Below, in pieces: positions 1-64,000 of a stretch of 64,000 nucleotides of DNA (position 1 is its first letter; the number at the start of each line of letters is the position of its first letter). Origin of the DNA: a virus. The notes under the pieces were generated by a model. The model did no database searches. It was not told where the DNA came from and saw nothing but the letters and a program-made list of their open reading frames with translations. The stretch covers positions 1 through 64,000 of the IMG/VR virus record IMGVR_UViG_3300031251_000002. One strand, written 5' to 3'. Position numbers and translations under genes: made by a program.

Positions 1-1
1 T

Positions 2-157
2 GTCTTCTCTCCGTGGTCAGCGTGTGATCGAGTAGCATTGAAAGACGGCAAGGTATTTTTCGTGGAATTCAAAAAGCCACAACAGGAGCTAAGCCCAATT
101 CAACAACGTGTTCATGATGCGCTCCCGGATAATTATCTAGTTCTGTATTCTGGATAG
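2..157 (+). CDS. VRR-NUC-type nuclease, C-terminal fragment
   Basis: The window opens inside this gene; only the last 51 codons are present. The fragment has D-R, G-K-V-F-F-V-E-F-K and L-S-P-I-Q followed by a short hydrophobic end. This is the pattern of the VRR-NUC (PD-D/ExK) nuclease core, in which the E-x-K of VEFK and the downstream Q contribute to the metal site. In phages such proteins act as Holliday-junction resolvase-like nucleases. The stop codon TAG at 155-157 lies inside the acceptor stem of the tRNA that begins at 152, so gene and tRNA overlap by 6 bases. The N-terminus cannot be assessed. Confidence 0.7.
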   Translation, partial: VFSPWSACDRVALKDGKVFFVEFKKPQQELSPIQQRVHDALPDNYLVLYSG

Positions 158-241
158 TTGGCCGAGTCTGGTTTATGGCACTTGTCCCGAAAACAAGCGT
201 GGGTAACACCACCGGGGGTTCAAATCCCTCACTATCCGCCA
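152..241 (+). tRNA. tRNA-Ser(CGA)
   Basis: Class II tRNA with CCA encoded. The acceptor GGATAGT/ACTATCC pairs perfectly, discriminator is G, and there is a long variable arm as expected for serine. Anticodon stem CTTGT/ACAAG encloses loop CCCGAAA, giving anticodon CGA at 188-190. Position 33, almost always U, is C here. The first six bases also encode the end of the upstream nuclease gene. Confidence 0.88.
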
Positions 242-243
242 AC

Positions 244-319
244 GCCTCTATAGCACAAATGGCGGTGCAGCGCCCCCGTAAGGCGAAGGCTGTCAGTTCA
301 AATCTGACTGGAGGCTCCA
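244..319 (+). tRNA. tRNA-Thr(CGT)
   Basis: Acceptor GCCTCTA/TGGAGGC, T-arm GTCAG/CTGAC with loop TTCAAAT, discriminator T and encoded CCA. The anticodon loop is CCCGTAA, giving CGT, with the G-A mismatch at 27-43 also seen in E. coli tRNA-Thr(CGT). Residue 33 is C instead of U, as in the preceding tRNA-Ser. Confidence 0.85.
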
Positions 320-320
320 T

Positions 321-393
321 GCCGGTGACCTTTAGGAAAGGGCAGATGATTGGTATTCATCTGGAGTGATTTCGAGTATCACCATCGGCTCCA
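321..393 (+). tRNA. tRNA-Thr(GGT), degenerate D-arm
   Basis: Acceptor GCCGGTG/CATCGGC (one G-T pair), T-arm GTGAT/ATCAC with loop TTCGAGT, discriminator T, encoded CCA. The anticodon helix is extended to 7 bp (343-349 with 357-363) around loop TTGGTAT, anticodon GGT. Only 15 bases separate the acceptor from this helix, so a normal D-arm cannot form. It may be functional but atypical, or decaying. Confidence 0.68.
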
Positions 394-395
394 TT

Positions 396-570
396 GAAAT
401 TTTTTAGCCGGAAAGACTCCCGTTAAACTCGGGTGGCCCTCAGACTTTCATTAGGGAGGGGTATAGCTCAACGGTACTACAGACTTTAATTAGGGTAGTA
501 GAGCATCCGCCAATTTGGAATAGGCAGACCGGACGGCCTTAATAAAGGACTAAATCCCCATCCGGAACCA
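396..570 (+). other. tRNA-like debris with two matching hairpins
   Basis: This gap holds fragments that look like tRNA parts but do not assemble into one clean tRNA: a D-arm-like AGCTC...GAGC at 464-504, an anticodon-arm-like hairpin at 510-526 that would read TGG (Pro) with an A-A mismatch, and a CCA at 568-570 without an identifiable 5' acceptor strand. Two hairpins share the core CAGACTTT(C/A)ATTAGGG at 441-456 and 480-495, with different but self-complementary flanks. The second sits where a D-loop would be. I could not assign an amino acid with confidence. Confidence 0.45.
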
Positions 571-573
571 AGT

Positions 574-648
574 GGGCTTGTCGTTCAATTAGGAGGATTC
601 CGCACTTGCAATGCGGGGACGACGGGGCAGAGCCGTCCGGGTCCACCA
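574..648 (+). tRNA. tRNA-Ala(TGC), unusual T-loop
   Basis: Acceptor GGGCTTG/CGGGTCC (with G-T pairs), discriminator A, encoded CCA. Anticodon stem CCGCA/TGCGG, loop CTTGCAA, anticodon TGC. T-stem GACGG/CCGTC is intact but its loop is GGCAGAG rather than the near-universal TTCRANN form, so U54, U55 and A58 are absent. The same odd loop type occurs in tRNA-Val at 3012. Confidence 0.78.
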
Positions 649-650
649 AT

Positions 651-724
651 TCCCTCATGGTTCAAAAGTAGAACAGACGCCTGATAAGCGTCAGACTTCC
701 GTGCGATTCGGAATGAGGGAACCA
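651..724 (+). tRNA. tRNA-Ile(GAT)
   Basis: Perfect acceptor TCCCTCA/TGAGGGA, discriminator A, encoded CCA. D-arm GTTC/GAAC, anticodon stem GACGC/GCGTC with loop CTGATAA (anticodon GAT), T-stem TTCCG/CGGAA with loop TGCGATT. U55 is replaced by G in the T-loop. Confidence 0.9.
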
Positions 725-727
725 CTT

Positions 728-736
728 TGTTATATT
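728..736 (+). promoter_or_regulatory. candidate extended -10 promoter
   Basis: TGTTATATT matches an extended -10 element (TGn followed by a TATAAT-like hexamer). It lies just before the structured element at 741 and tRNA-Asp, where a promoter could drive the next part of the tRNA cluster. No good -35 is visible. Confidence 0.4.
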
Positions 737-740
737 TTTC

Positions 741-808
741 GTGTCCTGACGATTGGCCGGAAGGTCGAAACGCGGGGGTGCCTCGAAACCGAGGCCCGCG
801 TAGACACG
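741..808 (+). ncRNA. tRNA-like structured element, two arms
   Basis: GTGTC at 741-745 pairs with GACAC at 804-808 and encloses two hairpins. The first (CGAT...GTCG) resembles a D-arm. The second is a long GC-rich hairpin (CGCGGG...CCCGCG with inner GCCTC/GAGGC). No anticodon arm, T-arm or CCA can be drawn. It is about 68 nt and sits between two good tRNA genes. It could be a reduced tRNA relic or a small structured RNA. Confidence 0.4.
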
Positions 809-811
809 TAC

Positions 812-886
812 GAGACTATGGTCAAGCGGAACTGACGCCTCGCTGTCTACGAGGAAGCCGGGGTTCAACTCCCCGTAGTCTCGCCA
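812..886 (+). tRNA. tRNA-Asp(GTC)
   Basis: Perfect acceptor GAGACTA/TAGTCTC, discriminator G, encoded CCA. Anticodon stem CCTCG/CGAGG, loop CTGTCTA, anticodon GTC. T-arm CGGGG/CCCCG with loop TTCAACT. Position 37 is T instead of a purine, as in tRNA-Glu(CTC) downstream. Confidence 0.92.
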
Positions 887-888
887 AT

Positions 889-966
889 AGGTACGTAGCC
901 CAATTTGGCAGAGGCCACAGGTCGAGGGCCTGTGTAGTGTGGGTTCGATGCCCGCCGTACCTACCA
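889..966 (+). tRNA. tRNA with Leu anticodon GAG, short variable loop
   Basis: Perfect acceptor AGGTACG/CGTACCT, discriminator A, encoded CCA. Anticodon stem ACAGG/CCTGT with loop TCGAGGG, anticodon GAG at 924-926, and C at position 33. T-arm GTGGG/CCCGC with loop TTCGATG. The variable region is only 5 nt (934-938), whereas bacterial leucine tRNAs carry a long variable arm, so charging with leucine is uncertain. Confidence 0.75.
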
Positions 967-977
967 TTTCAAATAAC

Positions 978-1053
978 GCCTAGGTAGGCTAACGGCAAAG
1001 CCGCTAAGCTCAGAACTTAGTGATTGGAAGTTCAAATCTTCTCCTAGGCACCA
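978..1053 (+). tRNA. tRNA with Leu anticodon CAG, short variable loop
   Basis: Perfect acceptor GCCTAGG/CCTAGGC, D-arm GGCT/AGCC, anticodon stem CTAAG/CTTAG with loop CTCAGAA (anticodon CAG), T-arm GGAAG/CTTCT with loop TTCAAAT, discriminator A, encoded CCA. The structure is clean, but the variable loop is 5 nt (TGATT), so this is a class I body carrying a leucine anticodon. Confidence 0.88.
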
Positions 1054-1059
1054 ACTTTT

Positions 1060-1133
1060 GGCCCGTTAGTCTAGTGGCAGAACGCTGGTCTCTCTAACCG
1101 GAAGCGCGAGTCCGATTCTCGCACGGGCTACCA
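1060..1133 (+). tRNA. tRNA-Glu(CTC)
   Basis: Acceptor GGCCCGT/ACGGGCT (first pair G-T), discriminator A, encoded CCA. Anticodon stem CTGGT/ACCGG, loop CTCTCTA, anticodon CTC. T-stem GCGAG/CTCGC with loop TCCGATT, in which U55 is replaced by C. Confidence 0.85.
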
Positions 1134-1142
1134 AGTCTTTAT

Positions 1143-1217
1143 GGGCTGTTCGTCTATCGGGAAGGATAGCGCCCTTTCAAGGCGTTGAGGTGGGTTCAAC
1201 TCCCACACAGCCTACCA
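1143..1217 (+). tRNA. tRNA-Glu(TTC)
   Basis: Acceptor GGGCTGT/ACAGCCT, discriminator A, encoded CCA. Anticodon stem GCGCC/GGCGT with loop CTTTCAA (anticodon TTC). T-loop TTCAACT is canonical. It sits 9 bases after tRNA-Glu(CTC), so the pair covers both glutamate codons. Confidence 0.93.
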
Positions 1218-1228
1218 ATTTTTGCGAT

Positions 1229-1304
1229 GGTGGCTATGGCCGAGCGGCTGAGGCGGCGGACTGTGAATCCGTTTAGACGAGTTCAACTCTCGTTAGTCAC
1301 CCCA
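1229..1304 (+). tRNA. tRNA-His(GTG)
   Basis: Acceptor GTGGCTA/TAGTCAC with an extra 5' G at 1229 facing a discriminator C at 1301, the hallmark G-1:C73 pair of histidine tRNAs. Anticodon stem GCGGA/TCCGT, loop CTGTGAA, anticodon GTG. T-arm ACGAG/CTCGT with loop TTCAACT. CCA encoded. Confidence 0.92.
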
Positions 1305-1325
1305 ACTTTCTAACTGGCCCGGAGT

Positions 1326-1387
1326 AGGGCGTTTCCCATGATGGGAGTCATGGGATAGCTGCTCCCACAGCGATAAGCGCCCTGCCA
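1326..1387 (+). ncRNA. 62-nt tRNA-like element ending in G-CCA
   Basis: AGGGCGT (1326-1332) pairs with GCGCCCT (1377-1383), followed by G and CCA exactly as in a tRNA acceptor. Between them lie a 7-bp hairpin CCCATGA/TCATGGG (1334-1353) and a short GCTG/CAGC hairpin (1359-1371). There is no room for separate D-, anticodon- and T-arms. An alternative internal pairing TGGGAG/CTCCCA competes. It may be a processed tRNA-like RNA or a decayed tRNA. Confidence 0.45.
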
Positions 1388-1398
1388 CCGGCATTCGG

Positions 1399-1407
1399 TG
1401 TTATAGT
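1399..1407 (+). promoter_or_regulatory. extended -10 promoter
   Basis: TGTTATAGT fits TGn plus a -10 hexamer. It lies 23 bases before the start at 1430, at the end of the first tRNA block, and would give a short leader for that gene. Confidence 0.5.
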
Positions 1408-1429
1408 GGTAACCGAAGGACATTTACCT

Positions 1430-1618
1430 ATGGAGATCAAGGTCGAACAGGGCATCATCGGGGTTGTGAAGACTGAGGCAGAGAATGCAGCGACTGAGGC
1501 GGCGTGGCGGGAATGGTATCGAGCCAACTGCCGCGACTGCGGTAGTTCGGTAGGTTTGGTTCAATACGATACGTCATACGCTCTCTGTGACCGCTGTCGA
1601 GCGAAGGCAAAGAGATAG
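1430..1618 (+). CDS. small zinc-ribbon protein
   Basis: 62 aa. Two Cys pairs (N-C-R-D-C and L-C-D-R-C) form a simple zinc ribbon in the C-terminal half, after a charged N-terminus. ATG at 1430 is preferred because of the GAAGGA ten bases upstream and the extended -10 element before it; an in-frame GTG lies at 1406. A terminator follows at once, so it appears to be transcribed alone. Function unknown. Confidence 0.7.
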   Translation: MEIKVEQGIIGVVKTEAENAATEAAWREWYRANCRDCGSSVGLVQYDTSYALCDRCRAKAKR

Positions 1619-1631
1619 GATCAAAAAAATA

Positions 1632-1657
1632 GGGGGGCTGTGAAAGCCCCCCGTTTT
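1632..1657. terminator. bidirectional intrinsic terminator
   Basis: GGGGGGCT/AGCCCCCC stem (1632-1639 with 1645-1652), followed by GTTTT on the + strand and preceded by a run of seven A at 1623-1629. On the opposite strand the hairpin would be followed by a T run. It separates the converging genes at 1430 (+) and 1660 (-). Confidence 0.85.
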
Positions 1658-1659
1658 CC

Positions 1660-1857
1660 TCAAGCGCGGATACCGCGCTCTCTTCCCAACCCGTTGCCCC
1701 GCGAGCGATGCAGCTTTACGACCCGACCTGCCGGATGATAGCGAAGGCTGTTCAACTCATGCCGCGTCTCATCGAGACGGTTGATGAGGGCGGCGATACG
1801 CCGCGCATCCTTCAGATCCATCGCCGAGTCTGCTCCGTCCACCTTGACGTTACCCAT
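1660..1857 (-). CDS. small protein on the opposite strand
   Basis: 65 aa, and the only convincing minus-strand gene in the window. The ATG at 1857 is preceded on its own strand by AAAGGAGG with 8 bases of spacing, among the best ribosome-binding sites here. The stop directly abuts the bidirectional terminator. The sequence is charged and helical (D-L-K-D-A-R-R-I-A-A-L-I-N-R-L-D-E) with an Arg-rich tail. No family recognised. A role opposite in timing to the + strand genes is possible. Confidence 0.65.
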   Translation of the reverse strand: MGNVKVDGADSAMDLKDARRIAALINRLDETRHELNSLRYHPAGRVVKLHRSRGNGLGRERGIRA

Positions 1858-1950
1858 TGGTATGGGCCTCCTTTAAGCCCATGTGCATTATCAAAAATGG
1901 AAGCGTCAATTTCTAATCGTTTGTTTGTCTGGAACTGAGAGGTTAAAACG

Positions 1951-2114
1951 ATGAAAGGCCATGCACGGATCCCCTCCCGAAGAAGACGGAGAAGGCGGTT
2001 CCGCACAAGAAGAAGGCGAAGCGGCAGAAGGCTGAGGAGCGAGATGTGGCTTTGGAACACGGTCGGTACGATGACTACCTGATCGACATGGATTCAGAGA
2101 ACAGGAACTTTTGA
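1951..2114 (+). pseudogene. frame-disrupted Lys-rich small gene
   Basis: A ribosome-binding site and ATG (1951) start a frame that soon becomes an unnatural Arg run. From about 1975 a different frame reads like real protein: a Lys-rich stretch, then A-E-E-R-D-V-A-L-E-H-G-R-Y-D-D-Y-L-I-D-M-D, with stop at 2112-2114. That frame has no start codon after its upstream stop. A one-base indel near 1970 would join start and body. Either the gene is broken or the assembly has an error. Confidence 0.4.
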
Positions 2115-2124
2115 GGAGGCTGTA

Positions 2125-2508
2125 ATGGGTGTGGAGTTCAACGGGAAGTATTGCTACGGGTCGGACAAGACGTATCTCGGGTTGGAGCTTTTGGACGAAC
2201 TGGAGTTCTCGGATCGGTCGTACTGCTTCGATACTCTCGTCGTCTGGCGCGATACCGAGGGCCGGGTTTTCGCAGCGCGGGATTCAGGTTGCTCCTGCCC
2301 GTCGCCGTTTGAGAACTACAACGACCTGTCCTCCTTCACCCGGATCTTCTCGGTAGCCGACTTGGAGGAGTTCTTCCATACCTATGACGGGAACAACTAT
2401 CCGACCGTGGAAGACAAGGCAGCGTTCAAGGCAACGGTTCAGTCCGCGCTGGACGCCCTGAAGGGGCCGGATTCGTTCAAGCCTGTGCCGATGGGTTGTC
2501 GGCAATGA
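2125..2508 (+). CDS. DUF7574-like phage protein
   Basis: 127 aa. The motif D-S-G-C-S-C-P-S-P-F-E follows a V-V-W-R-D...G-R-V-F-A-A strand pair, which I recognise from conserved actinophage and other phage hypothetical proteins (DUF7574 type). The paired cysteines suggest a metal or disulphide site. The downstream gene starts inside its stop (ATGA). No function is established for the family. Confidence 0.75.
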   Translation: MGVEFNGKYCYGSDKTYLGLELLDELEFSDRSYCFDTLVVWRDTEGRVFAARDSGCSCPSPFENYNDLSSFTRIFSVADLEEFFHTYDGNNYPTVEDKAAFKATVQSALDALKGPDSFKPVPMGCRQ

Positions 2509-2831
2509 AGTGCAAGAATTGCAACGACGAAGGCTCTCTCCATATACCGCTTGCGTTCCGCGAAATGGATGCCCCTAACAGGGGCAACTGTCCGGTCTGT
2601 TGTCGTCGCTTTCGATTACATCGCCAACCGGTGTCGTCCAGTCCTGATGGCGTCTGGCAGGTATGCTACTGGCTTGGTATCTACCAGAATCGTGCGTGTG
2701 AGTTTGGAGAACACATGGAGGTCATCTCAACCGAGATCCACGATCCGCTGGTTGATCAGATGAAGAAGGTTAAAGCAGCCGTCGCGGGACTTCACTATGG
2801 AGACCTGAGGCGGATTTTCGAGATCCCGTAA
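2505..2831 (+). CDS. zinc-ribbon protein
   Basis: 108 aa. N-terminal C-K-N-C-N and a later C-P-V-C-C form a zinc ribbon; the rest is mixed alpha/beta with a Lys-rich C-terminal helix. Start ATG overlaps the previous stop by four bases, implying coupled translation. It ends 24 bases before the second tRNA group. No family recognised. Confidence 0.75.
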   Translation: MKCKNCNDEGSLHIPLAFREMDAPNRGNCPVCCRRFRLHRQPVSSSPDGVWQVCYWLGIYQNRACEFGEHMEVISTEIHDPLVDQMKKVKAAVAGLHYGDLRRIFEIP

Positions 2832-2854
2832 ATTCCAGTGAAGTATCCGTTTTT

Positions 2855-2932
2855 TGGCAGGAAGTTGGCGGGGTGCCGACGCCTGACTGTTAATCAGGAT
2901 AAAGGCAGGTTCGACTCCTGCCCTGCCAGCCA
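2855..2932 (+). tRNA. tRNA-Asn(GTT), copy 1
   Basis: Perfect acceptor TGGCAGG/CCTGCCA, discriminator G, encoded CCA. Anticodon stem CCTGA/TCAGG, loop CTGTTAA, T-arm GCAGG/CCTGC with loop TTCGACT. The D-loop is G-rich. A second, quite different tRNA-Asn follows directly. Confidence 0.92.
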
Positions 2933-2934
2933 AT

Positions 2935-3010
2935 TCCAGTCAAGCTGAAGTGGGACAGCATCCGCCTGTTAAGCGGAGGGGTGTGGGTTCGATGCCCACG
3001 ACTGGAGCCA
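2935..3010 (+). tRNA. tRNA-Asn(GTT), copy 2
   Basis: Perfect acceptor TCCAGTC/GACTGGA, discriminator G, encoded CCA. D-arm GCTG/CAGC, anticodon stem TCCGC/GCGGA with loop CTGTTAA, T-arm GTGGG/CCCAC. Same anticodon as the neighbour but a different body, so it is unlikely to be a recent tandem duplicate. Confidence 0.92.
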
Positions 3011-3011
3011 G

Positions 3012-3085
3012 AGCCCGCGAGTAGGAAAGTAGCACTCCGTTCTTACAAATCGGAAAACACGGGGCAGTACCGTGGCGGGCTACCA
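3012..3085 (+). tRNA. tRNA-Val(TAC), degenerate
   Basis: Perfect acceptor AGCCCGC/GCGGGCT, discriminator A, encoded CCA. Anticodon loop CTTACAA (TAC) on stem CCGTT/ATCGG with a T-T mismatch at the fourth pair. T-stem CACGG/CCGTG carries the non-canonical loop GGCAGTA, and the D-arm is poor. It may be functional in a modified form or decaying. Confidence 0.7.
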
Positions 3086-3094
3086 CTTAAATCC

Positions 3095-3128
3095 GAGGCG
3101 ATTGCCTCTTTTCCGTGGCGATTGCCAC
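3095..3128 (+). repeat. twin GGCGATTGCC hairpins
   Basis: GAGGC-GATT-GCCTC (3095-3108, followed by TTTT) and GTGGC-GATT-GCCAC (3115-3128) share the palindrome GGCGATTGCC with compensating changes in the outer pairs. They lie between tRNA-Val and tRNA-Ile, and the first could act as a weak terminator or processing signal. Confidence 0.55.
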
Positions 3129-3140
3129 AGATCGGTCGCT

Positions 3141-3215
3141 TGTCCCGTAGCTCAACGGCCAGAGCGGTCTCCTTATAAGAGACGGACGAAGGTTCAACTC
3201 CTTCCGGGACAACCA
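3141..3215 (+). tRNA. tRNA-Ile(TAT)
   Basis: Perfect acceptor TGTCCCG/CGGGACA, discriminator A, encoded CCA. D-arm GCTC/GAGC, anticodon stem GTCTC/GAGAC with loop CTTATAA (anticodon TAT), T-arm GAAGG/CCTTC with loop TTCAACT. It reads the rare ATA codon directly. Confidence 0.93.
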
Positions 3216-3227
3216 GTAAGGGTAGGT

Positions 3228-3800
3228 ATGAAGAAGATTCCGAGTCTGTTTGAAAGAGACTGGAACGGCGACCGTTCCCGAGTTCTCAACAAGGTAACTC
3301 CCGGCTGCGAGTGGGTCATGGAGGGCCACGGCGTCCCGACCCGGAAGTGGGATGGCACCTGCTGCAAGGTCGAGGCTGGCCTCCTGCACAAGCGCTACGA
3401 CGCCAAGCAGGGCAAGACGCCCCCGGAGGGCTTCGTACCGGCACAGGAGCCTGATCCGATTACTGGCCACTGGCCGGGTTGGCTTCCGGTCCGGGATGTT
3501 CCAGAAGATCGCTGGTTCCGCGAGGCGTGGAACAGCCTCAAATCTGGAACACTCAAGGACGGCACCTACGAACTTGTCGGACCGAAGATCAACGGCAACC
3601 CAGAGGGCTACGACCAGCACACGCTGATCCTGCACGGCTGGCAACCGTTCTACCGGTTCCCGACCCCGCCGACCTTTGAGACGGTACGAGACTTCCTAGA
3701 GGCGAATGTAATCGAGGGCATCGTTTGGCACAATCTCGATGGTAGAATGGCCAAGGCCAAGAGGATTGACTTCGGTTTTCCGTGGGGGAGCAGGAAGTGA
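3228..3800 (+). CDS. DUF5565-type RNA ligase
   Basis: 190 aa. T-P-G-C-E-W-V-M-E-G-H-G-V-P-T-R-K-W-D-G carries the nucleotidyltransferase motif K-W-D-G, with K40 the expected AMP-accepting lysine, and E-L-V-G-P-K-I-N-G-N-P-E-G-Y later. This matches the small RNA-ligase-like DUF5565 family found in phages and bacteria. It would seal broken RNA ends through a lysine-AMP intermediate. The ATG at 3228 follows tRNA-Ile by 12 bases, so the gene sits inside the tRNA array, which suits a tRNA-repair role like that of T4 Rnl1. Substrate specificity is inferred only. Confidence 0.82.
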   Translation: MKKIPSLFERDWNGDRSRVLNKVTPGCEWVMEGHGVPTRKWDGTCCKVEAGLLHKRYDAKQGKTPPEGFVPAQEPDPITGHWPGWLPVRDVPEDRWFREAWNSLKSGTLKDGTYELVGPKINGNPEGYDQHTLILHGWQPFYRFPTPPTFETVRDFLEANVIEGIVWHNLDGRMAKAKRIDFGFPWGSRK

Positions 3801-4027
3801 AGAAGATCATCCATGTTAATCAAGCTGTGATCGTACGGAATCGCCGCCACTGCACGAACGATCCGCCGCTGATCGTGCGAACTTACAAGGGTTCGACACC
3901 GGCCCAGCAGGTTGACATCAACGGGCCGTCACGGCTGATTAACAGCCCGCACAAGCCGCTTAGCTGCGGAGCGCGGGTCTGGATAGAGACGACTGCGGAA
4001 GTAGTCGCGGACGGAAAAGTAATATGA
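3797..4027 (+). CDS. small basic beta-rich protein
   Basis: 76 aa from a GTG start that overlaps the ligase stop (GTGA), with GGGGAG six bases upstream. Predicted beta-rich, with R-N-R-R-H-C near the start and a C-terminal W-I-E-T-T-A-E-V-V-A-D-G-K. No family recognised. It is translationally coupled to the RNA ligase and to the next gene. Confidence 0.7.
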   Translation: MKKIIHVNQAVIVRNRRHCTNDPPLIVRTYKGSTPAQQVDINGPSRLINSPHKPLSCGARVWIETTAEVVADGKVI

Positions 4028-4269
4028 CCAAAGAAGAGTTGATCAAGCTGGAAGCCGTACTCGTCGCATGCGAGTTCGCGCAGGATCGTCAGGACGGGTG
4101 TCCAACTTGTGGTTACGATACGACGGAGATTTGCCCGCTTTGCTCTGCCGAAAAGGCCAGCGGAAAGAAGGGCAACCGCCATAATGACTGTGCGCTTTGG
4201 GAGAGCTTGCAAGCAGTTCGCAAGCAGCTTACCGGCGCTCACTGTTCGGAATGCAATTCATTTAGTTAG
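4024..4269 (+). CDS. Cys-rich zinc-finger protein
   Basis: 81 aa. Three Cys pairs (C-P-T-C, C-P-L-C and C-S-E-C) on a helical scaffold suggest zinc fingers. ATG overlaps the previous stop (ATGA). The TAG stop ends at 4269, which is the first base of tRNA-Arg(ACG). Function unknown; it could be an RNA- or DNA-binding partner of the ligase operon. Confidence 0.72.
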   Translation: MTKEELIKLEAVLVACEFAQDRQDGCPTCGYDTTEICPLCSAEKASGKKGNRHNDCALWESLQAVRKQLTGAHCSECNSFS

Positions 4270-4343
4270 ACCCTGTAGTTCAATGGACAGAATAAGAGCC
4301 TACGAAGCTTTTGATGCGTGTTCGACTCACGCCGGGGTCACCA
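4269..4343 (+). tRNA. tRNA-Arg(ACG)
   Basis: Acceptor GACCCTG/CGGGGTC (one T-G pair), discriminator A, encoded CCA. Anticodon stem AGAGC/GCTTT, loop CTACGAA, anticodon ACG, which normally becomes inosine at position 34. T-arm GCGTG/CACGC with loop TTCGACT. The first base is shared with the upstream stop codon. Confidence 0.9.
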
Positions 4344-4349
4344 AATTTT

Positions 4350-4691
4350 ATGGGTAAGAAAGAGGATCAAGCTCGCTGGTATGCGTCTCATCGGGTGGCG
4401 CAGAAGGCGCGTGTTAAGCGCAATCGAACGCTTCGTGAGATGGGGCGGATAAGACGTTTGTCTGACTATCTCATTGAACAAGGATGTAAGGATTGTGGCG
4501 AACGAGATCCGGTTGTTCTGGAGTTTGATCATCTGCGAGATAAGACTGATTCGGTCAGCAAGCTCTTTCAGAGTGGTTGGTCTTGGGAACGCCTCATGAC
4601 TGAAATAGCAAAATGTGAAGTTGTCTGTCGAAACTGCCACACTCGACGGACCGCAAAACGCAACGGGTGGCGAAAAGCAGCGGGTCGGTAA
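4350..4691 (+). CDS. HNH endonuclease 1
   Basis: 113 aa. C-K-D-C-G-E, V-L-E-F-D-H-L and V-C-R-N-C-H give the treble-clef HNH fold with two zinc-binding Cys pairs and the catalytic D-H...H. The N-terminus is Arg/Lys-rich and helical. Such free-standing HNH proteins in phage tRNA clusters are typically homing nucleases. It begins 7 bases after tRNA-Arg(ACG) and its last two codons plus stop (4682-4691) are the 5' acceptor strand of tRNA-Lys. Confidence 0.88.
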   Translation: MGKKEDQARWYASHRVAQKARVKRNRTLREMGRIRRLSDYLIEQGCKDCGERDPVVLEFDHLRDKTDSVSKLFQSGWSWERLMTEIAKCEVVCRNCHTRRTAKRNGWRKAAGR

Positions 4692-4758
4692 CTCAAGTGG
4701 AACAGAGTCCTCCCTCTTAAGGAGCGAGATGGCGGTTCAAATCCGCCCCGGCCCACCA
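4682..4758 (+). tRNA. tRNA-Lys(CTT)
   Basis: Acceptor GGGTCGG/CCGGCCC (one T-G pair), discriminator A, encoded CCA. D-arm ACTC/GAGT, anticodon stem CCTCC/GGAGC (outer C-C mismatch) with loop CTCTTAA (anticodon CTT), T-arm GGCGG/CCGCC with loop TTCAAAT. Its first ten bases are also the end of HNH gene 1. Confidence 0.88.
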
Positions 4759-4763
4759 TGATC

Positions 4764-4850
4764 TTGTGCGGTAATAGACAACCTACCTTCCTCCTAAGAA
4801 GGGAATCCGAGTGCAACTCTATTCGGGTTCAAATCCCGATGGACTCACCA
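4764..4850 (+). tRNA. tRNA-Arg(CCT)-like, chimeric or decayed
   Basis: A D-arm (TTGT/ACAA), a perfect anticodon arm CCTTC/GAAGG with loop CTCCTAA (CCT), a normal T-arm TCGGG/CCCGA with TTCAAAT, and TGGACTC-A-CCA are all present. A second T-arm-like loop TGCAACT (4811-4817) is squeezed into the variable region, and no 5' acceptor strand pairing with TGGACTC can be found. The intact tRNA-Arg(CCT) at 5230 also has loop TGCAACT, so this looks like a recombinant. Confidence 0.5.
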
Positions 4851-4859
4851 TGATATAAT
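4851..4859 (+). promoter_or_regulatory. extended -10 promoter before HNH gene 2
   Basis: TGATATAAT is a consensus -10 hexamer with the TGn extension, directly after a tRNA CCA and 6 bases before the ATG of HNH gene 2. Transcription would start at or inside the start codon region, so it may serve a leaderless message or the downstream tRNAs. Confidence 0.45.
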
Positions 4860-4865
4860 CGTTCG

Positions 4866-5267
4866 ATGCCCTACTTAGACCCGAAACGTCAAAGCCAACA
4901 CCAGTACGCTCGCATGAAAAAGCGACGAGACGAGTGGTTTGACAAGAACGGTCCCTGTGTTCGATGCAAGAGTTGGAAACAGCTTGAGCTTGACCACCGC
5001 GACCCGACGACCAAGGTTTCTCATGCCATCTGGTCATGGTCTGACGCCCGTAGAGCAGTTGAACTAGCAAAGTGCCAAGCTCTTTGTCATCCCTGCCATC
5101 TAACGAAGAGCATTGAAGAGTTCAAGGCCGCTAGACCGCGAAAGCACGGAGCCGCATCTTATAATAAAGGATGCCGTTGCGCGAGTTGTCGAGCCGCTAA
5201 AAATGCACAGAAAAAGAGATGGCGAGAACGACTCCATGGCCTAACAGACAAGGCAGCACTCTCCTAA
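4866..5267 (+). CDS. HNH endonuclease 2
   Basis: 133 aa. C-V-R-C...L-E-L-D-H-R-D...L-C-H-P-C-H is the HNH core, with conserved P-T-T-K-V-S-H and W-S-W segments shared with HNH gene 3. A second Cys cluster, C-R-C-A-S-C-R-A-A, follows. The last 12 codons and the stop (5230-5267) are encoded by the 5' half of tRNA-Arg(CCT); the TAA stop lies in its anticodon loop. Likely a homing-type nuclease. Confidence 0.88.
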   Translation: MPYLDPKRQSQHQYARMKKRRDEWFDKNGPCVRCKSWKQLELDHRDPTTKVSHAIWSWSDARRAVELAKCQALCHPCHLTKSIEEFKAARPRKHGAASYNKGCRCASCRAAKNAQKKRWRERLHGLTDKAALS

Positions 5268-5304
5268 AGTGTTCATGCGTGTGCAACTCACGCTGGAGTC
5301 ACCA
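5230..5304 (+). tRNA. tRNA-Arg(CCT)
   Basis: Perfect acceptor GACTCCA/TGGAGTC, discriminator A, encoded CCA. D-arm GCC/GGC, anticodon stem GCACT/AGTGT with loop CTCCTAA (CCT), T-stem GCGTG/CACGC with loop TGCAACT (U55 replaced by G). Bases 5230-5267 double as the 3' end of HNH gene 2. Confidence 0.88.
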
Positions 5305-5316
5305 TATTTAATCAAT

Positions 5317-5391
5317 GCGACTGTAGTTCAGGAGTAGAATGTCTCGTTGCCAACGAGAAGGTCGAGGGTGCGAAGCCCTCCAGTCGCTCCA
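5317..5391 (+). tRNA. tRNA-Gly(GCC)
   Basis: Perfect acceptor GCGACTG/CAGTCGC, discriminator T, encoded CCA. Anticodon stem TCTCG/CGAGA with loop TTGCCAA (GCC). T-stem GAGGG/CCCTC with loop TGCGAAG, again lacking U55. Confidence 0.92.
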
Positions 5392-5397
5392 AGTTTC

Positions 5398-5473
5398 GCG
5401 GGTGTAGTGTTCAATGGCAGCACGGGACGCTTCCAACGTTCAAGTCGGGGTTCAAATCCCCTCACCCGCTCCA
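5398..5473 (+). tRNA. tRNA-Gly(TCC)
   Basis: Perfect acceptor GCGGGTG/CACCCGC, discriminator T, encoded CCA. Anticodon stem GGACG/CGTTC, loop CTTCCAA, T-loop TTCAAAT. Six bases after tRNA-Gly(GCC). The next 58 bases (5474-5531) hold nothing I recognise. Confidence 0.92.
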
Positions 5474-5531
5474 CTTTTTCTGGTAAACTAGTGTGATCCC
5501 GTCTGCGCGAACTGTCATCGTGAACGTACAT

Positions 5532-5607
5532 TCAGGAGTGGTGTAAATGGCAACATCTCTGGCTCTGAACCAGAAGACTCTACGTTCGACCCGTAGCTCC
5601 TGAACCA
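5532..5607 (+). tRNA. tRNA-Gln(CTG)
   Basis: Perfect acceptor TCAGGAG/CTCCTGA, discriminator A, encoded CCA. Anticodon stem TCTGG/CCAGA with loop CTCTGAA (CTG), T-arm CTACG/CGTAG with loop TTCGACC. Confidence 0.92.
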
Positions 5608-5625
5608 ATTTTTTCTTGAGGGTCT

Positions 5626-5778
5626 ATGGCCAACTACAAGAAGCGTAAAGCCAAGCAGAGTTCCCGCCGATGCGGGATGTGCAAGTCCTACAAGAAGGAC
5701 GGCAACAAGGCCGAATCCAAGGCCGAGAAGCTGAACCGGAAGATTGTCAAAGCACTCAGGGAGTACCTGAAGCCGTAA
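5626..5778 (+). CDS. basic 50-aa zinc-knuckle protein
   Basis: 50 aa, Lys/Arg-rich, with a single C-G-M-C pair near residue 16 and a helical basic tail. The TTGAGGG upstream is a fair ribosome-binding site. It sits between tRNA-Gln and HNH gene 3 and ends 2 bases before it. It may be an RNA-binding accessory protein; no family recognised. Confidence 0.65.
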   Translation: MANYKKRKAKQSSRRCGMCKSYKKDGNKAESKAEKLNRKIVKALREYLKP

Positions 5779-5780
5779 CC

Positions 5781-6170
5781 ATGCATACTCCTGAAACGCG
5801 CAAACGGGCATACGCAAAAGTTCGTCAACGTCGTGAGGACTGGCTTGAAAAGAACGGGCCATGCAAGAAGTGCGGCAGCATGATCCGTCTTGAGGTCGAT
5901 CATATCAACCCAACCACAAAAGTTTCGCATACGGTTTGGTCTTGGCGAGAGCCACGGCGCTTAGCTGAGCTAAAGAAATGTCAAGTTCTCTGCCACGACT
6001 GCCATCTTGAAAAAACTCGCTTGTCGCTTGTCAAACCTTTGGTTCATGGCACTCTAACTGGTTACAAGACATGTCGCTGTTCGCTCTGCTTGGCCGCAAA
6101 CAGGGCCTATAAGCTAATCTACAATCGTACCTATCGTTCAATGAAAAGGACATGCCCCTCCGAAGGGTAA
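5781..6170 (+). CDS. HNH endonuclease 3
   Basis: 129 aa, a close paralogue of HNH gene 2: C-K-K-C...L-E-V-D-H-I-N-P-T-T-K-V-S-H, W-S-W and V-L-C-H-D-C-H, then C-R-C-S-L-C. The first residues (T-P-E-T-R-K-R-A-Y) differ. Its final 13 codons plus stop (6127-6170) are the 5' half of tRNA-Arg(CCG); the TAA falls in the 3' side of the anticodon stem. Probably a mobile homing nuclease. Confidence 0.88.
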   Translation: MHTPETRKRAYAKVRQRREDWLEKNGPCKKCGSMIRLEVDHINPTTKVSHTVWSWREPRRLAELKKCQVLCHDCHLEKTRLSLVKPLVHGTLTGYKTCRCSLCLAANRAYKLIYNRTYRSMKRTCPSEG

Positions 6171-6201
6171 AATCTCGGTTTGACTCCGAGTAGGTACACC
6201 A
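6127..6201 (+). tRNA. tRNA-Arg(CCG)
   Basis: Perfect acceptor GTACCTA/TAGGTAC, discriminator A, encoded CCA. D-arm GTTC/GGAC, anticodon stem TGCCC/GGGTA with loop CTCCGAA (CCG), T-arm CTCGG/CCGAG with loop TTTGACT. Overlaps HNH gene 3 by 44 bases. Confidence 0.9.
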
Positions 6202-6210
6202 AGCAACATT

Positions 6211-6233
6211 GCCCGCCGAAAGGCGGGCTTTTT
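6211..6233 (+). terminator. intrinsic terminator closing the tRNA region
   Basis: Perfect 7-bp stem GCCCGCC/GGCGGGC around a GAAA tetraloop, followed by TTTTT. It lies 9 bases after the CCA of the last tRNA. Confidence 0.95.
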
Positions 6234-6250
6234 CATGTTAGGATTACCTG

Positions 6251-6532
6251 ATGAACGAATTGACTGAACTGGCGAAGATGGGCGCGGTCAAGGAGAAGTC
6301 TCAAGCAATCGGTGAGTTCATCGAGTGGTTACGGGACACAAAGAGCGTCGTCTTTGCCGAGTGGGTAGATGAAATCTGCGAGTCGAACTGTCGTCACAAG
6401 CATGAGGCGCGGCTGGTGTCAGCGTACGTCGATATCGAAAGCTGGCTGGCTCAATTTTTTGACATTGATCTGGATAAGGTCGAGAAAGAAAAGCGAGCGA
6501 TCCTGAAGGCCCTGCGGGAGAAGACAAAATGA
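6251..6532 (+). CDS. conserved small helical phage protein
   Basis: 93 aa. Begins M-N-E-L-T-E-L-A-K-M-G-A-V-K-E-K-S-Q-A-I-G-E-F-I-E-W-L, a pattern I have seen in small conserved phage proteins of unknown function. All-helical, acidic in the middle, Lys-rich at the end. First gene after the tRNA terminator. The next gene starts in its stop codon (ATGA), making an operon with the alarmone hydrolase. Confidence 0.75.
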   Translation: MNELTELAKMGAVKEKSQAIGEFIEWLRDTKSVVFAEWVDEICESNCRHKHEARLVSAYVDIESWLAQFFDIDLDKVEKEKRAILKALREKTK

Positions 6533-7074
6533 ACGGCATTGAACTGGATCCCCGCTACATCCGAGCGTATCGCTTCGCTCTGAAGGCTCACGAAGGACAG
6601 GTACGCAAGTACACGACAGACCAGCCGATTCCGTACGTGACCCACCCCGTCGCGGTAGCCCGGATGGTTGATCGGGTTCCGGGCCGCTCGGACGCCATGG
6701 TTCAGGCGGCGCTCCTCCACGATGTTGTCGAGGACACGCCGGTGACCTTGCAGACCATCCATGACGAGTTCGGGCATGACGTAGGGGACTTGGTTCACTG
6801 GCTGACCAACCCGCCGAAGGTCAAGGGCGAGAACCGGGTAGCGAAGAAGGCCAGCGATGTCCTGCGCTTGTCCAAGGCTCCATGGTCGGTCCAGACCATC
6901 AAGCTCGCGGACCGGTTGCACAACCTGCCATCGACCATCGAGTTCGATCCACCGTTCGCTGCGGTCTATGTCGGAGAGACGAAACTGTTACTCACGGCTC
7001 TGTCGGAGGGTGATCCTACCCTCTGGCATCAACTCCACGAAGTAGTTCAACGGTACAGGGAGGCCAAGAGATGA
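6529..7074 (+). CDS. MESH1/SpoT-like (p)ppGpp hydrolase
   Basis: 181 aa. HD-domain motifs in order: Y-V-T-H-P-V-A-V-A (H39), A-L-L-H-D-V-V-E-D-T (H64, D65, E68, D69) and T-I-K-L-A-D-R-L-H-N-L (D128). These match the hydrolase domain of SpoT and stand-alone MESH1 enzymes, which remove the 3' diphosphate of (p)ppGpp in a Mn-dependent reaction. There is no synthetase or regulatory domain. In a phage it could damp the stringent response or reverse alarmone-type toxins. Alternative nucleotide substrates cannot be excluded. Confidence 0.85.
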   Translation: MNGIELDPRYIRAYRFALKAHEGQVRKYTTDQPIPYVTHPVAVARMVDRVPGRSDAMVQAALLHDVVEDTPVTLQTIHDEFGHDVGDLVHWLTNPPKVKGENRVAKKASDVLRLSKAPWSVQTIKLADRLHNLPSTIEFDPPFAAVYVGETKLLLTALSEGDPTLWHQLHEVVQRYREAKR

Positions 7075-7370
7075 TGCCTGAAGACCACTGGCACTCTGCT
7101 AACTGCCCGCGCTGCGATCTGGACTTTGCGTGTGTCGTGGAATGCACCCCGGATACGCTTGCTTGCGGGCGTTGTGGCAGAGGGCGGCAAGGGGTTTGTG
7201 ACTGTACGGAATACTGGCTCGATGAGAATGCGCCTTTTCCTGCACGTTGGTTAGTCAATCACCGATGTTCGGATGGCAAGGTCAGACGCCACCGTGAACT
7301 TGGTAAATGCCAGCCCGGTGCCGTCGATCCGTTCGACTACACCCTTTCCTTCAAGGATGACAGAGAATGA
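7071..7370 (+). CDS. Cys-rich double zinc-ribbon protein
   Basis: 99 aa. C-P-R-C near the start, C-G-R-C-G-R-G and a C-D-C follow, then later single cysteines, suggesting two zinc ribbons. ATG overlaps the stop of the alarmone hydrolase gene by four bases. Function unknown. Confidence 0.75.
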   Translation: MMPEDHWHSANCPRCDLDFACVVECTPDTLACGRCGRGRQGVCDCTEYWLDENAPFPARWLVNHRCSDGKVRRHRELGKCQPGAVDPFDYTLSFKDDRE

Positions 7371-7606
7371 ACCGTAGAGGCTTTCTGGGACTTCTCCCCG
7401 CAATTCCCGCCGCAATGGCTCTCAAGCCCGCAGAACGCAAAATTTGCCCTATCTGCGAGGGCCGGGGCTGGTCTCCCGGACCGGACAACCGTCCTTCCTC
7501 GCCATCTGGCCTTGATGTCTACCTCCCGACTATCTACATCCGGACGGATCTCTTCGCCATGACCTGTCTCCCCTGCAAGGGAACAGGCTTGACTCAAGAA
7601 TCCTGA
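7367..7606 (+). CDS. Tat-like leader plus CxxCxGxG protein
   Basis: 79 aa. The N-terminus N-R-R-G-F-L-G-L-L followed by a short Ala/Pro/Leu stretch has the layout of a twin-arginine (Tat) signal. The body carries C-P-I-C-E-G-R-G and C-L-P-C-K-G-T-G, DnaJ-type zinc motifs. If exported, it would be a small folded zinc protein in the periplasm. The hydrophobic part is short, so export is not certain. ATG overlaps the previous stop. Confidence 0.7.
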   Translation: MNRRGFLGLLPAIPAAMALKPAERKICPICEGRGWSPGPDNRPSSPSGLDVYLPTIYIRTDLFAMTCLPCKGTGLTQES

Positions 7607-7793
7607 CCCCTTACCTTCCTGATACCGCTAGGGGATAGTTCCATGGGGCGGTCAAGCTGGGGTAACCTGAGCAAAGTGAAAGGTAACCATGGAGACTCGT
7701 CAGACTGAGATGATGAGCTATCTAACCTTCACAGAAATGTGGGGTAGGGGTAGCTCATCTCCTGAGATAAGAATCCGTGGGGAAAAGCAAAGT

Positions 7794-7804
7794 TGTGGTA
7801 ACAT
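7794..7804 (+). promoter_or_regulatory. TGTGGTAACAT extended -10 promoter, copy 1
   Basis: This 11-mer recurs at 11664, 34204 and 43457, each time just before a gene, and reads as TGTG-N-TAACAT (extended -10). Here it is 23 bases before the ATG at 7827. The gap 7607-7826 otherwise holds only a weak CCCCT/AGGGG hairpin and an in-frame upstream extension (ATG 7689) that I consider leader. Confidence 0.6.
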
Positions 7805-7826
7805 GCTCGGATCGAAAGGAAAAACC

Positions 7827-8036
7827 ATGAAGAACGGAACAGCATTCACAAAACCCGGTGAGGGAGTAACATTGGCCGCTCTGGCTGATGAACTGGAAGC
7901 AAACGGCATCCCTGACCCGTGGGGGCTTCCTGATGATGGACGGGCAAGCAAGGTTGGTGCTGAGCGTACGGCTCTGATCCTCTTGGGATCTCCACTGACC
8001 GAAGAGGACATTCGGCGCATCATGGAGTACGCATGA
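7827..8036 (+). CDS. small acidic helical protein
   Basis: 69 aa. Contains G-V-T-L-A-A-L-A-D-E-L-E-A-N-G-I-P-D-P-W-G and a C-terminal L-T-E-E-D-I-R-R-I-M-E-Y, all helical. ATG 7827 is chosen because it lies after the promoter-like element and has AAAGGAAA upstream; the frame is open back to 7689. No family recognised. Confidence 0.68.
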   Translation: MKNGTAFTKPGEGVTLAALADELEANGIPDPWGLPDDGRASKVGAERTALILLGSPLTEEDIRRIMEYA

Positions 8037-8248
8037 AGATGGAAGTTCCGACAATCCACCAGAACGACATGTACTACTGCGCTGGATGTGGTGTCCAAGT
8101 CGGGGATTCCTCATGGGACTTGGACCGCCACGATATCCTGACTTGCATCCGTAACATCCGAGAGGAGCTTGAGACGGCGGGTGGCTCAGGAGTGGTGCGG
8201 TTGACCGGCTACCCCTACCGCCTTCCAATTTCCAAGGAGGAAAAATGA
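8033..8248 (+). CDS. C2H2-like zinc protein
   Basis: 71 aa. Y-Y-C-A-G-C-G-V...D-R-H-D-I-L-T-C suggests one zinc site (CxxC...HxxxxC). ATG overlaps the previous stop (ATGA). The strong Shine-Dalgarno AAGGAGG near its end serves the next gene. Confidence 0.7.
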   Translation: MKMEVPTIHQNDMYYCAGCGVQVGDSSWDLDRHDILTCIRNIREELETAGGSGVVRLTGYPYRLPISKEEK

Positions 8249-8406
8249 AGCTGATGGAGAGCATTCAGCTTCAGTTCCTGCTCAGCATCGCGTTCCATGG
8301 CTGGGAACCGCGTTACAATGCAATCGCGGCCCTGATTCTGGGAGCGCTGGTCAGCTTGGTACTAGCGGTCTACGAAGCGCATTGGGAGAAAAGGAAAGGG
8401 AAGTAA
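8245..8406 (+). CDS. single-span membrane microprotein
   Basis: 53 aa with one clear hydrophobic segment (A-I-A-A-L-I-L-G-A-L-V-S-L-V-L-A-V) and a basic C-terminus. Excellent ribosome-binding site AAGGAGG at 8234-8240. ATG overlaps the previous stop by four bases. Probably an inner-membrane protein. Confidence 0.72.
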   Translation: MKLMESIQLQFLLSIAFHGWEPRYNAIAALILGALVSLVLAVYEAHWEKRKGK

Positions 8407-8407
8407 C

Positions 8408-8674
8408 ATGGCACCTGACATTCAGCTTGGGGACGTTGCTGAGGATATGATCACAGGATTCCGTGGGGTTGTTACCTCACGTACAGAGTGGCTCAATGGC
8501 TGCTGGCGTCTTGGCCTCCAGCCCCAGAAGTTGACCAAGGACGGTGGGTTGCAGGAGGCTCAGGTCTTCGACTCCGAGCAGTTGAAGCTCATCACCGCGA
8601 AGAAGCACAAGGCGAAGAAGGAAACCGGAGGTCCGCGTCCCACGATCTCGGCACAGCCCGCGATCAGGAGGTAA
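8408..8674 (+). CDS. SH3-like small phage protein
   Basis: 88 aa. Q-L-G-D-V-A-E-D-M-I-T-G-F-R-G-V-V-T-S-R-T-E-W-L-N-G-C-W-R-L-G-L resembles the small beta-barrel (KOW/SH3-like) phage proteins that start L-G-D...V-T-G-F-x-G-V-V and are of unknown function. The C-terminus is Lys-rich and disordered. It starts one base after the previous stop. Confidence 0.75.
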   Translation: MAPDIQLGDVAEDMITGFRGVVTSRTEWLNGCWRLGLQPQKLTKDGGLQEAQVFDSEQLKLITAKKHKAKKETGGPRPTISAQPAIRR

Positions 8675-8679
8675 CTCCC

Positions 8680-9129
8680 ATGTCGCGCTGTCGCTACTGC
8701 GATGAATCCATCTTTTGGGCTACTACGAGCCACGGCAAGAAAATGCCGGTGGATGTGATGCCGAGCGACGACGGAACGTTTCTTGTCTACGAGGGTGAGG
8801 AGGAAGCGAGTCTTCCCGAAGCCGTGTACATTCACGCTGAAAGCCGTTACCGCCACACTGGTCTACTGTACGAAAGCCACATCGCAACCTGCGTGAATCG
8901 GCAGAATCGACAGCAGCCTCCCGCCACCCCGTCCACTCGGCTTGATCCGTACCAGACTCTTGGTGTTTCTCGGGGGGCAAAAAAAGAAGAGATTCGCTCT
9001 GCTTACCTTCAGATGATGTCGCTCTACCACCCGGACAAGGTGGCGCATCTGGCTCCTGAGTATCAGGAGATTGCCAAATACAAGAGCCAGCAGATCAACG
9101 AGTCTTACCAGCAGTTGTTGAAGCGCTAA
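8680..9129 (+). CDS. zinc ribbon plus DnaJ-domain protein
   Basis: 149 aa. The N-terminus S-R-C-R-Y-C-D-E-S-I-F-W-A-T-T is a zinc-binding module. The C-terminal third is a J-domain: D-P-Y-Q-T-L-G-V...E-I-R-S-A-Y-L-Q-M-M-S-L-Y-H-P-D-K-V with the H-P-D motif intact. A J-domain would stimulate host DnaK ATPase and direct it to a client, as in phage assembly or replication-complex remodelling. ATG follows CAGGAGG by 8 bases. Confidence 0.85.
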   Translation: MSRCRYCDESIFWATTSHGKKMPVDVMPSDDGTFLVYEGEEEASLPEAVYIHAESRYRHTGLLYESHIATCVNRQNRQQPPATPSTRLDPYQTLGVSRGAKKEEIRSAYLQMMSLYHPDKVAHLAPEYQEIAKYKSQQINESYQQLLKR

Positions 9130-9143
9130 AGGAAAGGGAAGTC

Positions 9144-9587
9144 ATGAAGAAGTGGAAGCCTGTCACGGAAACCCCGGCAGAGCGTGTCGCCAAGGGCGCT
9201 GCGTGGCTCGATAAGAACCAGCCGGATTGGGTCGTCGCCCTCATCTACAACGGCAAGCGGAACGGATTCGATCTGGGTGACCCCAACATCTGCATCCTTG
9301 GTAACGTCTTCGCGGACATGGTTGAGTATGACAGTTGGATGGACGGGTACGATTACGGTGCCGTCAAGCGGTTGAAGAACAAGAACGTTGACGAGTTCGG
9401 GTTCAACATCTCCTGCCCGAACAACTACGACGATGCCGGGGAGGAGTGCGAGAATTCTCACAAGGCTGAGTGGCAGGGGTTGGCTGAGGCTTGGCAGAAC
9501 GAAGTCCTCAAGCGGACTACCTGCTTGCCCGCCTTGGAGACGACCGTGGTCAAGATTTTCAAGCCCAAGCCCAAGAGGAAACGGTGA
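9144..9587 (+). CDS. conserved phage protein of unknown function
   Basis: 147 aa. A-E-R-V-A-K-G-A-A-W-L-D-K-N-Q-P-D-W followed by L-G-D-P-N-I-C-I-L-G-N-V-F is a pattern I recall from actinophage and other phage hypothetical proteins. W-rich and acidic in the middle, Lys-rich at the end. AAAGGGAAG lies before the ATG. It overlaps the next start (TGATG). Confidence 0.75.
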   Translation: MKKWKPVTETPAERVAKGAAWLDKNQPDWVVALIYNGKRNGFDLGDPNICILGNVFADMVEYDSWMDGYDYGAVKRLKNKNVDEFGFNISCPNNYDDAGEECENSHKAEWQGLAEAWQNEVLKRTTCLPALETTVVKIFKPKPKRKR

Positions 9588-9883
9588 TGTTCTGGAAAAA
9601 GAAGCTGGACCCGGATCCACAGCCGCAGAAGAAGGTTGGCTTACTGATTCCTCAGGTCGGCATGACCCCGCAGGAAGTAATCAAGATGTGGGGCAAGCCT
9701 ACGAGCGGGGTCACCGAGACGAAGCAGACCGGAAAAGGCTACATCGAAGACATGATGTGGTTTTACTTTGAACCCGGCGACAAGTCTGTTATGCGTGGGT
9801 CGGTTGCCTTTACTGATAATGTCGTGAGTTGGGTCAGCAAGAAGCACGATTTGAAGGACGAAGACTTCGACCGGTGGGTGTGA
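9587..9883 (+). CDS. SmpA/BamE-like fold protein
   Basis: 98 aa. G-M-T-P-Q-E-V-I-K-M-W-G-K-P...W-F-Y-F...V-A-F-T-D-N-V-V-S-W has the order of the small SmpA/OmlA (BamE) alpha-beta fold: a helix beginning G-M-T followed by G-K-P and beta strands. No signal peptide, so a cytoplasmic or virion role is more likely than an outer-membrane one. Fold assignment is by eye. Confidence 0.68.
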   Translation: MFWKKKLDPDPQPQKKVGLLIPQVGMTPQEVIKMWGKPTSGVTETKQTGKGYIEDMMWFYFEPGDKSVMRGSVAFTDNVVSWVSKKHDLKDEDFDRWV

Positions 9884-9885
9884 AA

Positions 9886-10221
9886 ATGACTAAAAATGAT
9901 TTTGAGGCTGGCGAGATTGTCGAAATGACAGAGGGCTGTTACTCCGATTTCGGGCGCATCGGATTCGTCAAGGTGCTGCATCCGTTCAAGGTCATGGATG
10001 TTCTTCCCGCGTTCCTGAAGACGGATCCGCATTCGTCCCTTGAGAACAGCTTCGACCAGTCCCGGTTCTTGGACTACCCTGACGTTTACGACTGTCACCG
10101 ACGAGACGAGCGCGGGCGATTCGTTGACGACCCGTTGCGCTTCTATCGGCACCCCGACATGAAGCTAATCGAGTCGTATATGCGCGCCCCTGCGCCGACG
10201 CGAAGCGAGGAGAGAAAGTGA
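9886..10221 (+). CDS. hypothetical protein
   Basis: 111 aa. F-E-A-G-E-I-V-E-M-T-E-G-C-Y-S-D-F-G-R-I-G-F-V-K-V-L at the start looks like a small beta-barrel (SH3-like); the rest is polar and aromatic. ATG lies two bases after the previous stop. No family recognised. Confidence 0.7.
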   Translation: MTKNDFEAGEIVEMTEGCYSDFGRIGFVKVLHPFKVMDVLPAFLKTDPHSSLENSFDQSRFLDYPDVYDCHRRDERGRFVDDPLRFYRHPDMKLIESYMRAPAPTRSEERK

Positions 10222-10433
10222 AGTGCCTTCGTTGTGGCGCTGGAGCCGAGTGGATCGACGACACGCGAGACAAGACGCCTCCGGCGAAGCTGATCGCCAA
10301 GCTGGCCGCGACTCTGGCTATGGAGCGGATGGACAACCACAAGCACAAGCGATTCGTGAAGGGCTGCGGGCCGTGCTTCTTCCTGCGCGAGTCGAAACGG
10401 ATTACGAAGGACGCCTTCAAGGAGAAGCCATGA
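10218..10433 (+). CDS. small zinc protein
   Basis: 71 aa from a GTG overlapping the previous stop (GTGA). C-L-R-C-G-A-G-A-E-W and a later G-C-G-P-C could chelate zinc; the centre is a basic helix. Unknown function. Confidence 0.68.
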   Translation: MKCLRCGAGAEWIDDTRDKTPPAKLIAKLAATLAMERMDNHKHKRFVKGCGPCFFLRESKRITKDAFKEKP

Positions 10434-11119
10434 CTGACGCCGCCGCCGAGCGCGAGAGGAAGATCGAGAAGGCGAGACGGATGTTGCAACGGCTCTACGA
10501 TTCCGCCAGCGATCCAACTGACTACTGGCCTGACGAAATCCGAAAGGTGCTGTCCGCTTTCCCTGCCCAGCGCGTCGAGGGGGAGAAGGTGCTGGCGAAG
10601 TGCGTCTGCGGGCATGACCGAAACTACCACGCCGACCTTCATTGCATGGGGGCCATCACCCACCAGTTCGGTCAAACGTCCTGCGTCTGTCAGGTGTTCA
10701 GGCTTGCCCCCGCCCCTCCTCCTGCGTCGGGGACGGAGAAGTCGTGGCGCTGCGCCTACGTCTACGACTACGGAGAGGGGAACAGATCGCCGTGCCCCTA
10801 CGCTAAGTCTCAGCACAATACGGACGGCATTCACGAGTTCTTTCCGTTCCCTCCCTCGCCGCAGCCTGCGTCGGGGACGGAGAAGTGCGAAGGATGGCCG
10901 GGATGCAAGTACGGTCCCGATTCTGTCGTTCACGAGGCCCCGTTAGACCCAAAGCAGGAACCGGCTGCGGAGTGCCACCCCTTCACCCCTCCCTCGCGGG
11001 AGAAGCGGTGTTTCGTTTGTCTTCAAGAGATCACGGGCGCTTGGGACTCCTACGAAGGCGACGGCTTCGGACGGCTGCTTCACGTTGTCTGTCGAAAGAT
11101 GATCGAGAGGATAAAGTAA
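10430..11119 (+). CDS. modular CxCxH zinc-motif protein
   Basis: 229 aa. A helical N-terminus is followed by C-V-C-G-H...H...C-M-G...C-V-C-Q-V-F, the same CxCxH...C.C..F module seen in the giant proteins at 55245 and 59804. Two further Cys-rich segments follow, and the junctions repeat P-A-S-G-T-E-K, encoded by an identical 21-bp DNA repeat near 10721 and 10864. It looks assembled from zinc modules joined by Pro-rich linkers. The C-terminus has another C-F-V-C pair. Function unknown. Confidence 0.75.
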   Translation: MTDAAAERERKIEKARRMLQRLYDSASDPTDYWPDEIRKVLSAFPAQRVEGEKVLAKCVCGHDRNYHADLHCMGAITHQFGQTSCVCQVFRLAPAPPPASGTEKSWRCAYVYDYGEGNRSPCPYAKSQHNTDGIHEFFPFPPSPQPASGTEKCEGWPGCKYGPDSVVHEAPLDPKQEPAAECHPFTPPSREKRCFVCLQEITGAWDSYEGDGFGRLLHVVCRKMIERIK

Positions 11120-11649
11120 TGGCCTCTAGTTCAATGCCTACGCGGATTCCAATCCAGAAGCGGCGTCGAAAGCCAACCATAAAGAAGGCGCTCTATCGAA
11201 CGCCGACTAACTTCCGTCGTCAGGGGCCTGATGGCCCAGCACAAGGCCATCAGGTGGTCAACATGAACGACATGGTTCTGCTGGCGAGCGAGGCGGCTGC
11301 GGAATCCCGTCAATGCTATATCCGGGCACATGGCCAACGTGGCATGCCGTTTGATCTCATCGAGTGCCCGTGTTGCATCAAGACGGTTCGTCGTTTCAAG
11401 TACAGCCGCAACCGGAAGGGCGCAGTCGAGTTTCATTACGCGCCCTGCGGCTTGCCCTGCGCTTACGGGCCGTTCATCTACGATGCGTTTATCCTCGCCA
11501 AGCGTCGGGCGCACACCACGAAAGGCAAGCACGGTGTCTGCGAGATTTGTGGGCCGATGACTCCTGCGCTGGCCAATGCCTTTCGTCAGATGTGGAAGCG
11601 CAAAGAGATCGCTGAAAAGCTGCACGATAAGGAAATCTGGGAGGATTGA
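11119..11649 (+). CDS. basic Cys-rich protein
   Basis: 176 aa. Lys/Arg-rich N-terminus (K-R-R-R-K-P-T-I-K-K), then C-P-C-C, P-C-G-L-P-C and C-E-I-C-G clusters. ATG overlaps the previous stop by one base. Could be a nucleic-acid-binding protein; no family recognised. Confidence 0.7.
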   Translation: MASSSMPTRIPIQKRRRKPTIKKALYRTPTNFRRQGPDGPAQGHQVVNMNDMVLLASEAAAESRQCYIRAHGQRGMPFDLIECPCCIKTVRRFKYSRNRKGAVEFHYAPCGLPCAYGPFIYDAFILAKRRAHTTKGKHGVCEICGPMTPALANAFRQMWKRKEIAEKLHDKEIWED

Positions 11650-11663
11650 ATAATCAAGGTAGC

Positions 11664-11674
11664 TGTGGTAACAT
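11664..11674 (+). promoter_or_regulatory. TGTGGTAACAT extended -10 promoter, copy 2
   Basis: Identical to the elements at 7794, 34204 and 43457. It lies in the 49-base gap before the gene at 11699, giving a leader of about 18 bases. Confidence 0.6.
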
Positions 11675-11698
11675 AGCTGCCCTTTTGGATATTGAGCT

Positions 11699-12289
11699 AT
11701 GACTTTTGAAGAAGCAATCGAGCGAGCGGTAACCGAGTGGAGCATCTCTCGGGCGTACCAGCAGTTCTTGGACGGCAAGACTAAGAGCTTCGCCATCATT
11801 ACGTCTTGGCGGGCCACGGTTGACGGAAAGCCGGTTCCGGCATCGGTCAACAACGCTAACTGGTCTTCCTTCAAGAGTTCGGCGGGTAGCGCGGGTCATG
11901 GCTACATCGAGTTGCGTGGGGTAGGTCAGGAGAACGATGCGACGGGGAAGGTGGTTCAGGTTTCTGAACCCTCTCTGTGGATCAACGGTATCTCTCTGTC
12001 CAATGCCCAGTCCTTGGCTGATCGCTATGGTCAGTACGCTTTCGTGTACTCCGGACCGGAAACTAGCGGTGTGGTAACGCTATTTGCTGCTGGTTCTCGG
12101 ACGACTCTGGGCAACTTCTCTCCGACCAAGCCGTTGTCAGCCGATGACATCAACAAGTATTGGTCGGATTGGCGTGGTCGCTCGTTCCGATTCATCGAGA
12201 TGGTTCACCCGGTTCAGAACAACGTTGAGGGGTTGGGGTACGGGGCGATGATCCGTGAACGTGCCCGTAAGATTCTTCTGGGGTCATAA
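11699..12289 (+). CDS. DUF3293-like phage protein
   Basis: 196 aa. F-A-I-I-T-S-W-R-A near residue 30, E-P-S-L-W-I-N-G-I-S, L-A-D-R-Y-G-Q-Y-A-F-V-Y-S-G-P-E-T and a final R-A-R-K match my memory of a conserved phage/bacterial family (DUF3293-type) that begins with an A-I-I-T-x-W-R strand. It has its own promoter. No biochemical role is known to me. Confidence 0.65.
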   Translation: MTFEEAIERAVTEWSISRAYQQFLDGKTKSFAIITSWRATVDGKPVPASVNNANWSSFKSSAGSAGHGYIELRGVGQENDATGKVVQVSEPSLWINGISLSNAQSLADRYGQYAFVYSGPETSGVVTLFAAGSRTTLGNFSPTKPLSADDINKYWSDWRGRSFRFIEMVHPVQNNVEGLGYGAMIRERARKILLGS

Positions 12290-12361
12290 ACTTAGCTCAT
12301 CTTTCAACGGTTTTGGCTCTCCGCCGCCCTCTGGATTTGATTCTTATCCGAGGAGGCAACT

Positions 12362-12499
12362 ATGCCAAAGCGTCCCCGCACAACTCAGGTTCGTAAGCGC
12401 CGCCAGATCGGCACGACCGCAGCACCCAAAGCTCCGAAGAAAGTTACTGGAGGCCGCGTTCGTTCTGCCACCTCCAGCACCAAGGTTCACACTCCGTAA
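12362..12499 (+). CDS. basic 45-aa protein with T-Q-V-R motif
   Basis: 45 aa, Lys/Arg/Thr-rich. Begins M-P-K-R-P-R-T-T-Q-V-R-K-R-R, related to the N-termini of proteins at 26343, 30457 and 37727. GAGGAGG-like site upstream (CGAGGAGGCAACT). Its TAA overlaps the ATG of the next gene. Perhaps a nucleic-acid-binding peptide. Confidence 0.7.
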   Translation: MPKRPRTTQVRKRRQIGTTAAPKAPKKVTGGRVRSATSSTKVHTP

Positions 12500-13338
12500 T
12501 GGAACGGACGCTTGAGACCCATGGGAAACTGGCGGCTGTCAAGCAACTGGCGAAGGTTACAGACCACGTAGTTGTTTCTTTCAGCGGCGGTAAGGACAGC
12601 CTCGCCGTTCTTGCCCTCTGCAAGCGCTTCATCCCACAGGTCTCAGCCGTCTTCTTCTACAAGTTCCCCAACCTGACGTTTGAGCAGGACTACCTAGCTC
12701 GCGTCGGTCGAATGCTCAAGGTAACGATTGAGCAGTATCCGGCTCCTAGCCTCATCGCGCTGCTTCAGAGCGGCACGTATGGCTCTGACCGGATTCGGGG
12801 CACTGGAGCCATCGTAGAGCCACCGTGGTGGCGTTCTAAGGCCCGCGAGAGCAAGATGCTCAACGCCTTCCTGCTCCGCTCCACCGGAGCTTCGTATGCC
12901 GCCGTGGGCATCAAGAAGTACGACACCCTCGTTCGCTACCACACCATCTACAAGCAGTTCGGCTTCATGAACACCCGTGATCACATCGCCTATCCGGTAA
13001 TCGACTGGAAGGATTCGGAGGTGTGGTCCTACATCCGCCTTAACCGCTTGCCCGTGAACCCGATCTATGCCCGCACTGGGCGGTCCTTCGGAACCCTCAC
13101 CCCGGCAAGTCTCAAGGCGGTTCGTGATTTGTTTCCCAAAGACTTCAAGAAGATTGAGGCCCTGTACCCGGACATCTGGGCATCAGTAGTAAGAGGAGAA
13201 GAAATTGAAAGAGTCAAAGCCAACCGCCGTGCCTTCGTTACCGAACGAAGAAAAGCTGCCAACGCTGCTGAAGCATCAGGCGTTCACGATAGAGCGTCTG
13301 GATCGTCGGAAGATCAAGAAAGCGCCGTACAACCCTAG
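12499..13338 (+). CDS. IbrA-like PAPS-reductase-fold protein
   Basis: 279 aa. V-V-V-S-F-S-G-G-K-D-S-L-A (residues 24-36) is the PP-loop of the PAPS reductase / ATP pyrophosphatase superfamily. V-G-I-K-K-Y-D and a W-I/V-Y-I-R-L-N-R-L-P-V-N-P-I-Y segment resemble the C-terminal part of these enzymes. In phages and prophages this type pairs with a ParB-like protein (IbrA/IbrB), as here. True sulfate reduction is unlikely; nucleotide or DNA chemistry or regulation has been suggested for relatives. The C-terminus overlaps the next gene by 134 bases. Confidence 0.8.
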   Translation: MERTLETHGKLAAVKQLAKVTDHVVVSFSGGKDSLAVLALCKRFIPQVSAVFFYKFPNLTFEQDYLARVGRMLKVTIEQYPAPSLIALLQSGTYGSDRIRGTGAIVEPPWWRSKARESKMLNAFLLRSTGASYAAVGIKKYDTLVRYHTIYKQFGFMNTRDHIAYPVIDWKDSEVWSYIRLNRLPVNPIYARTGRSFGTLTPASLKAVRDLFPKDFKKIEALYPDIWASVVRGEEIERVKANRRAFVTERRKAANAAEASGVHDRASGSSEDQESAVQP

Positions 13339-14020
13339 GGCGATCTCTCCTGCTGCTCACAAGGAGCTTCTGGCGGGCATCAAGCGCTCTGGCCTCGTCA
13401 TGCCGCTTGTTGTTAACCGCACGACCGGTAATCTCGTTGCTGGCCATCAGCGGATAGACGACCTCGACCAGCTTGCAGGCTCAGATCGGTATTTGATGGA
13501 CTGTGCTGTGATCGAGGTCTCCGAGAAAGAAGAGATCGCATTGAACATTTTCCTGAACAACGAGAAGGCACAAGGCTACTTCGATGAGGAGATGCTGGCC
13601 AAAGCCCTCAAAGAAGTTGATTACAACCCTGCCACCGGCTTCGACTCGGCTGACATCGAGATCATGTTTGGCGTTCAGGACAGTGCGGAAGCGACCACTG
13701 CTCTCGATATGGTGGCCAAGGACATCGAGAAGATGGGCCAGTTCGCTCCCCCAGAGAAGGCCAAGCCAGAGGGCAAGACCGGGCAGGACACGCGCTTCAA
13801 CCCCTATACGGACAAGGAAGAGGGCGTGTCTGACGCTAACCACAACATCACGGCTAGCGCGACTGACAGCGAGCATTACCTGTACCTTGTCTTCAGGACC
13901 GGCGATGAGCGTGAGCGCTATCTGCGCTTGATGGGCGAACCCGAGGATCAGAAGTACGTCAATGGGACACGCCTTCTGAAGACGTTGGAGGATGAGGAGG
14001 CGAAGCGTGGCAAGGCGTAA
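13205..14020 (+). CDS. IbrB-like ParB-domain protein
   Basis: 271 aa. I-K-K-A-P-Y-N-P-R...L-L-A-G-I-K-R-S-G-L-V-M-P-L-V-V-N-R-T-T-G-N-L-V-A-G-H-Q-R is the ParB/Srx N-terminal fold with its G-H-Q-R nucleotide-binding motif. A long acidic C-terminal region follows. The start is a TTG at 13205 with AGAGGAG six to seven bases upstream; no later start keeps the domain intact. That gives an unusually long overlap with the IbrA-like gene. It may bind or cleave nucleotides or DNA near the packaging genes. Confidence 0.8.
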   Translation: MKESKPTAVPSLPNEEKLPTLLKHQAFTIERLDRRKIKKAPYNPRAISPAAHKELLAGIKRSGLVMPLVVNRTTGNLVAGHQRIDDLDQLAGSDRYLMDCAVIEVSEKEEIALNIFLNNEKAQGYFDEEMLAKALKEVDYNPATGFDSADIEIMFGVQDSAEATTALDMVAKDIEKMGQFAPPEKAKPEGKTGQDTRFNPYTDKEEGVSDANHNITASATDSEHYLYLVFRTGDERERYLRLMGEPEDQKYVNGTRLLKTLEDEEAKRGKA

Positions 14021-14672
14021 GCGTCCCACTCCCGAACCGGTTGATGCCCGAATGGAGGCGCTTCTTGACCTCAACCTGAGTGAAGAAGAGGCTCATCTGT
14101 ACCGCTCTCAGCTAGGCCAAGACATCCCCATCACCGCACTGCGCGAAGATCCAGACAAGCAGACTGTATGGCGCGTTCTGGAGTGGCTGTTCACCGAGGC
14201 TGGCTCCGGAACCATGGAACCAGACTTGGCTGCGATGTTTGATCGCATGCTGTCTGATTACAAGACCAAGCATCGCATCATGGCGTACGCCATCGGACGC
14301 GAGCGCCTCCAGCGCATCGTAGAACAGGTTGACCTAGAGCGCGAGATATCCGATGATCTGAAAAACGCTCTGCCCTACATGTCCAACGAGAACAAGGTTA
14401 AGGCGCTGATGGCGCTTTCAAACTCCATCTCCGCCGGTCTGGAGAACTTGGACAAGCTGGCTGGTGTGGCAGACGTATCAGAGGATGTCATGGCGGCTTT
14501 GCAGGGGCATATGAAGGACTCCGCTGTTAACAAACCGTTGAAGGAAGCGACTGGCGAGGAGCGCGAGGCAATCCGTAAGTTTGTCGAGTCGATTCGGGAC
14601 ATGGCGAAGAACGATCAATTCAGCACACTCGCTTCGGAGGAACCAGATGGAGACGCCCCTAAAGTCGAATAA
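14007..14672 (+). CDS. candidate small terminase subunit
   Basis: 221 aa, GTG start with GAGGAGG seven bases upstream. Basic N-terminus (A-R-R-K-R-P-T-P), then all-helical with L-S-E-E-E-A-H-L-Y-R and a region of short helices. Position before TerL, size and helical content fit a small terminase, but I see no diagnostic motif. It could instead be another packaging or scaffolding protein. Confidence 0.55.
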   Translation: MARRKRPTPEPVDARMEALLDLNLSEEEAHLYRSQLGQDIPITALREDPDKQTVWRVLEWLFTEAGSGTMEPDLAAMFDRMLSDYKTKHRIMAYAIGRERLQRIVEQVDLEREISDDLKNALPYMSNENKVKALMALSNSISAGLENLDKLAGVADVSEDVMAALQGHMKDSAVNKPLKEATGEEREAIRKFVESIRDMAKNDQFSTLASEEPDGDAPKVE

Positions 14673-14943
14673 GGGTTCATTCACCTGTAACATATGCAAG
14701 ATTCTGGTCAAGCAAAGTGGCTTTGTACTGGGTGTCAAGGAAGCCTTTACGATAGCTCAGGCGGTCATGATCCGGATGTGCGAGCGCTGTTACCAGCAGA
14801 TAACCAATCACATGATTTACCTAGCCAAGACACTCCCCGAGACGGACAATAGTGTTTTGGAGTGGACCAATGCGGACGACACGGCTTTGTTGAAGAGCTT
14901 TGGAATATCCAATGACATCGGATCTCCTACAACTAAAGAGTAA
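14647..14943 (+). CDS. zinc-ribbon protein between terminase genes
   Basis: 98 aa. F-T-C-N-I-C-K and M-C-E-R-C-Y-Q-Q form a classical CxxC...CxxC ribbon around a helix. GGAGGA lies 6 bases before the ATG. It overlaps both neighbours slightly. Such a protein could recognise DNA during packaging; this is inference. Confidence 0.7.
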   Translation: METPLKSNKGSFTCNICKILVKQSGFVLGVKEAFTIAQAVMIRMCERCYQQITNHMIYLAKTLPETDNSVLEWTNADDTALLKSFGISNDIGSPTTKE

Positions 14944-17038
14944 GGTCTCGACGGAGGCCCTGTACGGCGTCCGTCAGCTATACGACAGCCTGACTCCTCA
15001 TGAGAAGGAGCTTGCGATCAAGATCCTTGAGGATATGGATCGCAACAAGAACCCCCAGCTATACAAGACCCTCTGGGAGCTTGACTATGTGCGCCGTCCC
15101 GTCTCAGCCGAGGAGTTCATCAACAGCGAATACTATCTCGGTAAGATATGCCGGAACATCTATCCCCCATGGCGGCGGGATCTGGCCTACGTTCTCGATC
15201 CAAAGAACGAAATCTTTGAGTGGATCTGCACTGGCTCGATTGGTTCAGGGAAAACGAATTCATCCCTGATTGCACAGATGTACAAGCTGTACTTTCTGTC
15301 CTGTATCCGCAAGCCAGCCGAGTTCTTTGGGTTGATGGAGACCACACTGCTGGTGTTCATGTTCTTCTCGCTGACAGCCGAGAAGGCTGAGATGGCAGTC
15401 TCTGGCACGTTCAAGACGATGCTGGAGAAGTCCCCGTACTTCATTGACACCTTTCCCACCCGCAAGTCCAGCCGTCGAATGAAGATCGCTGGGGATAAGA
15501 CCTCCTCAGACCGTGAGTTGCTGTTCCCAAAGGGCATCGCGGTAATCACTGGTTCGCGTATGTCACACGCGCTGTCGTTCTCGGTCTTCTCAGCGGTACT
15601 CGATGAGGTGAACTTCCGCAGCAAGAAGACGATCACCGAAGATCAGGACATGGACAGCGCGGTTCAGGTCTACGAAGAAACCGCTTCGCGTATTCAGTCG
15701 CGTTTCATGGCCAAGGGTGTCATCCCCGGCATTCTCTGTACCGTGTCATCGAAGAAGTCCACGACAGACTTCATTGACCGCCACATCGAGAAGGTGCGCC
15801 ACAGCCCGAACGTCTACATCAGCGACTACAAAATCTGGGACGTTAAGCCAGACCGCATCTACTCCGGTAAGCGCTTCTTCATCAAGCTTGGTGGCAGTCC
15901 AAGCACCTCGTATGTGGTTGATAGCACCTCTGACGAGGATGCGTACTACCGTAAGTATTACGAGGAAGGCTCAGCCGTAGAGGGCAAGCCCAGTGACACG
16001 CTTCTGCCCAAGAGCGTCATGTCCGTGCCAGTGGAATACTACGATCAGTTCATCCGTGACTTCACAAAGAACCTACAGAACCTAGCGGGTGTAGCGACCG
16101 AGCCATTCGGCATGCTGTTCGACAATCCGATGATCCTCAAGAGCAGCTTTGAGACAGGCCGTGCTTCGCCATTCAATACCGATGTGCTGGAAGCTGGCGT
16201 CAAGGGCGGTCAGAAGATCAAGGACTCGTACAACTATCAGGCTGTGACAGTCTGGGATGGCCGGAACCGGATGCCTAAGTTCTATCCCCGTGCCATACGC
16301 TTCGCTCATATCGACTTAGCTAAAGGTGTACGCGACTCGGTTGGTATCTCGGTCGGCTGCATCTCCAAGCTGGTCTGGGTCGAGGTGGTCGATGTGGACG
16401 GATCGGTGGTTCGGGTGCCACGACCTGAGATATTCGTGGACTTCGTGATCAAGATTCGCGCTCCGCGTGGGGACGAGGTGTACTTCGACGAGATCCGTAA
16501 CTTCCTAGGCTGGCTACGTGACTCACTGAACTACAAGCTGGAACTGATCAGCTATGACCAATACAACAGCATTGACTCCCTCCAGCTACTCCAGAAGCAG
16601 AACTTTCAGACGCGCTACCTGTCCGTAGACCGGAATACCCGAGCGTACATGCTGCTCAAGGAGACGATTGTCGAGGATCGCTTGAAGTGCTACGACTACG
16701 CGCCTGTGTACGAGGAGCTACGTAATCTCATCTACGATCAGGTGAAGGACAAGGTTGACCATCCCCAGTTCACCAACCTTGGCTATCGCGGCTCCAAGGA
16801 CGTAGCGGACGCGCTGGCTGGGATGGTTAAGAACTGCCACGACGCACTGACGGACGCGAAGCTGCCCGGTACACGGACCCAGTTTGAGAAGCCGCTGGCA
16901 CCCACCTCGACATATCCGGGATCAACCGGCATTCAGCCGAAGGATGACTTCGCCGTGAACCGCCCAATCATCCGCCGCCCGTTTGAGCCTGAGATTACGC
17001 AGGTTTTTCCGACCACCCCATTCAAGGCCAAGATGTAA
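14912..17038 (+). CDS. terL: terminase large subunit
   Basis: 708 aa. Walker A T-G-S-I-G-S-G-K-T (107-115), Walker B F-S-A-V-L-D-E-V-N-F (D231, E232), and a nuclease domain beginning F-A-H-I-D-L-A-K-G (D468) with later D-Q-Y-N-S-I-D-S and K-D-V-A-D-A-L-A-G-M. This is the two-domain packaging motor: an N-terminal ATPase that drives DNA into the capsid and a C-terminal RNase H-like nuclease that cuts concatemers. ATG 14912 is chosen; an in-frame TTG lies at 14900. Followed by the portal gene, the standard order. Confidence 0.93.
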   Translation: MTSDLLQLKSKVSTEALYGVRQLYDSLTPHEKELAIKILEDMDRNKNPQLYKTLWELDYVRRPVSAEEFINSEYYLGKICRNIYPPWRRDLAYVLDPKNEIFEWICTGSIGSGKTNSSLIAQMYKLYFLSCIRKPAEFFGLMETTLLVFMFFSLTAEKAEMAVSGTFKTMLEKSPYFIDTFPTRKSSRRMKIAGDKTSSDRELLFPKGIAVITGSRMSHALSFSVFSAVLDEVNFRSKKTITEDQDMDSAVQVYEETASRIQSRFMAKGVIPGILCTVSSKKSTTDFIDRHIEKVRHSPNVYISDYKIWDVKPDRIYSGKRFFIKLGGSPSTSYVVDSTSDEDAYYRKYYEEGSAVEGKPSDTLLPKSVMSVPVEYYDQFIRDFTKNLQNLAGVATEPFGMLFDNPMILKSSFETGRASPFNTDVLEAGVKGGQKIKDSYNYQAVTVWDGRNRMPKFYPRAIRFAHIDLAKGVRDSVGISVGCISKLVWVEVVDVDGSVVRVPRPEIFVDFVIKIRAPRGDEVYFDEIRNFLGWLRDSLNYKLELISYDQYNSIDSLQLLQKQNFQTRYLSVDRNTRAYMLLKETIVEDRLKCYDYAPVYEELRNLIYDQVKDKVDHPQFTNLGYRGSKDVADALAGMVKNCHDALTDAKLPGTRTQFEKPLAPTSTYPGSTGIQPKDDFAVNRPIIRRPFEPEITQVFPTTPFKAKM

Positions 17039-17063
17039 AACTCCCTGATTGTGTAGGGAGTTT
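17038..17063 (+). terminator. hairpin after terL
   Basis: AAACTCCCT/AGGGAGTTT perfect 9-bp stem with an 8-base loop starting at the last base of the terL stop. Only three U follow, so it is a weak or processing-type terminator, equally good in both directions. Confidence 0.55.
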
Positions 17064-17098
17064 GGTGATTACTTTGACGCTTTAGGGATTTTGAATAC

Positions 17099-19036
17099 AT
17101 GGCAGAAGATATCAAACTGAATATATTTCAGAAGGGTCTCCTAAAGCTCTTCAAGATGCGTCCGGAGGATCTCCCCGGTCATCGTGAAGGCGAGATGGAG
17201 ATGTCGTGGATTGAGTTCCTACGCTCAGGACTCGATCCATTTACCGGGTACGCGCAGATCAGTCAGGATCGAATCGTTCGCTACAACGATTACGATTTGA
17301 TGGACCAGTACAGCGATATTGCAACCGCGCTGGACATCTACGCTGAGGAGGCTTCACAGCCGGATCCCCGCAAGAAGCGGGTAGTCTGGGTGGACACTGA
17401 GAAGGCTGAGATCAAGGAAGAGGGCCGCAAGTGGCTGGCGATGATCAGCGCCGAGGACCGGGCATTCGCACTGGCGCGTAACGTGGCCAAGTACGGCGAT
17501 ACCTTTGAGTACAACCTGATGAACCAGAACGGTATCTACAACCTTCAGTTCATCCATCCGAGCCGCGTGAACCGTATCGAGTCAGACAAGCTGCTTGGTT
17601 ACCAGTGTGACGAGTTAGCGCGTCTCATGATGCGGACAGGCACACAGCAAGCCCCTGAGGGCCGCTTCTTCACGCCATGGGACTTCCTGCACTTCCGCAT
17701 CGAGGCATATGACCGAGAGACCATCTATGGTCGTAGCCTGATTGAGAACGTTCGCAAGACATGGAAAGAGCTTCAGATCCTTGAGACCATGATCGCTGTC
17801 TTCCGTGTTACCAAGAGCGTTCAGCGTAACGTCTTCATCGTAGACGTTTCCCAGTCCTCGCCACAGGAAGCACAGGGCATCCTTGAGAAGTGGCGGCAGC
17901 ACCTGCGTAAGCAGCAGTTCATTGATCCGGTGACTGGGGATTTCCGTGTTGATGCTCAGGCCATTACCCCGATGGAGGATCTCATCCTCCCCGTTCGTGG
18001 CGAAAACAACAAGACGCGAGTCGAGAAGCTCCAAGCGGATCCGGATATCGGCGCTATCGAGGATCTGCACTACTTCCGCGTCAAGCTCCGCACAGCGCTG
18101 GGTATCCCACAGAGCTACTTTGAACAGTCCTTGGAGAACACGGGCTGGAACAACAAGGAAGCGTTGGTCATGCAGGACCAGCGGTTCAGCCGCAAGATCA
18201 CGCGCATCCAGCGCTCCGTGAAGAGTGGGATGACCCGAGGGTTTGCTATCCACCTGACGCTCAAGGGAATCAAGTGGGAGCCGGGTGACTTCAAGATCGA
18301 GATGGCCCCGGTTAACCAGATCACCGAGCGCCTGAAGGAAGAGTGGTGGCTGCGTCGTGGTGAGCTATTGAATGCGCTGCTTCCAGTAGCCACGGTGGCC
18401 AATTTCGACCAGCAGGAGTGGAATGACCTGATCTGCAAGGAACTGCTCCCCCTTAGCCCGTCTGACCGGAAGAAGCTCCTGACCCCTCCACCCGAGCAGA
18501 TGGCCCAGCAAGCGGCTCTGGCGGGCGCAGGAGCGGCAAAGCCGGGTCAACCCGGAGCCAAGGGCGGTCAGTCTGGTGCGAAGGCTCCTAAGCCCGGTGC
18601 TGGGGGCAAGGTGGGTAAATTCTCAACCTTTGCCGAGCCGGATAAGGCCGAGGACACCATTTCGATGCTTTCGGACTTCTTCGCAGGACGCCCGGATATC
18701 CAGACTAGCGTTCGGTCCATCGTGGAAGGCATGGAGGAGCATCAGCTTTACGAGGTGACCAGCAAGGTCAAGGAGTTGACTGAGATCCGTGAGCTTATGG
18801 CCGAGGAGAAGCAGGTGCTTGAGTCCGATCTGGCTGACCTCAAGGGTGGTCTCAAAGAATCCGACATCAAGGCCATGAAGTCCTTCGCCGCTCCGGAGTT
18901 CAACAAGTTCCCGGTCTCCGTCTTCATGGGCGATAAGCAGATGAGCATCAACGAGAAGGTTGCCAAGCTGGAGAAGCGTGGGACCAACGAAGCGGTAATC
19001 AAGATGGACTATAAGCGGATTGACAGAAAGAGGTAA
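17099..19036 (+). CDS. portal protein (T4 gp20 type)
   Basis: 645 aa. D-L-M-D-Q-Y-S-D-I-A-T-A-L-D-I-Y-A-E-E-A-S near residue 67, then A-R-N-V-A-K-Y-G-D-T-F-E-Y and a P-W-D-F-L-H-F-R segment, match T4-like portals, which form the dodecameric ring for DNA entry and tail attachment. The last 200 residues include a Gly/Ala/Pro-rich linker and helices. Near the end, R-G-T-N-E-A resembles the repeated N-E-A motif of the 55245 protein, so 20 or fewer C-terminal residues might be removed by a prohead protease. Confidence 0.88.
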   Translation: MAEDIKLNIFQKGLLKLFKMRPEDLPGHREGEMEMSWIEFLRSGLDPFTGYAQISQDRIVRYNDYDLMDQYSDIATALDIYAEEASQPDPRKKRVVWVDTEKAEIKEEGRKWLAMISAEDRAFALARNVAKYGDTFEYNLMNQNGIYNLQFIHPSRVNRIESDKLLGYQCDELARLMMRTGTQQAPEGRFFTPWDFLHFRIEAYDRETIYGRSLIENVRKTWKELQILETMIAVFRVTKSVQRNVFIVDVSQSSPQEAQGILEKWRQHLRKQQFIDPVTGDFRVDAQAITPMEDLILPVRGENNKTRVEKLQADPDIGAIEDLHYFRVKLRTALGIPQSYFEQSLENTGWNNKEALVMQDQRFSRKITRIQRSVKSGMTRGFAIHLTLKGIKWEPGDFKIEMAPVNQITERLKEEWWLRRGELLNALLPVATVANFDQQEWNDLICKELLPLSPSDRKKLLTPPPEQMAQQAALAGAGAAKPGQPGAKGGQSGAKAPKPGAGGKVGKFSTFAEPDKAEDTISMLSDFFAGRPDIQTSVRSIVEGMEEHQLYEVTSKVKELTEIRELMAEEKQVLESDLADLKGGLKESDIKAMKSFAAPEFNKFPVSVFMGDKQMSINEKVAKLEKRGTNEAVIKMDYKRIDRKR

Positions 19037-19039
19037 CAG

Positions 19040-19399
19040 GTGCTGCGTCCAGACCTAGTAAACAGAGTAACTGAAATCGTTTGTAAGGATCGTATCCCAA
19101 CGCCAGAAGAGAAGGCGTTGGTTAGGTCCGTAACGTATGCTGTATTCGATGAAATCGTAAATGCCTGTATGCATGGCGATCAGGTCTCCATCTCCGGGTT
19201 CGGCAAGTTCTACCCCAAGATGTCGAAGGCCAAAATCATCAACAACGGAATGCAGAACAATACCAAGTACAAGGTTCCTTCACGGCTCAAGATGAAGTTC
19301 AAGTCCAGTGAGACAGCCGACAGGATCCTAAACGATGGTCTGCAAGGGTACATGCGAGCAGCCGCAAGGCAAGTTGTTGAAGAGGAGGTCGCCAAGTGA
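19040..19399 (+). CDS. HU/IHF-family DNA-binding protein 1
   Basis: 119 aa. A helical N-terminus is followed by V-S-I-S-G-F-G-K-F-Y-P-K and P-S-R-L-K-M-K-F-K-S-S, the beta-arm and body of the HU/IHF fold. These bend DNA as dimers. GTG start 3 bases after the portal stop, with AAAGAGG upstream. Could help compact or terminally process DNA near packaging. A second HU-like gene lies at 45750. Confidence 0.8.
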   Translation: MLRPDLVNRVTEIVCKDRIPTPEEKALVRSVTYAVFDEIVNACMHGDQVSISGFGKFYPKMSKAKIINNGMQNNTKYKVPSRLKMKFKSSETADRILNDGLQGYMRAAARQVVEEEVAK

Positions 19400-19626
19400 G
19401 TGAGAAGAAGAACGACGCCCTGAATCGGTATACGTTTCTCAAGCCAGAGACTGAGAAGGACGAGCTAACGCCGCTGGCAAAGGCCAAGTCTTTCCTACAG
19501 ATGCTGTGGGAAGGGATCATTCCTCGCGCTGAGTTAACACCCCAGCAGGTGAGAACGAAGACAAAGAACCGCAAGAAGCGGAAGGTTGTCAAAGCCTCAC
19601 GGAAGCGCAATCGTCGGGTGAAATGA
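19396..19626 (+). CDS. small basic protein
   Basis: 76 aa from GTG overlapping the HU-like gene stop (GTGA). The acidic/helical first half is followed by a very basic tail (K-N-R-K-K-R-K-V-V-K-A-S-R-K-R-N-R-R). Probably nucleic-acid binding, acting with the HU-like protein. No family recognised. Confidence 0.7.
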   Translation: MSEKKNDALNRYTFLKPETEKDELTPLAKAKSFLQMLWEGIIPRAELTPQQVRTKTKNRKKRKVVKASRKRNRRVK

Positions 19627-19826
19627 TGGCGCAGATTGACATTGAGCTTCTGGCGCGGAGAATGGAGAAGGTAATCGTTCAGGCGCTAGATGAGAAGGAC
19701 ATGGCTGCTCGTAAGCGTGGAGTAATCGGTGGGGACAAGTCTCCTCTTGCGATTGAGTTTCGTGGTTGCCTGTCCGCAATGAAGCAATGGGCACAGCAGC
19801 GCAGAGAGTTGGTTCGACAGGGATGA
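19623..19826 (+). CDS. small helical protein
   Basis: 67 aa, two helices rich in charged residues (L-L-A-R-R-M-E-K-V-I-V-Q-A-L-D-E-K). ATG overlaps the previous stop; a second ATG follows directly. Unknown. Confidence 0.68.
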   Translation: MMAQIDIELLARRMEKVIVQALDEKDMAARKRGVIGGDKSPLAIEFRGCLSAMKQWAQQRRELVRQG

Positions 19827-20104
19827 GCTATAACCCGTTGCAGGTATCCAATTACTTCGACATGCGAGTACGGGATTGGTATCCTGTTCCAGAGTCAATC
19901 ACGCTCCAGCTATACGACCACAACTATGGGATCCCGGATGCAGAACCAGAGTGGCACGTATCCTTCCATGTCGAGCATGAGCATCCGTGGGAGGCTCCAT
20001 GGGGCCGACTCGATGGCCCAGACTTCTCGCGGATGCTCTTCAAGATCGCTACAGAACTAGAAGCCAAGTTTGGTGTTAAGTTTCCAAGAAAGAAGGCAGA
20101 ATGA
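19823..20104 (+). CDS. hypothetical protein, His/Trp-rich
   Basis: 93 aa. W-Y-P-V-P-E-S-I-T-L-Q-L-Y-D and W-H-V-S-F-H-V-E-H-E-H-P-W-E suggest a small beta sheet with clustered histidines that could bind metal. The ATG overlaps the previous stop. No family recognised. Confidence 0.7.
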   Translation: MSYNPLQVSNYFDMRVRDWYPVPESITLQLYDHNYGIPDAEPEWHVSFHVEHEHPWEAPWGRLDGPDFSRMLFKIATELEAKFGVKFPRKKAE

Positions 20105-20436
20105 GTAAGGTAAGTATCACTCCTGTTGGTGGACCTGAGGCGACGTTGGAGACCAGCGAGCCAGATGAGATCGTGGAAGGCGTCAAGGAGTGGGAGGATT
20201 CAATCAAGACAGTTCAGCGCGATGCTGATGTTGCTCTGCTTCAGAAGCTCCTAGTCGAGCGTCAAACCGCTTTGGATGCTACTGGCCCCCGCGTTACCCC
20301 GGATCGCAACCCTCTCGGTGCTATGACTCAAAAGGGCTTTGAAGGAGCTATTCAGGCGATCAAGAGCGCTATCGCCGTTCTGACCAACGCACCCTTGGCT
20401 GAGATCAAGTACGAGGGCGATGTCGAGCCAACATGA
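20101..20436 (+). CDS. small acidic protein
   Basis: 111 aa, acidic N-terminus then two helices (V-A-L-L-Q-K-L-L-V-E-R-Q-T-A-L-D and F-E-G-A-I-Q-A-I-K-S-A-I). ATGA overlap with the preceding gene. Unknown function. Confidence 0.7.
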   Translation: MSKVSITPVGGPEATLETSEPDEIVEGVKEWEDSIKTVQRDADVALLQKLLVERQTALDATGPRVTPDRNPLGAMTQKGFEGAIQAIKSAIAVLTNAPLAEIKYEGDVEPT

Positions 20437-20780
20437 GAAGCTCTAAGGAGTCCATCCTCGGTTGGTTTTTGATGGGCGTTGCCATTGTAGTGGTGGTAGT
20501 GGGCATAAAGGCTTTCCTTGCTCCGATTCCATCGCCACACTTCAAGCTCGCTCCCAGTGTTCGGGTCATCCAGACTCTGAAGGCGGATGACTTTACGTTG
20601 ACGATCATTCAGGACGACAAGACGGCGCGGCAGTGGATCGTGCTGACCAATGAACACAACATCCTGCTGATGGAGCGTAAGTGGGATCTGGAAACTATTC
20701 TGCCCCTGCTGCCAAAAGAGAAAGATCATGACAACGAGGTTCCGTTCGATGACCCGGCTAAGCGAGGGAAGTCCTTCTGA
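20433..20780 (+). CDS. membrane-anchored small protein
   Basis: 115 aa. One N-terminal hydrophobic span (I-L-G-W-F-L-M-G-V-A-I-V-V-V-V-V-G-I) followed by a soluble beta-rich domain and an acidic tail. Probably a signal anchor with the domain outside the cytoplasm. ATG overlaps the previous stop. Confidence 0.72.
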   Translation: MRSSKESILGWFLMGVAIVVVVVGIKAFLAPIPSPHFKLAPSVRVIQTLKADDFTLTIIQDDKTARQWIVLTNEHNILLMERKWDLETILPLLPKEKDHDNEVPFDDPAKRGKSF

Positions 20781-20781
20781 G

Positions 20782-20883
20782 ATGAGATTTAGCTGGCGTC
20801 TCGCCCTGTTCTGGGGCGTCTACCTGCTGGTTGTCTGCTACTGGTACGTTAAGCTTGTAACCTTTCTTTGGAGCTTCCTATGA
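20782..20883 (+). CDS. 33-aa membrane microprotein
   Basis: Nearly the whole protein is one hydrophobic, aromatic helix with R at both sides of the start (M-R-F-S-W-R-L-A-L-F-W-G-V-Y-L-L-V-V). It starts one base after the previous stop and its own stop overlaps the next ATG (ATGA), so the reading frame is locked into the operon. Confidence 0.62.
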   Translation: MRFSWRLALFWGVYLLVVCYWYVKLVTFLWSFL

Positions 20884-21152
20884 TTGGTGATTATCCGTCG
20901 AACATGTGGGGTTTCTATCCGCCCTTGTACCCCATGTATCCGTGGTGGACATGGCCATCTTGTGAGACTGGCTGGGTCTGCCCAATCTGTCGCCGCGTCT
21001 ACGCGCCCAGCATGATGATGTGTTCGTATTGCCCGCCTAACACCACGACCGCGACCGGCACCAACGTGACGATTACATGGAATCCAGACAATTTGTCTCC
21101 GTCCACGACTGGCTCTTCCCCGCCCATCAACGGAAATACCGAAACTCGGTGA
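20880..21152 (+). CDS. Tyr/Pro-rich protein with zinc ribbon
   Basis: 90 aa. The N-terminus is very rich in P, Y and W (F-Y-P-P-L-Y-P-M-Y-P-W-W), followed by V-C-P-I-C-R-R and C-S-Y-C, then a Thr/Asn-rich tail. Unusual composition suggests a surface or virion protein. Unknown. Confidence 0.68.
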   Translation: MIGDYPSNMWGFYPPLYPMYPWWTWPSCETGWVCPICRRVYAPSMMMCSYCPPNTTTATGTNVTITWNPDNLSPSTTGSSPPINGNTETR

Positions 21153-21196
21153 CTTTGTAAAAATCCCGGAGTACGATTCTCTTCAGGAGGGTCGCT

Positions 21197-21712
21197 ATGG
21201 TTGAGTCGGAGTCTCTAGTTGTTGGAACTGTAACACCTGCTGGGAGTGGTTTTCAAAATACCACCGTAAAGGTGTGCATCGAGCATAAGCTTCCTGTCTG
21301 CCACGCCTGTGGCTTCAATGTCATCAAAGTAACAGTGGTTCCTAGCCCGCCTACGTCGGTAACGGTTCCTATGCCCGTAGTCCGTGAGTTTGAGACTGGC
21401 GCGACACGGGATGTTGAAACCGGTAAGTATGACTATGAAGGGTTTCTCTCTCCTCTCGCCATCGAGGCGTTCGGTGCGTACATGCACAAGAATCGCCACC
21501 TCCGCGATGGCTCCCTCCGGGATTCCGACAACTGGCAGAAGGGCATTCCCATCCCTGTGTACATGAAGTCCCTGTGGCGGCACGTACAGACGCTCTGGAA
21601 GGCTCATCGTGGCTGGGGCGGTACAGACGAGGACAGGATCGAAGCCCTCTGCGCGGTTATCTTCAACGCTCAGGGCTACCTGCATGAGCTATTGAAGGCG
21701 AAGCTCAAGTGA
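21197..21712 (+). CDS. DUF5664-type dATP/dGTP diphosphohydrolase-like
   Basis: 171 aa. After a zinc-like C-I-E-H...C-H-A-C N-terminus, the segment F-E-T-G-A-T-R-D...G-K-Y-D-Y-E-G-F-L-S-P-L-A-I-E-A-F-G-A-Y-M, D-N-W-Q-K-G-I-P and M-K-S-L-W-R-H-V matches the DUF5664 / dATP-dGTP diphosphohydrolase family, which includes enzymes acting in modified-base (Z-genome) nucleotide pools. Activity here is inferred. GGAGG precedes the ATG. Confidence 0.75.
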   Translation: MVESESLVVGTVTPAGSGFQNTTVKVCIEHKLPVCHACGFNVIKVTVVPSPPTSVTVPMPVVREFETGATRDVETGKYDYEGFLSPLAIEAFGAYMHKNRHLRDGSLRDSDNWQKGIPIPVYMKSLWRHVQTLWKAHRGWGGTDEDRIEALCAVIFNAQGYLHELLKAKLK

Positions 21713-21903
21713 TTACGGTCGCCTTCTGTCCGAACTGCAAAGTCTCCTTCAAGGATAAGCTTCAGATGGAGACGGATGACACGGTGTATTGCAAGGTTTG
21801 CGATAGCCGGTTCTATGCGTTTGGTAACATGCTGTGGAATCTGACGTTGATCAGTGCGGCTGTCCATCGGTGGGCTGAGACGGTAATGGGTAAGGTGCGC
21901 TGA
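21709..21903 (+). CDS. zinc-ribbon protein
   Basis: 64 aa, GTG overlapping the previous stop. A-F-C-P-N-C-K and Y-C-K-V-C-D-S-R form a ribbon, followed by a moderately hydrophobic helix. Unknown function. Confidence 0.68.
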   Translation: MITVAFCPNCKVSFKDKLQMETDDTVYCKVCDSRFYAFGNMLWNLTLISAAVHRWAETVMGKVR

Positions 21904-22211
21904 TGCAGTGTCCAGAGCCTGACTGCGGCAAAGAGGTTCGTCTGCTGGAGACGTTCTCGACTCTTGTTGGCTATCATTCACCTGAAGGCCATAATCATGA
22001 TGGCAACTGTGCGCGAGAATACTGGGCTTGCGAGGACAAGCATCGGTATGTTGCTCATCCCCGCCGTAGCTGTGAAAAGTGCGACTGGCAGGGTGTCAAA
22101 AAGTGCTGGTGCCATTTTGGTGAAAAGTATGAGGGAACCCCTGTCCTGCTTAACCTTAACGACACCAAGTACAAACACGATGCGTGGTTGTTTGAGCGTC
22201 TAGGTTACTAG
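21903..22211 (+). CDS. Cys/His-rich protein
   Basis: 102 aa with C-P-E-P-D-C, H-N-H-D-G-N-C, C-E-K-C and C-W-C, enough ligands for two zinc ions. ATG overlaps the previous stop by one base. No family recognised. Confidence 0.7.
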   Translation: MQCPEPDCGKEVRLLETFSTLVGYHSPEGHNHDGNCAREYWACEDKHRYVAHPRRSCEKCDWQGVKKCWCHFGEKYEGTPVLLNLNDTKYKHDAWLFERLGY

Positions 22212-22226
22212 ATTAACAAGGTAAGT

Positions 22227-22367
22227 ATGCTTTGTCCTGATTGTTCAAGTCCTAATCTTAATCGTATGCTGTACGACAAAGACATGATTGAATGCCTTGA
22301 CTGCCATGAGGTCTTCCATGAGGCTGAGTTGTTAACAGATCCAGAGGAGATTGACGATGAAGAGTAA
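22227..22367 (+). CDS. 46-aa zinc-ribbon protein
   Basis: A minimal ribbon: M-L-C-P-D-C...E-C-L-D-C-H-E-V-F-H, with an acidic tail. The start has AAGGTAAGT upstream. Typical of tiny phage zinc ribbons of unknown role. Confidence 0.7.
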   Translation: MLCPDCSSPNLNRMLYDKDMIECLDCHEVFHEAELLTDPEEIDDEE

Positions 22368-22372
22368 CATTG

Positions 22373-22753
22373 ATGATTCTCTGTAAGAACGAGTGGTATT
22401 GGCATGAGTGTGGGGCATATAGCGCTCCGTGTGATGGCAGCAGTGTTCCGTCAAGAACCCCGTCTGTAGCCCCCGAGTGTCCATGTCTTCAGCATGCGGA
22501 ATGGATGTTCCATAGCTGGATGCAGCCGCAAGTTGAAGCCAAGAAGAAGGCTGTTGAAGCGCTTGCCAAGATCCTGCATGAGACGGGCCGCGCTGCGGTG
22601 GAGGCGAACAAGGTCTATCGCAACGATCTCCCGGTAAAGCCATTCTGTGAGTGGGACAACCTGTCTGAAGAGGCCAAGGAAGGCCGTCGCATGATGGCCG
22701 AGGCGTTGGCTCATCACGGGTATGAAGTAGTTCGACTGTTCGATTCAATTTAG
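22373..22753 (+). CDS. hypothetical protein with Cys-rich head and helical tail
   Basis: 126 aa. The first 45 residues hold a W-H-E-C...C-P-C-L-Q-H cluster; the rest is helical and charged (V-E-A-K-K-K-A-V-E-A-L-A-K-I-L-H-E). ATG 22373 lies in TTGATG just after the previous stop. Unknown. Confidence 0.68.
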   Translation: MILCKNEWYWHECGAYSAPCDGSSVPSRTPSVAPECPCLQHAEWMFHSWMQPQVEAKKKAVEALAKILHETGRAAVEANKVYRNDLPVKPFCEWDNLSEEAKEGRRMMAEALAHHGYEVVRLFDSI

Positions 22754-22761
22754 GAGGTTCT

Positions 22762-22908
22762 ATGAGTCTATCCATGATCATTTTTCTCGTTTGTGTCCTT
22801 GTGGTTCTGTTTGTTCCATTCCCGCATCTAGGAACGCTGGTTGCTATTGGTGGGCTGTATTGTTTCGTGTCTTTCATCGTTGGCCTCTTCCCGGCGCGCA
22901 AGCAGTAA
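22762..22908 (+). CDS. 48-aa membrane microprotein
   Basis: Two short hydrophobic helices (I-I-F-L-V-C-V-L-V-V-L-F-V and L-V-A-I-G-G-L-Y-C-F-V-S-F-I-V-G-L) joined by P-F-P-H, with a basic C-terminus. Good ribosome-binding site TAGGAGG. Holin-like size, but no further evidence. Confidence 0.68.
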   Translation: MSLSMIIFLVCVLVVLFVPFPHLGTLVAIGGLYCFVSFIVGLFPARKQ

Positions 22909-22944
22909 CCAACAAAACGCGGAGGTAACCTGAGATGACACACA

Positions 22945-23190
22945 ATGAAGAACGACCAGATTACTCAGGATCAAGTCCTACAGATGGAGTTAGCTTGTGA
23001 GATGCTGGTAGAGCGGGCGGTCTTCGCTCCCTCTACGATGGCACTCGTACTAAAGTCCTATTGGCGAGCAATGGAAGCTTTACAGCAGCTAGCGTACGCA
23101 AAACCGTTTGAGCCGGATGCCCGGAGGGAAGCTGAGGCTGTCCTACATGATGCAGAGTGGCGGATCCCGCTGTCCGAGGAGATGAATTGA
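22945..23190 (+). CDS. small helical protein
   Basis: 81 aa, all-helical, moderately acidic (Q-M-E-L-A-C-E-M-L-V-E-R-A-V). ATG at 22945; upstream GGAGG is 19 bases away, so translation may be weak. Unknown. Confidence 0.65.
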   Translation: MKNDQITQDQVLQMELACEMLVERAVFAPSTMALVLKSYWRAMEALQQLAYAKPFEPDARREAEAVLHDAEWRIPLSEEMN

Positions 23191-23387
23191 ACGACCCTGT
23201 TGACCCTAGTGGTTGTTACTTCTGTCTCAACAAGGCCAGCGTAACGGAGACATTGACCAAGGGCTTTGGTGATTGCCTAGATGGTACAATCGAGGAGTAC
23301 GAAATCCCCGTAGGCTGTCGGTGGCATGAAGGCCAAGTCGAGCGATTCTTGAAAGACTCAGGACTCGCAGGAGAAGACGATGATTAA
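23187..23387 (+). CDS. small Cys protein
   Basis: 66 aa from a TTG overlapping the previous stop (TTGA), with GAGGAG at good spacing. G-C-Y-F-C-L-N and later C and H-E could bind a metal. Acidic C-terminus. Confidence 0.65.
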   Translation: MNDPVDPSGCYFCLNKASVTETLTKGFGDCLDGTIEEYEIPVGCRWHEGQVERFLKDSGLAGEDDD

Positions 23388-23676
23388 GATTCCGAACGAC
23401 AAGATGCCCGCGCTGAGTGCGGCCCCGTGGGCTGACGCTGATGGCAAGCCCGGTAAAGCCCGAGGGCTGGTCATCCCCGTTGAGTGTAGCTGCGGGGCGA
23501 CGGATGAGATCACCCTGCATATGTACGAGTACGACGATCAGTCTGAGTTCTACGATACGGCTGCACCTCCCGAGGGCTTCGATGGGGTTGACGCCTACGT
23601 GGAAGAGGTGGACCCTAACTATGACGTAGACGCCCGCACTGACGACGCCGATGTGGATCCGGATGTGGACTTCTGA
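23380..23676 (+). CDS. acidic protein
   Basis: 98 aa. V-E-C-S-C-G-A-T-D-E-I-T is the only metal-like motif; the C-terminus is a long Asp-rich run (Y-D-V-D-A-R-T-D-D-A-D-V-D-P-D-V-D). It could be a DNA mimic or calcium binder; no family recognised. Confidence 0.7.
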   Translation: MIKIPNDKMPALSAAPWADADGKPGKARGLVIPVECSCGATDEITLHMYEYDDQSEFYDTAAPPEGFDGVDAYVEEVDPNYDVDARTDDADVDPDVDF

Positions 23677-23861
23677 TGATCAGCATTCAGGGCAAGCCCA
23701 CGATCATCGAGAAGTCCTTCTCCGCTTTCTCTGAGGAGAAGGCTGGGATCACGTTCGTCCAGATCCTGCGTGAGCGTAAGCAGGAAGTAATCACTGTCCC
23801 TGTTGTCTGCTCCAAGTGCGGCACTGCTAACAGTATCGAGGTGGAGGGGAAGGTTCGATGA
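23676..23861 (+). CDS. small zinc-pair protein
   Basis: 61 aa with a single V-C-S-K-C-G pair at the C-terminal third and a basic/helical centre. ATG overlaps the previous stop by one base. Unknown. Confidence 0.65.
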   Translation: MISIQGKPTIIEKSFSAFSEEKAGITFVQILRERKQEVITVPVVCSKCGTANSIEVEGKVR

Positions 23862-24166
23862 CTAGCGATGAAGCTCTGGCTGAGGCAAGAGAAGTCGTAT
23901 CGGACTTCCACGCGGATCCAAGGTATGGATCTGTAACGATTTCAGGTATGGGTCTGACATCCGATGAGTTTGTAGCAAGGCACCATGACTTTCAAATCAA
24001 GAGGTCCGAGGTTCTGGCCGAGCATATTGCTGCGGCTCTCATGCGGGCTACGGGCGACCGCGACTGCCTTGCTTGCCTTGGCCTTGGGTGCGCTGACGGC
24101 ACCGGCTGTGCTGTTGGCGAGGATGATTGCGAAACCTGTCGCGGAACTGGGAAGGTGGCTCGATGA
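23858..24166 (+). CDS. protein with CxxCxGxG-type zinc motifs
   Basis: 102 aa. Helical N-terminus, then D-C-L-A-C-L-G-L-G-C-A-D-G-T-G-C and D-C-E-T-C-R-G-T-G, DnaJ-like zinc-finger half-sites. ATG overlaps the previous stop. Unknown client or role. Confidence 0.7.
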   Translation: MTSDEALAEAREVVSDFHADPRYGSVTISGMGLTSDEFVARHHDFQIKRSEVLAEHIAAALMRATGDRDCLACLGLGCADGTGCAVGEDDCETCRGTGKVAR

Positions 24167-24366
24167 GCGTCGAGACTGATCTTCGTGATGTGGTAACGGA
24201 TACACTGCGGGATGAGTTCGCTGGACAGGCGATGTGTAGCTCGTTTGGCTTGCTGCTCAATGATCCCGTTATGAGCGATCCGGTTAAAGGGTCAGAGATG
24301 CTTGATGGGTTGGCTGTCTGTGCTTATCGAATGGCTGACGCCATGTTGAGAGCGAGACTGAAATGA
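24163..24366 (+). CDS. small helical protein
   Basis: 67 aa, helical with conserved-looking C-S-S-F-G-L-L-L-N-D-P-V-M-S-D-P-V. ATGA overlap with the previous gene. Unknown. Confidence 0.65.
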   Translation: MSVETDLRDVVTDTLRDEFAGQAMCSSFGLLLNDPVMSDPVKGSEMLDGLAVCAYRMADAMLRARLK

Positions 24367-24382
24367 CACAGGAGCGATTCGT

Positions 24383-24751
24383 ATGAAGGACCACAAGCCC
24401 GGTTGCGCGTCACGGTTGAGTTGCACGATGATGCACAGCGATGGGGAATGTCCCGGTTACCCCTGTAATTGTGGCTTCTCTGCCCCGCCCGCTGTTCCTT
24501 CAATTGAGGACTTCAAGCAGAAGAAGGCACAGGAATCCCACTACCGAGGCGATGCCTTCCGGTTCGTGGAGTCCGTGTTCGATGGAGACTCGGTTGGCTT
24601 CACGGAAGAGGATGGCCGGGTTGTCATCGTGGCTAACTGGGAGGATCTTGAAGGTGTCTCGTATACGGTAGCTGATGCTAGACGCTTAGCGTACGCGCTG
24701 CTGCTAGCCGCCGTTGAAGCCGAGGAGTTCTCGCAGGTGGCGCAGAAATGA
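24383..24751 (+). CDS. zinc-headed hypothetical protein
   Basis: 122 aa. Starts H-K-P-G-C...C-T-M-M-H-S-D-G-E-C-P-G-Y-P-C-N-C-G-F, a variant of the recurring C...H...C..C.C..F zinc module; the rest is alpha/beta and acidic. Unknown. Confidence 0.7.
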   Translation: MKDHKPGCASRLSCTMMHSDGECPGYPCNCGFSAPPAVPSIEDFKQKKAQESHYRGDAFRFVESVFDGDSVGFTEEDGRVVIVANWEDLEGVSYTVADARRLAYALLLAAVEAEEFSQVAQK

Positions 24752-25083
24752 CCCAGAAGGGCGATATCGTCCTGCGGTTTGGTGGCCATGAGTGGCGATA
24801 CTTCGGTGACGCAACCAACCATCCAAGCTCGATTGTTAACTGCGAGAAGTGTAAACGAATTCAGGTTTGGGATACGTTGGTGTTGATGACTCAGATTGCC
24901 TCCTGCGGCGAACCAGACATCAAGCCGCCTCGCGGTTTTTTCAACAAGTGGGGCGTTCTGATTCGATACGGCGAGTCCTACTGTGGTCAGTGCTTGAGTG
25001 AGTATCACAACTACAGCAAGAACTGTTCTGACATCGGCTACCCGGCTGAGTACAAGGCTTATTTGAAGGCGGGAAACCTATGA
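24748..25083 (+). CDS. Cys/Tyr-rich hypothetical protein
   Basis: 111 aa. N-C-E-K-C-K-R and later Y-C-G-Q-C-L-S form a wide zinc ribbon. The ATG overlaps the preceding stop. Unknown function. Confidence 0.7.
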   Translation: MTQKGDIVLRFGGHEWRYFGDATNHPSSIVNCEKCKRIQVWDTLVLMTQIASCGEPDIKPPRGFFNKWGVLIRYGESYCGQCLSEYHNYSKNCSDIGYPAEYKAYLKAGNL

Positions 25084-25439
25084 ACCCCTCGTTGCGGCTG
25101 CGGGTGGATCGGCTCGCACGGATGTCGGCTGAGGCCGGGTGGGATCATCTGCGGTCGAGAGCGATTACTGGGACAACATGGAAGCGAGTCATTGACTTGC
25201 TGGAGCTGACCGGTAGCCCTGAGCCGTTCGTATCCCCGTGTAGTGATGGCTCAGTTCACCTGAACTGGACGAACAATAACGATTCGTTTCTGGTCGAGGT
25301 CTCTGACGGCAAGGTGGATTGGACTATCGTAGAAGGTCGAAGCGTAGTTAGTAACATGACCACAGGCGAATGGCCCGATGACGAAGAGCTTGAGATGAAG
25401 GTCTTGGAAGGTGTAGCAAAATTGTATGAACGGCATTGA
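25080..25439 (+). CDS. hypothetical protein
   Basis: 119 aa. A basic N-terminal helix, then a beta-rich region with H-L-N-W-T-N-N-N-D-S-F-L-V-E-V-S-D-G-K-V-D-W, and an acidic helical end. ATG overlaps the previous stop. No family recognised. Confidence 0.7.
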   Translation: MNPSLRLRVDRLARMSAEAGWDHLRSRAITGTTWKRVIDLLELTGSPEPFVSPCSDGSVHLNWTNNNDSFLVEVSDGKVDWTIVEGRSVVSNMTTGEWPDDEELEMKVLEGVAKLYERH

Positions 25440-26052
25440 AGACTTCTTCCCCATCCTGTACCACGTACTCCTCCTGCTTGTGCCCATGGCACCAGCTTAC
25501 CTGTTCTTCAAGATCCTGCCATCGAGTGCGGCTGCGGAAGGCCCGTTCAAAGGCTTGCAGATAAAGCTGGGTGGAGCGTTTGCTGGCTACTTCGTACTCG
25601 TCCTGCTGAGCCTGTTCGTCAGCGATCCCATCATCAAGGCTAGAGAAGCAGCATGGACTCGGTACGTAGCGGACCTTGAGAAGAACATCTACCAGAGTTG
25701 GCGGGTAACCGGCCATCTGGCAGTCAAGCCCGCTGACCCGAGGTTCGATCCGCAAAGTGTAGTGGTATTCGTACGCCCCCCGGATCTCCACATCCAGCCT
25801 GACGCCCAGCTTCGCTTCGATATACCCATTCTTTTGAAGCCGGATGGCTCCAGCGACCCTCCGATGCTCATCTTTGATGCTCCGGGCTACCAGCCCTCGA
25901 CCGTGACTCTCCTAGAGCCTCCCTCTGGGGCCGGGGGTGGATCCTCCCCGGTACGCCAGCACTTCGATCCAGACAGGCACACGATTGTTCTTGACGACCC
26001 GATTACTTTGACTTCCAAAGCGAATGAACCGGCGTATAATCCCAAGCCATGA
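25426..26052 (+). CDS. membrane protein with extracytoplasmic domain
   Basis: 208 aa. Two hydrophobic spans (residues about 10-30 and 47-66), a short charged loop, then a soluble region with beta strands and Pro/Gly-rich turns resembling an Ig-like or carboxypeptidase-regulatory domain (V-T-G-H-L-A-V-K-P...V-V-V-F-V-R-P). It could sit in the host envelope. Unknown. Confidence 0.7.
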   Translation: MNGIEDFFPILYHVLLLLVPMAPAYLFFKILPSSAAAEGPFKGLQIKLGGAFAGYFVLVLLSLFVSDPIIKAREAAWTRYVADLEKNIYQSWRVTGHLAVKPADPRFDPQSVVVFVRPPDLHIQPDAQLRFDIPILLKPDGSSDPPMLIFDAPGYQPSTVTLLEPPSGAGGGSSPVRQHFDPDRHTIVLDDPITLTSKANEPAYNPKP

Positions 26053-26246
26053 CTTTCATTGACGTAACCCTTGAGCAAGTCAAACTCTCCCCGAAGGCTC
26101 GCAAGCTTAAGGGCAAGTGGCGCGTTGAGCCGGAACACTTCATGGTGCATGTTAACGGATTGACAGATCCGTACACGATTGAAGTGATCAACCTCAGGAC
26201 CGGCAAGACTCGTCCGTTCAAGCGTGGTCTTTTGGGAGCGCGATGA
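26049..26246 (+). CDS. small basic beta-rich protein
   Basis: 65 aa. I-D-V-T-L-E-Q-V-K-L-S-P-K-A-R and Y-T-I-E-V-I-N-L-R-T-G-K-T-R-P are likely strands. A TATAAT hexamer lies 14 bases before the ATG, but without a well-spaced -35. Unknown. Confidence 0.68.
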   Translation: MTFIDVTLEQVKLSPKARKLKGKWRVEPEHFMVHVNGLTDPYTIEVINLRTGKTRPFKRGLLGAR

Positions 26247-26374
26247 GTGGGTGGCAGGGATGCCGAGGATGTCGGTACATCTGGCTCATGGGGCCGTTTC
26301 ATCGGCACCTGTGGTGGCGCTTGCATCAGATTGTGGTGACCGGTGATTACCCCAAGACCAACACAAGTTCGTAG
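26243..26374 (+). CDS. 43-aa Trp/His-rich microprotein
   Basis: M-S-G-W-Q-G-C-R-G-C-R-Y-I-W at the start gives one Cys pair, followed by an aromatic/His-rich helix. ATG overlaps the previous stop (ATGA) and its end overlaps the next gene by 32 bases. Unknown. Confidence 0.55.
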   Translation: MSGWQGCRGCRYIWLMGPFHRHLWWRLHQIVVTGDYPKTNTSS

Positions 26375-26756
26375 GCAGCGTCTCCCGCATAAAGCGGTTG
26401 GCTTTGCTGAAGCCTTACGGGAGGCTACACTCCGGGCGTCAACAACCGAGGATCCGAGAGGAGAAGCTGGCTGCTTGGGAGGAGAAGGAGAAGTTGAGAT
26501 GATTGACGACAAGGAATTCAATTTGGTTAGCCAGTCGGCTCACGCATTCAGCGGAGCCTTCATCGGGTTACTTGGGATGGTGCTGCATCAGTGGTGGATC
26601 CCCGCTGGCTTCGTGGTCTACAGCGCCGTCAAAGAGTTCTGGTACGACGCCAAGTATGAGACGCCCGAGGTTCGTGGTAGCAGCCTTGAGGACTTTCTGG
26701 TGTCTACTGGCGGGGCGGGCATTGGCGTGATTGTGGGGGTGTTACTATGTCGGTAG
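26343..26756 (+). CDS. two-span membrane protein with T-P-R-P-T-Q-V-R-R head
   Basis: 137 aa from a GTG. The head I-T-P-R-P-T-Q-V-R-R matches the heads of the proteins at 30457 and 37727, supporting this start although no clear Shine-Dalgarno is present. An internal ATG at 26499 with AAGGAG would give an 85-aa form. Two hydrophobic spans (G-A-F-I-G-L-L-G-M-V and A-G-I-G-V-I-V-G-V-L-L) follow. Confidence 0.65.
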   Translation: MITPRPTQVRRQRLPHKAVGFAEALREATLRASTTEDPRGEAGCLGGEGEVEMIDDKEFNLVSQSAHAFSGAFIGLLGMVLHQWWIPAGFVVYSAVKEFWYDAKYETPEVRGSSLEDFLVSTGGAGIGVIVGVLLCR

Positions 26757-27001
26757 ATCCGAATGATGTGGCCTTTGAGATTGCACGGAAGTGGGCTGGT
26801 CGCATCCACGACGAACACGATAAGGGCGCGGAGCATTACTTCGCGCTGCGAGACATTCTCTGGGCAGCGATTGCGACGTATGGCATGGATAGGTACACGG
26901 CTGGCCGAGAGTCCCGTGAGCTTGAGTTTCAGCAGATGAAGATCAAGGCATTTACTGAAGGTATTAGAACAGCCAATTCACTCATTCCGGAGGTGGGATG
27001 A
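26747..27001 (+). CDS. small helical protein
   Basis: 84 aa, helical with charged residues and H-D-E-H-D-K-G-A-E-H-Y-F, which could bind a metal. Overlaps the previous gene by 10 bases. Unknown. Confidence 0.68.
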   Translation: MSVDPNDVAFEIARKWAGRIHDEHDKGAEHYFALRDILWAAIATYGMDRYTAGRESRELEFQQMKIKAFTEGIRTANSLIPEVG

Positions 27002-27195
27002 AACTGATTACACTGCAAATTGATCCAGACGAGTTTCAGGCCATCTGTGACGGCATTGCTGCGATGTCCAAGAAGCGGCAGGAAGGCACGATTACTACGA
27101 TGGCCTTCTGTAACGGGTGTGGCTGCTCGTCTGGTGGGCCGTATTGCACCTCCCTCTGTCAGAAGCTGGCGGAAGCAAAAGAGGCAGCGAAATGA
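26998..27195 (+). CDS. small Cys-rich protein
   Basis: 65 aa. C-N-G-C-G-C-S-S-G-G-P-Y-C-T-S-L-C is a compact cysteine cluster after a helical start (L-T-L-Q-I-D-P-D-E-F-Q-A-I). ATGA overlap with the previous stop. Unknown. Confidence 0.7.
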   Translation: MKLITLQIDPDEFQAICDGIAAMSKKRQEGTITTMAFCNGCGCSSGGPYCTSLCQKLAEAKEAAK

Positions 27196-27398
27196 GAGAG
27201 TACGCGGATGCGTGGGCCGAGTGCAGTGCCAACGACCTATGCACTTCCCTCCATCCGCGTCAGAAGAACGGTAGTTACTTTTGTAACAGGCGTGGGCAAC
27301 GCTGGGTGTTGCTGTCTGAAGCGGAGTACCAAGCAGAGATCAAGGAATCAAGAGAATGGCAGGACGGCGATACGTGGAGGCAAGATGCCGCTAGATAA
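27192..27398 (+). CDS. small hypothetical protein
   Basis: 68 aa. Three cysteines and G-S-Y-F-C-N-R-R-G-Q-R-W-V-L-L-S-E-A-E-Y suggest a small zinc-supported hairpin. ATG overlaps the previous stop; GGAGG near its end serves the phosphatase gene. Confidence 0.68.
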   Translation: MREYADAWAECSANDLCTSLHPRQKNGSYFCNRRGQRWVLLSEAEYQAEIKESREWQDGDTWRQDAAR

Positions 27399-27858
27399 TT
27401 TTGGAATGGTTACCCCGAAGCTGTTTCGTTGTGCCCAGCCCGACCCGGCTGGCATCGCTACATTGAAGGCACTGGGCGTGACGATGATCTACAAGCTCAA
27501 CAGCGATTGGTCCGCTAAGGGCGAGGCTGAGGTGTTAGGTGGCGAGGTTCAGTACGATAGTTCTATCTCGCCGTTCAAGCCCAAGAAGCAAGCGCTCCTG
27601 AACGCGGCTGACCAGCTTCACACGTTTGCCTTGGCCCAGAAGACGGTGGCGTTGCACTGTCTGCACGGGCGAGATCGGACTGGGGCGGTTGCTGCGACAT
27701 TCCGGATCAAGTACGAGTCCAAGCCGTGGCACGAAATCTACGATGACTTCATGACGTACGACACGTTGTTACTCAAGGAAGCCCTGCCCATCGTTGACAT
27801 GGGGATCATCGAAGTCCTCAAGGAAATCTACTTCGACGTTCTCGGGGTGAAGGTGTGA
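27385..27858 (+). CDS. dual-specificity/tyrosine phosphatase
   Basis: 157 aa. The signature V-A-L-H-C-L-H-G-R-D-R-T-G (C92, R98) is the HCx5R phosphate-binding loop of cysteine-based phosphatases, with L-F-R-C-A-Q-P and G-V-T-M-I-Y-K-L-N upstream as in small DSP-like enzymes. It would hydrolyse phospho-Tyr/Ser or other phosphate esters. GGAGG lies before the ATG. A second, unrelated phosphatase-type gene is at 53126. Confidence 0.85.
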   Translation: MPLDNFGMVTPKLFRCAQPDPAGIATLKALGVTMIYKLNSDWSAKGEAEVLGGEVQYDSSISPFKPKKQALLNAADQLHTFALAQKTVALHCLHGRDRTGAVAATFRIKYESKPWHEIYDDFMTYDTLLLKEALPIVDMGIIEVLKEIYFDVLGVKV

Positions 27859-27959
27859 GGCAGTACCTGTTCTTCATGTCAGCGGCAGTCGCTGGGTACT
27901 ACTTTCCGGACCTATGCTTTTGGGTATGGTGTAAGGTAACAGGAAGGGTGAGAGTATGA
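27855..27959 (+). CDS. 34-aa membrane microprotein
   Basis: GTG overlapping the phosphatase stop. Hydrophobic aromatic core (L-F-F-M-S-A-A-V-A-G-Y-Y-F) with a basic tail. Its TGA overlaps the next ATG, keeping it in the coupled operon. Confidence 0.55.
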   Translation: MRQYLFFMSAAVAGYYFPDLCFWVWCKVTGRVRV

Positions 27960-28138
27960 AGCTGCCTCTTTGGTTTTGGGTCTTCACGCTTCTGCTGGAT
28001 GTGGCCTGTGTGGTGCTGGTGTACGAGGCTCTTGTTCACGCTGCTGAGATGACAATGGTTTCATGGGCCTGTGTGGCCTTTGCGGTCTTTGTCTGTGCCC
28101 GTTCGACTACAAAGGCGGTCTTCGATGATGGAGATTGA
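27956..28138 (+). CDS. two-span membrane protein
   Basis: 60 aa with two hydrophobic segments (L-W-F-W-V-F-T-L-L-L-D-V-A-C-V-V-L-V and W-A-C-V-A-F-A-V-F-V-C-A). ATG overlaps the previous stop. Unknown. Confidence 0.68.
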   Translation: MKLPLWFWVFTLLLDVACVVLVYEALVHAAEMTMVSWACVAFAVFVCARSTTKAVFDDGD

Positions 28139-28316
28139 CTGGAACAAGGCGACCGTCGAGATGCTTCAGGCCGAGTACACCAAGGTAACCAAGCAGCTAG
28201 CTGAAACGCCCGATGAGGTGCTGAGGCTGAAGCAGCAGTGGCTGTTCAATCGCATCTGTTCGCTTACCTCAGCCCGCATGGATCGAGCGTTTGAGCAGTC
28301 GAGGGGTGAGGTATGA
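28125..28316 (+). CDS. small coiled-coil-like protein
   Basis: 63 aa, helical throughout (V-E-M-L-Q-A-E-Y-T-K-V-T-K-Q-L-A-E-T). Two adjacent ATGs (28125, 28128). Unknown. Confidence 0.66.
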   Translation: MMEIDWNKATVEMLQAEYTKVTKQLAETPDEVLRLKQQWLFNRICSLTSARMDRAFEQSRGEV

Positions 28317-28624
28317 AAAAGATCCTGTTAATCACGCTGTTGTTTCTGATGGCGTTGTCCGCGACAGCCGGTACGGTACGCGGCCTCCTGACGCGGGGTA
28401 ACTACCCAGCCGCTGCCATAGCGGTTACAATCTCCAGTCCCAACACCGGGCGCTCGTCCCCGAGCGTTACCGGCCATGACGGAATGTACTACCTGTTTAA
28501 CGTGCCTCCGGGTTACTATACGCTGGAAGTTTGGGCGTACGGGGTTAACCAACCACCGATGACATTCAACATCACGGTCTACAACCAGCCGTATACGGAC
28601 ATTCCACCAGTGAGGGTTCCGTGA
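28313..28624 (+). CDS. secreted carboxypeptidase-regulatory-like domain protein
   Basis: 103 aa. N-terminal signal peptide (K-K-I-L-L-I-T-L-L-F-L-M-A-L-S-A-T-A-G), then G-T-V-R-G-L...V-T-I-S-S-P-N-T-G...G-M-Y-Y-L-F-N-V-P-P-G-Y-Y-T-L-E-V, the seven-strand CarboxypepD_reg fold common in host surface proteins. ATG overlaps the previous stop. Probably exported to the host envelope. Confidence 0.78.
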   Translation: MKKILLITLLFLMALSATAGTVRGLLTRGNYPAAAIAVTISSPNTGRSSPSVTGHDGMYYLFNVPPGYYTLEVWAYGVNQPPMTFNITVYNQPYTDIPPVRVP

Positions 28625-28830
28625 GAAATTTTCGCATCGCGCTTTTCTGGCTCTACATCACTCTGGTGCTTTCCTCGGTCATCTACGTCGAAGCCCGGTG
28701 GGGCAGTACGAAGATGGGCATGGTCTACTGGCACATCAACGAGACTGGCAAGCGCGTCCTGACGGACGAGAACTATGTGCCGTGGACGATCCGCATGGCA
28801 CAGGGCGAGAAGGGACCGTTCTTGGAATGA
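28621..28830 (+). CDS. membrane-anchored small protein
   Basis: 69 aa from GTG (GTGA overlap). One N-terminal hydrophobic span (I-A-L-F-W-L-Y-I-T-L-V-L-S-S-V-I-Y) then a polar region. Similar layout to the microprotein at 20782. Unknown. Confidence 0.68.
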   Translation: MRNFRIALFWLYITLVLSSVIYVEARWGSTKMGMVYWHINETGKRVLTDENYVPWTIRMAQGEKGPFLE

Positions 28831-29072
28831 GCGAAGAATTCCACGGCTGCGACGACCCTCGCACTACACCGGTCAACGTCGGAGACAAGGTATGGGTGCT
28901 GTTCGGAAAAGTCAGCACTCCCGCCGTCGTCACAGGCGTAGAGGGGATTGTCCATAAGCACTACCGGGTTTCTTCGTTCTCGACCCTTCACTGTCATCGC
29001 GGGGATCTCATGCTGCGCTCTGACGGTGAGGAGCCTCCAAATATTGAAACGCGCTGCGGGGGACACGGATGA
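28827..29072 (+). CDS. small beta-barrel-like protein
   Basis: 81 aa. V-N-V-G-D-K-V-W-V-L-F...A-V-V-T-G-V-E-G-I-V suggests an SH3-like barrel; H-C-H and C-G-G-H near the end could bind zinc. ATG overlaps the previous stop. Confidence 0.7.
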   Translation: MSEEFHGCDDPRTTPVNVGDKVWVLFGKVSTPAVVTGVEGIVHKHYRVSSFSTLHCHRGDLMLRSDGEEPPNIETRCGGHG

Positions 29073-29479
29073 CCAGCACCATCGAGCGGATGATCGACGC
29101 CGCCGTCAAGTGCGTGAAGTGCGGCAAGGGTAAGACCGAGTGCGATTGTTGGGTGAAATGCCCGTGTGTCGGATGCCGGATGGCTTCAGCCGCGACCTGC
29201 ACAACGCGCTCTTGGGACAGCGTGTGCTCACGCCATCCGAGAAGGCGTACAAGATCGTCAGCGATGCGTGGAAAGCACTGTGGTAGCCACGAAATCGAAC
29301 GTCTCCAACTGGAAGTCGTCCTGCACGACCGGAGCCACAATAAAGGCTCATCGCGCGGGGCGTGGGCGGATGCGGAAGCTAAGAACAAGTGGCTGGAGCA
29401 TTGTCTGGTGGAGAAGCGTGAAGAGTTGACCCAGCGGTTGGGGATAAAGGAAGTGCCTGATGCCAAAAGAGAGTTCTAA
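29069..29479 (+). CDS. zinc-headed protein, frame possibly disturbed
   Basis: 136 aa. The head C-V-K-C-G-K-G-K-T-E-C-D-C is a zinc module and the tail is a natural-looking helix, but residues about 38-72 are an unlikely Arg/Ser/Cys-rich stretch. In the next frame the same DNA reads as plausible protein (29158-29286). Either two compensating frame changes or a nested gene is present. Confidence 0.5.
   Translation: MTSTIERMIDAAVKCVKCGKGKTECDCWVKCPCVGCRMASAATCTTRSWDSVCSRHPRRRTRSSAMRGKHCGSHEIERLQLEVVLHDRSHNKGSSRGAWADAEAKNKWLEHCLVEKREELTQRLGIKEVPDAKREF
29158..29286 (+). CDS. alternative-frame ORF inside 29069-29479
   Basis: 42 codons. R-D-L-H-N-A-L-L-G-Q-R-V-L-T-P-S-E-K-A-Y-K-I-V-S-D-A-W-K looks like a genuine amphipathic helical protein, better than the overlapping frame. 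No Shine-Dalgarno is obvious before ATG 29158. It may be the true continuation of the 29069 gene after a frame change. Confidence 0.35.
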   Translation: MPVCRMPDGFSRDLHNALLGQRVLTPSEKAYKIVSDAWKALW

Positions 29480-29858
29480 GACTAAGAAGGCGAAGGAGCC
29501 GACACGCTTCAACGACATGGCGGTTCATTACTCCTACGTCACCGGATCGAAGTGCTTCTGTGGCGAGGAAGTAACCGGCACGGATCCACTGCCCGCGCAC
29601 AACTGCATCCAGACGCTCGATGAGCGGGTCGCCAAGCTTGAGGCTTTCGCCAAGGGCGCTTGTCAGTGTGGTTCCGGGTTGCCTTGTGACTTGCATAAGG
29701 TGTGGGCACCGAAGGACGCGCCAGTGAACACGAAGGCCGCACCAGATGATAGGCGCTGCTGGTGCCAGCACTTTGAGAGCAACCACATCAAGTCCGGTGC
29801 GGGAACTAACCTGTGTCGGTATTGCGATTGTCAAGGTTTCAGCGTAGTAGCGAAGTAG
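29460..29858 (+). CDS. zinc-module protein (CxCxH family)
   Basis: 132 aa. Three cysteine clusters: K-C-F-C-G-E-E, C-Q-C-G-S-G-L-P-C-D-L-H, and a final R-C-W-C-Q-H-F-E-S-N-H...C-R-Y-C-D-C-Q-G-F, which is the full CxCxH...H...C..C.C..F module also present at 10430, 55245 and 59804. A helical linker joins them. Role unknown. Confidence 0.75.
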   Translation: MPKESSKTKKAKEPTRFNDMAVHYSYVTGSKCFCGEEVTGTDPLPAHNCIQTLDERVAKLEAFAKGACQCGSGLPCDLHKVWAPKDAPVNTKAAPDDRRCWCQHFESNHIKSGAGTNLCRYCDCQGFSVVAK

Positions 29859-29866
29859 GAGGTAAC

Positions 29867-30115
29867 ATGCCTTGGACGGATCAGGCCACGGATCTGCACA
29901 TCAAGATCGAGAAGATCCACAAGCGGAGTACGACGATTTGCGCGTGTATGGCCACGGTCTCGCTGGTAGCGGCGTTCTGGGCAGGGAAGAAGGATCCGTA
30001 CTTGGCAGTATTCCTTGCCTTCATGGCAGGTGTACTCTACGATATCTGGAGCCACAACAAATTCATTTGCAAAAATTCCCATCTGCCGACCAAGGAGGAT
30101 CTCTATGGCGCGTAA
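29867..30115 (+). CDS. two-span membrane protein
   Basis: 82 aa. Hydrophobic spans T-I-C-A-C-M-A-T-V-S-L-V-A-A-F-W-A and Y-L-A-V-F-L-A-F-M-A-G-V-L-Y follow a charged helix. AGGAGG lies 7 bases before the ATG. Holin-like topology but no proof. Confidence 0.7.
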   Translation: MPWTDQATDLHIKIEKIHKRSTTICACMATVSLVAAFWAGKKDPYLAVFLAFMAGVLYDIWSHNKFICKNSHLPTKEDLYGA

Positions 30116-30263
30116 GGCTGAGCAGGAATCCAAGAAGGCAACGATAATGGTGCTGATCTGCTCTGATTGGGATTCTGATGCGCGTCCGATTATCCTCACT
30201 CCTGAGGATGTGTCGTTTGAGGTTTGCGAGAACTGTCGCATCGTGGAGATGGTTGAGAAGTGA
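30105..30263 (+). CDS. small protein with Cys pair
   Basis: 52 aa. Basic start, then V-L-I-C-S-D-W-D-S-D and V-C-E-N-C-R. AAGGAGG precedes the ATG. Overlaps the previous gene by 11 bases. Unknown. Confidence 0.68.
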   Translation: MARKAEQESKKATIMVLICSDWDSDARPIILTPEDVSFEVCENCRIVEMVEK

Positions 30264-30469
30264 CGCCACGGGTTACAAAGCGGCGACGGCAACGGACCGT
30301 GACTGGCCTTGTGAATGGGCTTGTTCCGGATTACACGCCGTGGCTGGCGTTGACGGCAGATACAGCAACTTGGGAAGCGCCTATTATGCGCCCACAGGAG
30401 GGGCTTTCGGGGTTTAGCTCTCTGCGGGACATGCTGACGCGAAAGCTGGGACGGAAATGGAAACGCTGA
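30260..30469 (+). CDS. small protein with basic T-P-R head
   Basis: 69 aa from GTG (GTGA overlap). Head M-T-P-R-V-T-K-R-R-R-Q-R is a divergent version of the T-P-R-x-T-Q-V-R-R motif. The body is Thr/Pro-containing and the tail basic. Unknown. Confidence 0.66.
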   Translation: MTPRVTKRRRQRTVTGLVNGLVPDYTPWLALTADTATWEAPIMRPQEGLSGFSSLRDMLTRKLGRKWKR

Positions 30470-30696
30470 CTCCGCGAGCAACACAGGTACGCAGATCATT
30501 GCGCTCGATTGTTATACTACTGATGGCGATCTTCAGCGTATGCGTAATCTTCAGTTTGAGAATGTGTGTGACGAACTGTCGCGGATTGTTCCAATGGTCT
30601 TTGGTGATGCGGAAAAGAGAGAAGGTTCAAGTGGCGCTGGAGATGTTGAAGGCGACGGACAAGATGATGGCTCTTATGGGTATATACGGCAAATGA
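30457..30696 (+). CDS. membrane protein with T-P-R-A-T-Q-V-R-R head
   Basis: 79 aa. Head E-T-L-T-P-R-A-T-Q-V-R-R, then a hydrophobic span (S-I-V-I-L-L-M-A-I-F-S-V-C-V-I-F) and a basic helical tail. The arrangement (basic motif, then membrane span) parallels the protein at 26343. Confidence 0.68.
   Translation: METLTPRATQVRRSLRSIVILLMAIFSVCVIFSLRMCVTNCRGLFQWSLVMRKREKVQVALEMLKATDKMMALMGIYGK
30510..30518 (+). promoter_or_regulatory. internal extended -10 element
   Basis: TGTTATACT inside the gene at 30457, identical to the element at 34786. It could drive the downstream membrane-protein genes; no -35 is evident. Confidence 0.35.
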
Positions 30697-31088
30697 TTAA
30701 CCAGATTTGCACTCTCGTCGTGTTCTCAGCCTATGCGGCTATCAGTGCCATCCTCATGGTCTATGTCCGCATTCGCACCGGGACATCGAAGCTGGCGTCT
30801 ACGGCTCTGGCTACGTTGATCTTCGTTTCAGGCGCTGCACATTTGATTGAGGCGTTGACCTCCCTTCACTGGCTGTATGTTCTCTGCGAGGTGTTGGAAG
30901 CTGTGCTGGCGGTTGTTGTCTCCATCATCCTGTTCATTCTCCTGCCGAGAATGCTTCGTACAGATACCAGCGCGGGCCGGGTTTCTATGCACGATAGGAT
31001 CTTAGAGCTTCAGGGCGAACTGGCACATCTCAAGGACACGAAGGTTGAACTGGAAAAGCTGATTGGACAGGAGCCGAAGAATGGCTAA
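30693..31088 (+). CDS. multi-span membrane protein with coiled-coil tail
   Basis: 131 aa. Three to four hydrophobic spans (L-V-V-F-S-A-Y-A-A-I-S-A-I-L-M; A-L-A-T-L-I-F-V-S-G-A-A-H; V-L-C-E-V-L-E-A-V-L-A-V-V-V-S-I-I-L-F) then a helical tail (D-R-I-L-E-L-Q-G-E-L-A-H-L-K-D-T-K-V-E-L-E-K), like histidine-kinase input modules without the kinase. ATG overlaps the previous stop; the frame is open upstream to 30540. Confidence 0.68.
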   Translation: MINQICTLVVFSAYAAISAILMVYVRIRTGTSKLASTALATLIFVSGAAHLIEALTSLHWLYVLCEVLEAVLAVVVSIILFILLPRMLRTDTSAGRVSMHDRILELQGELAHLKDTKVELEKLIGQEPKNG

Positions 31089-31452
31089 GAAGCCGGTCGA
31101 GAAGAAGCCAGTGGATCCACTCAAGTACGTAACCAAGGCGCAGATGGCTGAGGACTACGACCACCTCACATCGGTTTACCATGTCCTTTCGGAGTCCCAC
31201 AACAATCTCAAGACCCTGTACAATGGCCAGCAGTTGCGTCTAGCGGAAGAGCGGGACGCACATGTGAAAGAGGTTGACGAGTTGATCGAGAGTCGCGCTA
31301 AGGCTGTTCTACGTGTTAACCAGTACAGGATCATGCTGGACCTGTACGGTCAGCACCTGTCTGGGTGTAAGTTCTTGGCAAGCTGGTTTCGTCAGCAGGG
31401 TGATTTTCCATGTGACTGTGGTTTACATCAGGCGCGGGGGACTGGAAAGTAA
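31081..31452 (+). CDS. helical protein with Cys/His end
   Basis: 123 aa. Lys-rich head, a long helical centre with coiled-coil character, and a final C-K-F-L-A-S-W-F...F-P-C-D-C-G-L-H-Q-A-R-G. Overlaps the previous gene by 8 bases. Unknown. Confidence 0.7.
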   Translation: MAKKPVEKKPVDPLKYVTKAQMAEDYDHLTSVYHVLSESHNNLKTLYNGQQLRLAEERDAHVKEVDELIESRAKAVLRVNQYRIMLDLYGQHLSGCKFLASWFRQQGDFPCDCGLHQARGTGK

Positions 31453-31502
31453 TGAAAGAGGACTGGTATGAATTTCCTGCCATTCCTGAAACGAAAAAGT
31501 AG
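31452..31502 (+). CDS. possible 16-aa leader peptide
   Basis: ATG overlaps the previous stop and the frame ends TAG just before AGGAGG. Too short to trust, but it could couple translation to the GTG at 31513. Confidence 0.3.
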   Translation: MKEDWYEFPAIPETKK

Positions 31503-31512
31503 GAGGGGGATC

Positions 31513-31725
31513 GTGAAACTCGGTGAACGTGTTCTAGTTAATCTTGGGGCATTTACTCTAACGGAAGCTGTCGTGACGCGCATCGGTGATACTGGTGTGG
31601 CAGTCGAGGTCGAAGTGGCCGTGGCGGCTGGGCTGACTGGTAACAAGACGAGCAAGTATTGGCTCACGCCGGATAAGGTAGTTGACACTCTGGCTAGCCA
31701 GACGCAGCCTGTTCCGGTTTCCTAG
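31513..31725 (+). CDS. small SH3-like protein, paralogue of 37437
   Basis: 70 aa from a GTG with AGGAGGGGG upstream. V-K-L-G-E-R-V-L-V...T-E-A-V-V-T-R-I-G-D-T-G-V-A-V-E-V-E-V...Y-W-L-T-P-D-K-V-V-D-T-L aligns over its length with the protein at 37437, including the W-(L/V)-T and D-T-L end. That alignment supports this start over an in-frame ATG at 31468. Probably a beta-barrel; function unknown. Confidence 0.7.
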   Translation: MKLGERVLVNLGAFTLTEAVVTRIGDTGVAVEVEVAVAAGLTGNKTSKYWLTPDKVVDTLASQTQPVPVS

Positions 31726-31727
31726 CT

Positions 31728-31838
31728 ATGCTCGCTGACGTTGTGCCTATGCTCTTGATGGGCGCGTTCTGCTTCGCGCTAGGAGTCAAAGCTGGTATGT
31801 GGTTAGAGAGGAGCGGTGATGAAGCGTCTAACACTTAG
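31728..31838 (+). CDS. 36-aa membrane microprotein
   Basis: One hydrophobic helix (V-P-M-L-L-M-G-A-F-C-F-A-L-G-V) and an acidic tail. It overlaps the start of the secreted protein gene by 20 bases. Unknown. Confidence 0.55.
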   Translation: MLADVVPMLLMGAFCFALGVKAGMWLERSGDEASNT

Positions 31839-33165
31839 TCTTTGTTTGTTAGGACTCTTAACGTCAGTCTTAGGGGGGACGACTCTTCAGACGATTCCCT
31901 TTAGTACCTCTCCCTATAACCCCAACATGCAGCAGTCCTCTGATGCCGCGTATTCAGGCCGTTGGGTTATTCGGGGGCAGCAGTATGGCGTCTATGCCTT
32001 GAACGCCGACAACGGTACTTACAAGATGATTACCGGTGTTGGCAAGAATGATGGGGTAGCACCAGCAGCAAACATTTTCATTACTGGGGATTGTTGGCAG
32101 AGCTTTACCAGTTTGGCAGCGACTCCCGGTGTAGCGAAGTGGGTTGTCTGGATTGGGACTCCGGAGATGTGCGCTCCGTCCGGTGTGCCGGTCCCCGCTG
32201 AGTACATTCAAGTGGCGCGACTTGACGGTGGACAGGGGCTTCGTTGGGTCGGTCAGATCCACGCGCCTCTTGTTAATCGGCTCGCACATTTCATCTACAC
32301 GGCTGGCGACACAGTATGGGCACCGGAAGGGTTATACCCTCCGACGACATGGACGAAGTGTGATCTCAACGTTCTTGGTAGCTGCGTTTCGGGTCAGCCG
32401 AGTCCTGCCGCCCAAGCTCCGCCCCAGCCGAACATTGATGGGTACACGTATTCGCTTGTAGGCGGCGGGCCGCAGTTCCATTGGACGATGGTGCGAAGTG
32501 ATGTTCAGTTGCCAACCGCAACGCCTAACCTGACGCCGATTATCTCTGTTACCCCTTCTCGTACACCGACCAAGACGAAGACTGGGACGCCGGGGCCGTG
32601 TGCGCCTCCTGCTCCGTGTCCAGCGACTCAGACGCCTATCGGGACTAGGACTGCGACTCCGGTTCCCTCGCCTACGCCAGCAGCTTCTGGATGTGGCGGC
32701 GTGGACAAGTACACGCTCTGTCTTGGCGAGCGCTTCAAGGTCACGGCCCAGTGGGTCTCGACTTCGGGATCGGGCGCGGGGACGGCTGTTACCCTGACCG
32801 ACGACACTGGAACCTTCTGGTTCTTCAGCGCTGGGAACTACGAGTTGATGGTCAAGGTGCTGGCTGGCTGCTCGACCAACTCCCACTACTGGGTCTTTGC
32901 GGCGGGCCTGACGAACGTCAATGTCACCCTGACCGTGACGGATACTCAGACCGGGGCCATTAAAACGTACGTTAATCCGCAGGGGACGGCCTACCAGCCC
33001 ATTCAGGACACGACGGCATTCCAGTGCCCTGCCGCCCCCGCTCGGGCTTTAAAAGCCAGCGTAGAGAAGAAACCGTTGTCAAAAATCGGGAAGGGCGTTA
33101 CCATCACGCTCATGCTTCTGGCAGCGGCGGCTATCGGGATGATGACGAGAGAGTTTCGTGGCTGA
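31819..33165 (+). CDS. large secreted protein with Thr-Pro linker
   Basis: 448 aa. A signal peptide is followed by a globular domain, a Thr-Pro-rich linker (residues about 235-290) and a C-terminal domain: G-G-V-D-K-Y-T-L-C-L-G-E-R-F-K-V-T-A-Q-W, D-D-T-G-T-F-W-F-F, E-L-M-V-K-V-L-A-G-C, H-Y-W-V-F-A-A-G-L-T-N-V. I associate this domain with secreted proteins of Acidobacteriota and similar soil bacteria. A C-terminal hydrophobic span with R-E-F-R-G could be a membrane anchor. Probably captured from a host surface protein. Confidence 0.78.
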   Translation: MKRLTLSLCLLGLLTSVLGGTTLQTIPFSTSPYNPNMQQSSDAAYSGRWVIRGQQYGVYALNADNGTYKMITGVGKNDGVAPAANIFITGDCWQSFTSLAATPGVAKWVVWIGTPEMCAPSGVPVPAEYIQVARLDGGQGLRWVGQIHAPLVNRLAHFIYTAGDTVWAPEGLYPPTTWTKCDLNVLGSCVSGQPSPAAQAPPQPNIDGYTYSLVGGGPQFHWTMVRSDVQLPTATPNLTPIISVTPSRTPTKTKTGTPGPCAPPAPCPATQTPIGTRTATPVPSPTPAASGCGGVDKYTLCLGERFKVTAQWVSTSGSGAGTAVTLTDDTGTFWFFSAGNYELMVKVLAGCSTNSHYWVFAAGLTNVNVTLTVTDTQTGAIKTYVNPQGTAYQPIQDTTAFQCPAAPARALKASVEKKPLSKIGKGVTITLMLLAAAAIGMMTREFRG

Positions 33166-33571
33166 CATGGCTAAGTTGGCAATCGAGGAACGTGTTACCC
33201 GAATCGAAGAGGCGCTGAGAGCGTTGGAGTTGGAAACGAAGCCCCACTGGCCGGGGTGTGGCTGCTCCCTCCGCGCTTTCGCGGGTAAGCCGCCAGAGCC
33301 TCCCCTCCCGCCCCTCTGCCCTGCGTGTGGACGTTGGACTTGGCGGGTAGGTGGTTACTGCACCCGTCATTGTGAGAGCAAAGGTCCAGCGAAGACTTGC
33401 TCGCATGGCATATACGAGTGGGCTTGCACTCAGTCGCATCAGCCTCCGTACGCCGAATGCACCACCTGTAAGTCAGTAACCTGCTCCGGAAGTGGTTGCT
33501 GGCATGGCTTGTCTACGCACCTTCCCGGTGAAGGTTGCACGGTGAAGGGCTGTGGTTGTGAGCGCCCATGA
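33158..33571 (+). CDS. Cys/His-rich multi-zinc protein
   Basis: 137 aa, GTG start with GAGAGAG upstream. At least 15 cysteines: G-C-G-C-S, C-P-A-C-G-R-W, C-T-R-H-C, C-S-H-G-I-Y-E-W-A-C, C-T-T-C-K and a final C-W-H-G-L...C-T-V-K-G-C-G-C-E. Repeating zinc knuckles related to the window-wide zinc module. Role unknown. Confidence 0.72.
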   Translation: MADMAKLAIEERVTRIEEALRALELETKPHWPGCGCSLRAFAGKPPEPPLPPLCPACGRWTWRVGGYCTRHCESKGPAKTCSHGIYEWACTQSHQPPYAECTTCKSVTCSGSGCWHGLSTHLPGEGCTVKGCGCERP

Positions 33572-34014
33572 TTACTCATCTCGATTCCACCTGTCCGCAT
33601 CTGGTTGAGCTTAATCGGCTGAAGGCTGAGTCTGATGAAGTGCTGGAAGACTTTTACAATGAGGTCGAGAGCGCGTTGAAGTGCCAGCCCAAACCGAATG
33701 GCGAGTACGCGCATCTCGTTTACTGCAACGGCGACCCGCGAAAGCCGCCCGGAACCCCCGGTGTTTCTTGCTCCTGTCCTGTAGGCCGCGTTTGGCGTGA
33801 AGCTGCGGCCAAGATCGTTGAAGCCGCCCCCCGGTGTCGCATGTATGTCTGTGGGAGGAACGAAATTGCCGAAGCAGTTAGGCAGGGGAAGTGGACAGAC
33901 GAGACTCGCTGGACCGAAGAGGCCCCCGAAAAAGAGCCTCCCCGCACCGAAGCCCTCAAAGAACACTACGGCGAAGAGTGCGCGTACACCTGCCCCAAGC
34001 ACTCCTACCGATAA
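33568..34014 (+). CDS. Cys-containing hypothetical protein
   Basis: 148 aa. A helical centre, S-C-S-C-P-V-G-R-V-W and R-C-R-M-Y-V-C-G-R-N, then a charged C-terminus. ATG overlaps the previous stop. No family recognised. Confidence 0.68.
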   Translation: MITHLDSTCPHLVELNRLKAESDEVLEDFYNEVESALKCQPKPNGEYAHLVYCNGDPRKPPGTPGVSCSCPVGRVWREAAAKIVEAAPRCRMYVCGRNEIAEAVRQGKWTDETRWTEEAPEKEPPRTEALKEHYGEECAYTCPKHSYR

Positions 34015-34048
34015 GGGTCCATGCACTGACGTTCTAAGGGCCGAAGCC

Positions 34049-34216
34049 ATGAAGCTTCGGGACATGGGGCGTGTCAACGTCACCATCTGCTGGAACTGCA
34101 AGCCCGTCAACGCTTCCCTGAAGGAAGCCACGTTCGTCTGCATCTACTGCTGGCAATGCAAGCACTGGTACTTCAAGGGGCGGGATCTCACGGCACCCAA
34201 AGCTGTGGTAACATAG
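34049..34216 (+). CDS. 55-aa zinc-ribbon protein
   Basis: I-C-W-N-C-K-P and V-C-I-Y-C-W-Q-C-K form a ribbon. ATG 34049 is the first in-frame start that does not overlap the previous gene; the frame is open upstream to 33797. The downstream promoter lies inside its last codons. Confidence 0.58.
   Translation: MKLRDMGRVNVTICWNCKPVNASLKEATFVCIYCWQCKHWYFKGRDLTAPKAVVT
34204..34214 (+). promoter_or_regulatory. TGTGGTAACAT extended -10 promoter, copy 3
   Basis: Same 11-mer as at 7794, 11664 and 43457, ending 9 bases before the ATG at 34223. Transcription would begin at or near the start codon. Confidence 0.58.
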
Positions 34217-34222
34217 GCGATT

Positions 34223-34645
34223 ATGTTTGAGACACTGAAGAGTCGCGCCTTCTGGAATGGCTGGTGGACGGGAACCTTCTGGGGTCTGCTGGTCGGCAAT
34301 CTTGGTTTCACGATCTGGTATGCCTTCCACTGGCGCTGGATTGGGCTGGTCAACATCGTAGCTTTGGTGCTTTTGGTAACGGTCTGTCGAGACCGGTTCA
34401 AGCACAAGGACTGTGGTTGCTGGTTCGGTCAGTGCCACAACTGCCATCGCTTCTTCTGCGTCTCCCATAAGATCCTGAGTCCAGTTAACTGGCTGCTCTC
34501 GCTTCCGTGGGAGTACGCTTCTGTACGCGGCCATGTTCGGATGGAACGGGTCACATGGCGAATTCTCGAAAAGTGGATGGCGGTCGAGGGCTGGTACTTG
34601 ACGAAGTTCGATCAGGTCGTTGATGACACTGGTAAGCGTGGCTGA
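34223..34645 (+). CDS. membrane protein with Cys/His cluster
   Basis: 140 aa. Two hydrophobic spans (W-G-L-L-V-G-N-L-G-F-T-I-W-Y and I-V-A-L-V-L-L-V-T-V) then D-C-G-C-W-F-G-Q-C-H-N-C-H-R-F-F-C-V-S-H, a dense potential zinc site, and a helical end. Own promoter. Unknown. Confidence 0.72.
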   Translation: MFETLKSRAFWNGWWTGTFWGLLVGNLGFTIWYAFHWRWIGLVNIVALVLLVTVCRDRFKHKDCGCWFGQCHNCHRFFCVSHKILSPVNWLLSLPWEYASVRGHVRMERVTWRILEKWMAVEGWYLTKFDQVVDDTGKRG

Positions 34646-34724
34646 GAATCTAGCGGTCGTGGTGTTCTTGGTGTTCTTCGTCGCCATTACGCGATGGACG
34701 TTCAAGGAGCGAGACGAGGTATGA
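34638..34724 (+). CDS. 28-aa membrane microprotein
   Basis: GTG start inside the end of the previous gene; one hydrophobic helix (L-A-V-V-V-F-L-V-F-F-V-A-I) with a charged tail. Its TGA overlaps the next ATG. Confidence 0.5.
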   Translation: MAENLAVVVFLVFFVAITRWTFKERDEV

Positions 34725-34837
34725 CGAGACAGGAGTTGAAGGAGTGCTTGCTGAGTGGCAGTCCCATTCCAGCATGGGGTGTGATTGTTATACTGATCGA
34801 GTGCGTTGCTCTGTTTGCATGGACGTATAGGTGGTGA
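34721..34837 (+). CDS. 38-aa membrane microprotein
   Basis: Polar head then one hydrophobic helix (G-V-I-V-I-L-I-E-C-V-A-L-F-A-W). ATG overlaps the previous stop. Unknown. Confidence 0.55.
   Translation: MTRQELKECLLSGSPIPAWGVIVILIECVALFAWTYRW
34786..34794 (+). promoter_or_regulatory. internal extended -10 element
   Basis: TGTTATACT, identical to the element at 30510 and again inside a membrane microprotein gene, about 45 bases before the gene at 34840. Confidence 0.35.
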
Positions 34838-34839
34838 TT

Positions 34840-35013
34840 ATGAAACCCGATGAGCCGAAGGACGAGAAGCGCTGCGAGACCTGTGCGCGGATGGCTGAAG
34901 CGTTTACGTACCTTCTCCGTGATGTGGTCTATCGTGCCCCCGAGGAGTTGACGGCGGAATACTACGTACGGCAGCTTGCCTTTCTGCGCGAAAAGTTCGT
35001 TGGTCGCGCATGA
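34840..35013 (+). CDS. small helical protein
   Basis: 57 aa, C-E-T-C near the start then a long helix (M-A-E-A-F-T-Y-L-L-R-D-V-V). Unknown. Confidence 0.66.
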   Translation: MKPDEPKDEKRCETCARMAEAFTYLLRDVVYRAPEELTAEYYVRQLAFLREKFVGRA

Positions 35014-35195
35014 AGAACTGGCTTTGTCGGCTGGTAGGCCATGCGATGTGCATGAATCAGGGCCACTTCAACCCCCACAACGGCTGGCTTGATTCGCTCC
35101 ACTGCTTGCGTGGCTGTGGGAATTGGGATGCTGAAGACCCGGCTGCTCCTCGTCGCTGGCACAAGTGGATTGGTCGGTGTCGGATAGGCGAATGA
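35010..35195 (+). CDS. Cys/His/Trp-rich small protein
   Basis: 61 aa. M-K-N-W-L-C-R-L-V-G-H-A-M-C...L-H-C-L-R-G-C-G-N-W suggests one zinc site; this layout (C-x-x-x-G-H-x-x) is common in phage mini zinc proteins. ATGA overlap. Confidence 0.7.
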   Translation: MKNWLCRLVGHAMCMNQGHFNPHNGWLDSLHCLRGCGNWDAEDPAAPRRWHKWIGRCRIGE

Positions 35196-35350
35196 ACTGG
35201 CAGACCAAGCTGATTGCTTTAGTCATTGTCGGGGTCATCCTCTATGTGATAGAGTGGTGGGTAATCATTAGGGCACTGAAACGCGACGAAAGGGAGGCAC
35301 ATGAAGAACAGCGAGCGGGCCGAGAAGATCCTTTCGCGCCTCGTTGGTGA
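35192..35350 (+). CDS. 52-aa membrane microprotein
   Basis: One span (L-I-A-L-V-I-V-G-V-I-L-Y-V-I-E-W-W-V) followed by a highly charged tail. Overlaps the next gene by 50 bases. Unknown. Confidence 0.62.
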   Translation: MNWQTKLIALVIVGVILYVIEWWVIIRALKRDEREAHEEQRAGREDPFAPRW

Positions 35351-35603
35351 GGCGGGCGAGCTTGTTCAGGATCGAGATGGCTGTGACTACGCCTTCGATG
35401 AAGAGTCACGGTATCGAGAAGATTACTACGTGGCGCTTCACATCATCGAGGACGCGCTGGAAGAGGCCCTTGAGGATCCGGACAGCGAATTCCAGACGCT
35501 GAAGGCTGAGAACGATATGCTCCGCGAGGAGTTGGACGATCAGGATGTGTATTGCCAGACCTTCCACGTTAGGTCTGGTGAGGGCGAGGACGCGGTAACC
35601 TAG
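35301..35603 (+). CDS. acidic helical protein
   Basis: 100 aa, strongly acidic, helical with a coiled-coil stretch (A-L-E-E-A-L-E-D-P-D-S-E-F-Q-T-L-K-A-E-N-D). GGGAGG upstream of ATG 35301. It ends 7 bases before rtcB. Confidence 0.7.
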   Translation: MKNSERAEKILSRLVGEAGELVQDRDGCDYAFDEESRYREDYYVALHIIEDALEEALEDPDSEFQTLKAENDMLREELDDQDVYCQTFHVRSGEGEDAVT

Positions 35604-35610
35604 GAGTAAC

Positions 35611-36795
35611 ATGCCGATTAAGCGTACGCTACAGTCGCGGGTGCCAGTCAAGATTTGGACTGAGGATGTGGCAAGCAACGCCATGGATCAGTTGAAGAAC
35701 ACGGCATCTCTGCCCTTCGTCTACCACCACGTAGCGGCCATGCCGGATGTCCACCTTGGCATTGGTGCTACGGTTGGCAGCGTCGTGGCTACGGTGGGTG
35801 CGGTAATGCCCGCCAGCGTTGGTGTGGATATCGGCTGCGGCATGATGTGGATCGAGACCGGATTGGACATCGGTGTTCTCGACGGCAAGCTGCCTGAGCT
35901 TCGCCACAGCATCGAGCGCGGCGTCCCGGTGGGCTTCAACTCCCACAAGGAGCCGAAGATCGCTGCCCAGATTTTCGGGAAGAATTTTGGTCGTCCGATT
36001 GAGGGGGCTGACGACGATGAGCTTATGGGAAAGAGCCTTTGTCAACTGGGTAGCTTGGGCGGCGGGAATCACTTCATCGAGGTGTGCGTCAATCTCGACA
36101 CGAACAAACTCTCAGTCATGCTCCACAGCGGATCACGCAATGTGGGAAAGACTGTGGCCGAACGGTACATCAACAAGGCCAAGCTCCACCACCTCATTAA
36201 ACTGCCCGACCCTGAACTGGCGTACTTTGCCGCCGGGACTGACGAGTTTGCTAACTATGTGAATGACGTTCAGTGGTGTCAGATGTACGCCATGCTGAAC
36301 CGGCAGATCATGATGGACGAGGTGCTGAAGGATCTCGCCCACTTGCTGGGGGTGGATCGGTACAACGCCCACGCGAGTCTGGGTGTTACTCAGAGCGTCA
36401 ACTGCCACCACAACTACATCGCTGAAGAGATTCATTTTGGACAGAAGGTTTTCGTAACTCGTAAGGGAGCGATCAATGCCGAGAAGGGAACGTGGGGAAT
36501 CATTCCGGGAAGTATGGGCACCGGTAGCTTCATCGTTAAGGGCCTTGGGAATCCGGAAAGCTTTAACTCTGCTCCCCACGGTGCTGGTCGTCGTATGTCT
36601 CGCGGTGAGGCAAAGCGGACGTTCACCGTCGCAGACCTTGAAGCTCAGACGAGTGGCGTAGAGTGTCGTAAGGATGCTGATGTTCTCGATGAGGCCCCGG
36701 CAGCATACAAGGATATCGGTGAGGTAATCACTAACTCGTCTGACTTGGTGACCGTCGAGGCACGGATCAAGCAGGTTCTTTGCGTCAAGGGGTAG
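35611..36795 (+). CDS. rtcB: RtcB RNA ligase
   Basis: 394 aa. V-G-V-D-I-G-C-G-M-M (metal-binding Cys), L-G-S-L-G-G-G-N-H-F-I-E-V, M-L-H-S-G-S-R-N-V-G, N-C-H-H-N-Y, and S-A-P-H-G-A-G-R-R-M-S-R carrying the histidine that becomes guanylylated. RtcB joins 2',3'-cyclic phosphate ends to 5'-OH ends with GTP and Mn, sealing the breaks left by anticodon nucleases and tRNA-cleaving toxins. Length is typical of phage RtcB. With the ligase at 3228 and the cREC protein at 43477 it implies an RNA-repair strategy. Confidence 0.93.
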   Translation: MPIKRTLQSRVPVKIWTEDVASNAMDQLKNTASLPFVYHHVAAMPDVHLGIGATVGSVVATVGAVMPASVGVDIGCGMMWIETGLDIGVLDGKLPELRHSIERGVPVGFNSHKEPKIAAQIFGKNFGRPIEGADDDELMGKSLCQLGSLGGGNHFIEVCVNLDTNKLSVMLHSGSRNVGKTVAERYINKAKLHHLIKLPDPELAYFAAGTDEFANYVNDVQWCQMYAMLNRQIMMDEVLKDLAHLLGVDRYNAHASLGVTQSVNCHHNYIAEEIHFGQKVFVTRKGAINAEKGTWGIIPGSMGTGSFIVKGLGNPESFNSAPHGAGRRMSRGEAKRTFTVADLEAQTSGVECRKDADVLDEAPAAYKDIGEVITNSSDLVTVEARIKQVLCVKG

Positions 36796-36796
36796 T

Positions 36797-36964
36797 ATGC
36801 TTCTTGACTTCATTTTCACTTGGTTGTTTAAGTCGCTGGCCTTGCTGTTCGTCTTTGGGGGCTTTGTTGGGATCCTGTATTTGATTGTTTTCGTGAACCC
36901 GTGGTGGGCGCTCTTGCTTGCTCCGTGGCTCGGATTAATCTTAGCCCTTCAGGAAGAGTCATGA
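36797..36964 (+). CDS. two-span membrane protein
   Basis: 55 aa, almost entirely hydrophobic (L-A-L-L-F-V-F-G-G-F-V-G-I-L-Y-L-I and W-A-L-L-L-A-P-W-L-G-L-I-L-A). It starts one base after rtcB stops and ends overlapping the next ATG. Unknown. Confidence 0.66.
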   Translation: MLLDFIFTWLFKSLALLFVFGGFVGILYLIVFVNPWWALLLAPWLGLILALQEES

Positions 36965-37314
36965 CTGACCCCAACTTCACGGTGCGTGAAGGCGACCCCG
37001 AGCATGTGGCCTTTCATCGCCTCTACGATGCGCGTGGTAACACCGCTGAGTTGAGAGAAGCCCATCCTGAATACTGCTCGCAGTGCTTGTACTCGGCTGC
37101 GGCAGAGTGGTTCTATCTGGGCTGGCACTCGAAAGAGAAGTTCAAGTGTGGTGGCTGCGGACATGCTGCCTCTGCGGGCAAATACTGCTCGCTCCGCCCT
37201 GAGCCGGATGAGAGGGAAGAGCAGCGCTTGCGCGAATACGCTAAGGCTGATCTTTGTCCTCATGGCTACAAGCGCTGCTGTGGAAATAAAGCCGCTGACG
37301 AACTGCACCCCTAG
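36961..37314 (+). CDS. Cys/His-rich hypothetical protein
   Basis: 117 aa. C-S-Q-C-L, K-C-G-G-C-G-H-A...C and L-C-P-H-G-Y-K-R-C-C are likely zinc ligands; the charged middle is helical. ATG overlaps the previous stop. Unknown. Confidence 0.7.
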   Translation: MTDPNFTVREGDPEHVAFHRLYDARGNTAELREAHPEYCSQCLYSAAAEWFYLGWHSKEKFKCGGCGHAASAGKYCSLRPEPDEREEQRLREYAKADLCPHGYKRCCGNKAADELHP

Positions 37315-37510
37315 CCTTCTGAAGAAGTGGAATTCCATTCTGAAGAAGCACGGGCTGCGTGTTATCCAGCCCGGTGATAACACTCGACAATTGAATGCGT
37401 CGAAGCGTAGACTTCTGGAAAGCAAGAGGAGGAAGCGTGAAAGTCGGCTCAGTAGTTCTGTTCAAGACAGAGGGCAGTCCAACGGAAGCACGGATCAGGA
37501 GAGTATCTGA
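37262..37510 (+). CDS. basic small protein
   Basis: 82 aa. S-L-L-K-K-W-N-S-I-L-K-K-H-G-L-R-V-I-Q-P is a plausible helix-turn unit, and K-R-R-L-L-E-S-K-R-R-K-R-E a basic helix. The start is uncertain (ATG 37262 overlaps the previous gene by 53 bases; GTG 37280 is possible). The last third overlaps the next gene and looks less natural. Confidence 0.5.
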   Translation: MATSAAVEIKPLTNCTPSLLKKWNSILKKHGLRVIQPGDNTRQLNASKRRLLESKRRKRESRLSSSVQDRGQSNGSTDQESI

Positions 37511-37727
37511 TAACGGCGCTGTGGTTGAAATCGAGTATCCACCCAATGGTTCTACGCTAAGTGTAAAGTGGGTGACGGCTGCTAGCATTCTGGATACGCT
37601 TGGCGAGAAGCCTGATGTGGTTCCTGAGGCCGCACCTGCTCCAGCACCCCCGCCTATCAATCCGCTTCCGGAAGGCATTGACACCTCGCGGTTCGATACT
37701 GCGTCCGGGCTGCATCAGAATCGTTGA
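37437..37727 (+). CDS. SH3-like protein, paralogue of 31513
   Basis: 96 aa, GTG start with AGGAGG upstream. V-K-V-G-S-V-V-L-F...T-E-A-R-I-R-R-V-S-D-N-G-A-V-V-E-I-E-Y...K-W-V-T-A-A-S-I-L-D-T-L aligns with the protein at 31513. A Pro/Ala-rich extension is added at the C-terminus. Function unknown. Confidence 0.75.
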   Translation: MKVGSVVLFKTEGSPTEARIRRVSDNGAVVEIEYPPNGSTLSVKWVTAASILDTLGEKPDVVPEAAPAPAPPPINPLPEGIDTSRFDTASGLHQNR

Positions 37728-38062
37728 TGACGCCCCGGCGTACCCAGCTTCGCCGTCGTAGGCGGCTGTTCAACGATTTTGAGATTACCGACCGGCTCGG
37801 TAATCCGGTAGACACGCAATACCACTTCAACACTTCACCCTATCCGGGACATTTGGAACTGATCTCCGAACATCGGTACGAGACGTTTGAGATGATCTTT
37901 ACGGTTGTAGCGAAAGACGGCGATACGGATGCACAGGAAGTCCGGATACCGACCCGTGACGGTAGGCAGTTCCTTGCGGTCGGCATCCCAGTTCCGGCGT
38001 TGCGTGAAGGCCAGTTTTACCAGTTCCGGCTCAGTCTTGAAGCCTACATGAGTTTGAGGTAA
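37727..38062 (+). CDS. protein with T-P-R-R-T-Q-L-R-R head
   Basis: 111 aa. Head M-T-P-R-R-T-Q-L-R-R-R-R-R then a beta-rich body (Y-P-G-H-L-E-L-I-S-E-H, F-E-M-I-F-T-V-V-A-K-D-G). Shares the head motif with 26343, 30457 and, loosely, 12362 and 30260, while the bodies differ. Unknown. Confidence 0.72.
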   Translation: MTPRRTQLRRRRRLFNDFEITDRLGNPVDTQYHFNTSPYPGHLELISEHRYETFEMIFTVVAKDGDTDAQEVRIPTRDGRQFLAVGIPVPALREGQFYQFRLSLEAYMSLR

Positions 38063-38064
38063 TC

Positions 38065-38316
38065 ATGCCTTACATCACTCCGTTTGAGCGAGAGAAGTTC
38101 GACAGCCACTTGTGTGACTTTCCTTTCATCGCCTCGCCCGGTCAGTTGAATTATGTAATCAGCCGCTTGATGCTGGAGTACGTAAAGAACATGGGTGAAT
38201 CGTACGCGACCTACAACGCCTTGATTGGGGTTTGTGAGGCGGCGAAGCTGGAGCTTTACAGGAAGCTCGTTGCGCCGTACGAGGACGAGAAAGAGAAGAA
38301 GAATGGAAAGCTCTAA
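38065..38316 (+). CDS. DUF6899-like conserved phage protein
   Basis: 83 aa. M-P-Y-I-T-P-F-E-R...G-Q-L-N-Y-V-I-S-R-L-M...Y-A-T-Y-N-A-L-I-G-V-C-E-A-A-K-L-E-L-Y-R-K-L-V-A-P-Y-E-D-E-K closely follows a widespread small phage family (DUF6899 type). Function unknown. Confidence 0.82.
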   Translation: MPYITPFEREKFDSHLCDFPFIASPGQLNYVISRLMLEYVKNMGESYATYNALIGVCEAAKLELYRKLVAPYEDEKEKKNGKL

Positions 38317-38518
38317 GCTGGAGGAGCGCTTCGTCTACGCGCAGGTGCAGGTGGACATCGCCACCGCTGTGCTGGCCGAGATTTCACAGCCCGTCCCGGC
38401 TGAAGACACGATTCCCTATCTGGATCGTTACTGGGCCGATATGGCGATTGGCTATCGGACCCTCGCGCATGAAGCCTTGATGAAACTGAAAAGTCTCGCT
38501 GAAAAAGTAAGCGAGTAA
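38303..38518 (+). CDS. small helical protein
   Basis: 71 aa, helical with A-Q-V-Q-V-D-I-A-T-A-V-L-A-E-I. Overlaps the previous gene by 14 bases. The 78-base gap that follows has no clear terminator. Confidence 0.68.
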   Translation: MESSKLEERFVYAQVQVDIATAVLAEISQPVPAEDTIPYLDRYWADMAIGYRTLAHEALMKLKSLAEKVSE

Positions 38519-38596
38519 CCTCCCAAACCCGGTCTCTGGAAGATTCTTCAATAGTCCGTCTTTGATGTAAGGGCGGAAGCTTGCTCAGGAGTGCCA

Positions 38597-41500
38597 ATGA
38601 AAAAGCTGCTCGGATTGATCGTGCTGGTTGCGACTATGGGGATAGCGTGTTCGGCTCGCCCTCAGCCCCAGCAAGCGAGCGATAAGCTGCCGCCCCTCCC
38701 CAAGCCACCCATCGCGCTGCCGGTTGGCGACGAGGCGGTTGTTACGCCTCCTGTCATTGCCGCAGCGACCGAAGCCCTTGAGACTCTTCCGCGCACAACT
38801 CCCCTTCCTATTTCTGGGCGCTCCTTTGCCAAGTTCTCGACTGCCTCTGCTCCGATTGGCAATACCTACCTCGCGGCTGTGAACGGATCGGGCAACCTTT
38901 GTACGATTGATGCCCCGTGTAGTCGAGCCTACGTTTTTGGTAGTGGTACTCAGATTCACGGGGATGACGTTGTGTATTTCCGTGGTGGTATCTACACCGG
39001 TCTCAACGTCCAACTGACCGCCTCGGGCACCCTTGGCCATCCAATCATCTTTCGTAACTATCAGGATGGCACCTATTTGGGTGAACGAGTAATCTTCCGT
39101 GGTGGTGCTGCCGTTCAGAACGATGTCATCCTCAACAACACTGGTAGCTACAACTGGGTCTGGGGGATTGAGTTCGACCAGTTGCCGACCAACACCGTTC
39201 CTGCTGGCTCAGGAGAAACGAAGTCAGGTCGCGTGTCTTGGTATCAGGGATCGTGGCCTAGCGATATTGCGCTTTCGGATGCAATCAACTCCCTGCCACA
39301 AAGCGGTGCGTACGCTGCCCGCGATGGCCAGAAGTACATCAACATCTACTGCCACGACGTTCGTCAGTGCATCTCTAGCTGGGTAGAGACGACGAATCAG
39401 GAAATCTCAGGCATGCTGGCGATCAATGTCGGCTGGGACGAAGAGCCGGATCCTCTGTGCGGAACTGGCGGCGTCCACCCGGCATGCTTCACGCCCGCTC
39501 GCGGACATGGCTTTCCGGAGTACGTTCAGAACCAGAAGAACTACAGCGGTAATCCGCCCGGAAGCGTGTCGCCCGCTACGCCTTCTACGAAGTACACGCT
39601 GGGCAGTATCGGCCTTGGCGGCTTCACGGGCTGCTTCAAGCTCTATGGCTCAGGCGATCAGAACGAAGAGCAGAACTGGGTCGCTCGACAGAACACGACG
39701 GCTGACTGTGGAGCGCTGTCCACCTATGGCTTGCAGGATAACCTGCTGTTCGGAGGTGGTGGGGCCAATGACACCTACACCGTTGATCAGAACTACGAGT
39801 ACAACTGCTGTACCTTCAATGCTGGTCCGGGTGGTGCATGGGGACCGAACGACAACGGCATCGGTACTTGCACCAATGTCAACATCACTAACAACTTCGT
39901 AGGTTCGCCCTCGACATTTGGTAGTATTGGTGGAACGTCCTGCCACACCCCGACTACGCTGACAGGTAACTCGTTCATGGGTAACACGGTCAACCTGAAC
40001 CGTTCCCTGTACCCGTCCAATACCTACTACTCCTCGACTCCCGCTCAGCAGTTTGTCTTTGTCCGTGCGGATCCGTATGAACCGGGTCGCTGCACGATCA
40101 CAGTCTTCAACTACACGCTGGCTTCGACCGCGCCTGTCGATCTCTCGCAGTGCGGAATGGGCGATGGAACTTCTTGGCAGATTCGTGATGCCTACCGCTT
40201 CCATGGCGATGACAACAACGACACTGGTAACGTTGTCTATGCGGCAGGGACGTACTCGGCAGCGTCTCCAATCCTGAACCTGTCCATGGCAACGGGCACC
40301 CCGGTTGCTCCTGCGAACTGGTCCACGAAACCGGCTGCTGAGACATGGCATGCGCTGACGACTCGCGGCCCGCGCTTTGGTGTCTTCATCCTGCTGCCCT
40401 CGCCTGTGCTTGGCAATAGCTGGTACGCAGCCCCTGCCAACGGTGGCGCTTGCAGCACGATGAACGGCTCTACGTCCGGTACGGGATTGATCAACTGCCC
40501 GTGGGAGCTTCAGACGGCTCTCAACCAGACCTCGATCCATCCGGGCGATACGCTTTGGCTGCGCGGTGGAACCTATTCAGGGACGTATGTCAGCAACCTG
40601 TTGGGCAATACGAGTCAGCCGATTATGGTCAAGCAGTACCCCGGTGAGACGGTGAAGCTCGACGGCGGCACTACGTATGATTTCGGTCTCAACATCTGTG
40701 GTGGCTACACTTGGTTCTGGGATTTTGAAGTCTTCTCGTCATCGACGGATCGGACTTCGGACAACGAGGGTCCGTGGCCGACTGGCCTGAACCGTAGCAA
40801 TGGCGTGACTGGCTCTTGCCCGCCGAATGACTCTCAGAGTGGCGCTATCAAGGGCATCAAGCTCATTCACATGAAGATCCATGACATGGCTGGTGGAGCA
40901 AGCCCGTTCTCTCTGTTCAGCGATTTTGAGATGTACGGGACGACGATTTACAACACCGGATGGGCTTCACCGACAAACATCGGTCACGCGCATAACGTTT
41001 ACATGCAGAATGTCTTTGGTTACAAGCTGATTCAGGACAACCTGTTCTTCGGCGGGTACGCGGAAGACATGCAGCTTTACGGAACTGGTGCGGCATCGCT
41101 CAATGGCGTAACGATTGACGCGAACATCTATGCGGACTCCAGCACCTACGTTGTTAATCAGGGGCGCGAGTTGACGGTTGGTGGAACGTCCGACCTGAAT
41201 AACCTGACGGTTTCCAACAACCTGTTCTACCGTGGACCGAACGGAGACGCGGGTACGTCAGACTGGTACATGGGCTACAACTCGGCATGTCCCGGCGCTT
41301 CTATCACTGGCAACTTCGTTGGAACGGTTACGCTGTGGGGCAGCAACTGCACTGCACCGGCTACCGTTTCTGGTAACACGTTCATGGGTACTTTCAGCGG
41401 CCACTCGCAGTGGGCTGGCAATACCTTCTTGAACAACGTCTACCCGACGAGCGGCTTCAACATCTTCCCGAAGCCATCGAAGTACGAGGCGAACCGTGGG

Positions 41501-42712
41501 TGGATGGTTGTCTACAACTGGGCGAACGCCTCATCGGTCAACCTTGACCTGTCTCCGATTCTCGCACCGGGTACACCGTACACGGTCAAGAACGCGCTTA
41601 ACCCGCCTCAGGCTCCGATTGCGACAGGCACATACACTGGCGGCACGGTTAACATCTTGACTGGACCGTTCCCGATTGCTCCTGCGATTGGTGGTATCCC
41701 GGTTGCTCCGGGAGCGCCGTTCTCGCTTGGCCCGACGTTCAACGTCTTTGAGATCATCCCGACTGGGGGAAGCAGCGGAACGCCGACCCCGACACCGACT
41801 TCAGCCTTTACTCCAACTCCGACGAGGACGCCGACCCCGGTTCCTCCAACGAATACGCCGTCTCCGACTCCAACGCCCACGGCTACTCGTACACCGACCG
41901 CGACTCCGACAAAGGTTCCTACAGCAACCCCGACACCGGGCGGGCCGTGGCACACGTTCCTGAATTCGCCTGTAGTGTCTGCGCCGATGAACATCTCTGG
42001 CGGCTTCGTGAACGCGCCTACGGCTGAGACGGGTACGGCGGTCTATACGTTCACTACGCCGTACACTTCCACGGTCACCTTCTGGGTCTATGCAAATGAT
42101 GCGCTTGACACCGCAGACAGCTTCTACGCCAAGGTGGACTCTGGTTCTGAGGACATCTGGGATGTGGCTGGTAACGGGCCTTGGGGCAACTTCTTCCGCT
42201 GGGATCAGTCCAACGGACGCAACGGCACTGGCGTTGCTTTGACGCTCAACCCGCGTACGTGGGTAATCTCTGGGGCTGGAACGCACACGCTGATTCTCCG
42301 TGCCCGTGAAGCGGGAACGCAGATCAGTGTCGGCATCTATGTCTCGGCTGACCCGTCCTTCTCGCCGCTTACTCCGACTGCGACACCGACGTTCACTCCG
42401 TCGAACACGCCGACCAAGACGGCCACGCCGACCGCTACTCCGACGAAGACTCCAACTCCGACGAGTACGCCTACCAACACGCCGACTCGGACTAACACCC
42501 CGACGAATACACCGACTCGGACCTACACGCCGACTAACACCCCGACGTTTACTCCGTCGAACACTCCGACTGCGACGAATACCTTTACTCCGTCGAACAC
42601 GCCTACGAACACGCCTACGCCTACTCGTACGGCTACGCCGGGGTCTGTCTGTGTAACCATGACGTTCACTAACACCCCGACGTTTACTCCGACCCCGACA
42701 CCGACTCCATGA
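38597..42712 (+). CDS. giant secreted lipoprotein, beta-helix with Thr-Pro linkers
   Basis: 1371 aa. A lipoprotein-type signal (T-M-G-I-A-C, Cys18) opens the protein. Two right-handed parallel beta-helix modules follow (about 75-490 and 590-1020), both starting with a cue like C-(T/S)...G-D-(D/T)-(V/L)-(V/W)...R-G-G-(I/T)-Y and rich in G-N and N-N turns. After a Thr-Pro linker comes a C-terminal beta-sandwich (W-H-T-F...T-V-T-F-W-V-Y-A-N-D-A), then a second long Thr-Pro tail. It could be a glycan-binding or depolymerising surface protein. The signal and lipobox are odd for a tail fibre and suggest export to the host surface. Confidence 0.8.
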   Translation: MKKLLGLIVLVATMGIACSARPQPQQASDKLPPLPKPPIALPVGDEAVVTPPVIAAATEALETLPRTTPLPISGRSFAKFSTASAPIGNTYLAAVNGSGNLCTIDAPCSRAYVFGSGTQIHGDDVVYFRGGIYTGLNVQLTASGTLGHPIIFRNYQDGTYLGERVIFRGGAAVQNDVILNNTGSYNWVWGIEFDQLPTNTVPAGSGETKSGRVSWYQGSWPSDIALSDAINSLPQSGAYAARDGQKYINIYCHDVRQCISSWVETTNQEISGMLAINVGWDEEPDPLCGTGGVHPACFTPARGHGFPEYVQNQKNYSGNPPGSVSPATPSTKYTLGSIGLGGFTGCFKLYGSGDQNEEQNWVARQNTTADCGALSTYGLQDNLLFGGGGANDTYTVDQNYEYNCCTFNAGPGGAWGPNDNGIGTCTNVNITNNFVGSPSTFGSIGGTSCHTPTTLTGNSFMGNTVNLNRSLYPSNTYYSSTPAQQFVFVRADPYEPGRCTITVFNYTLASTAPVDLSQCGMGDGTSWQIRDAYRFHGDDNNDTGNVVYAAGTYSAASPILNLSMATGTPVAPANWSTKPAAETWHALTTRGPRFGVFILLPSPVLGNSWYAAPANGGACSTMNGSTSGTGLINCPWELQTALNQTSIHPGDTLWLRGGTYSGTYVSNLLGNTSQPIMVKQYPGETVKLDGGTTYDFGLNICGGYTWFWDFEVFSSSTDRTSDNEGPWPTGLNRSNGVTGSCPPNDSQSGAIKGIKLIHMKIHDMAGGASPFSLFSDFEMYGTTIYNTGWASPTNIGHAHNVYMQNVFGYKLIQDNLFFGGYAEDMQLYGTGAASLNGVTIDANIYADSSTYVVNQGRELTVGGTSDLNNLTVSNNLFYRGPNGDAGTSDWYMGYNSACPGASITGNFVGTVTLWGSNCTAPATVSGNTFMGTFSGHSQWAGNTFLNNVYPTSGFNIFPKPSKYEANRGWMVVYNWANASSVNLDLSPILAPGTPYTVKNALNPPQAPIATGTYTGGTVNILTGPFPIAPAIGGIPVAPGAPFSLGPTFNVFEIIPTGGSSGTPTPTPTSAFTPTPTRTPTPVPPTNTPSPTPTPTATRTPTATPTKVPTATPTPGGPWHTFLNSPVVSAPMNISGGFVNAPTAETGTAVYTFTTPYTSTVTFWVYANDALDTADSFYAKVDSGSEDIWDVAGNGPWGNFFRWDQSNGRNGTGVALTLNPRTWVISGAGTHTLILRAREAGTQISVGIYVSADPSFSPLTPTATPTFTPSNTPTKTATPTATPTKTPTPTSTPTNTPTRTNTPTNTPTRTYTPTNTPTFTPSNTPTATNTFTPSNTPTNTPTPTRTATPGSVCVTMTFTNTPTFTPTPTPTP

Positions 42713-43452
42713 AGTTGAAGGGCTTAGGGTGGCTCCTGTGCGCGGCTCTTGCCGTGACAGGGCCGCTCTTTGCCCAGACTCCGACACCCACCAATCCGCC
42801 ACCTACGGTCTGCTGGACTTGGACGCCTACCCCGACCAATACCCCGACCCCAACGGCAACCCCGACTAGGACTCCGACACCGACTCCCACGCCGCTTACC
42901 GGCCCGGAAACGGGCTTTGACATGGGGAACGTGGGGGTTGGCGGCTTTGACTCCTTCAACGGCCATGTCTGGTCCGTTTCAGGCGGTGGGGCGGATATTG
43001 GGGGAACAGCCGATGCGGGACGTATCCTGCCCATCACCATCGCCTCACAGGGGTACGTAATTGCTCACATTGCCTCTCAGACGCCATTTGAGGCCGGGGC
43101 CAAGGCTGGAATCATGGTTCGTGACTCCTTGGATCCTAGCGCCCCCAGCGTCTTTATCGGCTACAGCATCGGGACTGGGATCATCAGCATTCACCGGACG
43201 ACTCAAGGCGGTCCAACCACGACTGACTACAGCGCTTCTGGACCGACGACAACATGGCTGCTCATCTCCCGAGCGGGGACGCGCTTCCAGACTTGGAGAT
43301 CGGCTGATCGGCAGTCGTGGGTTCTGGTCAGCACGGTAACCATCAGCATGTCCAACTCGGCTCAGGCGGGGGTCATCGTTTCCTCGCATGATCTCGCCCA
43401 GCTTTCCACCGTCATCTTCGATACCTTCAAGGTAGTTTCTACCATCCCCTAA
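42709..43452 (+). CDS. secreted lectin-like protein with Thr-Pro linker
   Basis: 247 aa. Signal peptide ending L-F-A-Q, a Thr-Pro linker (residues 24-64), then D-I-G-G-T-A-D-A-G...A-K-A-G-I-M-V-R-D-S-L...W-L-L-I-S-R-A-G, as in DUF1349/concanavalin-type domains of bacterial surface enzymes. ATG overlaps the stop of the giant lipoprotein, so the two are co-expressed. Likely carbohydrate binding. Confidence 0.78.
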   Translation: MKLKGLGWLLCAALAVTGPLFAQTPTPTNPPPTVCWTWTPTPTNTPTPTATPTRTPTPTPTPLTGPETGFDMGNVGVGGFDSFNGHVWSVSGGGADIGGTADAGRILPITIASQGYVIAHIASQTPFEAGAKAGIMVRDSLDPSAPSVFIGYSIGTGIISIHRTTQGGPTTTDYSASGPTTTWLLISRAGTRFQTWRSADRQSWVLVSTVTISMSNSAQAGVIVSSHDLAQLSTVIFDTFKVVSTIP

Positions 43453-43456
43453 AATT

Positions 43457-43467
43457 TGTGGTAACAT
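43457..43467 (+). promoter_or_regulatory. TGTGGTAACAT extended -10 promoter, copy 4
   Basis: Same 11-mer as at 7794, 11664 and 34204, in the 24-base gap before the cREC gene at 43477. Confidence 0.6.
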
Positions 43468-43476
43468 CGTTCCGCT

Positions 43477-43761
43477 ATGAAAATATGGCTGGATGATCTG
43501 CGACCGGCCCCCAAGGGGTGGCTGTGGTGCAAGTCCGTTACCGAGGCACAGATTGCTCTGCGTAGCGGGGCAGTCGAGAACTTGTCTCTGGATCACGACT
43601 TGGGTAACCAAGACGATGGGGACGGGATCAAGCTCGTTCTCTGGCTCTGCGAGGCGGAGAAGTTCTGGCCTCGTTCCCGCCCGACCGTTCACAGCCGCAA
43701 TCCCGTAGGCCGCGAGAACATGCTTGCTTTGATCCAGAGGTACGGGCCGTATGAAGAGTAA
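43477..43761 (+). CDS. cyclic-phosphate-processing receiver (cREC) domain protein
   Basis: 94 aa. M-K-I-W-L-D-D-L-R-P-A-P-K-G-W...V-E-N-L-S-L-D-H-D-L-G-N...G-D-G-I-K-L-V-L-W-L follows the cREC (receiver-like) family, a stand-alone domain predicted from genome context to process cyclic phosphates in RNA-repair systems. The acidic D-D pair and the D-H-D loop match its proposed active site. Own promoter. This links to RtcB and the ligase at 3228; activity is not demonstrated for this protein. Confidence 0.82.
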   Translation: MKIWLDDLRPAPKGWLWCKSVTEAQIALRSGAVENLSLDHDLGNQDDGDGIKLVLWLCEAEKFWPRSRPTVHSRNPVGRENMLALIQRYGPYEE

Positions 43762-43927
43762 GAGGGTGTCCCCTAAGCCGAGGGAGTGGTGGGCGTACGA
43801 CAGCGGGCTTACGGATTCGGGACAAGTCTTGATGGGGTTCGCTATCCGAAACAGTCCGTGGAACGGAGATGTGCCGCGCATCCGCGTCCGCGAAGTCCTC
43901 CCCCGGAAGAAGGGGAAAAAGAAGTGA
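43751..43927 (+). CDS. small basic protein
   Basis: 58 aa. E-W-W-A-Y-D-S-G-L-T-D-S-G-Q-V-L-M-G-F-A-I-R-N-S-P-W forms a likely beta hairpin; both ends are basic. Overlaps its neighbours by 11 and 1 bases. Unknown. Confidence 0.6.
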   Translation: MKSKRVSPKPREWWAYDSGLTDSGQVLMGFAIRNSPWNGDVPRIRVREVLPRKKGKKK

Positions 43928-44133
43928 TGTTCTGGAAGAGCAAGAAATCACCCCTACGGCTATACCCGTTCATCAAGGACCACCTCTGTCCTAAGTGCAA
44001 TCGGAACCTCCTAACGGGTGGGATTCATCGAACGTTCGATGATCAGGAATACCTGTGGCGTCTATGTTACGGGTGTGATGCGCGGATCTCTACAGAGGTC
44101 TGTCGTCCCGTACCGGAGGTTAAAGATGCGTAA
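43927..44133 (+). CDS. zinc-ribbon protein
   Basis: 68 aa. L-C-P-K-C-N-R-N-L and L-C-Y-G-C-D-A-R form a classic ribbon. ATG overlaps the previous TGA. Unknown. Confidence 0.7.
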   Translation: MFWKSKKSPLRLYPFIKDHLCPKCNRNLLTGGIHRTFDDQEYLWRLCYGCDARISTEVCRPVPEVKDA

Positions 44134-44434
44134 GCTGTCCGAGGTGGAGCGCAGGATCCTTCGCCGGATGCGGGCGCACCTGAAGAGTCTGGAGCGCTTT
44201 CCCCGCGATGGTGATTGGCAGAAGGGCTGGCGTACTGGGTTTACGGCAGCTATGAGTATGGTCGAGTTCGGAACTGCTGGGGCAACGGTTGTAGAAAGGA
44301 GAAAGTCCGTCGCTAAAGGACGAAGGATTTTCAAGCAGGTAATGCGGAGCATCATGAAAAGGGAAAAGGAAAAGGCTGAAAAGGAACGTAACGAAAGGCG
44401 TAACGATGTACAAGAGCAGGGAGCTTCAACGTAG
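44126..44434 (+). CDS. basic helical protein
   Basis: 102 aa, Arg/Lys-rich and helical, ending in a long charged stretch (M-K-R-E-K-E-K-A-E-K-E-R-N-E-R). Overlaps the HicA-like gene by 29 bases. Perhaps RNA-binding. Confidence 0.68.
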   Translation: MRKLSEVERRILRRMRAHLKSLERFPRDGDWQKGWRTGFTAAMSMVEFGTAGATVVERRKSVAKGRRIFKQVMRSIMKREKEKAEKERNERRNDVQEQGAST

Positions 44435-44606
44435 GCTAACAATGGCCGGATTCACTCTCGATCCCCGGTCGAAGCACATAAAGGTGTTTCAGGGTAATCT
44501 GTTGGTAACGATTCTCACCAAGAATGACTCGCCGGATCCCCACGCGGTCAAGAATACGATCTCATTGATACGCCGGAAGACCGGCATTGACATCAGGAAG
44601 TTTTGA
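44406..44606 (+). CDS. HicA-like protein
   Basis: 66 aa. S-R-E-L-Q-R-R-L-T-M-A-G-F...S-K-H-I-K-V-F-Q-G-N-L-L-V-T-I-L has the double-stranded-RNA-binding-like HicA/YcfA layout, with the expected His (S-K-H). HicA proteins are mRNA interferase toxins; no HicB antitoxin is adjacent, so it may instead be an orphan regulator. Confidence 0.6.
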   Translation: MYKSRELQRRLTMAGFTLDPRSKHIKVFQGNLLVTILTKNDSPDPHAVKNTISLIRRKTGIDIRKF

Positions 44607-45319
44607 TGGACACGGTGCGAGACAAGGATCTCAACGAAGAGGTCACGTTGGAGGATTGGTTTGCCGCCCAGCCAGCCAAGCAGCGGTGGCGGTGGGATCT
44701 GACGACTCCGTACGCGGCCTCGATGGAAGCGTGGGACGCGATCAAGGACTGGCAGAAAAAGCAATATCCGATTCGCCATTTTTTTCAGTCCAAGGCTCGT
44801 ATTTTCTTTTTCAGAAAATATCGGCAGTGGATCAAAGATCCGTGGTACTACTTCACCTGCATGGTCTGGAAGCGCTACAACCGCATTCACGTTAAATCTC
44901 TCCCGCCAACTTGGGTAGATCCATGCACCCTCCTTCCTCATGCAGTCTTCACCATTCTCGCTGATCACATCGAGCAGGGCGAAGGTGGACGCGAGAAGTT
45001 CGCCGCGTACACGAAGGATGTTGAGAAGTGGCTGGAGACTGCCAGCGCTAACCCCCAGTTCCCCGGTGAGGTTGCTTCATTGACCAAGCAGCTTTACGCC
45101 ATGACGACTCAGCTTGAGGTCTACGATTACTGGCAGGACCGGAAGCGCTACTTTGAAGCGGAAGATTACAACACGATCAAGGGCAAGGCTGACTTTGCCA
45201 CAAAGGGGGAGTACGACAAATACTTGCGCTGGTACTGGAAGGAAGAGAAGCGGCTTAACAAGCTTGAGGAAGACATGCTGATTAAGCTGATCAAGGTAAG
45301 ACGAAGCCTATGGACTTAG
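44606..45319 (+). CDS. conserved phage protein, Trp/Tyr-rich
   Basis: 237 aa. D-P-W-Y-Y-F-T-C-M-V-W-K-R-Y-N-R-I-H-V-K-S-L-P-P-T-W-V-D recalls a conserved phage family with W-Y-W-F...R-V-W-x-R-Y and a downstream H-A-x-F helix. Soluble, helical, charged. No function is known to me. Confidence 0.75.
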   Translation: MDTVRDKDLNEEVTLEDWFAAQPAKQRWRWDLTTPYAASMEAWDAIKDWQKKQYPIRHFFQSKARIFFFRKYRQWIKDPWYYFTCMVWKRYNRIHVKSLPPTWVDPCTLLPHAVFTILADHIEQGEGGREKFAAYTKDVEKWLETASANPQFPGEVASLTKQLYAMTTQLEVYDYWQDRKRYFEAEDYNTIKGKADFATKGEYDKYLRWYWKEEKRLNKLEEDMLIKLIKVRRSLWT

Positions 45320-45326
45320 GGGGGCT

Positions 45327-45560
45327 ATGTTCACGATTCGCTTTTACACCAAGGACGGCAAGGCCGTTTACATGCAGTGTGATTCATCTGGTTTTGTTGA
45401 GACCCTCCAAGGAGAACCCGCCTTCACAGTTTGCGTTGAGATTACCGGAGGTGAATTCCTCCGTTTGAATCGTTTCAAGAAGAAGCCTCCCATTACCGGT
45501 CGGAGAGGCGTCATGGGGCGACGGACAAAGGCAAAGGCTACCGGCCAGATTGGATGCTGA
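45327..45560 (+). CDS. small beta-rich protein
   Basis: 77 aa. F-T-I-R-F-Y-T-K-D-G-K-A-V-Y-M-Q-C and a basic C-terminus (G-R-R-T-K-A-K-A-T). Start after GGGGGGC. Unknown. Confidence 0.68.
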   Translation: MFTIRFYTKDGKAVYMQCDSSGFVETLQGEPAFTVCVEITGGEFLRLNRFKKKPPITGRRGVMGRRTKAKATGQIGC

Positions 45561-45561
45561 T

Positions 45562-45753
45562 ATGAGTGAGATTGTTACTTGCCCCCAGTGTGGCAAGGAG
45601 TGGGAAAAGAAGTTCGGCCAGTCAAGCTACTACGATGATCGCATGACCAAGAGCTATTGCGCCGAGTGCCGCGAGGAGTACAACGCTGAATGCGAGCGTC
45701 TGGCTGAGGAGCGCGAGGTCGAGCGCGAGCAGTGGCGCAGGGAGAGGGAATGA
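45562..45753 (+). CDS. zinc-ribbon protein with charged helix
   Basis: 63 aa. T-C-P-Q-C-G-K-E-W and Y-C-A-E-C-R-E then a Glu/Arg-rich helix. It overlaps the start of the HU-like gene by four bases. Unknown. Confidence 0.7.
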   Translation: MSEIVTCPQCGKEWEKKFGQSSYYDDRMTKSYCAECREEYNAECERLAEEREVEREQWRRERE

Positions 45754-46043
45754 AGCCTGTTGCCAAGATGACGCTGCCTGAACTGGCTGAGATCATTGCA
45801 AAGAAGCACAGACTGTCTGATGGTGAGGCAAAGGCTATTCTCCAATCTACGTTTGGTGTGATAGTCAGAAACGTGAAACGTGGCCGAAGGGTTCAAGTCC
45901 CGAAGGTTGGGTTGTTTTACCTGCACCATCATCGTCGTTCTGTAAGAACTGGTAACCTGCCGGGACACGCTGGGAAGTCGTTTGTGGTTCCGGGACACCC
46001 GCACATCAAGTTCCGTATGAGTGACTGGCTGAGGGGGAAGTGA
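45750..46043 (+). CDS. HU/IHF-family DNA-binding protein 2
   Basis: 97 aa. L-A-E-I-I-A-K-K-H-R-L-S-D-G-E-A, V-K-R-G-R-R-V-Q-V-P-K-V-G-L-F-Y and P-H-I-K-F-R-M-S match HU/IHF with its beta-arm replaced by a His-rich segment. Paralogous in fold to 19040 but divergent. It would bend or bridge DNA. Confidence 0.78.
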   Translation: MKPVAKMTLPELAEIIAKKHRLSDGEAKAILQSTFGVIVRNVKRGRRVQVPKVGLFYLHHHRRSVRTGNLPGHAGKSFVVPGHPHIKFRMSDWLRGK

Positions 46044-46246
46044 TGTTCGGCTATCAGGGCATCCTTCACGAACCCGTTACTACCAAGCATTGCGCCACCT
46101 GCAATGGGCCATTGATCCAGAAGTGGATCTTCACCGAGACCGGGAATTCGTTCAGGTCGAGCAGCGTCTACCAGCACAAGTTGAGAGACTGCGTGATAGA
46201 GCTTGCTGAGCAGGTGGCGAAGCTGGAAGCGAAAGGGAAGAAGTGA
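46043..46246 (+). CDS. small Cys protein
   Basis: 67 aa. H-C-A-T-C-N-G-P-L-I and a later C with a helical end. Start ATG within GTGATG. Unknown. Confidence 0.65.
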   Translation: MFGYQGILHEPVTTKHCATCNGPLIQKWIFTETGNSFRSSSVYQHKLRDCVIELAEQVAKLEAKGKK

Positions 46247-46515
46247 TGGATATCGAAGGCGGGATTCTTTTGTTCATCGCTGTCATCATCGCCCTCATTG
46301 TCTGGCGCATTGTGGTTATGGTCCGCAAGACGGGGCGGATGGAAGCTGCGTGTCCCTTCCAGCCGGGAACGACGGTGCGTCACAAGTCTGGTGGCTTCAG
46401 CCCGAACATGACGGTGTATCTTCTTCAGGGTTCCTTGGTATGGTGTCGCTGGTATGCTGATGGATTCTCTGCGAATCACTTCTATGCGGAGGAGTTGAAG
46501 AAGGTTGATGATTGA
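46246..46515 (+). CDS. membrane protein with YodC-like domain
   Basis: 89 aa. One span (I-L-L-F-I-A-V-I-I-A-L-I-V-W), then F-Q-P-G-T-T-V-R-H-K-S-G-G-F-S-P-N-M-T-V...V-W-C-R-W-Y, the DUF2158/YodC small beta domain. The anchor plus beta domain is unusual for the family. The next promoter starts near its stop. Confidence 0.72.
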   Translation: MDIEGGILLFIAVIIALIVWRIVVMVRKTGRMEAACPFQPGTTVRHKSGGFSPNMTVYLLQGSLVWCRWYADGFSANHFYAEELKKVDD

Positions 46516-46540
46516 CGTAACATGTTACTTGTGCTATACT
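46512..46540 (+). promoter_or_regulatory. sigma70-type promoter with operator palindrome
   Basis: TTGACG (46512-46517), 17-base spacer, TATACT (46535-46540), with TGC before the -10. The spacer contains GTAACATGTTAC (46517-46528), a perfect 12-bp palindrome, well placed for repressor binding. It drives the gene at 46557. Confidence 0.8.
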
Positions 46541-46556
46541 TCGTACTGGAGGTGAC

Positions 46557-46742
46557 ATGAAGTCACGCATTGAGACAAGGCTCCGGTATCAGAAGTGGCC
46601 TCTCGTAGTCGAGATCAGCGAAGGAGGAGTCCGGGTGCTTCAGAAGGGTCGGAAGAATCAGAACCACCCGGAGCAGTTCATGTCATGGGACATGATCGCC
46701 AAGCGCGTCTTCCCCGGCGCGGTGGAGGGCCGGGATGCCTAA
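46557..46742 (+). CDS. small basic protein
   Basis: 61 aa. Beta-rich with V-V-E-I-S-E-G-G-V-R-V-L and a W-D-M-I-A-K-R-V-F end. TGGAGGTGAC is its ribosome-binding site. First gene after the best promoter in the window; it might be an early regulator. No family recognised. Confidence 0.7.
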   Translation: MKSRIETRLRYQKWPLVVEISEGGVRVLQKGRKNQNHPEQFMSWDMIAKRVFPGAVEGRDA

Positions 46743-46956
46743 GAGAAAGAAGCCTCTGACGGAGGCCCAGATCATCGCGGCTCTCAAGGCCCGCGAGCAG
46801 GACTGGGAGCAAGAGGCGGTGATCGAAGCGGCGATGAAGAGCATTGGATTGACGATGGTGGACGACGAGGACGCTGATCTGATTCGGAGGATTGCCCGTC
46901 CCGGCCTCGATGGTTTCATGGCATTGGTAACCTTAGCAAAACCGCCGGAAAAGTAG
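46735..46956 (+). CDS. small helical protein
   Basis: 73 aa. L-T-E-A-Q-I-I-A-A-L-K-A-R-E-Q-D-W-E-Q-E-A-V-I-E-A-A-M resembles a HTH-like or coiled helix pair. Overlaps the previous gene by 8 bases. Unknown. Confidence 0.68.
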   Translation: MPKRKKPLTEAQIIAALKAREQDWEQEAVIEAAMKSIGLTMVDDEDADLIRRIARPGLDGFMALVTLAKPPEK

Positions 46957-46965
46957 GAGATTTCA

Positions 46966-47217
46966 ATGCCCAACCAGTCCGTGCTGGATTCTTTCTGTGA
47001 GGAGCTTGAGTCCCTTATTGACGAGCATAGGGTTGGTGAGGCGTTACCGGTTCCAGCTACAAAGACTCGCTTCCACACCGAGTGGGTCAAGTGCGCTGGT
47101 TGTACCAAGACCTATACCTTGATGTTGAACGTCGAAGACGCCGACTTCGTACCCGAGGGCGGTGGGGCAATCGTTTTGTTGTGCGTACATTGCAGGGATG
47201 GATATGGCCGGGGCTAA
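46966..47217 (+). CDS. zinc-ribbon protein
   Basis: 83 aa. K-C-A-G-C-T-K and L-C-V-H-C-R-D around beta strands, after an acidic helix. AGGAGA upstream. Unknown. Confidence 0.7.
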   Translation: MPNQSVLDSFCEELESLIDEHRVGEALPVPATKTRFHTEWVKCAGCTKTYTLMLNVEDADFVPEGGGAIVLLCVHCRDGYGRG

Positions 47218-47485
47218 AAAAGAACTGCGGGTAATCTTCCAGTACCTGAAAGAAGATGGCATGGCGGAAGCTGTGGGCGATCTTGTTAGCCTTGTCCGGA
47301 CACAGGGGCTGGAGTCCTTTGACATCGTAGAGATCAGCGTGGATCGTCTCAATTCGTTTTCCGTTCCGGATTCCAACGTGGCGTTTGAGAAGCTGTTCGC
47401 TGGCGCGACCAACGAGTGCTTCGGTTGCCACCGGGAGATCGGGCGGTCGCATGCCGACGGGTGTCCGGTGGTGGGGAAGAGTTGA
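47198..47485 (+). CDS. small protein with Cys/His end
   Basis: 95 aa. Helical, ending C-F-G-C-H-R-E-I-G-R-S-H-A-D-G-C. ATG at 47198 or 47204. Its stop overlaps the TTG of the metallopeptidase-like gene. Unknown. Confidence 0.66.
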   Translation: MDMAGAKKELRVIFQYLKEDGMAEAVGDLVSLVRTQGLESFDIVEISVDRLNSFSVPDSNVAFEKLFAGATNECFGCHREIGRSHADGCPVVGKS

Positions 47486-47919
47486 AGTTCCTGACCAAGT
47501 TCTTCTACGGCAGTCTGGACGGCCTACACCATAGCCGCTGTGATCAGTGTAACGAGAAGGGCGGCTTGTGGCGTGGGCGCGTTGGCGCTCCTGAGCTACG
47601 TGGCAAGCGCTTCCATGACTGGCGTCCTGAGCAAGAGCATGCCTGTACGTGGGACGGCGAAGACCCCAAGGATCCTGTCGAGCATGTCGTTGTCATTCAC
47701 CCAGAGCTACTCCGTCACAAGACTCTCATGGCAGATTGCGTCATCCACGAATGGTTCCATGTGATCGACCATACCGAGCGCTGCCGGGACACGCCGGGGT
47801 GGTATCTGCCCCATTCGGTAATCACCCGGCTAGCCACGGCCTTCGCCAAGTTCCTAGCTGAAAACAACCTAGAGATAGTCCAACACAAGATCGTGAAAGC
47901 GGAGCCAGAAGATGTGTAG
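47482..47919 (+). CDS. zincin-like metallopeptidase fold
   Basis: 145 aa from TTG. D-C-V-I-H-E-W-F-H-V-I-D-H (H89, E90, H93, H97) is an HExxH active-site helix, preceded by a Cys pair (C-D-Q-C) near the start. Such small zincins (SprT/WLM-like or ImmA-like) cleave proteins, sometimes host repressors. Substrate unknown; the start and exact family are uncertain. Confidence 0.72.
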   Translation: MKFLTKFFYGSLDGLHHSRCDQCNEKGGLWRGRVGAPELRGKRFHDWRPEQEHACTWDGEDPKDPVEHVVVIHPELLRHKTLMADCVIHEWFHVIDHTERCRDTPGWYLPHSVITRLATAFAKFLAENNLEIVQHKIVKAEPEDV

Positions 47920-48244
47920 CCAGTTTTGGACTATCGAGTTCACCGTACCCTGCCCGGTCTGTCACCAGACGCAGATTTTCCAAGCCCAGACTCATGCCTT
48001 CGGGGAGATTGGAAGCTGTACCAACTACTACAAGACGGGCGATCTCGTAGAAGAGCTTGTGGGTAACCCAGAAGACGTTTTGCAGATAGACGACTTTGTG
48101 GTAACCTGCAAGGCTTGCAACACATGGTTGATGGCCGGTGCCGTCTTTGAGAACGGTCGGTTCATGGGGATCTACGAGTTCGGGATAGACAAGGGGATTG
48201 GTGATGCCGACAAGTGGGATGAGGGTTCTGACGATGGGGAGTGA
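47912..48244 (+). CDS. Cys-containing hypothetical protein
   Basis: 110 aa. P-C-P-V-C-H-Q-T and T-C-K-A-C-N-T-W form a ribbon; the acidic C-terminus is G/D-rich. Overlaps the previous gene by 8 bases. Unknown. Confidence 0.7.
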   Translation: MCSQFWTIEFTVPCPVCHQTQIFQAQTHAFGEIGSCTNYYKTGDLVEELVGNPEDVLQIDDFVVTCKACNTWLMAGAVFENGRFMGIYEFGIDKGIGDADKWDEGSDDGE

Positions 48245-48425
48245 GTTCACCCCGCCGGGATACGTGCGGAAGCTGTTCTGCCTCCCTTGCGCGGCTGGTG
48301 AGCATGATCTGAAGTACCACGGTGAGCTTGGTTGCTTGCGGGTAACCGATGCGATTCCGATGGACTGGCCCTGCAAGTGCGAGGAACGAAACTACGCCCG
48401 CAAGACGCAGAGGAGGATCATATGA
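48234..48425 (+). CDS. zinc-module small protein
   Basis: 63 aa. F-C-L-P-C-A-A-G-E-H-D-L-K-Y-H-G-E-L-G-C...W-P-C-K-C-E-E-R is a variant of the CxxC...H...H...C...CxC module found across the window. Basic C-terminus. Unknown. Confidence 0.68.
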   Translation: MGSEFTPPGYVRKLFCLPCAAGEHDLKYHGELGCLRVTDAIPMDWPCKCEERNYARKTQRRII

Positions 48426-48769
48426 ACGAGGATCTCCCGCCCCCGGAAGGACGCGACGAATCTGATATCGAGTTCAGCGAAGGCGATATCATTGATGCGT
48501 ACGAAGCCTCCGCGCTGAAGGCCGTCCAGAAGGCAGCGTTCCTTCTTGGCCTCCTGCGGCGTATCTCTACGATCCTTGAGCCGACTGCCCAGTTGGCCAT
48601 GAACGCGGCTGCTCACGCTCCCGGCTGCTTGGCTGTTCCGGAGGATGGCGATGTGGTCGCTCCTGACAAGTGCATCTGCACCCTGCGCCCCATCCTTCAG
48701 GCATACCGTGAGTCTACTCAAGTCAGTCAGAGTCCCACAGCGACGAACGTTTTGATGTCAGAAGAGTGA
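48422..48769 (+). CDS. acidic helical protein with C-terminal Cys
   Basis: 115 aa. Acidic head, helical A-L-K-A-V-Q-K-A-A-F-L-L-G-L-L-R-R, then A-P-G-C-L-A...K-C-I-C-T-L. ATG overlaps the previous stop. Unknown. Confidence 0.68.
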   Translation: MNEDLPPPEGRDESDIEFSEGDIIDAYEASALKAVQKAAFLLGLLRRISTILEPTAQLAMNAAAHAPGCLAVPEDGDVVAPDKCICTLRPILQAYRESTQVSQSPTATNVLMSEE

Positions 48770-48951
48770 AGACTTTTCTCAAGGTCTGGCTGGGCGTCAT
48801 CGGGATCTGCTTGATTTTCCTTGGTGGCCTTGCCCTGCTGAACGTGATCTTCATCTTCTTTCATCGTTGGGGCGAGAAAGGCGATACGGTCTTCCTCTTC
48901 CTATGCGGGACGGCCTTTGTCGCATGGGTGGTTAGTTCGTTTATTGATTGA
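48766..48951 (+). CDS. two-span membrane protein
   Basis: 61 aa from GTG. Hydrophobic segments V-W-L-G-V-I-G-I-C-L-I-F-L-G-G-L-A-L-L and V-F-L-F-L-C-G-T-A-F-V-A-W-V-V. The 73-base gap after it has four GTAAC copies in 24 bases (48988-49011). Confidence 0.65.
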   Translation: MKTFLKVWLGVIGICLIFLGGLALLNVIFIFFHRWGEKGDTVFLFLCGTAFVAWVVSSFID

Positions 48952-48997
48952 GAGGGGGCGATAAGTCGAACAGAAATGTGGAGCGGTGTAACAGTAA

Positions 48998-50215
<1,218 letters not shown>

Positions 50216-50260
50216 GCGTAAACTCGCGTTGCTTTTCCCGTAAGTGGGTCGAATTTTTTA

Positions 50261-50297
50261 GGGGTGGCCTACCTCCGTGGGTCACCCCACTTTTTTT
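50261..50297 (+). terminator. intrinsic terminator after collagen-like gene
   Basis: Stem GGGGTG/CACCCC extended inward by three more pairs, followed by AC and seven T. A second T-run precedes it (50253-50259). Confidence 0.88.
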
Positions 50298-50308
50298 GGG
50301 GTGCGTTA

Positions 50309-50560
50309 ATGAAAGTCATTGATGTCAACGGCTGCGATTGCGTCGAGCATCTCCGGATGCGGGCTATCGAGACTCAGGGCATTCTGATTGGGATGCACTA
50401 CGCGCTGAGCCTGACGAAAGACGAGTCCCGGTATGCGTATCTGAATGATGATGTCATTAACGAGATCCGCGCTTCACTGGAGACGGAGCATTCCGAGCCG
50501 CCTGTCCGTCTGAAACTTGTTGACTCCCCCGAGGCTCAGAAGGACAATAAACTCAAATGA
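50309..50560 (+). CDS. small helical protein
   Basis: 83 aa. N-G-C-D-C-V-E-H-L at the start and a helical body. First gene after the terminator, so a promoter should lie near 50230-50300; I see no convincing one. Unknown. Confidence 0.68.
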   Translation: MKVIDVNGCDCVEHLRMRAIETQGILIGMHYALSLTKDESRYAYLNDDVINEIRASLETEHSEPPVRLKLVDSPEAQKDNKLK

Positions 50561-51000
50561 ATCGCCCTCGCGTTTATCTCGCAGGACCGATAGACGGCTA
50601 TGCGTTGACTGAGGTTTCGGCGTGGCGGGATTATGCCCGCCATCAGTTCGATCAGGCTGAGATCGACGCTTACTCGCCGGTTCGCTTTGAGGATCCCAAG
50701 ACGACGCCCGCCTTTGTGGTCAAGGCATTCACCGCACCGGCTGGAATCGTGGCCAAGGATCGGCATTACCTCTCGACCTGCGATCTCGTCCTGATGAATC
50801 TCAAGGGTGCGAAACATGTTAGCAAAGGCAGCATGATTGAGGTAGGATGGGCCGATGCGTGGCGTAAGCCCCTTGTGACCGTGATAGACGAGGGCAACGT
50901 CCACCTACCCAATCCGATGTTGGAGAAGATGATCGAGGAGTTCCGGGTCAGCGATCTGGACGAGGGCATCGAGATTGCGATCAGGCTACTCCTGCCGTGA
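50557..51000 (+). CDS. nucleoside 2-deoxyribosyltransferase-like protein
   Basis: 147 aa. R-V-Y-L-A-G-P-I-D-G near the start, D-R-H-Y-L-S-T-C-D-L-V-L-M-N-L and G-S-M-I-E-V-G-W-A-D-A follow the nucleoside deoxyribosyltransferase / DUF1937-type Rossmann-like family, with the S-x-G-S-x-x-E-x-G active-site region. Members exchange or cleave the N-glycosidic bond of nucleotides; phages use them in nucleotide pools or counter-defence. ATGA overlap. Confidence 0.8.
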   Translation: MNRPRVYLAGPIDGYALTEVSAWRDYARHQFDQAEIDAYSPVRFEDPKTTPAFVVKAFTAPAGIVAKDRHYLSTCDLVLMNLKGAKHVSKGSMIEVGWADAWRKPLVTVIDEGNVHLPNPMLEKMIEEFRVSDLDEGIEIAIRLLLP

Positions 51001-51236
51001 AGATGCGACAGGTTGACGGTTACAACACCAGCACTCGTTTTTGCCTCTGCGGAGATTCCTTTACGTGGGAAGGTCCGAGTTCTGAGTTGACGACATGGAT
51101 GGCCGTCCATGAGTCTCACGCAACCCCGGCTTTAGTCTGCCCAGCGTGTGGCGCGGCCTTGGACATCCGGTCTTGCAAAAAGGTTTGCACTAACCGGCCA
51201 AGTTGTGGATACTTTGAAAGCTGCAATGAATTCTGA
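50997..51236 (+). CDS. Cys-rich double-ribbon protein
   Basis: 79 aa from GTG. F-C-L-C-G-D-S, V-C-P-A-C-G-A and later K-V-C...C-G-Y. Several phage proteins of this type occur beside nucleotide-metabolism genes. Unknown. Confidence 0.7.
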   Translation: MKMRQVDGYNTSTRFCLCGDSFTWEGPSSELTTWMAVHESHATPALVCPACGAALDIRSCKKVCTNRPSCGYFESCNEF

Positions 51237-51244
51237 GGTAACCA

Positions 51245-51622
51245 ATGTCTTTTGACCCGCACACCAAGGTAATCGTGTCCGTTCAAGATGTCTTTGGACA
51301 GGCGTCCTGTGAAGACCATCCGATTAACTGTGTAACCGAAGCTGAGGTTGCGAACGCTGAAACCCTGTTCTCTGCTTTCCGGTGCCTCTGCACTGGATGG
51401 GGTCAGAACTGCGAGAGTTGGTGTGATACCGAGTCCTTCGCTGTCGCCAAGCTTCAGGATGGCCGCTTCTTGGTAGTCTGGGAAAACGCCGACTCTAGCG
51501 GCCATGGTTGCCAGTGTGATGGTGGGGCTGGCGTTTACTCGACGCTGAAGGATGCCGTCAGGCTTGGACTGGGCACGGATCAGCGCAAGCTTTTCGAGGA
51601 GCAGTCGTGCCTAGGATCGTAG
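51245..51622 (+). CDS. conserved Cys-rich phage protein
   Basis: 125 aa. F-R-C-L-C-T-G-W-G-Q-N-C-E-S-W-C-D and W-E-N-A-D-S-S-G-H-G-C-Q-C-D are a pattern I recall from conserved phage hypothetical proteins. AGGTAACC upstream. Function unknown. Confidence 0.75.
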   Translation: MSFDPHTKVIVSVQDVFGQASCEDHPINCVTEAEVANAETLFSAFRCLCTGWGQNCESWCDTESFAVAKLQDGRFLVVWENADSSGHGCQCDGGAGVYSTLKDAVRLGLGTDQRKLFEEQSCLGS

Positions 51623-52245
51623 CGATCAGCGATACGCACTGCCAGATGGGGAAGGTGAAACTCCCCGATGGGGACATCCTCATCCACGCGGGCGATCTGA
51701 CGAACCGTGGTTCAATTCGTGAGACTTCGATGGAGATGACGATCCTGAATCAGCTTGCGGACCGGTTCAAGCATGTCATCTACGTAGCAGGTAACCACGA
51801 CTGGCTTCCGTACATGGATCGTAACGTGGCTAGCTCCCTACTTGGTCGAGTCCAGTACCTTGAGGATTCGATGATCGAAGTCGAGGGGTTGAGGATCTAC
51901 GGTTCGCCTTGGACGCCGCTGTTCATGGACTGGGCCTTCATGCTGCCCCGGCAGGGAGAGGCGATCCGCGCCAAGTGGGACAAGATTCCTGATGGTGTAG
52001 ACGTTTTGGTAACACATGGGCCAGCGTACGGGATCCTTGATCAGAACCCGCAGGGGTTTGCGGTTGGCTGCGAGCAGTTGACCTCGGCTCTTTCAGTCAT
52101 GGCAGTTCCGCCCAAGCATCACATCTTTGGCCACATTCACGATTCGTATGGGACGCACGTAGGCGAGAAGACGAAGAGTTACAATGTCGCGGTTTGCAAC
52201 GAGCGATACCAGCCGTTGAACAAGCCGACTGTCATCGAGGTATAG
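51607..52245 (+). CDS. calcineurin-like metallophosphoesterase
   Basis: 212 aa from GTG with GAGGAG upstream. I-S-D-T-H, H-A-G-D-L-T, V-A-G-N-H-D, L-V-T-H-G-P and G-H-I-H give the complete set of metallophosphoesterase motifs with all metal ligands. It would hydrolyse phosphate mono- or diesters, possibly nucleotide signals. It sits immediately upstream of the Acb2-like gene, which fits a nucleotide-signal theme. Confidence 0.88.
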   Translation: MPRIVAISDTHCQMGKVKLPDGDILIHAGDLTNRGSIRETSMEMTILNQLADRFKHVIYVAGNHDWLPYMDRNVASSLLGRVQYLEDSMIEVEGLRIYGSPWTPLFMDWAFMLPRQGEAIRAKWDKIPDGVDVLVTHGPAYGILDQNPQGFAVGCEQLTSALSVMAVPPKHHIFGHIHDSYGTHVGEKTKSYNVAVCNERYQPLNKPTVIEV

Positions 52246-52500
52246 ATGCTGCCTGTCAACATCAACACTGAAGAAGCTTTCGATACTGTCGAGTTCAACG
52301 AAGAGTCCAAGCGGATATCAGGGAAGATCGTAGATGCAGCCAAATACTTCACGATGATTATCAACTCCAACCTCTACAATTGCGCTGAGAAGACGCTGAC
52401 AATCCGCAAGGTTCAGGAGGCAGTCTTCTGGGCCAATGCAACGATCAAGGCGAATCAGGTAAAGCGGAAAGAGAAGCACGTTCTGGTGGAGGAGAAGTGA
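52246..52500 (+). CDS. Acb2-like cyclic-nucleotide sponge
   Basis: 84 aa. Residues 25-71 (S-G-K-I-V-D-A-A-K-Y-F-T...N-C-A-E-K-T-L-T...V-Q-E-A-V-F-W-A-N-A-T-I-K-A-N) follow the two-helix Acb2 / Tad1-hairpin pattern with E-x-x-x-T/A-L-T...E-A-V-x-W-A-N-A-x-I. Acb2 proteins bind cyclic di- and trinucleotides and block CBASS and related defences. It starts directly after the phosphoesterase stop. Binding residues have not been checked against a structure. Confidence 0.72.
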   Translation: MLPVNINTEEAFDTVEFNEESKRISGKIVDAAKYFTMIINSNLYNCAEKTLTIRKVQEAVFWANATIKANQVKRKEKHVLVEEK

Positions 52501-52733
52501 AGCTGTCAGCCAGCCATAAGAAGGTTCTACACCACTTGGCGCTTCGGTTCCCAGCAACAGTATCCCCGGCTTCGATAGGTGCAGAGGTTAACGGTGAGGG
52601 CGCGAAGTGGGCCGCTCCGATTTGCGCCAAGCTGAACGAGAAGAAACTGATCGACCGTAACGAACTCGGCCACTATAGGATTAACGACGATGGGATCGCA
52701 GCGTTACGGGAGACGATGGGTGATAAGGATTAG
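52497..52733 (+). CDS. winged-helix DNA-binding protein
   Basis: 78 aa from GTG (GTGA overlap). S-H-K-K-V-L-H-H-L-A, P-A-S-I-G-A-E-V and A-A-P-I-C-A-K-L-N-E-K-K-L-I-D-R followed by a short beta wing are the helix-turn-helix layout of MarR/PadR-like regulators. Coupled to the Acb2-like gene. Confidence 0.72.
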   Translation: MKLSASHKKVLHHLALRFPATVSPASIGAEVNGEGAKWAAPICAKLNEKKLIDRNELGHYRINDDGIAALRETMGDKD

Positions 52734-52839
52734 CCTTCTGACTTTGACATTGGCTGGTCTGTGGTTGTTGCAGAGAAGCAATGCACGGTGGGTATCGCGT
52801 GTTACTTCTGACTACGGTCCAGATACATGGGGCGTATGA
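52720..52839 (+). CDS. 39-aa membrane microprotein
   Basis: GTG start overlapping the previous gene by 14 bases. One hydrophobic helix (I-S-L-L-T-L-T-L-A-G-L-W-L-L) then a polar tail. Its stop overlaps the next ATG. Unknown. Confidence 0.5.
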   Translation: MIRISLLTLTLAGLWLLQRSNARWVSRVTSDYGPDTWGV

Positions 52840-53129
52840 AAGGAAGTATGAATACTGAAGAGTTTCTCAAGTTCATCGAGAACAAGCAGCAGACTGAGGA
52901 TTGCATTTACTCCAACTTCGACCATTGCTTTGACTCAACAATGGTGGAGCAGGTGGAGAAAGGCGCATACGCCCAGCATGCGGCGTACAACTTCTGTGGC
53001 TACGTCTGGAAGGACAACGAAGGTTGGCATGAGGCCCAGATGGTGTACGGCAGTGTTGTTCGTATCCTGCATGCCGCGACGGCAGAGGCGGTAATCAAAG
53101 AAGCGAATGAGTGCGGGGGCACGGATTGA
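52836..53129 (+). CDS. hypothetical protein
   Basis: 97 aa (93 aa if the ATG at 52848 is used, which has AAAGGAAG upstream). Helical with I-Y-S-N-F-D-H-C-F-D and aromatic residues. Its stop overlaps the TTG of the phosphatase-like gene. Confidence 0.66.
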   Translation: MKGSMNTEEFLKFIENKQQTEDCIYSNFDHCFDSTMVEQVEKGAYAQHAAYNFCGYVWKDNEGWHEAQMVYGSVVRILHAATAEAVIKEANECGGTD

Positions 53130-53449
53130 AAAAGATTCTGACAGTCTGTGAGGGGGGTAACGTTCGATCCGTTGGCTTGGCGTACGCGCTGAAGTCCAAC
53201 GGTCAGGACGCGGTAGCGGCTAGCTGGCGCTTCAACACCAAAGAGACACTGGCCATGCTGTACCGATGGGCTGACTTCATCGTGGTCATGCAGCCCGAGA
53301 TGATGGAGCATATTCCGAATCGCTATAAGCCCAAGCTCCGCTGCATAGACGTTGGTCCGGATCGCTTCGGGTCTGCCTTCCACCCGGAGTTGCAGGGGAT
53401 CTTTCAGGCGCACATGCTGGACTGGCAAGCCCGAGACTTTGAGCTATGA
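53126..53449 (+). CDS. low-molecular-weight phosphatase-like protein
   Basis: 107 aa from TTG. I-L-T-V-C-E-G-G-N-V-R-S-V-G-L-A-Y-A-L-K has the Cx5R(S) loop (C8, R14) at the N-terminus as in LMW protein tyrosine phosphatases, and W-A-D-F-I-V-V-M and D-V-G-P-D-R-F later. The family's usual C-terminal DPY loop is not clear. It might act on phosphoproteins or cyclic nucleotide intermediates. Confidence 0.74.
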   Translation: MKKILTVCEGGNVRSVGLAYALKSNGQDAVAASWRFNTKETLAMLYRWADFIVVMQPEMMEHIPNRYKPKLRCIDVGPDRFGSAFHPELQGIFQAHMLDWQARDFEL

Positions 53450-53667
53450 CGAAATTTCAGGAAGCTGAGGCTCGCTGGAATCGTGTTACCGAGGAAGCTC
53501 TAGCGAAGCGGAAAGCAATGTTCTTGGCCGGGGTTTCTTTTGAGCTAGTTCAGGCCGAGTGGAAGCGAACCATCCCAGCGGAGTTGGATCTCTGGTTGTC
53601 GGCGTTGGCTGAAGAGAATCCATGGATGGCTCCCGCGCTGACTTGGAGGCCAGATGACCCTGATTGA
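53446..53667 (+). CDS. small helical protein
   Basis: 73 aa, Glu/Trp-rich helix (A-E-A-R-W-N-R-V-T-E-E-A-L). ATGA overlap with the previous gene. Unknown. Confidence 0.66.
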   Translation: MTKFQEAEARWNRVTEEALAKRKAMFLAGVSFELVQAEWKRTIPAELDLWLSALAEENPWMAPALTWRPDDPD

Positions 53668-54484
53668 GATGCTGGAGCATCGGGCTGCAAGCTTCTATCA
53701 GGGCGTCCTAGAGGGCAAGGCTCTGGCCACCCACGCGGCCCCGTCCAATACTGCCCGTCAGGCCCTAGCCCTAAAGGCCCGTAATTTCCTTCGTACGGAC
53801 CCTTATGGGCGCAAGGCCAGCCCGTCCTACCACGCAGACATGGAGGCGCAGTTCAAGGCCCTCCAGACGGCCTTCAGAGCCAAATTACGGGGTCTGTACC
53901 GGAACTGGGAGAAGACTGGGAACATTGACGCCTTCAAAGCCCAGTCCGAGAAGGTTTTCAAGGACCACTACACCAAGGTCTTCCAGCTAGGCATGACCTC
54001 TGGCGACCTGAGCCGTCACACCAATCCCGGTGCCCGCCGAGTCCGAGCGGCGCTGGTGACGCCCGCTGATCGGGCTTGGATCGCCTCCGCCGCCAAGGAG
54101 GAACTCGGCTTCTGGAAGAAGTTCCTGTCGGATCTGCGGTTCGGTCGGGTCGGCGGGGATCCATTCAAGCGGATTGACATGTACGTGAAGTCCGCTGAGG
54201 CTCCGTATCACGCGGGCAAGGTTGTAGCTCTGCCCCACCAGACAGGCATTCGCTGGCGCTACAGCCCAATCGTGGAGAAGCACTGCGCGGGTTGCCTGTA
54301 CTTGGCCAGCCAAGGGCCGTACACGAAAGAGTCCCTTCCCTGCACCCCACGGGACGGGTCAACCCTCTGCCGATTCAACTGCAAATGCGAACTTGATTAC
54401 TTCGACATCACAGCCGAGGAGTATGTTAAGCTCTCCCGAAAGAGTAAGACATGGCTACTGAGCAGAGTCAAAAGTCGCAGGTAA
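53654..54484 (+). CDS. MuF-like head morphogenesis protein
   Basis: 276 aa. Helical N-terminal half, then Y-S-P-I-V-E-K-H-C-A-G-C-L-Y-L-A-S-Q-G-P-Y...L-P-C-T-P-R-D-G-S-T-L-C-R-F-N-C-K-C-E-L, the cysteine-rich C-terminal signature of phage Mu-F / minor head proteins, which bind near the portal. That the portal lies about 35 kb away is unusual. Confidence 0.78.
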   Translation: MTLIEMLEHRAASFYQGVLEGKALATHAAPSNTARQALALKARNFLRTDPYGRKASPSYHADMEAQFKALQTAFRAKLRGLYRNWEKTGNIDAFKAQSEKVFKDHYTKVFQLGMTSGDLSRHTNPGARRVRAALVTPADRAWIASAAKEELGFWKKFLSDLRFGRVGGDPFKRIDMYVKSAEAPYHAGKVVALPHQTGIRWRYSPIVEKHCAGCLYLASQGPYTKESLPCTPRDGSTLCRFNCKCELDYFDITAEEYVKLSRKSKTWLLSRVKSRR

Positions 54485-54864
54485 AGCATTGTAAGAAGCA
54501 CGGTCGCGTCTGGCACTATGCCGTTCGCTACTGGGCACAAGTAATCCGCCACCCCGGCGTGATTAAAAATCCCCTCTCGACCAGCGAGAATCCGATTCTT
54601 CGCCGCCGCAAGGTGCGCTTTGTCTGTAAGGCATGCCAGCGGGTGATGCATGCCCGACGGAAGAGGAAGAAGGCCAAGGCAGATAAGGCTTGGGCGCTTG
54701 CTAACCCGGATAAGGTGAAAGCCGCGCAGAGGAAATACTACCTGCGTAACAAAGAGCGTCGTCATGCAGCTTCGCGTCGTTGGCGGCAGCGTAAGGCAGC
54801 GGCGGATCCGGCGTGGGCAGCAGCTTCACTGGAACGCTTGAAGAGTTGGAAGAAGAAGGCATGA
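54451..54864 (+). CDS. very basic Cys/His protein
   Basis: 137 aa. H-C-K-K-H-G-R-V...C-K-A-C-Q-R-V-M-H and a C-terminal K-A-A-Q-R-K-Y-Y-L-R-N-K-E-R-R-H, Arg/Lys-rich. HNH-like cysteines without the H-N-H core, so probably a nucleic-acid-binding protein. Overlaps the MuF-like gene by 34 bases. Confidence 0.66.
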   Translation: MATEQSQKSQVKHCKKHGRVWHYAVRYWAQVIRHPGVIKNPLSTSENPILRRRKVRFVCKACQRVMHARRKRKKAKADKAWALANPDKVKAAQRKYYLRNKERRHAASRRWRQRKAAADPAWAAASLERLKSWKKKA

Positions 54865-54932
54865 TCTTTTTGGTTTTACTGGCGATCATGGCTGTAGTTC
54901 TCTTCTTTACAGAAGCAGACGATGAACCTTGA
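54861..54932 (+). CDS. 23-aa membrane microprotein
   Basis: I-F-L-V-L-L-A-I-M-A-V-V-L-F-F then an acidic tail; ATG overlaps the previous stop. Very short but in-phase with the operon. Confidence 0.4.
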   Translation: MIFLVLLAIMAVVLFFTEADDEP

Positions 54933-54976
54933 CACAGTAAACACCGGTCTCTAAAATCGCATCAATCTCGGGTACG

Positions 54977-55028
54977 GGGCGGGAAGTGGGGCTTAGTCCT
55001 TTCGACCACTTCCCGCCCTTTTCTTTTT
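54977..55028 (+). terminator. strong intrinsic terminator
   Basis: Perfect 13-bp stem GGGCGGGAAGTGG/CCACTTCCCGCCC with a 16-base loop, followed by TTTTCTTTTT. It closes the accessory region. The surrounding gap (54933-55244) otherwise holds only a possible microprotein. Confidence 0.95.
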
Positions 55029-55095
55029 CTCCTAAAAACATAAGCTGTCGTCTCTGTTAACCCCTTAGAAGTTGATTCTTCTACAGGTGGCGTAA

Positions 55096-55194
55096 CTGTT
55101 CAAAATTGACTGGACGCGCTTAGTAGGCTTGATCGTCACATGGTTCCCCATCTTTCTGGCCATGTGGTATCTCGTTAGTCTCCCACCTGACTGA
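55096..55194 (+). CDS. possible 32-aa membrane microprotein
   Basis: From a CTG with AGGTGG upstream: L-V-G-L-I-V-T-W-F-P-I-F-L-A-M-W-Y-L-V in the middle. Non-standard start and small size make it tentative. Confidence 0.3.
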   Translation: MFKIDWTRLVGLIVTWFPIFLAMWYLVSLPPD

Positions 55195-55244
55195 GAAATC
55201 AACCTATTTGCCGGTTTTCAAGCCTTCGCTGGGATTGTTCAAAC

Positions 55245-58200
55245 ATGAGTAGAGAGAACCTTCGCGGTGTCATCAGCGGTCTGCCGAAGACCCTCATTGA
55301 CACGCCTGTTACCCCAGACGCCCAACCCCTGATGGAAGTCAAACCATCTGACTTCAAGCCTTGCGCTCGCTGCAACGGTACGGGTAAGGTAGACGGCAAG
55401 CAGTGTGTTCTCTGTCAGGCCAAGGGGACGATGCTCCACCGGCCTGTTCCCGAGTCGAAGTCCATTCTCTCTGAGGTCTGTCAGGCATGCGGTGGTCACG
55501 GCGCACAGGGGCTGAAGACCTGTGTAATCTGTCAGGGCGAGCCATTCATGGTTAACTTCACGAACGAAGCTGTGGATCCTCTCTGCTCATGTCGGCATCC
55601 ATTTAGTAAGCATACGAGCCGTCCCGGTGATATCGCTGGTCACGCGGGCGCATGTACTAGCAATCCAACCATCCCACCGAAGCCCGGATTTGGGTGTCGC
55701 TGTCAATACTTTTCCTTGAAGCCGAACGAGCCTGATCCTTGGACTATCGAGAAACAGTTCCATGAAGCAGTTCTTCCTCATAAATATGATGTTAGCTGCC
55801 AGTGCGGTTGGTCGTGTGTTGGAAAGCACAGCGTTCTTAGTGATGCGACCGAGTGTGCCTATCATCATGAGGGATCAGGATCAGGCCACAACTGTGAGAT
55901 TGAAGATAAGGGCACGGGTCTGACCTTCAACTCTATGGGCAGCATCACTGATTACTACGAGTCCGCCGAACCTCCCGATACGCAGCCTGAGTTGACCTGT
56001 AAGAAGTGCGATAAGCGCTTTTCTCCCGATGACGCGGAGTGGAAAGCAGCCCAGCGCGGCGACCCCTTCGTTTGTGCCGAGTGCAAGGCCAAGAAGAAGA
56101 CGAACGAAGCTGTGAATGAGATGGCTGATGCTATCAAGGCCAAGATCAAGGCGCAGCTTCAGGGCAAATACCCTGATGATGTTCTCAAGAAGGCTTTAGC
56201 TAGGACAGAGCGCTGGCAAAAGGCCGCATACGGCAGCAAGGACTGGTCAAGTCATCAGGATGAGTCAGGCTACGACAACCTCGTTGGGACTGTAGAACTG
56301 TACGCTGATGAGATTACCAAAGAGCAGGCTGGCAAGACGGGTCCAACTGCTAACCAGAGCCAGTTTGGTATCTGGTCGCCTAACGTTAGAAACCGCAAGG
56401 GTGAAGCTGAGGGTACGAGCTACAAGGGCTTCTGGCTTGACCAAGACAGTTCAAATCCGCACACAGGCTATCCCGGTGGGATGTGGTACGCGCTGACCAA
56501 GAGTGGCGTACCTGTTACAGACGGTGCTCCGTCCATCGAAGCTCTCAAGAAAGAGATCGACAAGATTGTGGCTCATGGCGCGGATGCGAACCGTTGCCCG
56601 TGTTGCGAGACTGTCGAGAAAGTCCTGTACGGCGTGAAGAACGGCGACGAGGACTGGCAGGAGCAGCTTCTTCTCAGTGGTCCCAACGCGACAGACGCGA
56701 ACATCGAGAAGGTCAAACAGCTAGCGGCCAAGGACGGCTTTGGGAAGTTTCGCGTTGCTTCGATTGACCTGAGCAAGCCGCCCGACTTTACCAAGGCTCT
56801 GCGGAAGAACGAGGCTGATGACCATTGTCGTGTCCGTGGGACCGACGGTGAGACACGGATCTGCGGCGAGAGGAAGCCCTGTCCCCTTCACGACGACGAA
56901 GGCCGGAAGGGCGAAGCCAACTCCTATCGCCACCCCAAGACCGGCCAGTTCGACGCCAAGGAAGGCGACTGCTGGGCGTGTGAGGGATCAGGGACGAAGG
57001 AAGACGGACAGGGCCGCTGCGCGATGTGCGATGGTGGCAAGAAGCTCCCCAACCAAGGTAACAACCTGAAGCGAAACGAGGGGCGGGACTACTCAGCAAA
57101 GGTTACTGGCCCGAGCGCAGTTGCTTTGAAGCGTCTTGCGACAGAAGCCGCGAAGCACCAACTCACATCCGAGCAGCAGGGTGCGGTGAACATGGTTCAG
57201 CGGGATACAGTTTCTATCCTCGCACGGCCCAAGCTCGCTCTAGAGATTAAGATGGTGTTGGATTTCGCTATCCTGCATCAGCCATTGAAGCAGGGCGAAT
57301 CTGACGACCGTTGTGGTTACTGCGGTCACACGCCGGTTGCTCACGATCCGAAGATGAGTCTCGGTTCTGGCCTCTGCACGGGTGGCCTTGGCTGCGACTG
57401 CCGTCAGTTCCAAAAGGGCAGTGCGTGGGTCGAAGCGACCGGTACGGCCATGGTCGCGGGCGCGGAGCCACAGGCTGATGTGGCCTTCAAGGGCGACGAT
57501 CTAAAGGGCGATAGCGATTACGGAGACCGCGACGAGGATTGGTCGATTACCAACACGACCGATCTTCCGCGAAACGAGGGCACAGTGGACGATCTACCAG
57601 TTAACATCAAGCGCATGTGGAAGAACGATGAGTTCCATTGTCCAATCTGTGACCTGAGCATTGGCAAGAACCTGCTGGGTGACATACCTCACGCCCTAGC
57701 GGCTCAGCACCTGTCACAAGCCCACCCCGGCGACAAGGCGTCCATCCTAGCGGGCAACTTTGAGCCAAAGATGGGATCTGCGGCCTCGTACATCAAAATG
57801 GAAGCTGAGGACAAGAAGATCGTTTTCAAGTGTCAGGAGTGCGGCAAGAAGCTCCCCGGTACGGCCCGCAAATGCTCCAAGTGCGGCTCTGAGGACATTG
57901 ATCTAGCTGAAGCCTACATGGACAACACCAAATGCGAGACTTGTGACCACGCCTCACGGTTGCACAACGAAGGCGAAGGCCGCTGCTTTGCCGAAGTGAA
58001 CGATGAGGGCGGTGGGACTGATTGCCGATGCAAGAAGTTCGTTCGCGGTAAGAACGAGGCTGGAGACTACTGCCCGAAGTGCGACCACGCGATGAAGGAT
58101 CATTCGGCCAATGGTTGCGAAGTCTGTGCGGATCACGGGGAGAAGTGCAACGTAGTTGATGAGGCCAACACTTGGTTGATGGCCCGCTCCTCGTCCCAGC

Positions 58201-59807
58201 CGAAGCTGGCCGAGCCGACCTTTACCCACGCGGACGCTATCGAGGCGTGGCAGAACTTCCGCATGCCCGCTGATATTGAGCGCCGCAAGCAGCTACAGAA
58301 GTTCTGGCTCCAGCAGCATCAGGACTTCTCCGTGGGCGGTAGTCAGTTCAACGACCCGGATGCTGAGGCACATCGTTACTACTACAAGCTGTTACTTCAG
58401 ACGTTGGGCGTCAAGGTAGCTGAAGAGGTTACACGTTGGACTGAAACTACGTCCGGCTCGGTGCATAGACCCGGCATTGACACCTATACTGGTTATAGCG
58501 AAATGAACGAAGCCATGCAGTGCTTCTGCGGCCACTCCAAGACGGCGCATGAGGATGGCGTAGGCAAGTGTAGCAGCAGCGGGAACACCTCTGCGGGTGC
58601 GTGTCTCTGCAAGAGCTACAGGAATCGTCCTGTCAAGGAAGCCTTCCCCAACGACGGCCCCGGTGAGGACATGGGCACAGACATGCCTGAGATGGGCGAC
58701 GACGAGTGGACACGCAACGTGATTACTGGCGACGGCACCGGCTCGACAGTCGGCGTCGAGGATAAGAATGAGGCCGAAGAGCTTCGATGGAAGGCTGGAG
58801 ATATCGTGATAATTCGTTCGCATAACAGCGAACCGGGTCACGGTCTTTCCTATTCGGCTGCTGCCATCGTTGCTTTCGAGGATGGCGTTGCTGGCGGATG
58901 GGATGTGTACGATGGAGCGAGCTTGGATGCGCCGACTTTGGAAACGAGCTTCTACGGCTTCAGCGTACTCCGTGTAAGGCGGGGGACGGCGGGGAAGAAT
59001 GAGGCCGAAGAGGTTACTTCTCCTCTCAACACCTATCTCGCTGTTCACAGCAAGAAGGGCAAGATCCAACTCAAGGCTGCGACGACCTATCAAGCTCAGC
59101 AGCTAGCTGCCAAGCAGATGGGTGTCCCTAAGCCGTTTGAGATTTCGATCCACCTGATTGGCAAAGCAGACGGTACACCCGTTCCCGTCCATGTCGAAAG
59201 CACTAATACTACGCCCTATGTTAAGCCGTTACAGGCTTTCTCCTATCGCGTAGGTCAGAAGTACGACTCCGCATACAACTCAAAGCTGGCACAGGCAGTC
59301 GGTCGGATCGTGGTTCCGGCCAGCCATATCTTTGAACCTGATAGCGTGGCGGATGCGAACGACTGCGATCTCTACACGACGATGATCGCCTTGCGGCTGA
59401 AGGAGCTTGGTTACTTACTGCTAAGCCCACAGGACAAGGCGGAGTGGGAGACTCTTTCAACGAAATTCATGCAGGACGTTCAGGCATACGCTGGACACTA
59501 CGATAAGCATGAGTCAATCGCGCCAGACGATGGGACGCGCATCTCGTCTGACTGGGGCGACATCTGGGGCGACCCGACCAAGAGCGGGATTACTCCTCGC
59601 CATGAGACGGCTGAGGCGGTCCTCGCGTCGATCTCCCTGCTCCAGTCTGCTTTTGTAGAGGGTGTTGAGACACTAACCATGTGCCACAACTGCGGTCATG
59701 CGGAGCATTTCCACCTCCTTGGAGCAGCCCTTGGCGCACAAGGGTTTGCTGATAATTCAACAGCTTGTTACGTAGATGGCTGCACTTGCGGGATGTTTAC
59801 AGCATGA
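55245..59807 (+). CDS. giant zinc-module protein with repeated N-E-(A/G) sites
   Basis: 1520 aa. It is built of segments that each carry one or more zinc motifs (CxxCxGxG, CxCxH...H...C.C..F or CxxC ribbons). Nine N-E-(A/G) sites, mostly preceded by K, R or T, end at residues 108, 288, 523, 612, 778, 938, 1089, 1176 and 1253; segments are 77-267 aa. Zinc motifs often start 3-5 residues after a site. T4-type prohead proteases cut after x-x-E before A/G/S, so this could be a polyprotein or multi-domain scaffold processed during head maturation. Otherwise it could be a bead-on-string nucleic-acid-binding protein. No signal peptide. Confidence 0.72.
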   Translation: MSRENLRGVISGLPKTLIDTPVTPDAQPLMEVKPSDFKPCARCNGTGKVDGKQCVLCQAKGTMLHRPVPESKSILSEVCQACGGHGAQGLKTCVICQGEPFMVNFTNEAVDPLCSCRHPFSKHTSRPGDIAGHAGACTSNPTIPPKPGFGCRCQYFSLKPNEPDPWTIEKQFHEAVLPHKYDVSCQCGWSCVGKHSVLSDATECAYHHEGSGSGHNCEIEDKGTGLTFNSMGSITDYYESAEPPDTQPELTCKKCDKRFSPDDAEWKAAQRGDPFVCAECKAKKKTNEAVNEMADAIKAKIKAQLQGKYPDDVLKKALARTERWQKAAYGSKDWSSHQDESGYDNLVGTVELYADEITKEQAGKTGPTANQSQFGIWSPNVRNRKGEAEGTSYKGFWLDQDSSNPHTGYPGGMWYALTKSGVPVTDGAPSIEALKKEIDKIVAHGADANRCPCCETVEKVLYGVKNGDEDWQEQLLLSGPNATDANIEKVKQLAAKDGFGKFRVASIDLSKPPDFTKALRKNEADDHCRVRGTDGETRICGERKPCPLHDDEGRKGEANSYRHPKTGQFDAKEGDCWACEGSGTKEDGQGRCAMCDGGKKLPNQGNNLKRNEGRDYSAKVTGPSAVALKRLATEAAKHQLTSEQQGAVNMVQRDTVSILARPKLALEIKMVLDFAILHQPLKQGESDDRCGYCGHTPVAHDPKMSLGSGLCTGGLGCDCRQFQKGSAWVEATGTAMVAGAEPQADVAFKGDDLKGDSDYGDRDEDWSITNTTDLPRNEGTVDDLPVNIKRMWKNDEFHCPICDLSIGKNLLGDIPHALAAQHLSQAHPGDKASILAGNFEPKMGSAASYIKMEAEDKKIVFKCQECGKKLPGTARKCSKCGSEDIDLAEAYMDNTKCETCDHASRLHNEGEGRCFAEVNDEGGGTDCRCKKFVRGKNEAGDYCPKCDHAMKDHSANGCEVCADHGEKCNVVDEANTWLMARSSSQPKLAEPTFTHADAIEAWQNFRMPADIERRKQLQKFWLQQHQDFSVGGSQFNDPDAEAHRYYYKLLLQTLGVKVAEEVTRWTETTSGSVHRPGIDTYTGYSEMNEAMQCFCGHSKTAHEDGVGKCSSSGNTSAGACLCKSYRNRPVKEAFPNDGPGEDMGTDMPEMGDDEWTRNVITGDGTGSTVGVEDKNEAEELRWKAGDIVIIRSHNSEPGHGLSYSAAAIVAFEDGVAGGWDVYDGASLDAPTLETSFYGFSVLRVRRGTAGKNEAEEVTSPLNTYLAVHSKKGKIQLKAATTYQAQQLAAKQMGVPKPFEISIHLIGKADGTPVPVHVESTNTTPYVKPLQAFSYRVGQKYDSAYNSKLAQAVGRIVVPASHIFEPDSVADANDCDLYTTMIALRLKELGYLLLSPQDKAEWETLSTKFMQDVQAYAGHYDKHESIAPDDGTRISSDWGDIWGDPTKSGITPRHETAEAVLASISLLQSAFVEGVETLTMCHNCGHAEHFHLLGAALGAQGFADNSTACYVDGCTCGMFTA

Positions 59808-61930
59808 AGCTGGTGGAAGCATTTTTCGTAGGGACCAAGCCCGATGGATCCAAGGAAGTTTTCCAAGGCTCCCGGAACCCGACGACAGAAACGCATCCCC
59901 GGTTTAAGTCCATCGCTGGCCCGTTCAGCGAAGAAGAGGCTAAGAAAATGGCTGGCGACGAAAAGAAAGAAGCCCTCAAGCGAGAACTGATGGGAGAGCT
60001 TTCAGATGGTTACGTATCCTGTACCAAGTGTGGTGTGGTTCCCGAGAAAAGCTGTCCGCACAGTGCGCCCTTTAAGAGCGTGACAAAAAAGAACGAGTCC
60101 TCTGGCGTAGTGATCACCGCGCCCGGTGCTGGTGACACTCCTGAGACTCTCCTGAAGGCGATCCCGCGCACGATGGATGCTTCTGCGTTCATCAGCCACA
60201 TCGGTGATCTCGTCGTTGCTGGCAAGGGTGCTGCGCCGACTGACATGAAGTTGACTGGCGAGCCAATTACTCCGAGCGACGTTACCATGATGGCTCAGTG
60301 CAAGATTGGCGAAGCTGAGAATGTCTTTGACAAACATGCACTGAAGATTGCTAAAGACACCCTGAAGATTGCTAAAGACACCCTGAAGATGCATCCAGCG
60401 GTGGTAGGCGTCATGGGCGGCACCACGCACGAAGGTGCCCATCAGACTATCAAGCGCATCACTGGCAAAGACCAGTCCTGCACCCAAGACGGCTGTCCTT
60501 ACAAGCAGACCGGGAAGACCGAATCCCGCGAACTGCGCGAAGGCTCCAGCATCTGCAACTGTGGGGACTCTGAGAACGACCACTACAAGGATCCGCCGTC
60601 TTCTTGCAGCCGCTGTGCTTGCGACTCGTTTGAGTCCAACAGCCTCCCGGATAAGGCGAAGGCTCCTGCTGCAAAGGACAAACCAGTGGACAAGAAGGAA
60701 TCCCTCAAGCGCGAGCTTTTGGGTGAGGATAACTTTGTAACATGCGTTGGGTGCGGCAAAGAAACTCTGTCGCGTGACGCTGCTAATCTTAATGACCGTG
60801 GAAAGTGGGCGAGTCCGCCAGAGGGAAAGCCACATTGCCGGTCTTGCGATATGTATGGGCCACCTGACAATGGTGGTAAGTCGTCTCCCGGTGTCGCTGG
60901 TTATACGAGCCGGGAAGCCGGGTCGGGACCGGCTAAAAAGAATGAGTCGGATGCCTACGACCGCGATTTCACCTGCAAGATGTGCGGTAAGACTGACGAC
61001 GGCCCGGAGTTCGTAGTTGCTGGCAAGCACCCGGTTTGCAAGGCATGCAAAGAGAAGAAGGATCCAGACAAGCCGATTAAGCTGCGCGGGGAATCCACAA
61101 GTAACGATAAAAACTGCCAAGCGTGTGGTGCTTCCGGTGCGTCCCCAAGGGATAGAGGCAACGGTCGAGTTCTCAACCTCTGCTCAACCTGCACTTCTAA
61201 GAAGGCCGAAGGCGCGGTCTTTGCATCCAATGCTAGCCTACATAAGAAGTACCCCGGTCCTGCGGCTGACGCTCAGTCTGACAAAGCTCGAAAGTCCGTA
61301 CCGAACACAGTTTGCAATTTCTGCACTAACCCGGTGACGCCACCGGCAACCGTTTGTGACACTTGCTATGACAAGTTCAACAAGAAGAAGGAATCTAAGG
61401 AGAAACCTATGAAGACCAAGCCAGTTGGCGAGCAGTTTCATGCTCTGGCCAACGCTGCCATCAAGATGATGGTTAGCATTCAGGAGTCCCCGCGAGCGGG
61501 GCGGGTGACCCCGCTACTGGCGCGGTTGGACAAGGTAGCGAACAAGGCAGCGGATGCTGTCGCCGCGAAGATGATGGGGGAGAACCAAGGTTACGAGTTC
61601 CCCGCGCTCTTCAAGGAGTTGAAGGAGATCCACGCCAAGCTCAGGACCGCAATGGGCGAAGGCTGGCACATGTATCCGGCTCTCGGGCTGGGCAATGACT
61701 TCAACATGGGTGGCGATGGTCGCGAGATGTCGCCAGAGCTTTCTGGTGTTGATCCGGTCGAGGGCATGGTTGCTGCGGCAGTCCCGCTCGACGCTGGTGC
61801 CAACAAGATGGAGAACGTTAACAAGTACGTTGACAGTCTCCTGAAGGAAGACGATGACGAGAAGTGCGATACCTGTGGTGGTGTTGACAAGCACGACAGG
61901 AACAAGCACGACGCGGATTTCAAAGGCTAA
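59804..61930 (+). CDS. giant zinc-module protein 2, paralogous to 55245
   Basis: 708 aa. ATG overlaps the stop of the 1520-aa gene. It contains K-N-E-S (ends 98 and 381), K-T-E-S (240), K-K-E-A (56) and K-K-E-S (299), the latter two followed by L-K-R-E-L-(M/L)-G-E, so segments repeat. Zinc motifs (C-T-K-C, C-N-C-G...C-S-R-C-A-C, C-V-G-C-G-K, C-K-M-C, C-Q-A-C, C-N-F-C...C-D-T-C) occur throughout. The last 150 residues are helical and acidic. Likely expressed and processed together with its neighbour. Confidence 0.7.
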   Translation: MKLVEAFFVGTKPDGSKEVFQGSRNPTTETHPRFKSIAGPFSEEEAKKMAGDEKKEALKRELMGELSDGYVSCTKCGVVPEKSCPHSAPFKSVTKKNESSGVVITAPGAGDTPETLLKAIPRTMDASAFISHIGDLVVAGKGAAPTDMKLTGEPITPSDVTMMAQCKIGEAENVFDKHALKIAKDTLKIAKDTLKMHPAVVGVMGGTTHEGAHQTIKRITGKDQSCTQDGCPYKQTGKTESRELREGSSICNCGDSENDHYKDPPSSCSRCACDSFESNSLPDKAKAPAAKDKPVDKKESLKRELLGEDNFVTCVGCGKETLSRDAANLNDRGKWASPPEGKPHCRSCDMYGPPDNGGKSSPGVAGYTSREAGSGPAKKNESDAYDRDFTCKMCGKTDDGPEFVVAGKHPVCKACKEKKDPDKPIKLRGESTSNDKNCQACGASGASPRDRGNGRVLNLCSTCTSKKAEGAVFASNASLHKKYPGPAADAQSDKARKSVPNTVCNFCTNPVTPPATVCDTCYDKFNKKKESKEKPMKTKPVGEQFHALANAAIKMMVSIQESPRAGRVTPLLARLDKVANKAADAVAAKMMGENQGYEFPALFKELKEIHAKLRTAMGEGWHMYPALGLGNDFNMGGDGREMSPELSGVDPVEGMVAAAVPLDAGANKMENVNKYVDSLLKEDDDEKCDTCGGVDKHDRNKHDADFKG
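60341..60390 (+). repeat. 21-bp in-frame tandem repeat
   Basis: CTGAAGATTGCTAAAGACACC twice (60341-60361, 60362-60382) plus an 8-base third start, encoding repeated L-K-I-A-K-D-T. Exact identity implies a recent slippage duplication. Confidence 0.9.
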
Positions 61931-61950
61931 GTTTTACAAGGAGGAGAATC

Positions 61951-62382
61951 ATGATTGCTGTTAGAAAGATGCTCATCGCTACTGCGCTAGCTCTCGCTAG
62001 TGTCGTGGCATGCAAGAAGGCGGCAGCACCAGCCCCGGCTGTTGTTCCCGCCCCGGTCGTATCGGTAGCCCCGAGCGTACCGACTGTCCCGGTCCCACCG
62101 GCTACCCAGCCACCTGTCAAGCAGGTTTGCAAGCCGGGTGAGTCCATCGGTGTCGGCGCGGGCGCGGGCAAGTTCGTGTGCAAGGTTTGCAATTCCGATG
62201 GTACGGCGTGGGGCGCTCCCGGTCCATGCCCGGTAGGCTCACCGGCCCCGGCTCCGAAGCCAACCATCAAGCCTGTCTGCAAAGAAGGCGACAAGACGGG
62301 CGGCGTAGGCGGTCCGAACGGTCAGATCATGTGCAACGTGTGCAAGGGCGGGCAGTGGGTACAGGATCTCGGTTGTAAGTAA
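61951..62382 (+). CDS. lipoprotein with duplicated Cys domain
   Basis: 143 aa. Lipoprotein signal (S-V-V-A-C, Cys21), an Ala/Pro/Val-rich linker, then two similar units V-C-K-(P/E)-G-(E/D)...G...(F/M)-(V/-)-C-(K/N)-V-C (about 72-100 and 110-140). Placed in the periplasm or on the surface. GGAGGAG upstream. It follows the zinc-module genes, so it might be exported during lysis or superinfection control; unknown. Confidence 0.74.
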   Translation: MIAVRKMLIATALALASVVACKKAAAPAPAVVPAPVVSVAPSVPTVPVPPATQPPVKQVCKPGESIGVGAGAGKFVCKVCNSDGTAWGAPGPCPVGSPAPAPKPTIKPVCKEGDKTGGVGGPNGQIMCNVCKGGQWVQDLGCK

Positions 62383-62466
62383 CTCCGTAAGCGTCCCGCC
62401 TGCTGTGGGTAACCTAACTAAGAAAGGGGGACTTGCAGAGACGGTAAAGCAGTTAACGGAGGAAAC

Positions 62467-62664
62467 ATGTTCGACAAGCATCGTAAGCACAAGGACGAGG
62501 ACTGTGAGTGTGAGGCACCCTGCAATGAAGAGATTCTCTCTATTGACCTCTTGTTCGACATCTTGGACACGCTGGTAGAGATTAAGGATTTGTTGAAGGG
62601 GATGCAGCCACCGCCACAGGAAGCAAAACTGGTGATCCCAATTGGGACACCAACAGAACAATAA
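62467..62664 (+). CDS. small acidic protein
   Basis: 65 aa. H-K-D-E-D-C-E-C-E-A-P-C-N-E-E then a helical L-F-D-I-L-D-T-L-V-E-I-K-D-L-L. GGAGG upstream. Unknown. Confidence 0.68.
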   Translation: MFDKHRKHKDEDCECEAPCNEEILSIDLLFDILDTLVEIKDLLKGMQPPPQEAKLVIPIGTPTEQ

Positions 62665-62675
62665 GGAGTTCTACA

Positions 62676-62972
62676 ATGGCAACAGTTCTAACTGACTCAC
62701 AGAAGGTTACGGTCGGCCCGGTTTCGGCAGTTGACGCGAAGGGCAACGCGGCTCCGCTCGGCGGCGCTCTCGTTTTCTCGGCGTCGAATGCCAACGTTAC
62801 CCTAGCCCCGTCTGCCGATGGTCTCTCCTGCGATGTCATCGCGGGTTCGACCCTAGGCGACGTTCAGCTATCGGTTACGGACGGCGTTCTCACCGGCACG
62901 GCGGATTTCACCGTCATCGCTGGTGCTGAGGCGTCCCTGTCCCTCCCGGTCGGCGCTCCGGTAGCCCAGTAA
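62676..62972 (+). CDS. Ig-like decoration protein
   Basis: 98 aa. D-S-Q-K-V-T-V-G-P-V-S-A-V-D-A-K-G-N-A-A-P...V-F-S-A-S-N-A-N-V-T-L-A-P...V-Q-L-S-V-T-D-G-V-L-T-G-T-A-D-F-T-V-I matches the BIG_2/Ig-like folds of phage capsid-decorating proteins. No signal peptide. Followed by a terminator. Confidence 0.75.
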   Translation: MATVLTDSQKVTVGPVSAVDAKGNAAPLGGALVFSASNANVTLAPSADGLSCDVIAGSTLGDVQLSVTDGVLTGTADFTVIAGAEASLSLPVGAPVAQ

Positions 62973-62991
62973 GGTTTCTCAGGTAATCTTT

Positions 62992-63027
62992 GGCCCGCCT
63001 GCTCAATTGGGGCGGGCGGGCCTTTTT
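62992..63027 (+). terminator. intrinsic terminator
   Basis: GGCCCGCC (62992-62999) pairs with GGCGGGCC (63015-63022), followed by TTTTT. It ends the decoration-gene transcript. Confidence 0.92.
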
Positions 63028-63038
63028 ACAGGAACGAA

Positions 63039-63431
63039 ATGGACGCCAAGGCACGAGACAAGGCAGAGAAGCTCATCCGGCTCTCCGCTTCTAATCACCA
63101 GAACGAAGCCGATATGGCTGCGCGCAACGCATGCAAGATCATTCGTGAGAATGGCTTTAGCCTGCATGAGCCAGCCCCGACACGTTCTGCGCCACAGGTC
63201 GTCCGTGAAGTGGTTCGGCAGGTTGTCCGCGTCCCAGACCCCGAGAGCTATGATCGTGGCTATCGAACTGGTTACAGTGAGGGAACGAAGCAGCTTCCCC
63301 CGGTGCCAGAGGTTGATATAGAGAAAGAGCGGGCCGCGTACATGGAGGCCGCACAAGCGGATTCGCGCAAGAAGATGCGCGTTGTCATGGAGCTAATGGC
63401 CCTGTTACGGGAAGAGGACAAGTACACGTAA
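63039..63431 (+). CDS. DUF2786-like protein
   Basis: 130 aa. The N-terminus A-R-D-K-A-E-K-L-I-R-L-S-A-S-N-H-Q-N-E-A-D-M-A-A-R-N-A-C-K-I-I-R-E-N-G matches the DUF2786 helical domain of phage and bacterial proteins; the rest is helical and charged. Unknown. Confidence 0.7.
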   Translation: MDAKARDKAEKLIRLSASNHQNEADMAARNACKIIRENGFSLHEPAPTRSAPQVVREVVRQVVRVPDPESYDRGYRTGYSEGTKQLPPVPEVDIEKERAAYMEAAQADSRKKMRVVMELMALLREEDKYT

Positions 63432-64000
63432 TGGATAGCGCAACACTCTGGTATCTCTATCAGAACTACGGATCGAAGGAAGGCCCTCCGATGAGGGCGA
63501 AGCCTCAGATCAAGCAAGGCGTAGAAGCTGATATGAAGAAGGGCGAGTTCACCATCGAGCGATCTGGTGAGACGCCTGACGGCCAGCAGGTTGTGGTGGC
63601 CACTGTTGACCAGCACGTTGCTTTGATCGTGGACAAAGAGATCAAGGACATGTGGGACATCACCAAGCGCGATGCCGCGCTGGCTGTCTTTGATCGCATG
63701 ATTAAGGTCGGCGCTGAGAAGGTTCGTCCGTACTCGGTAGACGCCAAGCCGGTGGACGAAGCACTCCTTCGGAAAGACGACTTGGAGTTGCTGAAGCACC
63801 TCTGGACGACTGCCAAAGAGAGCAACAACGAGTACGAAAAACACCCGGATATCGAGCATGCGGATAAGGTGATTGTTAACCTGAAGTCCCTAGTAGCCGC
63901 GTGTCAGTCGTACGGTTCGTCAGAGTGGCTGAACGCTGCTCAGACGATCCTCGGTCGTTTGGACAGGCAGACAATGATGGCCGTGGACAACCCCCGTTCG
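63431..64000 (+). CDS. acidic helical protein, 3' end missing
   Basis: The first 190 codons are inside the window without a stop. Charged, mostly helical, with W-Y-L-Y-Q-N-Y-G-S-K-E near the start and T-V-D-Q-H-V-A-L-I-V-D-K-E in the middle. Head or tail assembly genes may follow downstream. Not recognised. Confidence 0.65.
   Translation, partial: MDSATLWYLYQNYGSKEGPPMRAKPQIKQGVEADMKKGEFTIERSGETPDGQQVVVATVDQHVALIVDKEIKDMWDITKRDAALAVFDRMIKVGAEKVRPYSVDAKPVDEALLRKDDLELLKHLWTTAKESNNEYEKHPDIEHADKVIVNLKSLVAACQSYGSSEWLNAAQTILGRLDRQTMMAVDNPRS

Follow-up and report, generated by a model that had tools for sequence, protein, structure and literature searches.

Two overlapping genes, A and B, in the 64,000-nt window of a T4-like phage analysed here (positions 1 to 64,000 of IMG/VR virus record IMGVR_UViG_3300031251_000002) probably encode a head polyprotein that is processed by the prohead protease. 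This is the best explanation of the data, and confidence in it is higher for a gene pair in the relative G015. Support for the polyprotein reading is indirect but good. It comes from the statistics of the sites, the surrounding genes, the family of the protease and a positional counterpart in G015 with invariant boundary sites, all of which were observed directly. A precursor cut by the head protease is considered probable because a candidate site is found in every gap between the zinc modules of A and B and because a clearer string of sites occupies the same place in the relative.

Organization of genes A and B

All window features described below lie on the plus strand. Protein A (1520 aa, 55245..59807) contains about 15 zinc modules, non-zinc domains and nine boundary NE[AGS] sequences. 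Protein B (708 aa, 59804..61930) contains about eight zinc modules and two KKNE↓S sequences (the arrow marks the putative scissile bond). Both reading frames and their limits agree with a previous sequence-only reading of this DNA. The start codon of B (ATG at 59804) overlaps the stop codon of A in an ATGA motif, so the two genes are coupled. Together they encode about 20 zinc-binding modules.

Cutting A at its NE sites would give segments of 108, 180, 235, 89, 166, 160, 151, 87, 77 and 267 aa, within the 77–267 aa reported before. Pfam matches in these segments are of the DnaJ-type CxxCxGxG and zinc-ribbon kinds. The 77-aa segment between sites 8 and 9 (58773..59003) is free of cysteine and appears SH3-like by inspection only, and the 235-aa segment has a single small Cys cluster. 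These Cys-poor fragments had been overlooked. Protein A is thus composed of several unrelated domains with repeated protease-like sites between the modules, as expected for a polyprotein. The earlier proposal of a polyprotein releasing about ten small zinc proteins is strengthened by the invariant T4-type sites of the relative, but this description of the products is overstated because some segments include domains without zinc motifs. Searches with Pfam, PHROG and PADLOC gave no match to an effector enzyme domain or a zincin peptidase in A or B, and no homologues were found by megablast, tblastn or peptide-pattern scans. An AlphaFold model of A residues 853–1520, computed without an alignment, had a pLDDT of 34 and was not used.

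Head genes in the same genome

A prohead protease of the gp21 family is encoded at record positions 71925–73889 (Peptidase_S77, 2.3e-23; head maturation protease phrog_207, 2e-46). This gene and that of a gp23-type major capsid protein (8e-68) are located 10–12 kb downstream of A and B. The T4-type (gp20-type) portal protein (645 aa, 17099..19036; Portal_T4, 2.4e-53) carries a TNE↓A sequence 15 residues from its C-terminus. The RGTNEA motif noted there earlier is indeed present, at residue 630 of 645, but the portal C-termini of ten relatives are devoid of NE[AGS], one of them having LISE↓S instead. The portal site therefore carries little weight, since it is not conserved.

Upstream of A, a MuF-like minor head protein of 276 aa (53654..54484) was recognized by a weak VG15 match. 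By visual comparison, its C-terminal Cys motif also occurs in a 685-aa relative encoded by the related contig G014. A zinc ribbon is located at the C-terminus of a 481-aa reading frame (record 63431–64876, of which 63431..64000 falls within the window), which also has five [LIVM]xE[AGS] sites.

NE[AGS] sites in A and B

Ten NE[AGS] tripeptides are present in A, where about 0.93–0.94 are expected; none of 20,000 composition shuffles reached ten. None of the other reading frames of at least 100 aa, of which the 166,450-bp record contains 186 in all, has so extreme a count (Poisson p = 6e-8), and NEA is the commonest tripeptide of A. The copy at residues 908–910 (LHNEGEGRC) is located inside a zinc knuckle, so nine boundary sites remain, the number counted previously. 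These are TNE↓A at E108 (site 1, 55563..55571) and E288 (site 2, 56103..56111), KNE↓A at E523 (site 3, 56808..56816), RNE↓G at E612 (site 4, 57075..57083) and E778 (site 5, 57573..57581), KNE↓A at E938 (site 6, 58053..58061), MNE↓A at E1089 (site 7, 58506..58514) and KNE↓A at E1176 (site 8, 58767..58775) and E1253 (site 9, 58998..59006). A Cys cluster follows site 3 after 4 residues, and site 6 is flanked by two zinc modules 13 residues apart. The rule that a zinc module begins 3–5 residues after a site applies to four of the nine sites and fails for the remainder. In B, the two K-N-E-S sequences described earlier were found at E98 (60092..60100) and E381 (60941..60949). Two NE[AGS] against 0.5 expected is, taken alone, a weak excess (p = 0.09). 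The broader K-x-E-[AGS] occurs in six of the seven inter-zinc gaps of B (0.9 in shuffles, p < 0.0002).

Sites 1 and 2 share 15 nt of identical DNA and sites 8 and 9 share 18 nt; these pairs had not been noticed before. The repeated element could accordingly be a recombination seam, with short direct repeats at module borders that allow modules to be gained, lost and shuffled. A has four exact repeats of at least 13 nt, three of which are NE sites, and the codons within site pairs are identical beyond synonymous shuffling (p = 0.03). The codons for the same residues differ between pairs, however, and this indicates that the protein sequence itself is kept. Furthermore, a seam would not require the E-[AGS] ending and leaves the E-[AGS] in other linkers unexplained. 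This origin of the element is thus improbable.

Candidate sites in every inter-zinc gap

E-[AGS], with Glu at P1 and Ala, Gly or Ser at P1', is present in all 21 inter-zinc gaps of the two proteins, which had likewise escaped attention. It occurs in 14 of 14 gaps between the hand-called modules of A (p = 0.0004) and in 7 of 7 in B (p = 0.02), as measured against within-gap shuffles that control for linker composition; the module limits were drawn manually, and the T4 rule was already known when E-[AGS] was picked for the test. The control dipeptides D[AGS], K[AGS], [AGS]E and E[KRDTQN] showed no enrichment in the same gaps.

These results bear on a simpler view of A and B as intact multi-domain zinc proteins, that is, bead-on-string binders of nucleic acid or protein resembling polyvalent effectors, with E-[AGS] as part of flexible linkers. 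Large uncut head proteins do exist, for example the N4 virion RNA polymerase (PMC5512222). Linker composition, on the other hand, is already controlled by the within-gap shuffles, and a merely flexible linker does not account for the lack of enrichment of other dipeptides. Intact proteins are an unlikely, though serious, alternative.

Sites of other types are also present. Three in A are of the classical T4 type: LAE↓A (57903..57914; the cut would follow E889) has one zinc module on either side, and VDE↓A (58155..58166; after E973) and VKE↓A (58632..58643; after E1132) are each directly 3' of a zinc module. In B, residues 3–6 read L-V-E↓A, and the peptide KKE↓[AS]LKREL[ML]GE occurs twice, as KKE↓ALKRELMGE (59963..59998) and KKE↓SLKRELLGE (60692..60727). 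Both copies immediately precede a zinc module and, with their flanking E sites, are similar to capsid-targeting peptides, by resemblance only.

Mismatch at P3

The characterised gp21-type proteases recognize P3-x-E, with Leu or Ile at P3 in T4, Ser, Ala or Gly in phiKZ and Ala in SPN3US; all of them select at P3 and not at P2 (PMC5694885, PMC9026906). The scaffold of the present virus obeys the T4 rule, with Val, Leu or Ile at P3 of its sites (LIVM 2.86x). At the NE sites of A, P3 is mostly Lys, Thr or Arg (LIVM 0.82x), and only site 7 of the nine boundary sites is hydrophobic there. [LIVM]xE[AGS] is at chance level in A (5 observed, 4.3 expected). The sequence-only suggestion of prohead protease cleavage is therefore matched by a gp21-family enzyme in the genome but not by the P3 residues. 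This break with the rule of the virus's own scaffold is also what would be expected if A and B were intact. Either the protease also takes x-N-E, or the other E-[AGS] of the linkers are the true cuts, or the element is a mere linker.

The N-termini of the major capsid proteins, inspected for NE specificity, offer several candidate sites, none common to all. A KNE[SAG] element in the gp21 proteases of marine relatives was considered as an auto-cleavage site and rejected; K-N is retained more often than E, so the element does not cleanly demonstrate cleavage.

An NE motif unlike the scaffold-derived consensus might also point to another glutamate-specific protease, of host or phage. No such enzyme was noticed in an incidental look, and both the position in the genome and the relatives link the strings to the prohead protease. 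Processing by a different enzyme is very improbable.

Counterparts in related contigs

Zinc-zinc linkers of 8–60 aa were compared across related contigs. E-[AGS] is present in 16 of 17 linkers of proteins whose genes lie up to 20 kb upstream of the protease gene, compared with 5 of 28 elsewhere (p = 8e-7), and the difference persists without the present genome (9 of 10 vs 5 of 28, p = 1e-4). Multi-zinc proteins beyond the head cluster thus mostly lack sites, which argues against the intact-protein explanation.

The clearest counterpart is found in G015, a 140-kb T4-like contig in a Nitrosotalea MAG bin. Overlapping, uncharacterised reading frames of 2275 and 580 aa (G015:C17 15978–24532) are located just upstream of the protease and have no sequence similarity to A and B. 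The larger one contains 27 [LIVM]xE[AGS] sites (7.9 expected, p = 9e-8). Its 13 domain copies are 21% identical, whereas the KEEPL[DEG]E↓[SG] boundaries between them are 77% identical. The only three invariant columns in 12 aligned copies are the E, P and E of the site, which is of the T4 type L-x-E with a hydrophobic P3. A boundary motif so much better conserved than the domains is difficult to reconcile with mere linkers. In a confident AlphaFold model of the unit (pLDDT 85), the site is predicted to lie in a loose tail, and a fold search returned only weak SH3-like matches (E > 0.01). A GNAT match surrounds the downstream side of one site, and another site marks the end of a DUF5661 match. 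No homologues of the 580-aa protein were found in the phage collection, and viral scans gave no further EEPL-type strings.

In G018/L168, a 538-aa head-cluster protein unrelated to A and B has eight NE[AGS] (0.86 expected), the best of 941 reading frames. Its P3 is variable and its N-terminus resembles a capsid-targeting peptide; it has no homologues in the phage collection, and viral scans returned only the L168 record. G014 encodes two adjacent zinc proteins, the first with E-[AGS] in every automatically called gap and the second with KKNE↓S and GENE↓S.

Discussion

Polyproteins are standard in RNA viruses. In tailed phages, the known tasks of the head protease are the removal of propeptides and the destruction of the scaffold. 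As in the present genome, T4 encodes an S77-family protease, gp21, that cuts its substrates (IPI–III, Alt) after Glu and before Ala, Gly or Ser, and the T4 internal proteins have short targeting peptides ending in an E-[AGS]-type site. Alt is processed close to each of its termini, at ITE-6 and LTE-619 (PMC5694885). The T4 substrates differ from A and B in that they lose propeptides or are shredded, with no reported series of folded proteins, whereas the NE sites of A mostly have K/T/R at P3 and N at P2. In phiKZ-like phages and SPN3US, a diverged gp21 homologue cuts many head proteins after P3-x-E, but the P3 residues (S/A/G in phiKZ, A in SPN3US) are not those of A and B, and in SPN3US every cut except the protease's own removes an N-terminal propeptide (PMC10052503). 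Polyvalent phage proteins (Iyer et al. 2017) are large mosaics of unrelated domains; packaging and injection have been proposed for them, as has the processing of some by built-in zincin metallopeptidases (PMC5512222). In A and B, by contrast, the protease is separate, the sites are repeated and the searches revealed none of the known effector enzyme domains. The G015 pair resembles A and B in its overlapping giant reading frames upstream of the prohead protease and in E↓[SGA] at domain borders; it differs in its cargo of SH3-like repeats, GNAT and DUF5661 in place of zinc modules, and in its site, EEPL[DEG]E↓[SG].

Most likely, two coupled head-cluster genes encode A and B as precursors that give rise to internal head proteins. 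Both precursors would join the prohead core along with the scaffold, where the gp21-type protease would cut them after Glu and before Ala, Gly or Ser in the putatively flexible linkers. The small proteins set free, mostly zinc modules and some other folds, would be retained beside the DNA inside the head and might enter the host by ejection. A wider proposal is tentative and slightly less likely to be true than not: a T4-like phage group may load changeable ejected proteins by means of head polyproteins, giant precursors from which the phage's own prohead protease would free the modules within the prohead, with a protease that here also accepts x-N-E↓A/G/S. Such acceptance would be a P2-based specificity, new to description.

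The scheme makes a site-by-site prediction that is open to mass spectrometry. If it is true, the modules are zinc proteins in this virus and SH3-like and enzyme domains in its relative, and the release of many folded cargo proteins from one precursor would be a new way of loading a phage head. It would also explain how cargo sets can change fast while targeting and processing remain constant.

Genomic context of the zinc proteins

The virus record is 166,450 bp long and the window covers its bases 1–64000. Two plus-strand genes encode a protein of 1520 residues (A, 55245–59807) and one of 708 residues (B, 59804–61930). A sequence check confirmed both as genuine open reading frames (ORFs), and they are coupled by an ATGA overlap. 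A MuF-like gene is located shortly upstream of this pair and a T4-type head-maturation block 10–12 kb downstream. The block encodes a gp21-family protease fused to the scaffold (record 71925–73889) and a gp23-type capsid protein (record 73905–75314). Together with the gp20-like portal, these proteins identify the phage as T4-like, and an identity of ~39% to the best cultured capsid proteins places it far from cultured phages. Twenty tRNA genes on a single strand (window 152–6201) are present at the record start. Other ORFs of the window encode 1373 residues with long TPTPT tracts (38591–42712) and 396 residues with collagen-like GPP repeats (49025–50215).

Candidate cleavage sites

In the following, a slash marks the predicted cut point after Glu; P3 and P2 are the residues two and one before this Glu. 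A contains ten NE[AGS] motifs (0.93 expected), the top outlier among 186 ORFs of the genome. One falls within a zinc knuckle. The remaining nine split A into pieces of 77–267 residues, in agreement with the sequence-only reading, which proposed cutting of A and B at NE[AGS] by the prohead protease. Zinc modules were called from cysteines (~15 in A, eight in B). E-[AGS] is present in 14/14 inter-module gaps of A and 7/7 of B, even where gaps span only 13–17 residues, compared to 8.7 and 4.4 gaps expected from within-gap residue shuffles. Control dipeptides show no excess in the same test. The excess is mostly due to NE[AGS] in A and to K-x-E-[AGS] in B. Some sites are paired DNA-level copies, thus the element was partly spread by duplication; elsewhere, identical residues are specified by different codons. 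B also harbors a 21-nt tandem repeat (IAKDTLK, three copies, two near-exact; window 60327–60389). The CxCxH...CxCxxF-type zinc module of A is additionally found in free-standing small ORFs (window 29460–29858, 33158–33571 and 48198–48425; record 67185–67589).

Characterized gp21-type enzymes select P3, not P2 (PMC5694885, PMC9026906). P3 of E-[AGS] is enriched for L/I/V/M 2.9-fold in the phage's own scaffold and 2.2-fold in 16 related scaffolds, which corresponds to the T4 rule. [LIVM]xE[AGS] reaches its highest enrichment in the very gene that encodes protease and scaffold. By contrast, P3 at the NE sites of A is K, T or R, and M once. This deviation counts most strongly against the exact NE wording proposed earlier. 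Five T4-type sites of A (after E70, E889, E973, E1089 and E1132) are all positioned between modules, but their number does not exceed chance. In marine gp21-type proteases (genes L028–L091), the segment joining the catalytic domain to the C-terminal tail has a conserved K-N, frequently as KNE[SAG], with E more variable than N.

Related phages

Capsid-protein searches yielded over a hundred related contigs, among which no A or B homologues were detectable. Several encode multi-zinc proteins near the protease. Zinc-zinc linkers of proteins encoded ≤20 kb upstream of the protease contain E-[AGS] in 16/17 cases versus 5/28 elsewhere (9/10 versus 5/28 without this genome), linkers within one protein being not fully independent. 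One relative, G014, has a zinc-protein pair with similar sites; its 979-residue portal gene (103809–106748) and 685-residue MuF-like gene (107119–109176) carry long insertions that appear intein-like by eye.

The strongest case is G015, a 140-kb T4-like contig placed in a Nitrosotalea genome bin (putative assignment). Upstream of its protease, two ORFs that overlap and encode 2275 and 580 residues (G015:C17 15978–24532, L233/L234) contain 27 and five [LIVM]xE[AGS] sites (7.9 and 1.6 expected). Their thirteen copies of a ~100-residue domain share 21% identity, compared to 77% for the eight-residue boundary KEEPL[DEG]E/[SG]; in 12 aligned copies only E, P and E of the boundary are invariant. Tandem duplication accounts for the repetition of the boundary, but not for the boundary alone resisting divergence. 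The predicted structure of the unit is confident (pLDDT 85) with the boundary in a loose tail, and fold searches gave only weak SH3-like matches. A GNAT match adjoins one KEEPLxE-type site, and another such site coincides with the end of a DUF5661 match. G015 has the appearance expected of a protease-punctuated polyprotein, and its sites conform to the T4 rule.

A 538-residue protein of another phage (L168 13004–14620; G018 21713–23329), encoded downstream of the capsid gene in the head cluster, provides a second independent case. Besides Cys clusters, it contains eight NE[AGS] against an expectation of 0.86, which ranks it first among 941 ORFs; P3 is L, A, V, K, M, F, L and K. Thus x-N-E/[AGS] without a fixed P3 residue occurs again in a multi-module head-cluster protein, here from a different phage. 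The N-terminus (MKNNFAHRIISSLNE/S) resembles a T4 capsid-targeting peptide. Homologue searches of the phage collection with this protein found none. The capsid protein of the same phage has ALNE/ATQPSDV immediately before the conserved fold.

Proposed mechanism

Gene order, protease family, site statistics and the G015 design are observed features; from these we infer the biochemical steps. A and B would be expressed from the head cluster and join the prohead core; B contains two targeting-peptide-like KKE/[AS]LKREL[ML]GE peptides. The gp21-type protease would cut the linkers during maturation, and the pieces would stay associated with the DNA, possibly to be injected. For A and B, a head polyprotein cut by the prohead protease is somewhat favored; for G015 it is the more probable.

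Trimming of internal head proteins by the protease is known. Multi-domain 'polyvalent' head proteins are likewise described (PMC5512222), and in SPN3US every cut except the protease's own removes an N-terminal propeptide (PMC10052503). Searches of open-access journal literature turned up no head polyprotein of a phage that is cleaved to give many folded products. The release of many folded products from one precursor would be new relative to known trimmed or polyvalent head proteins.
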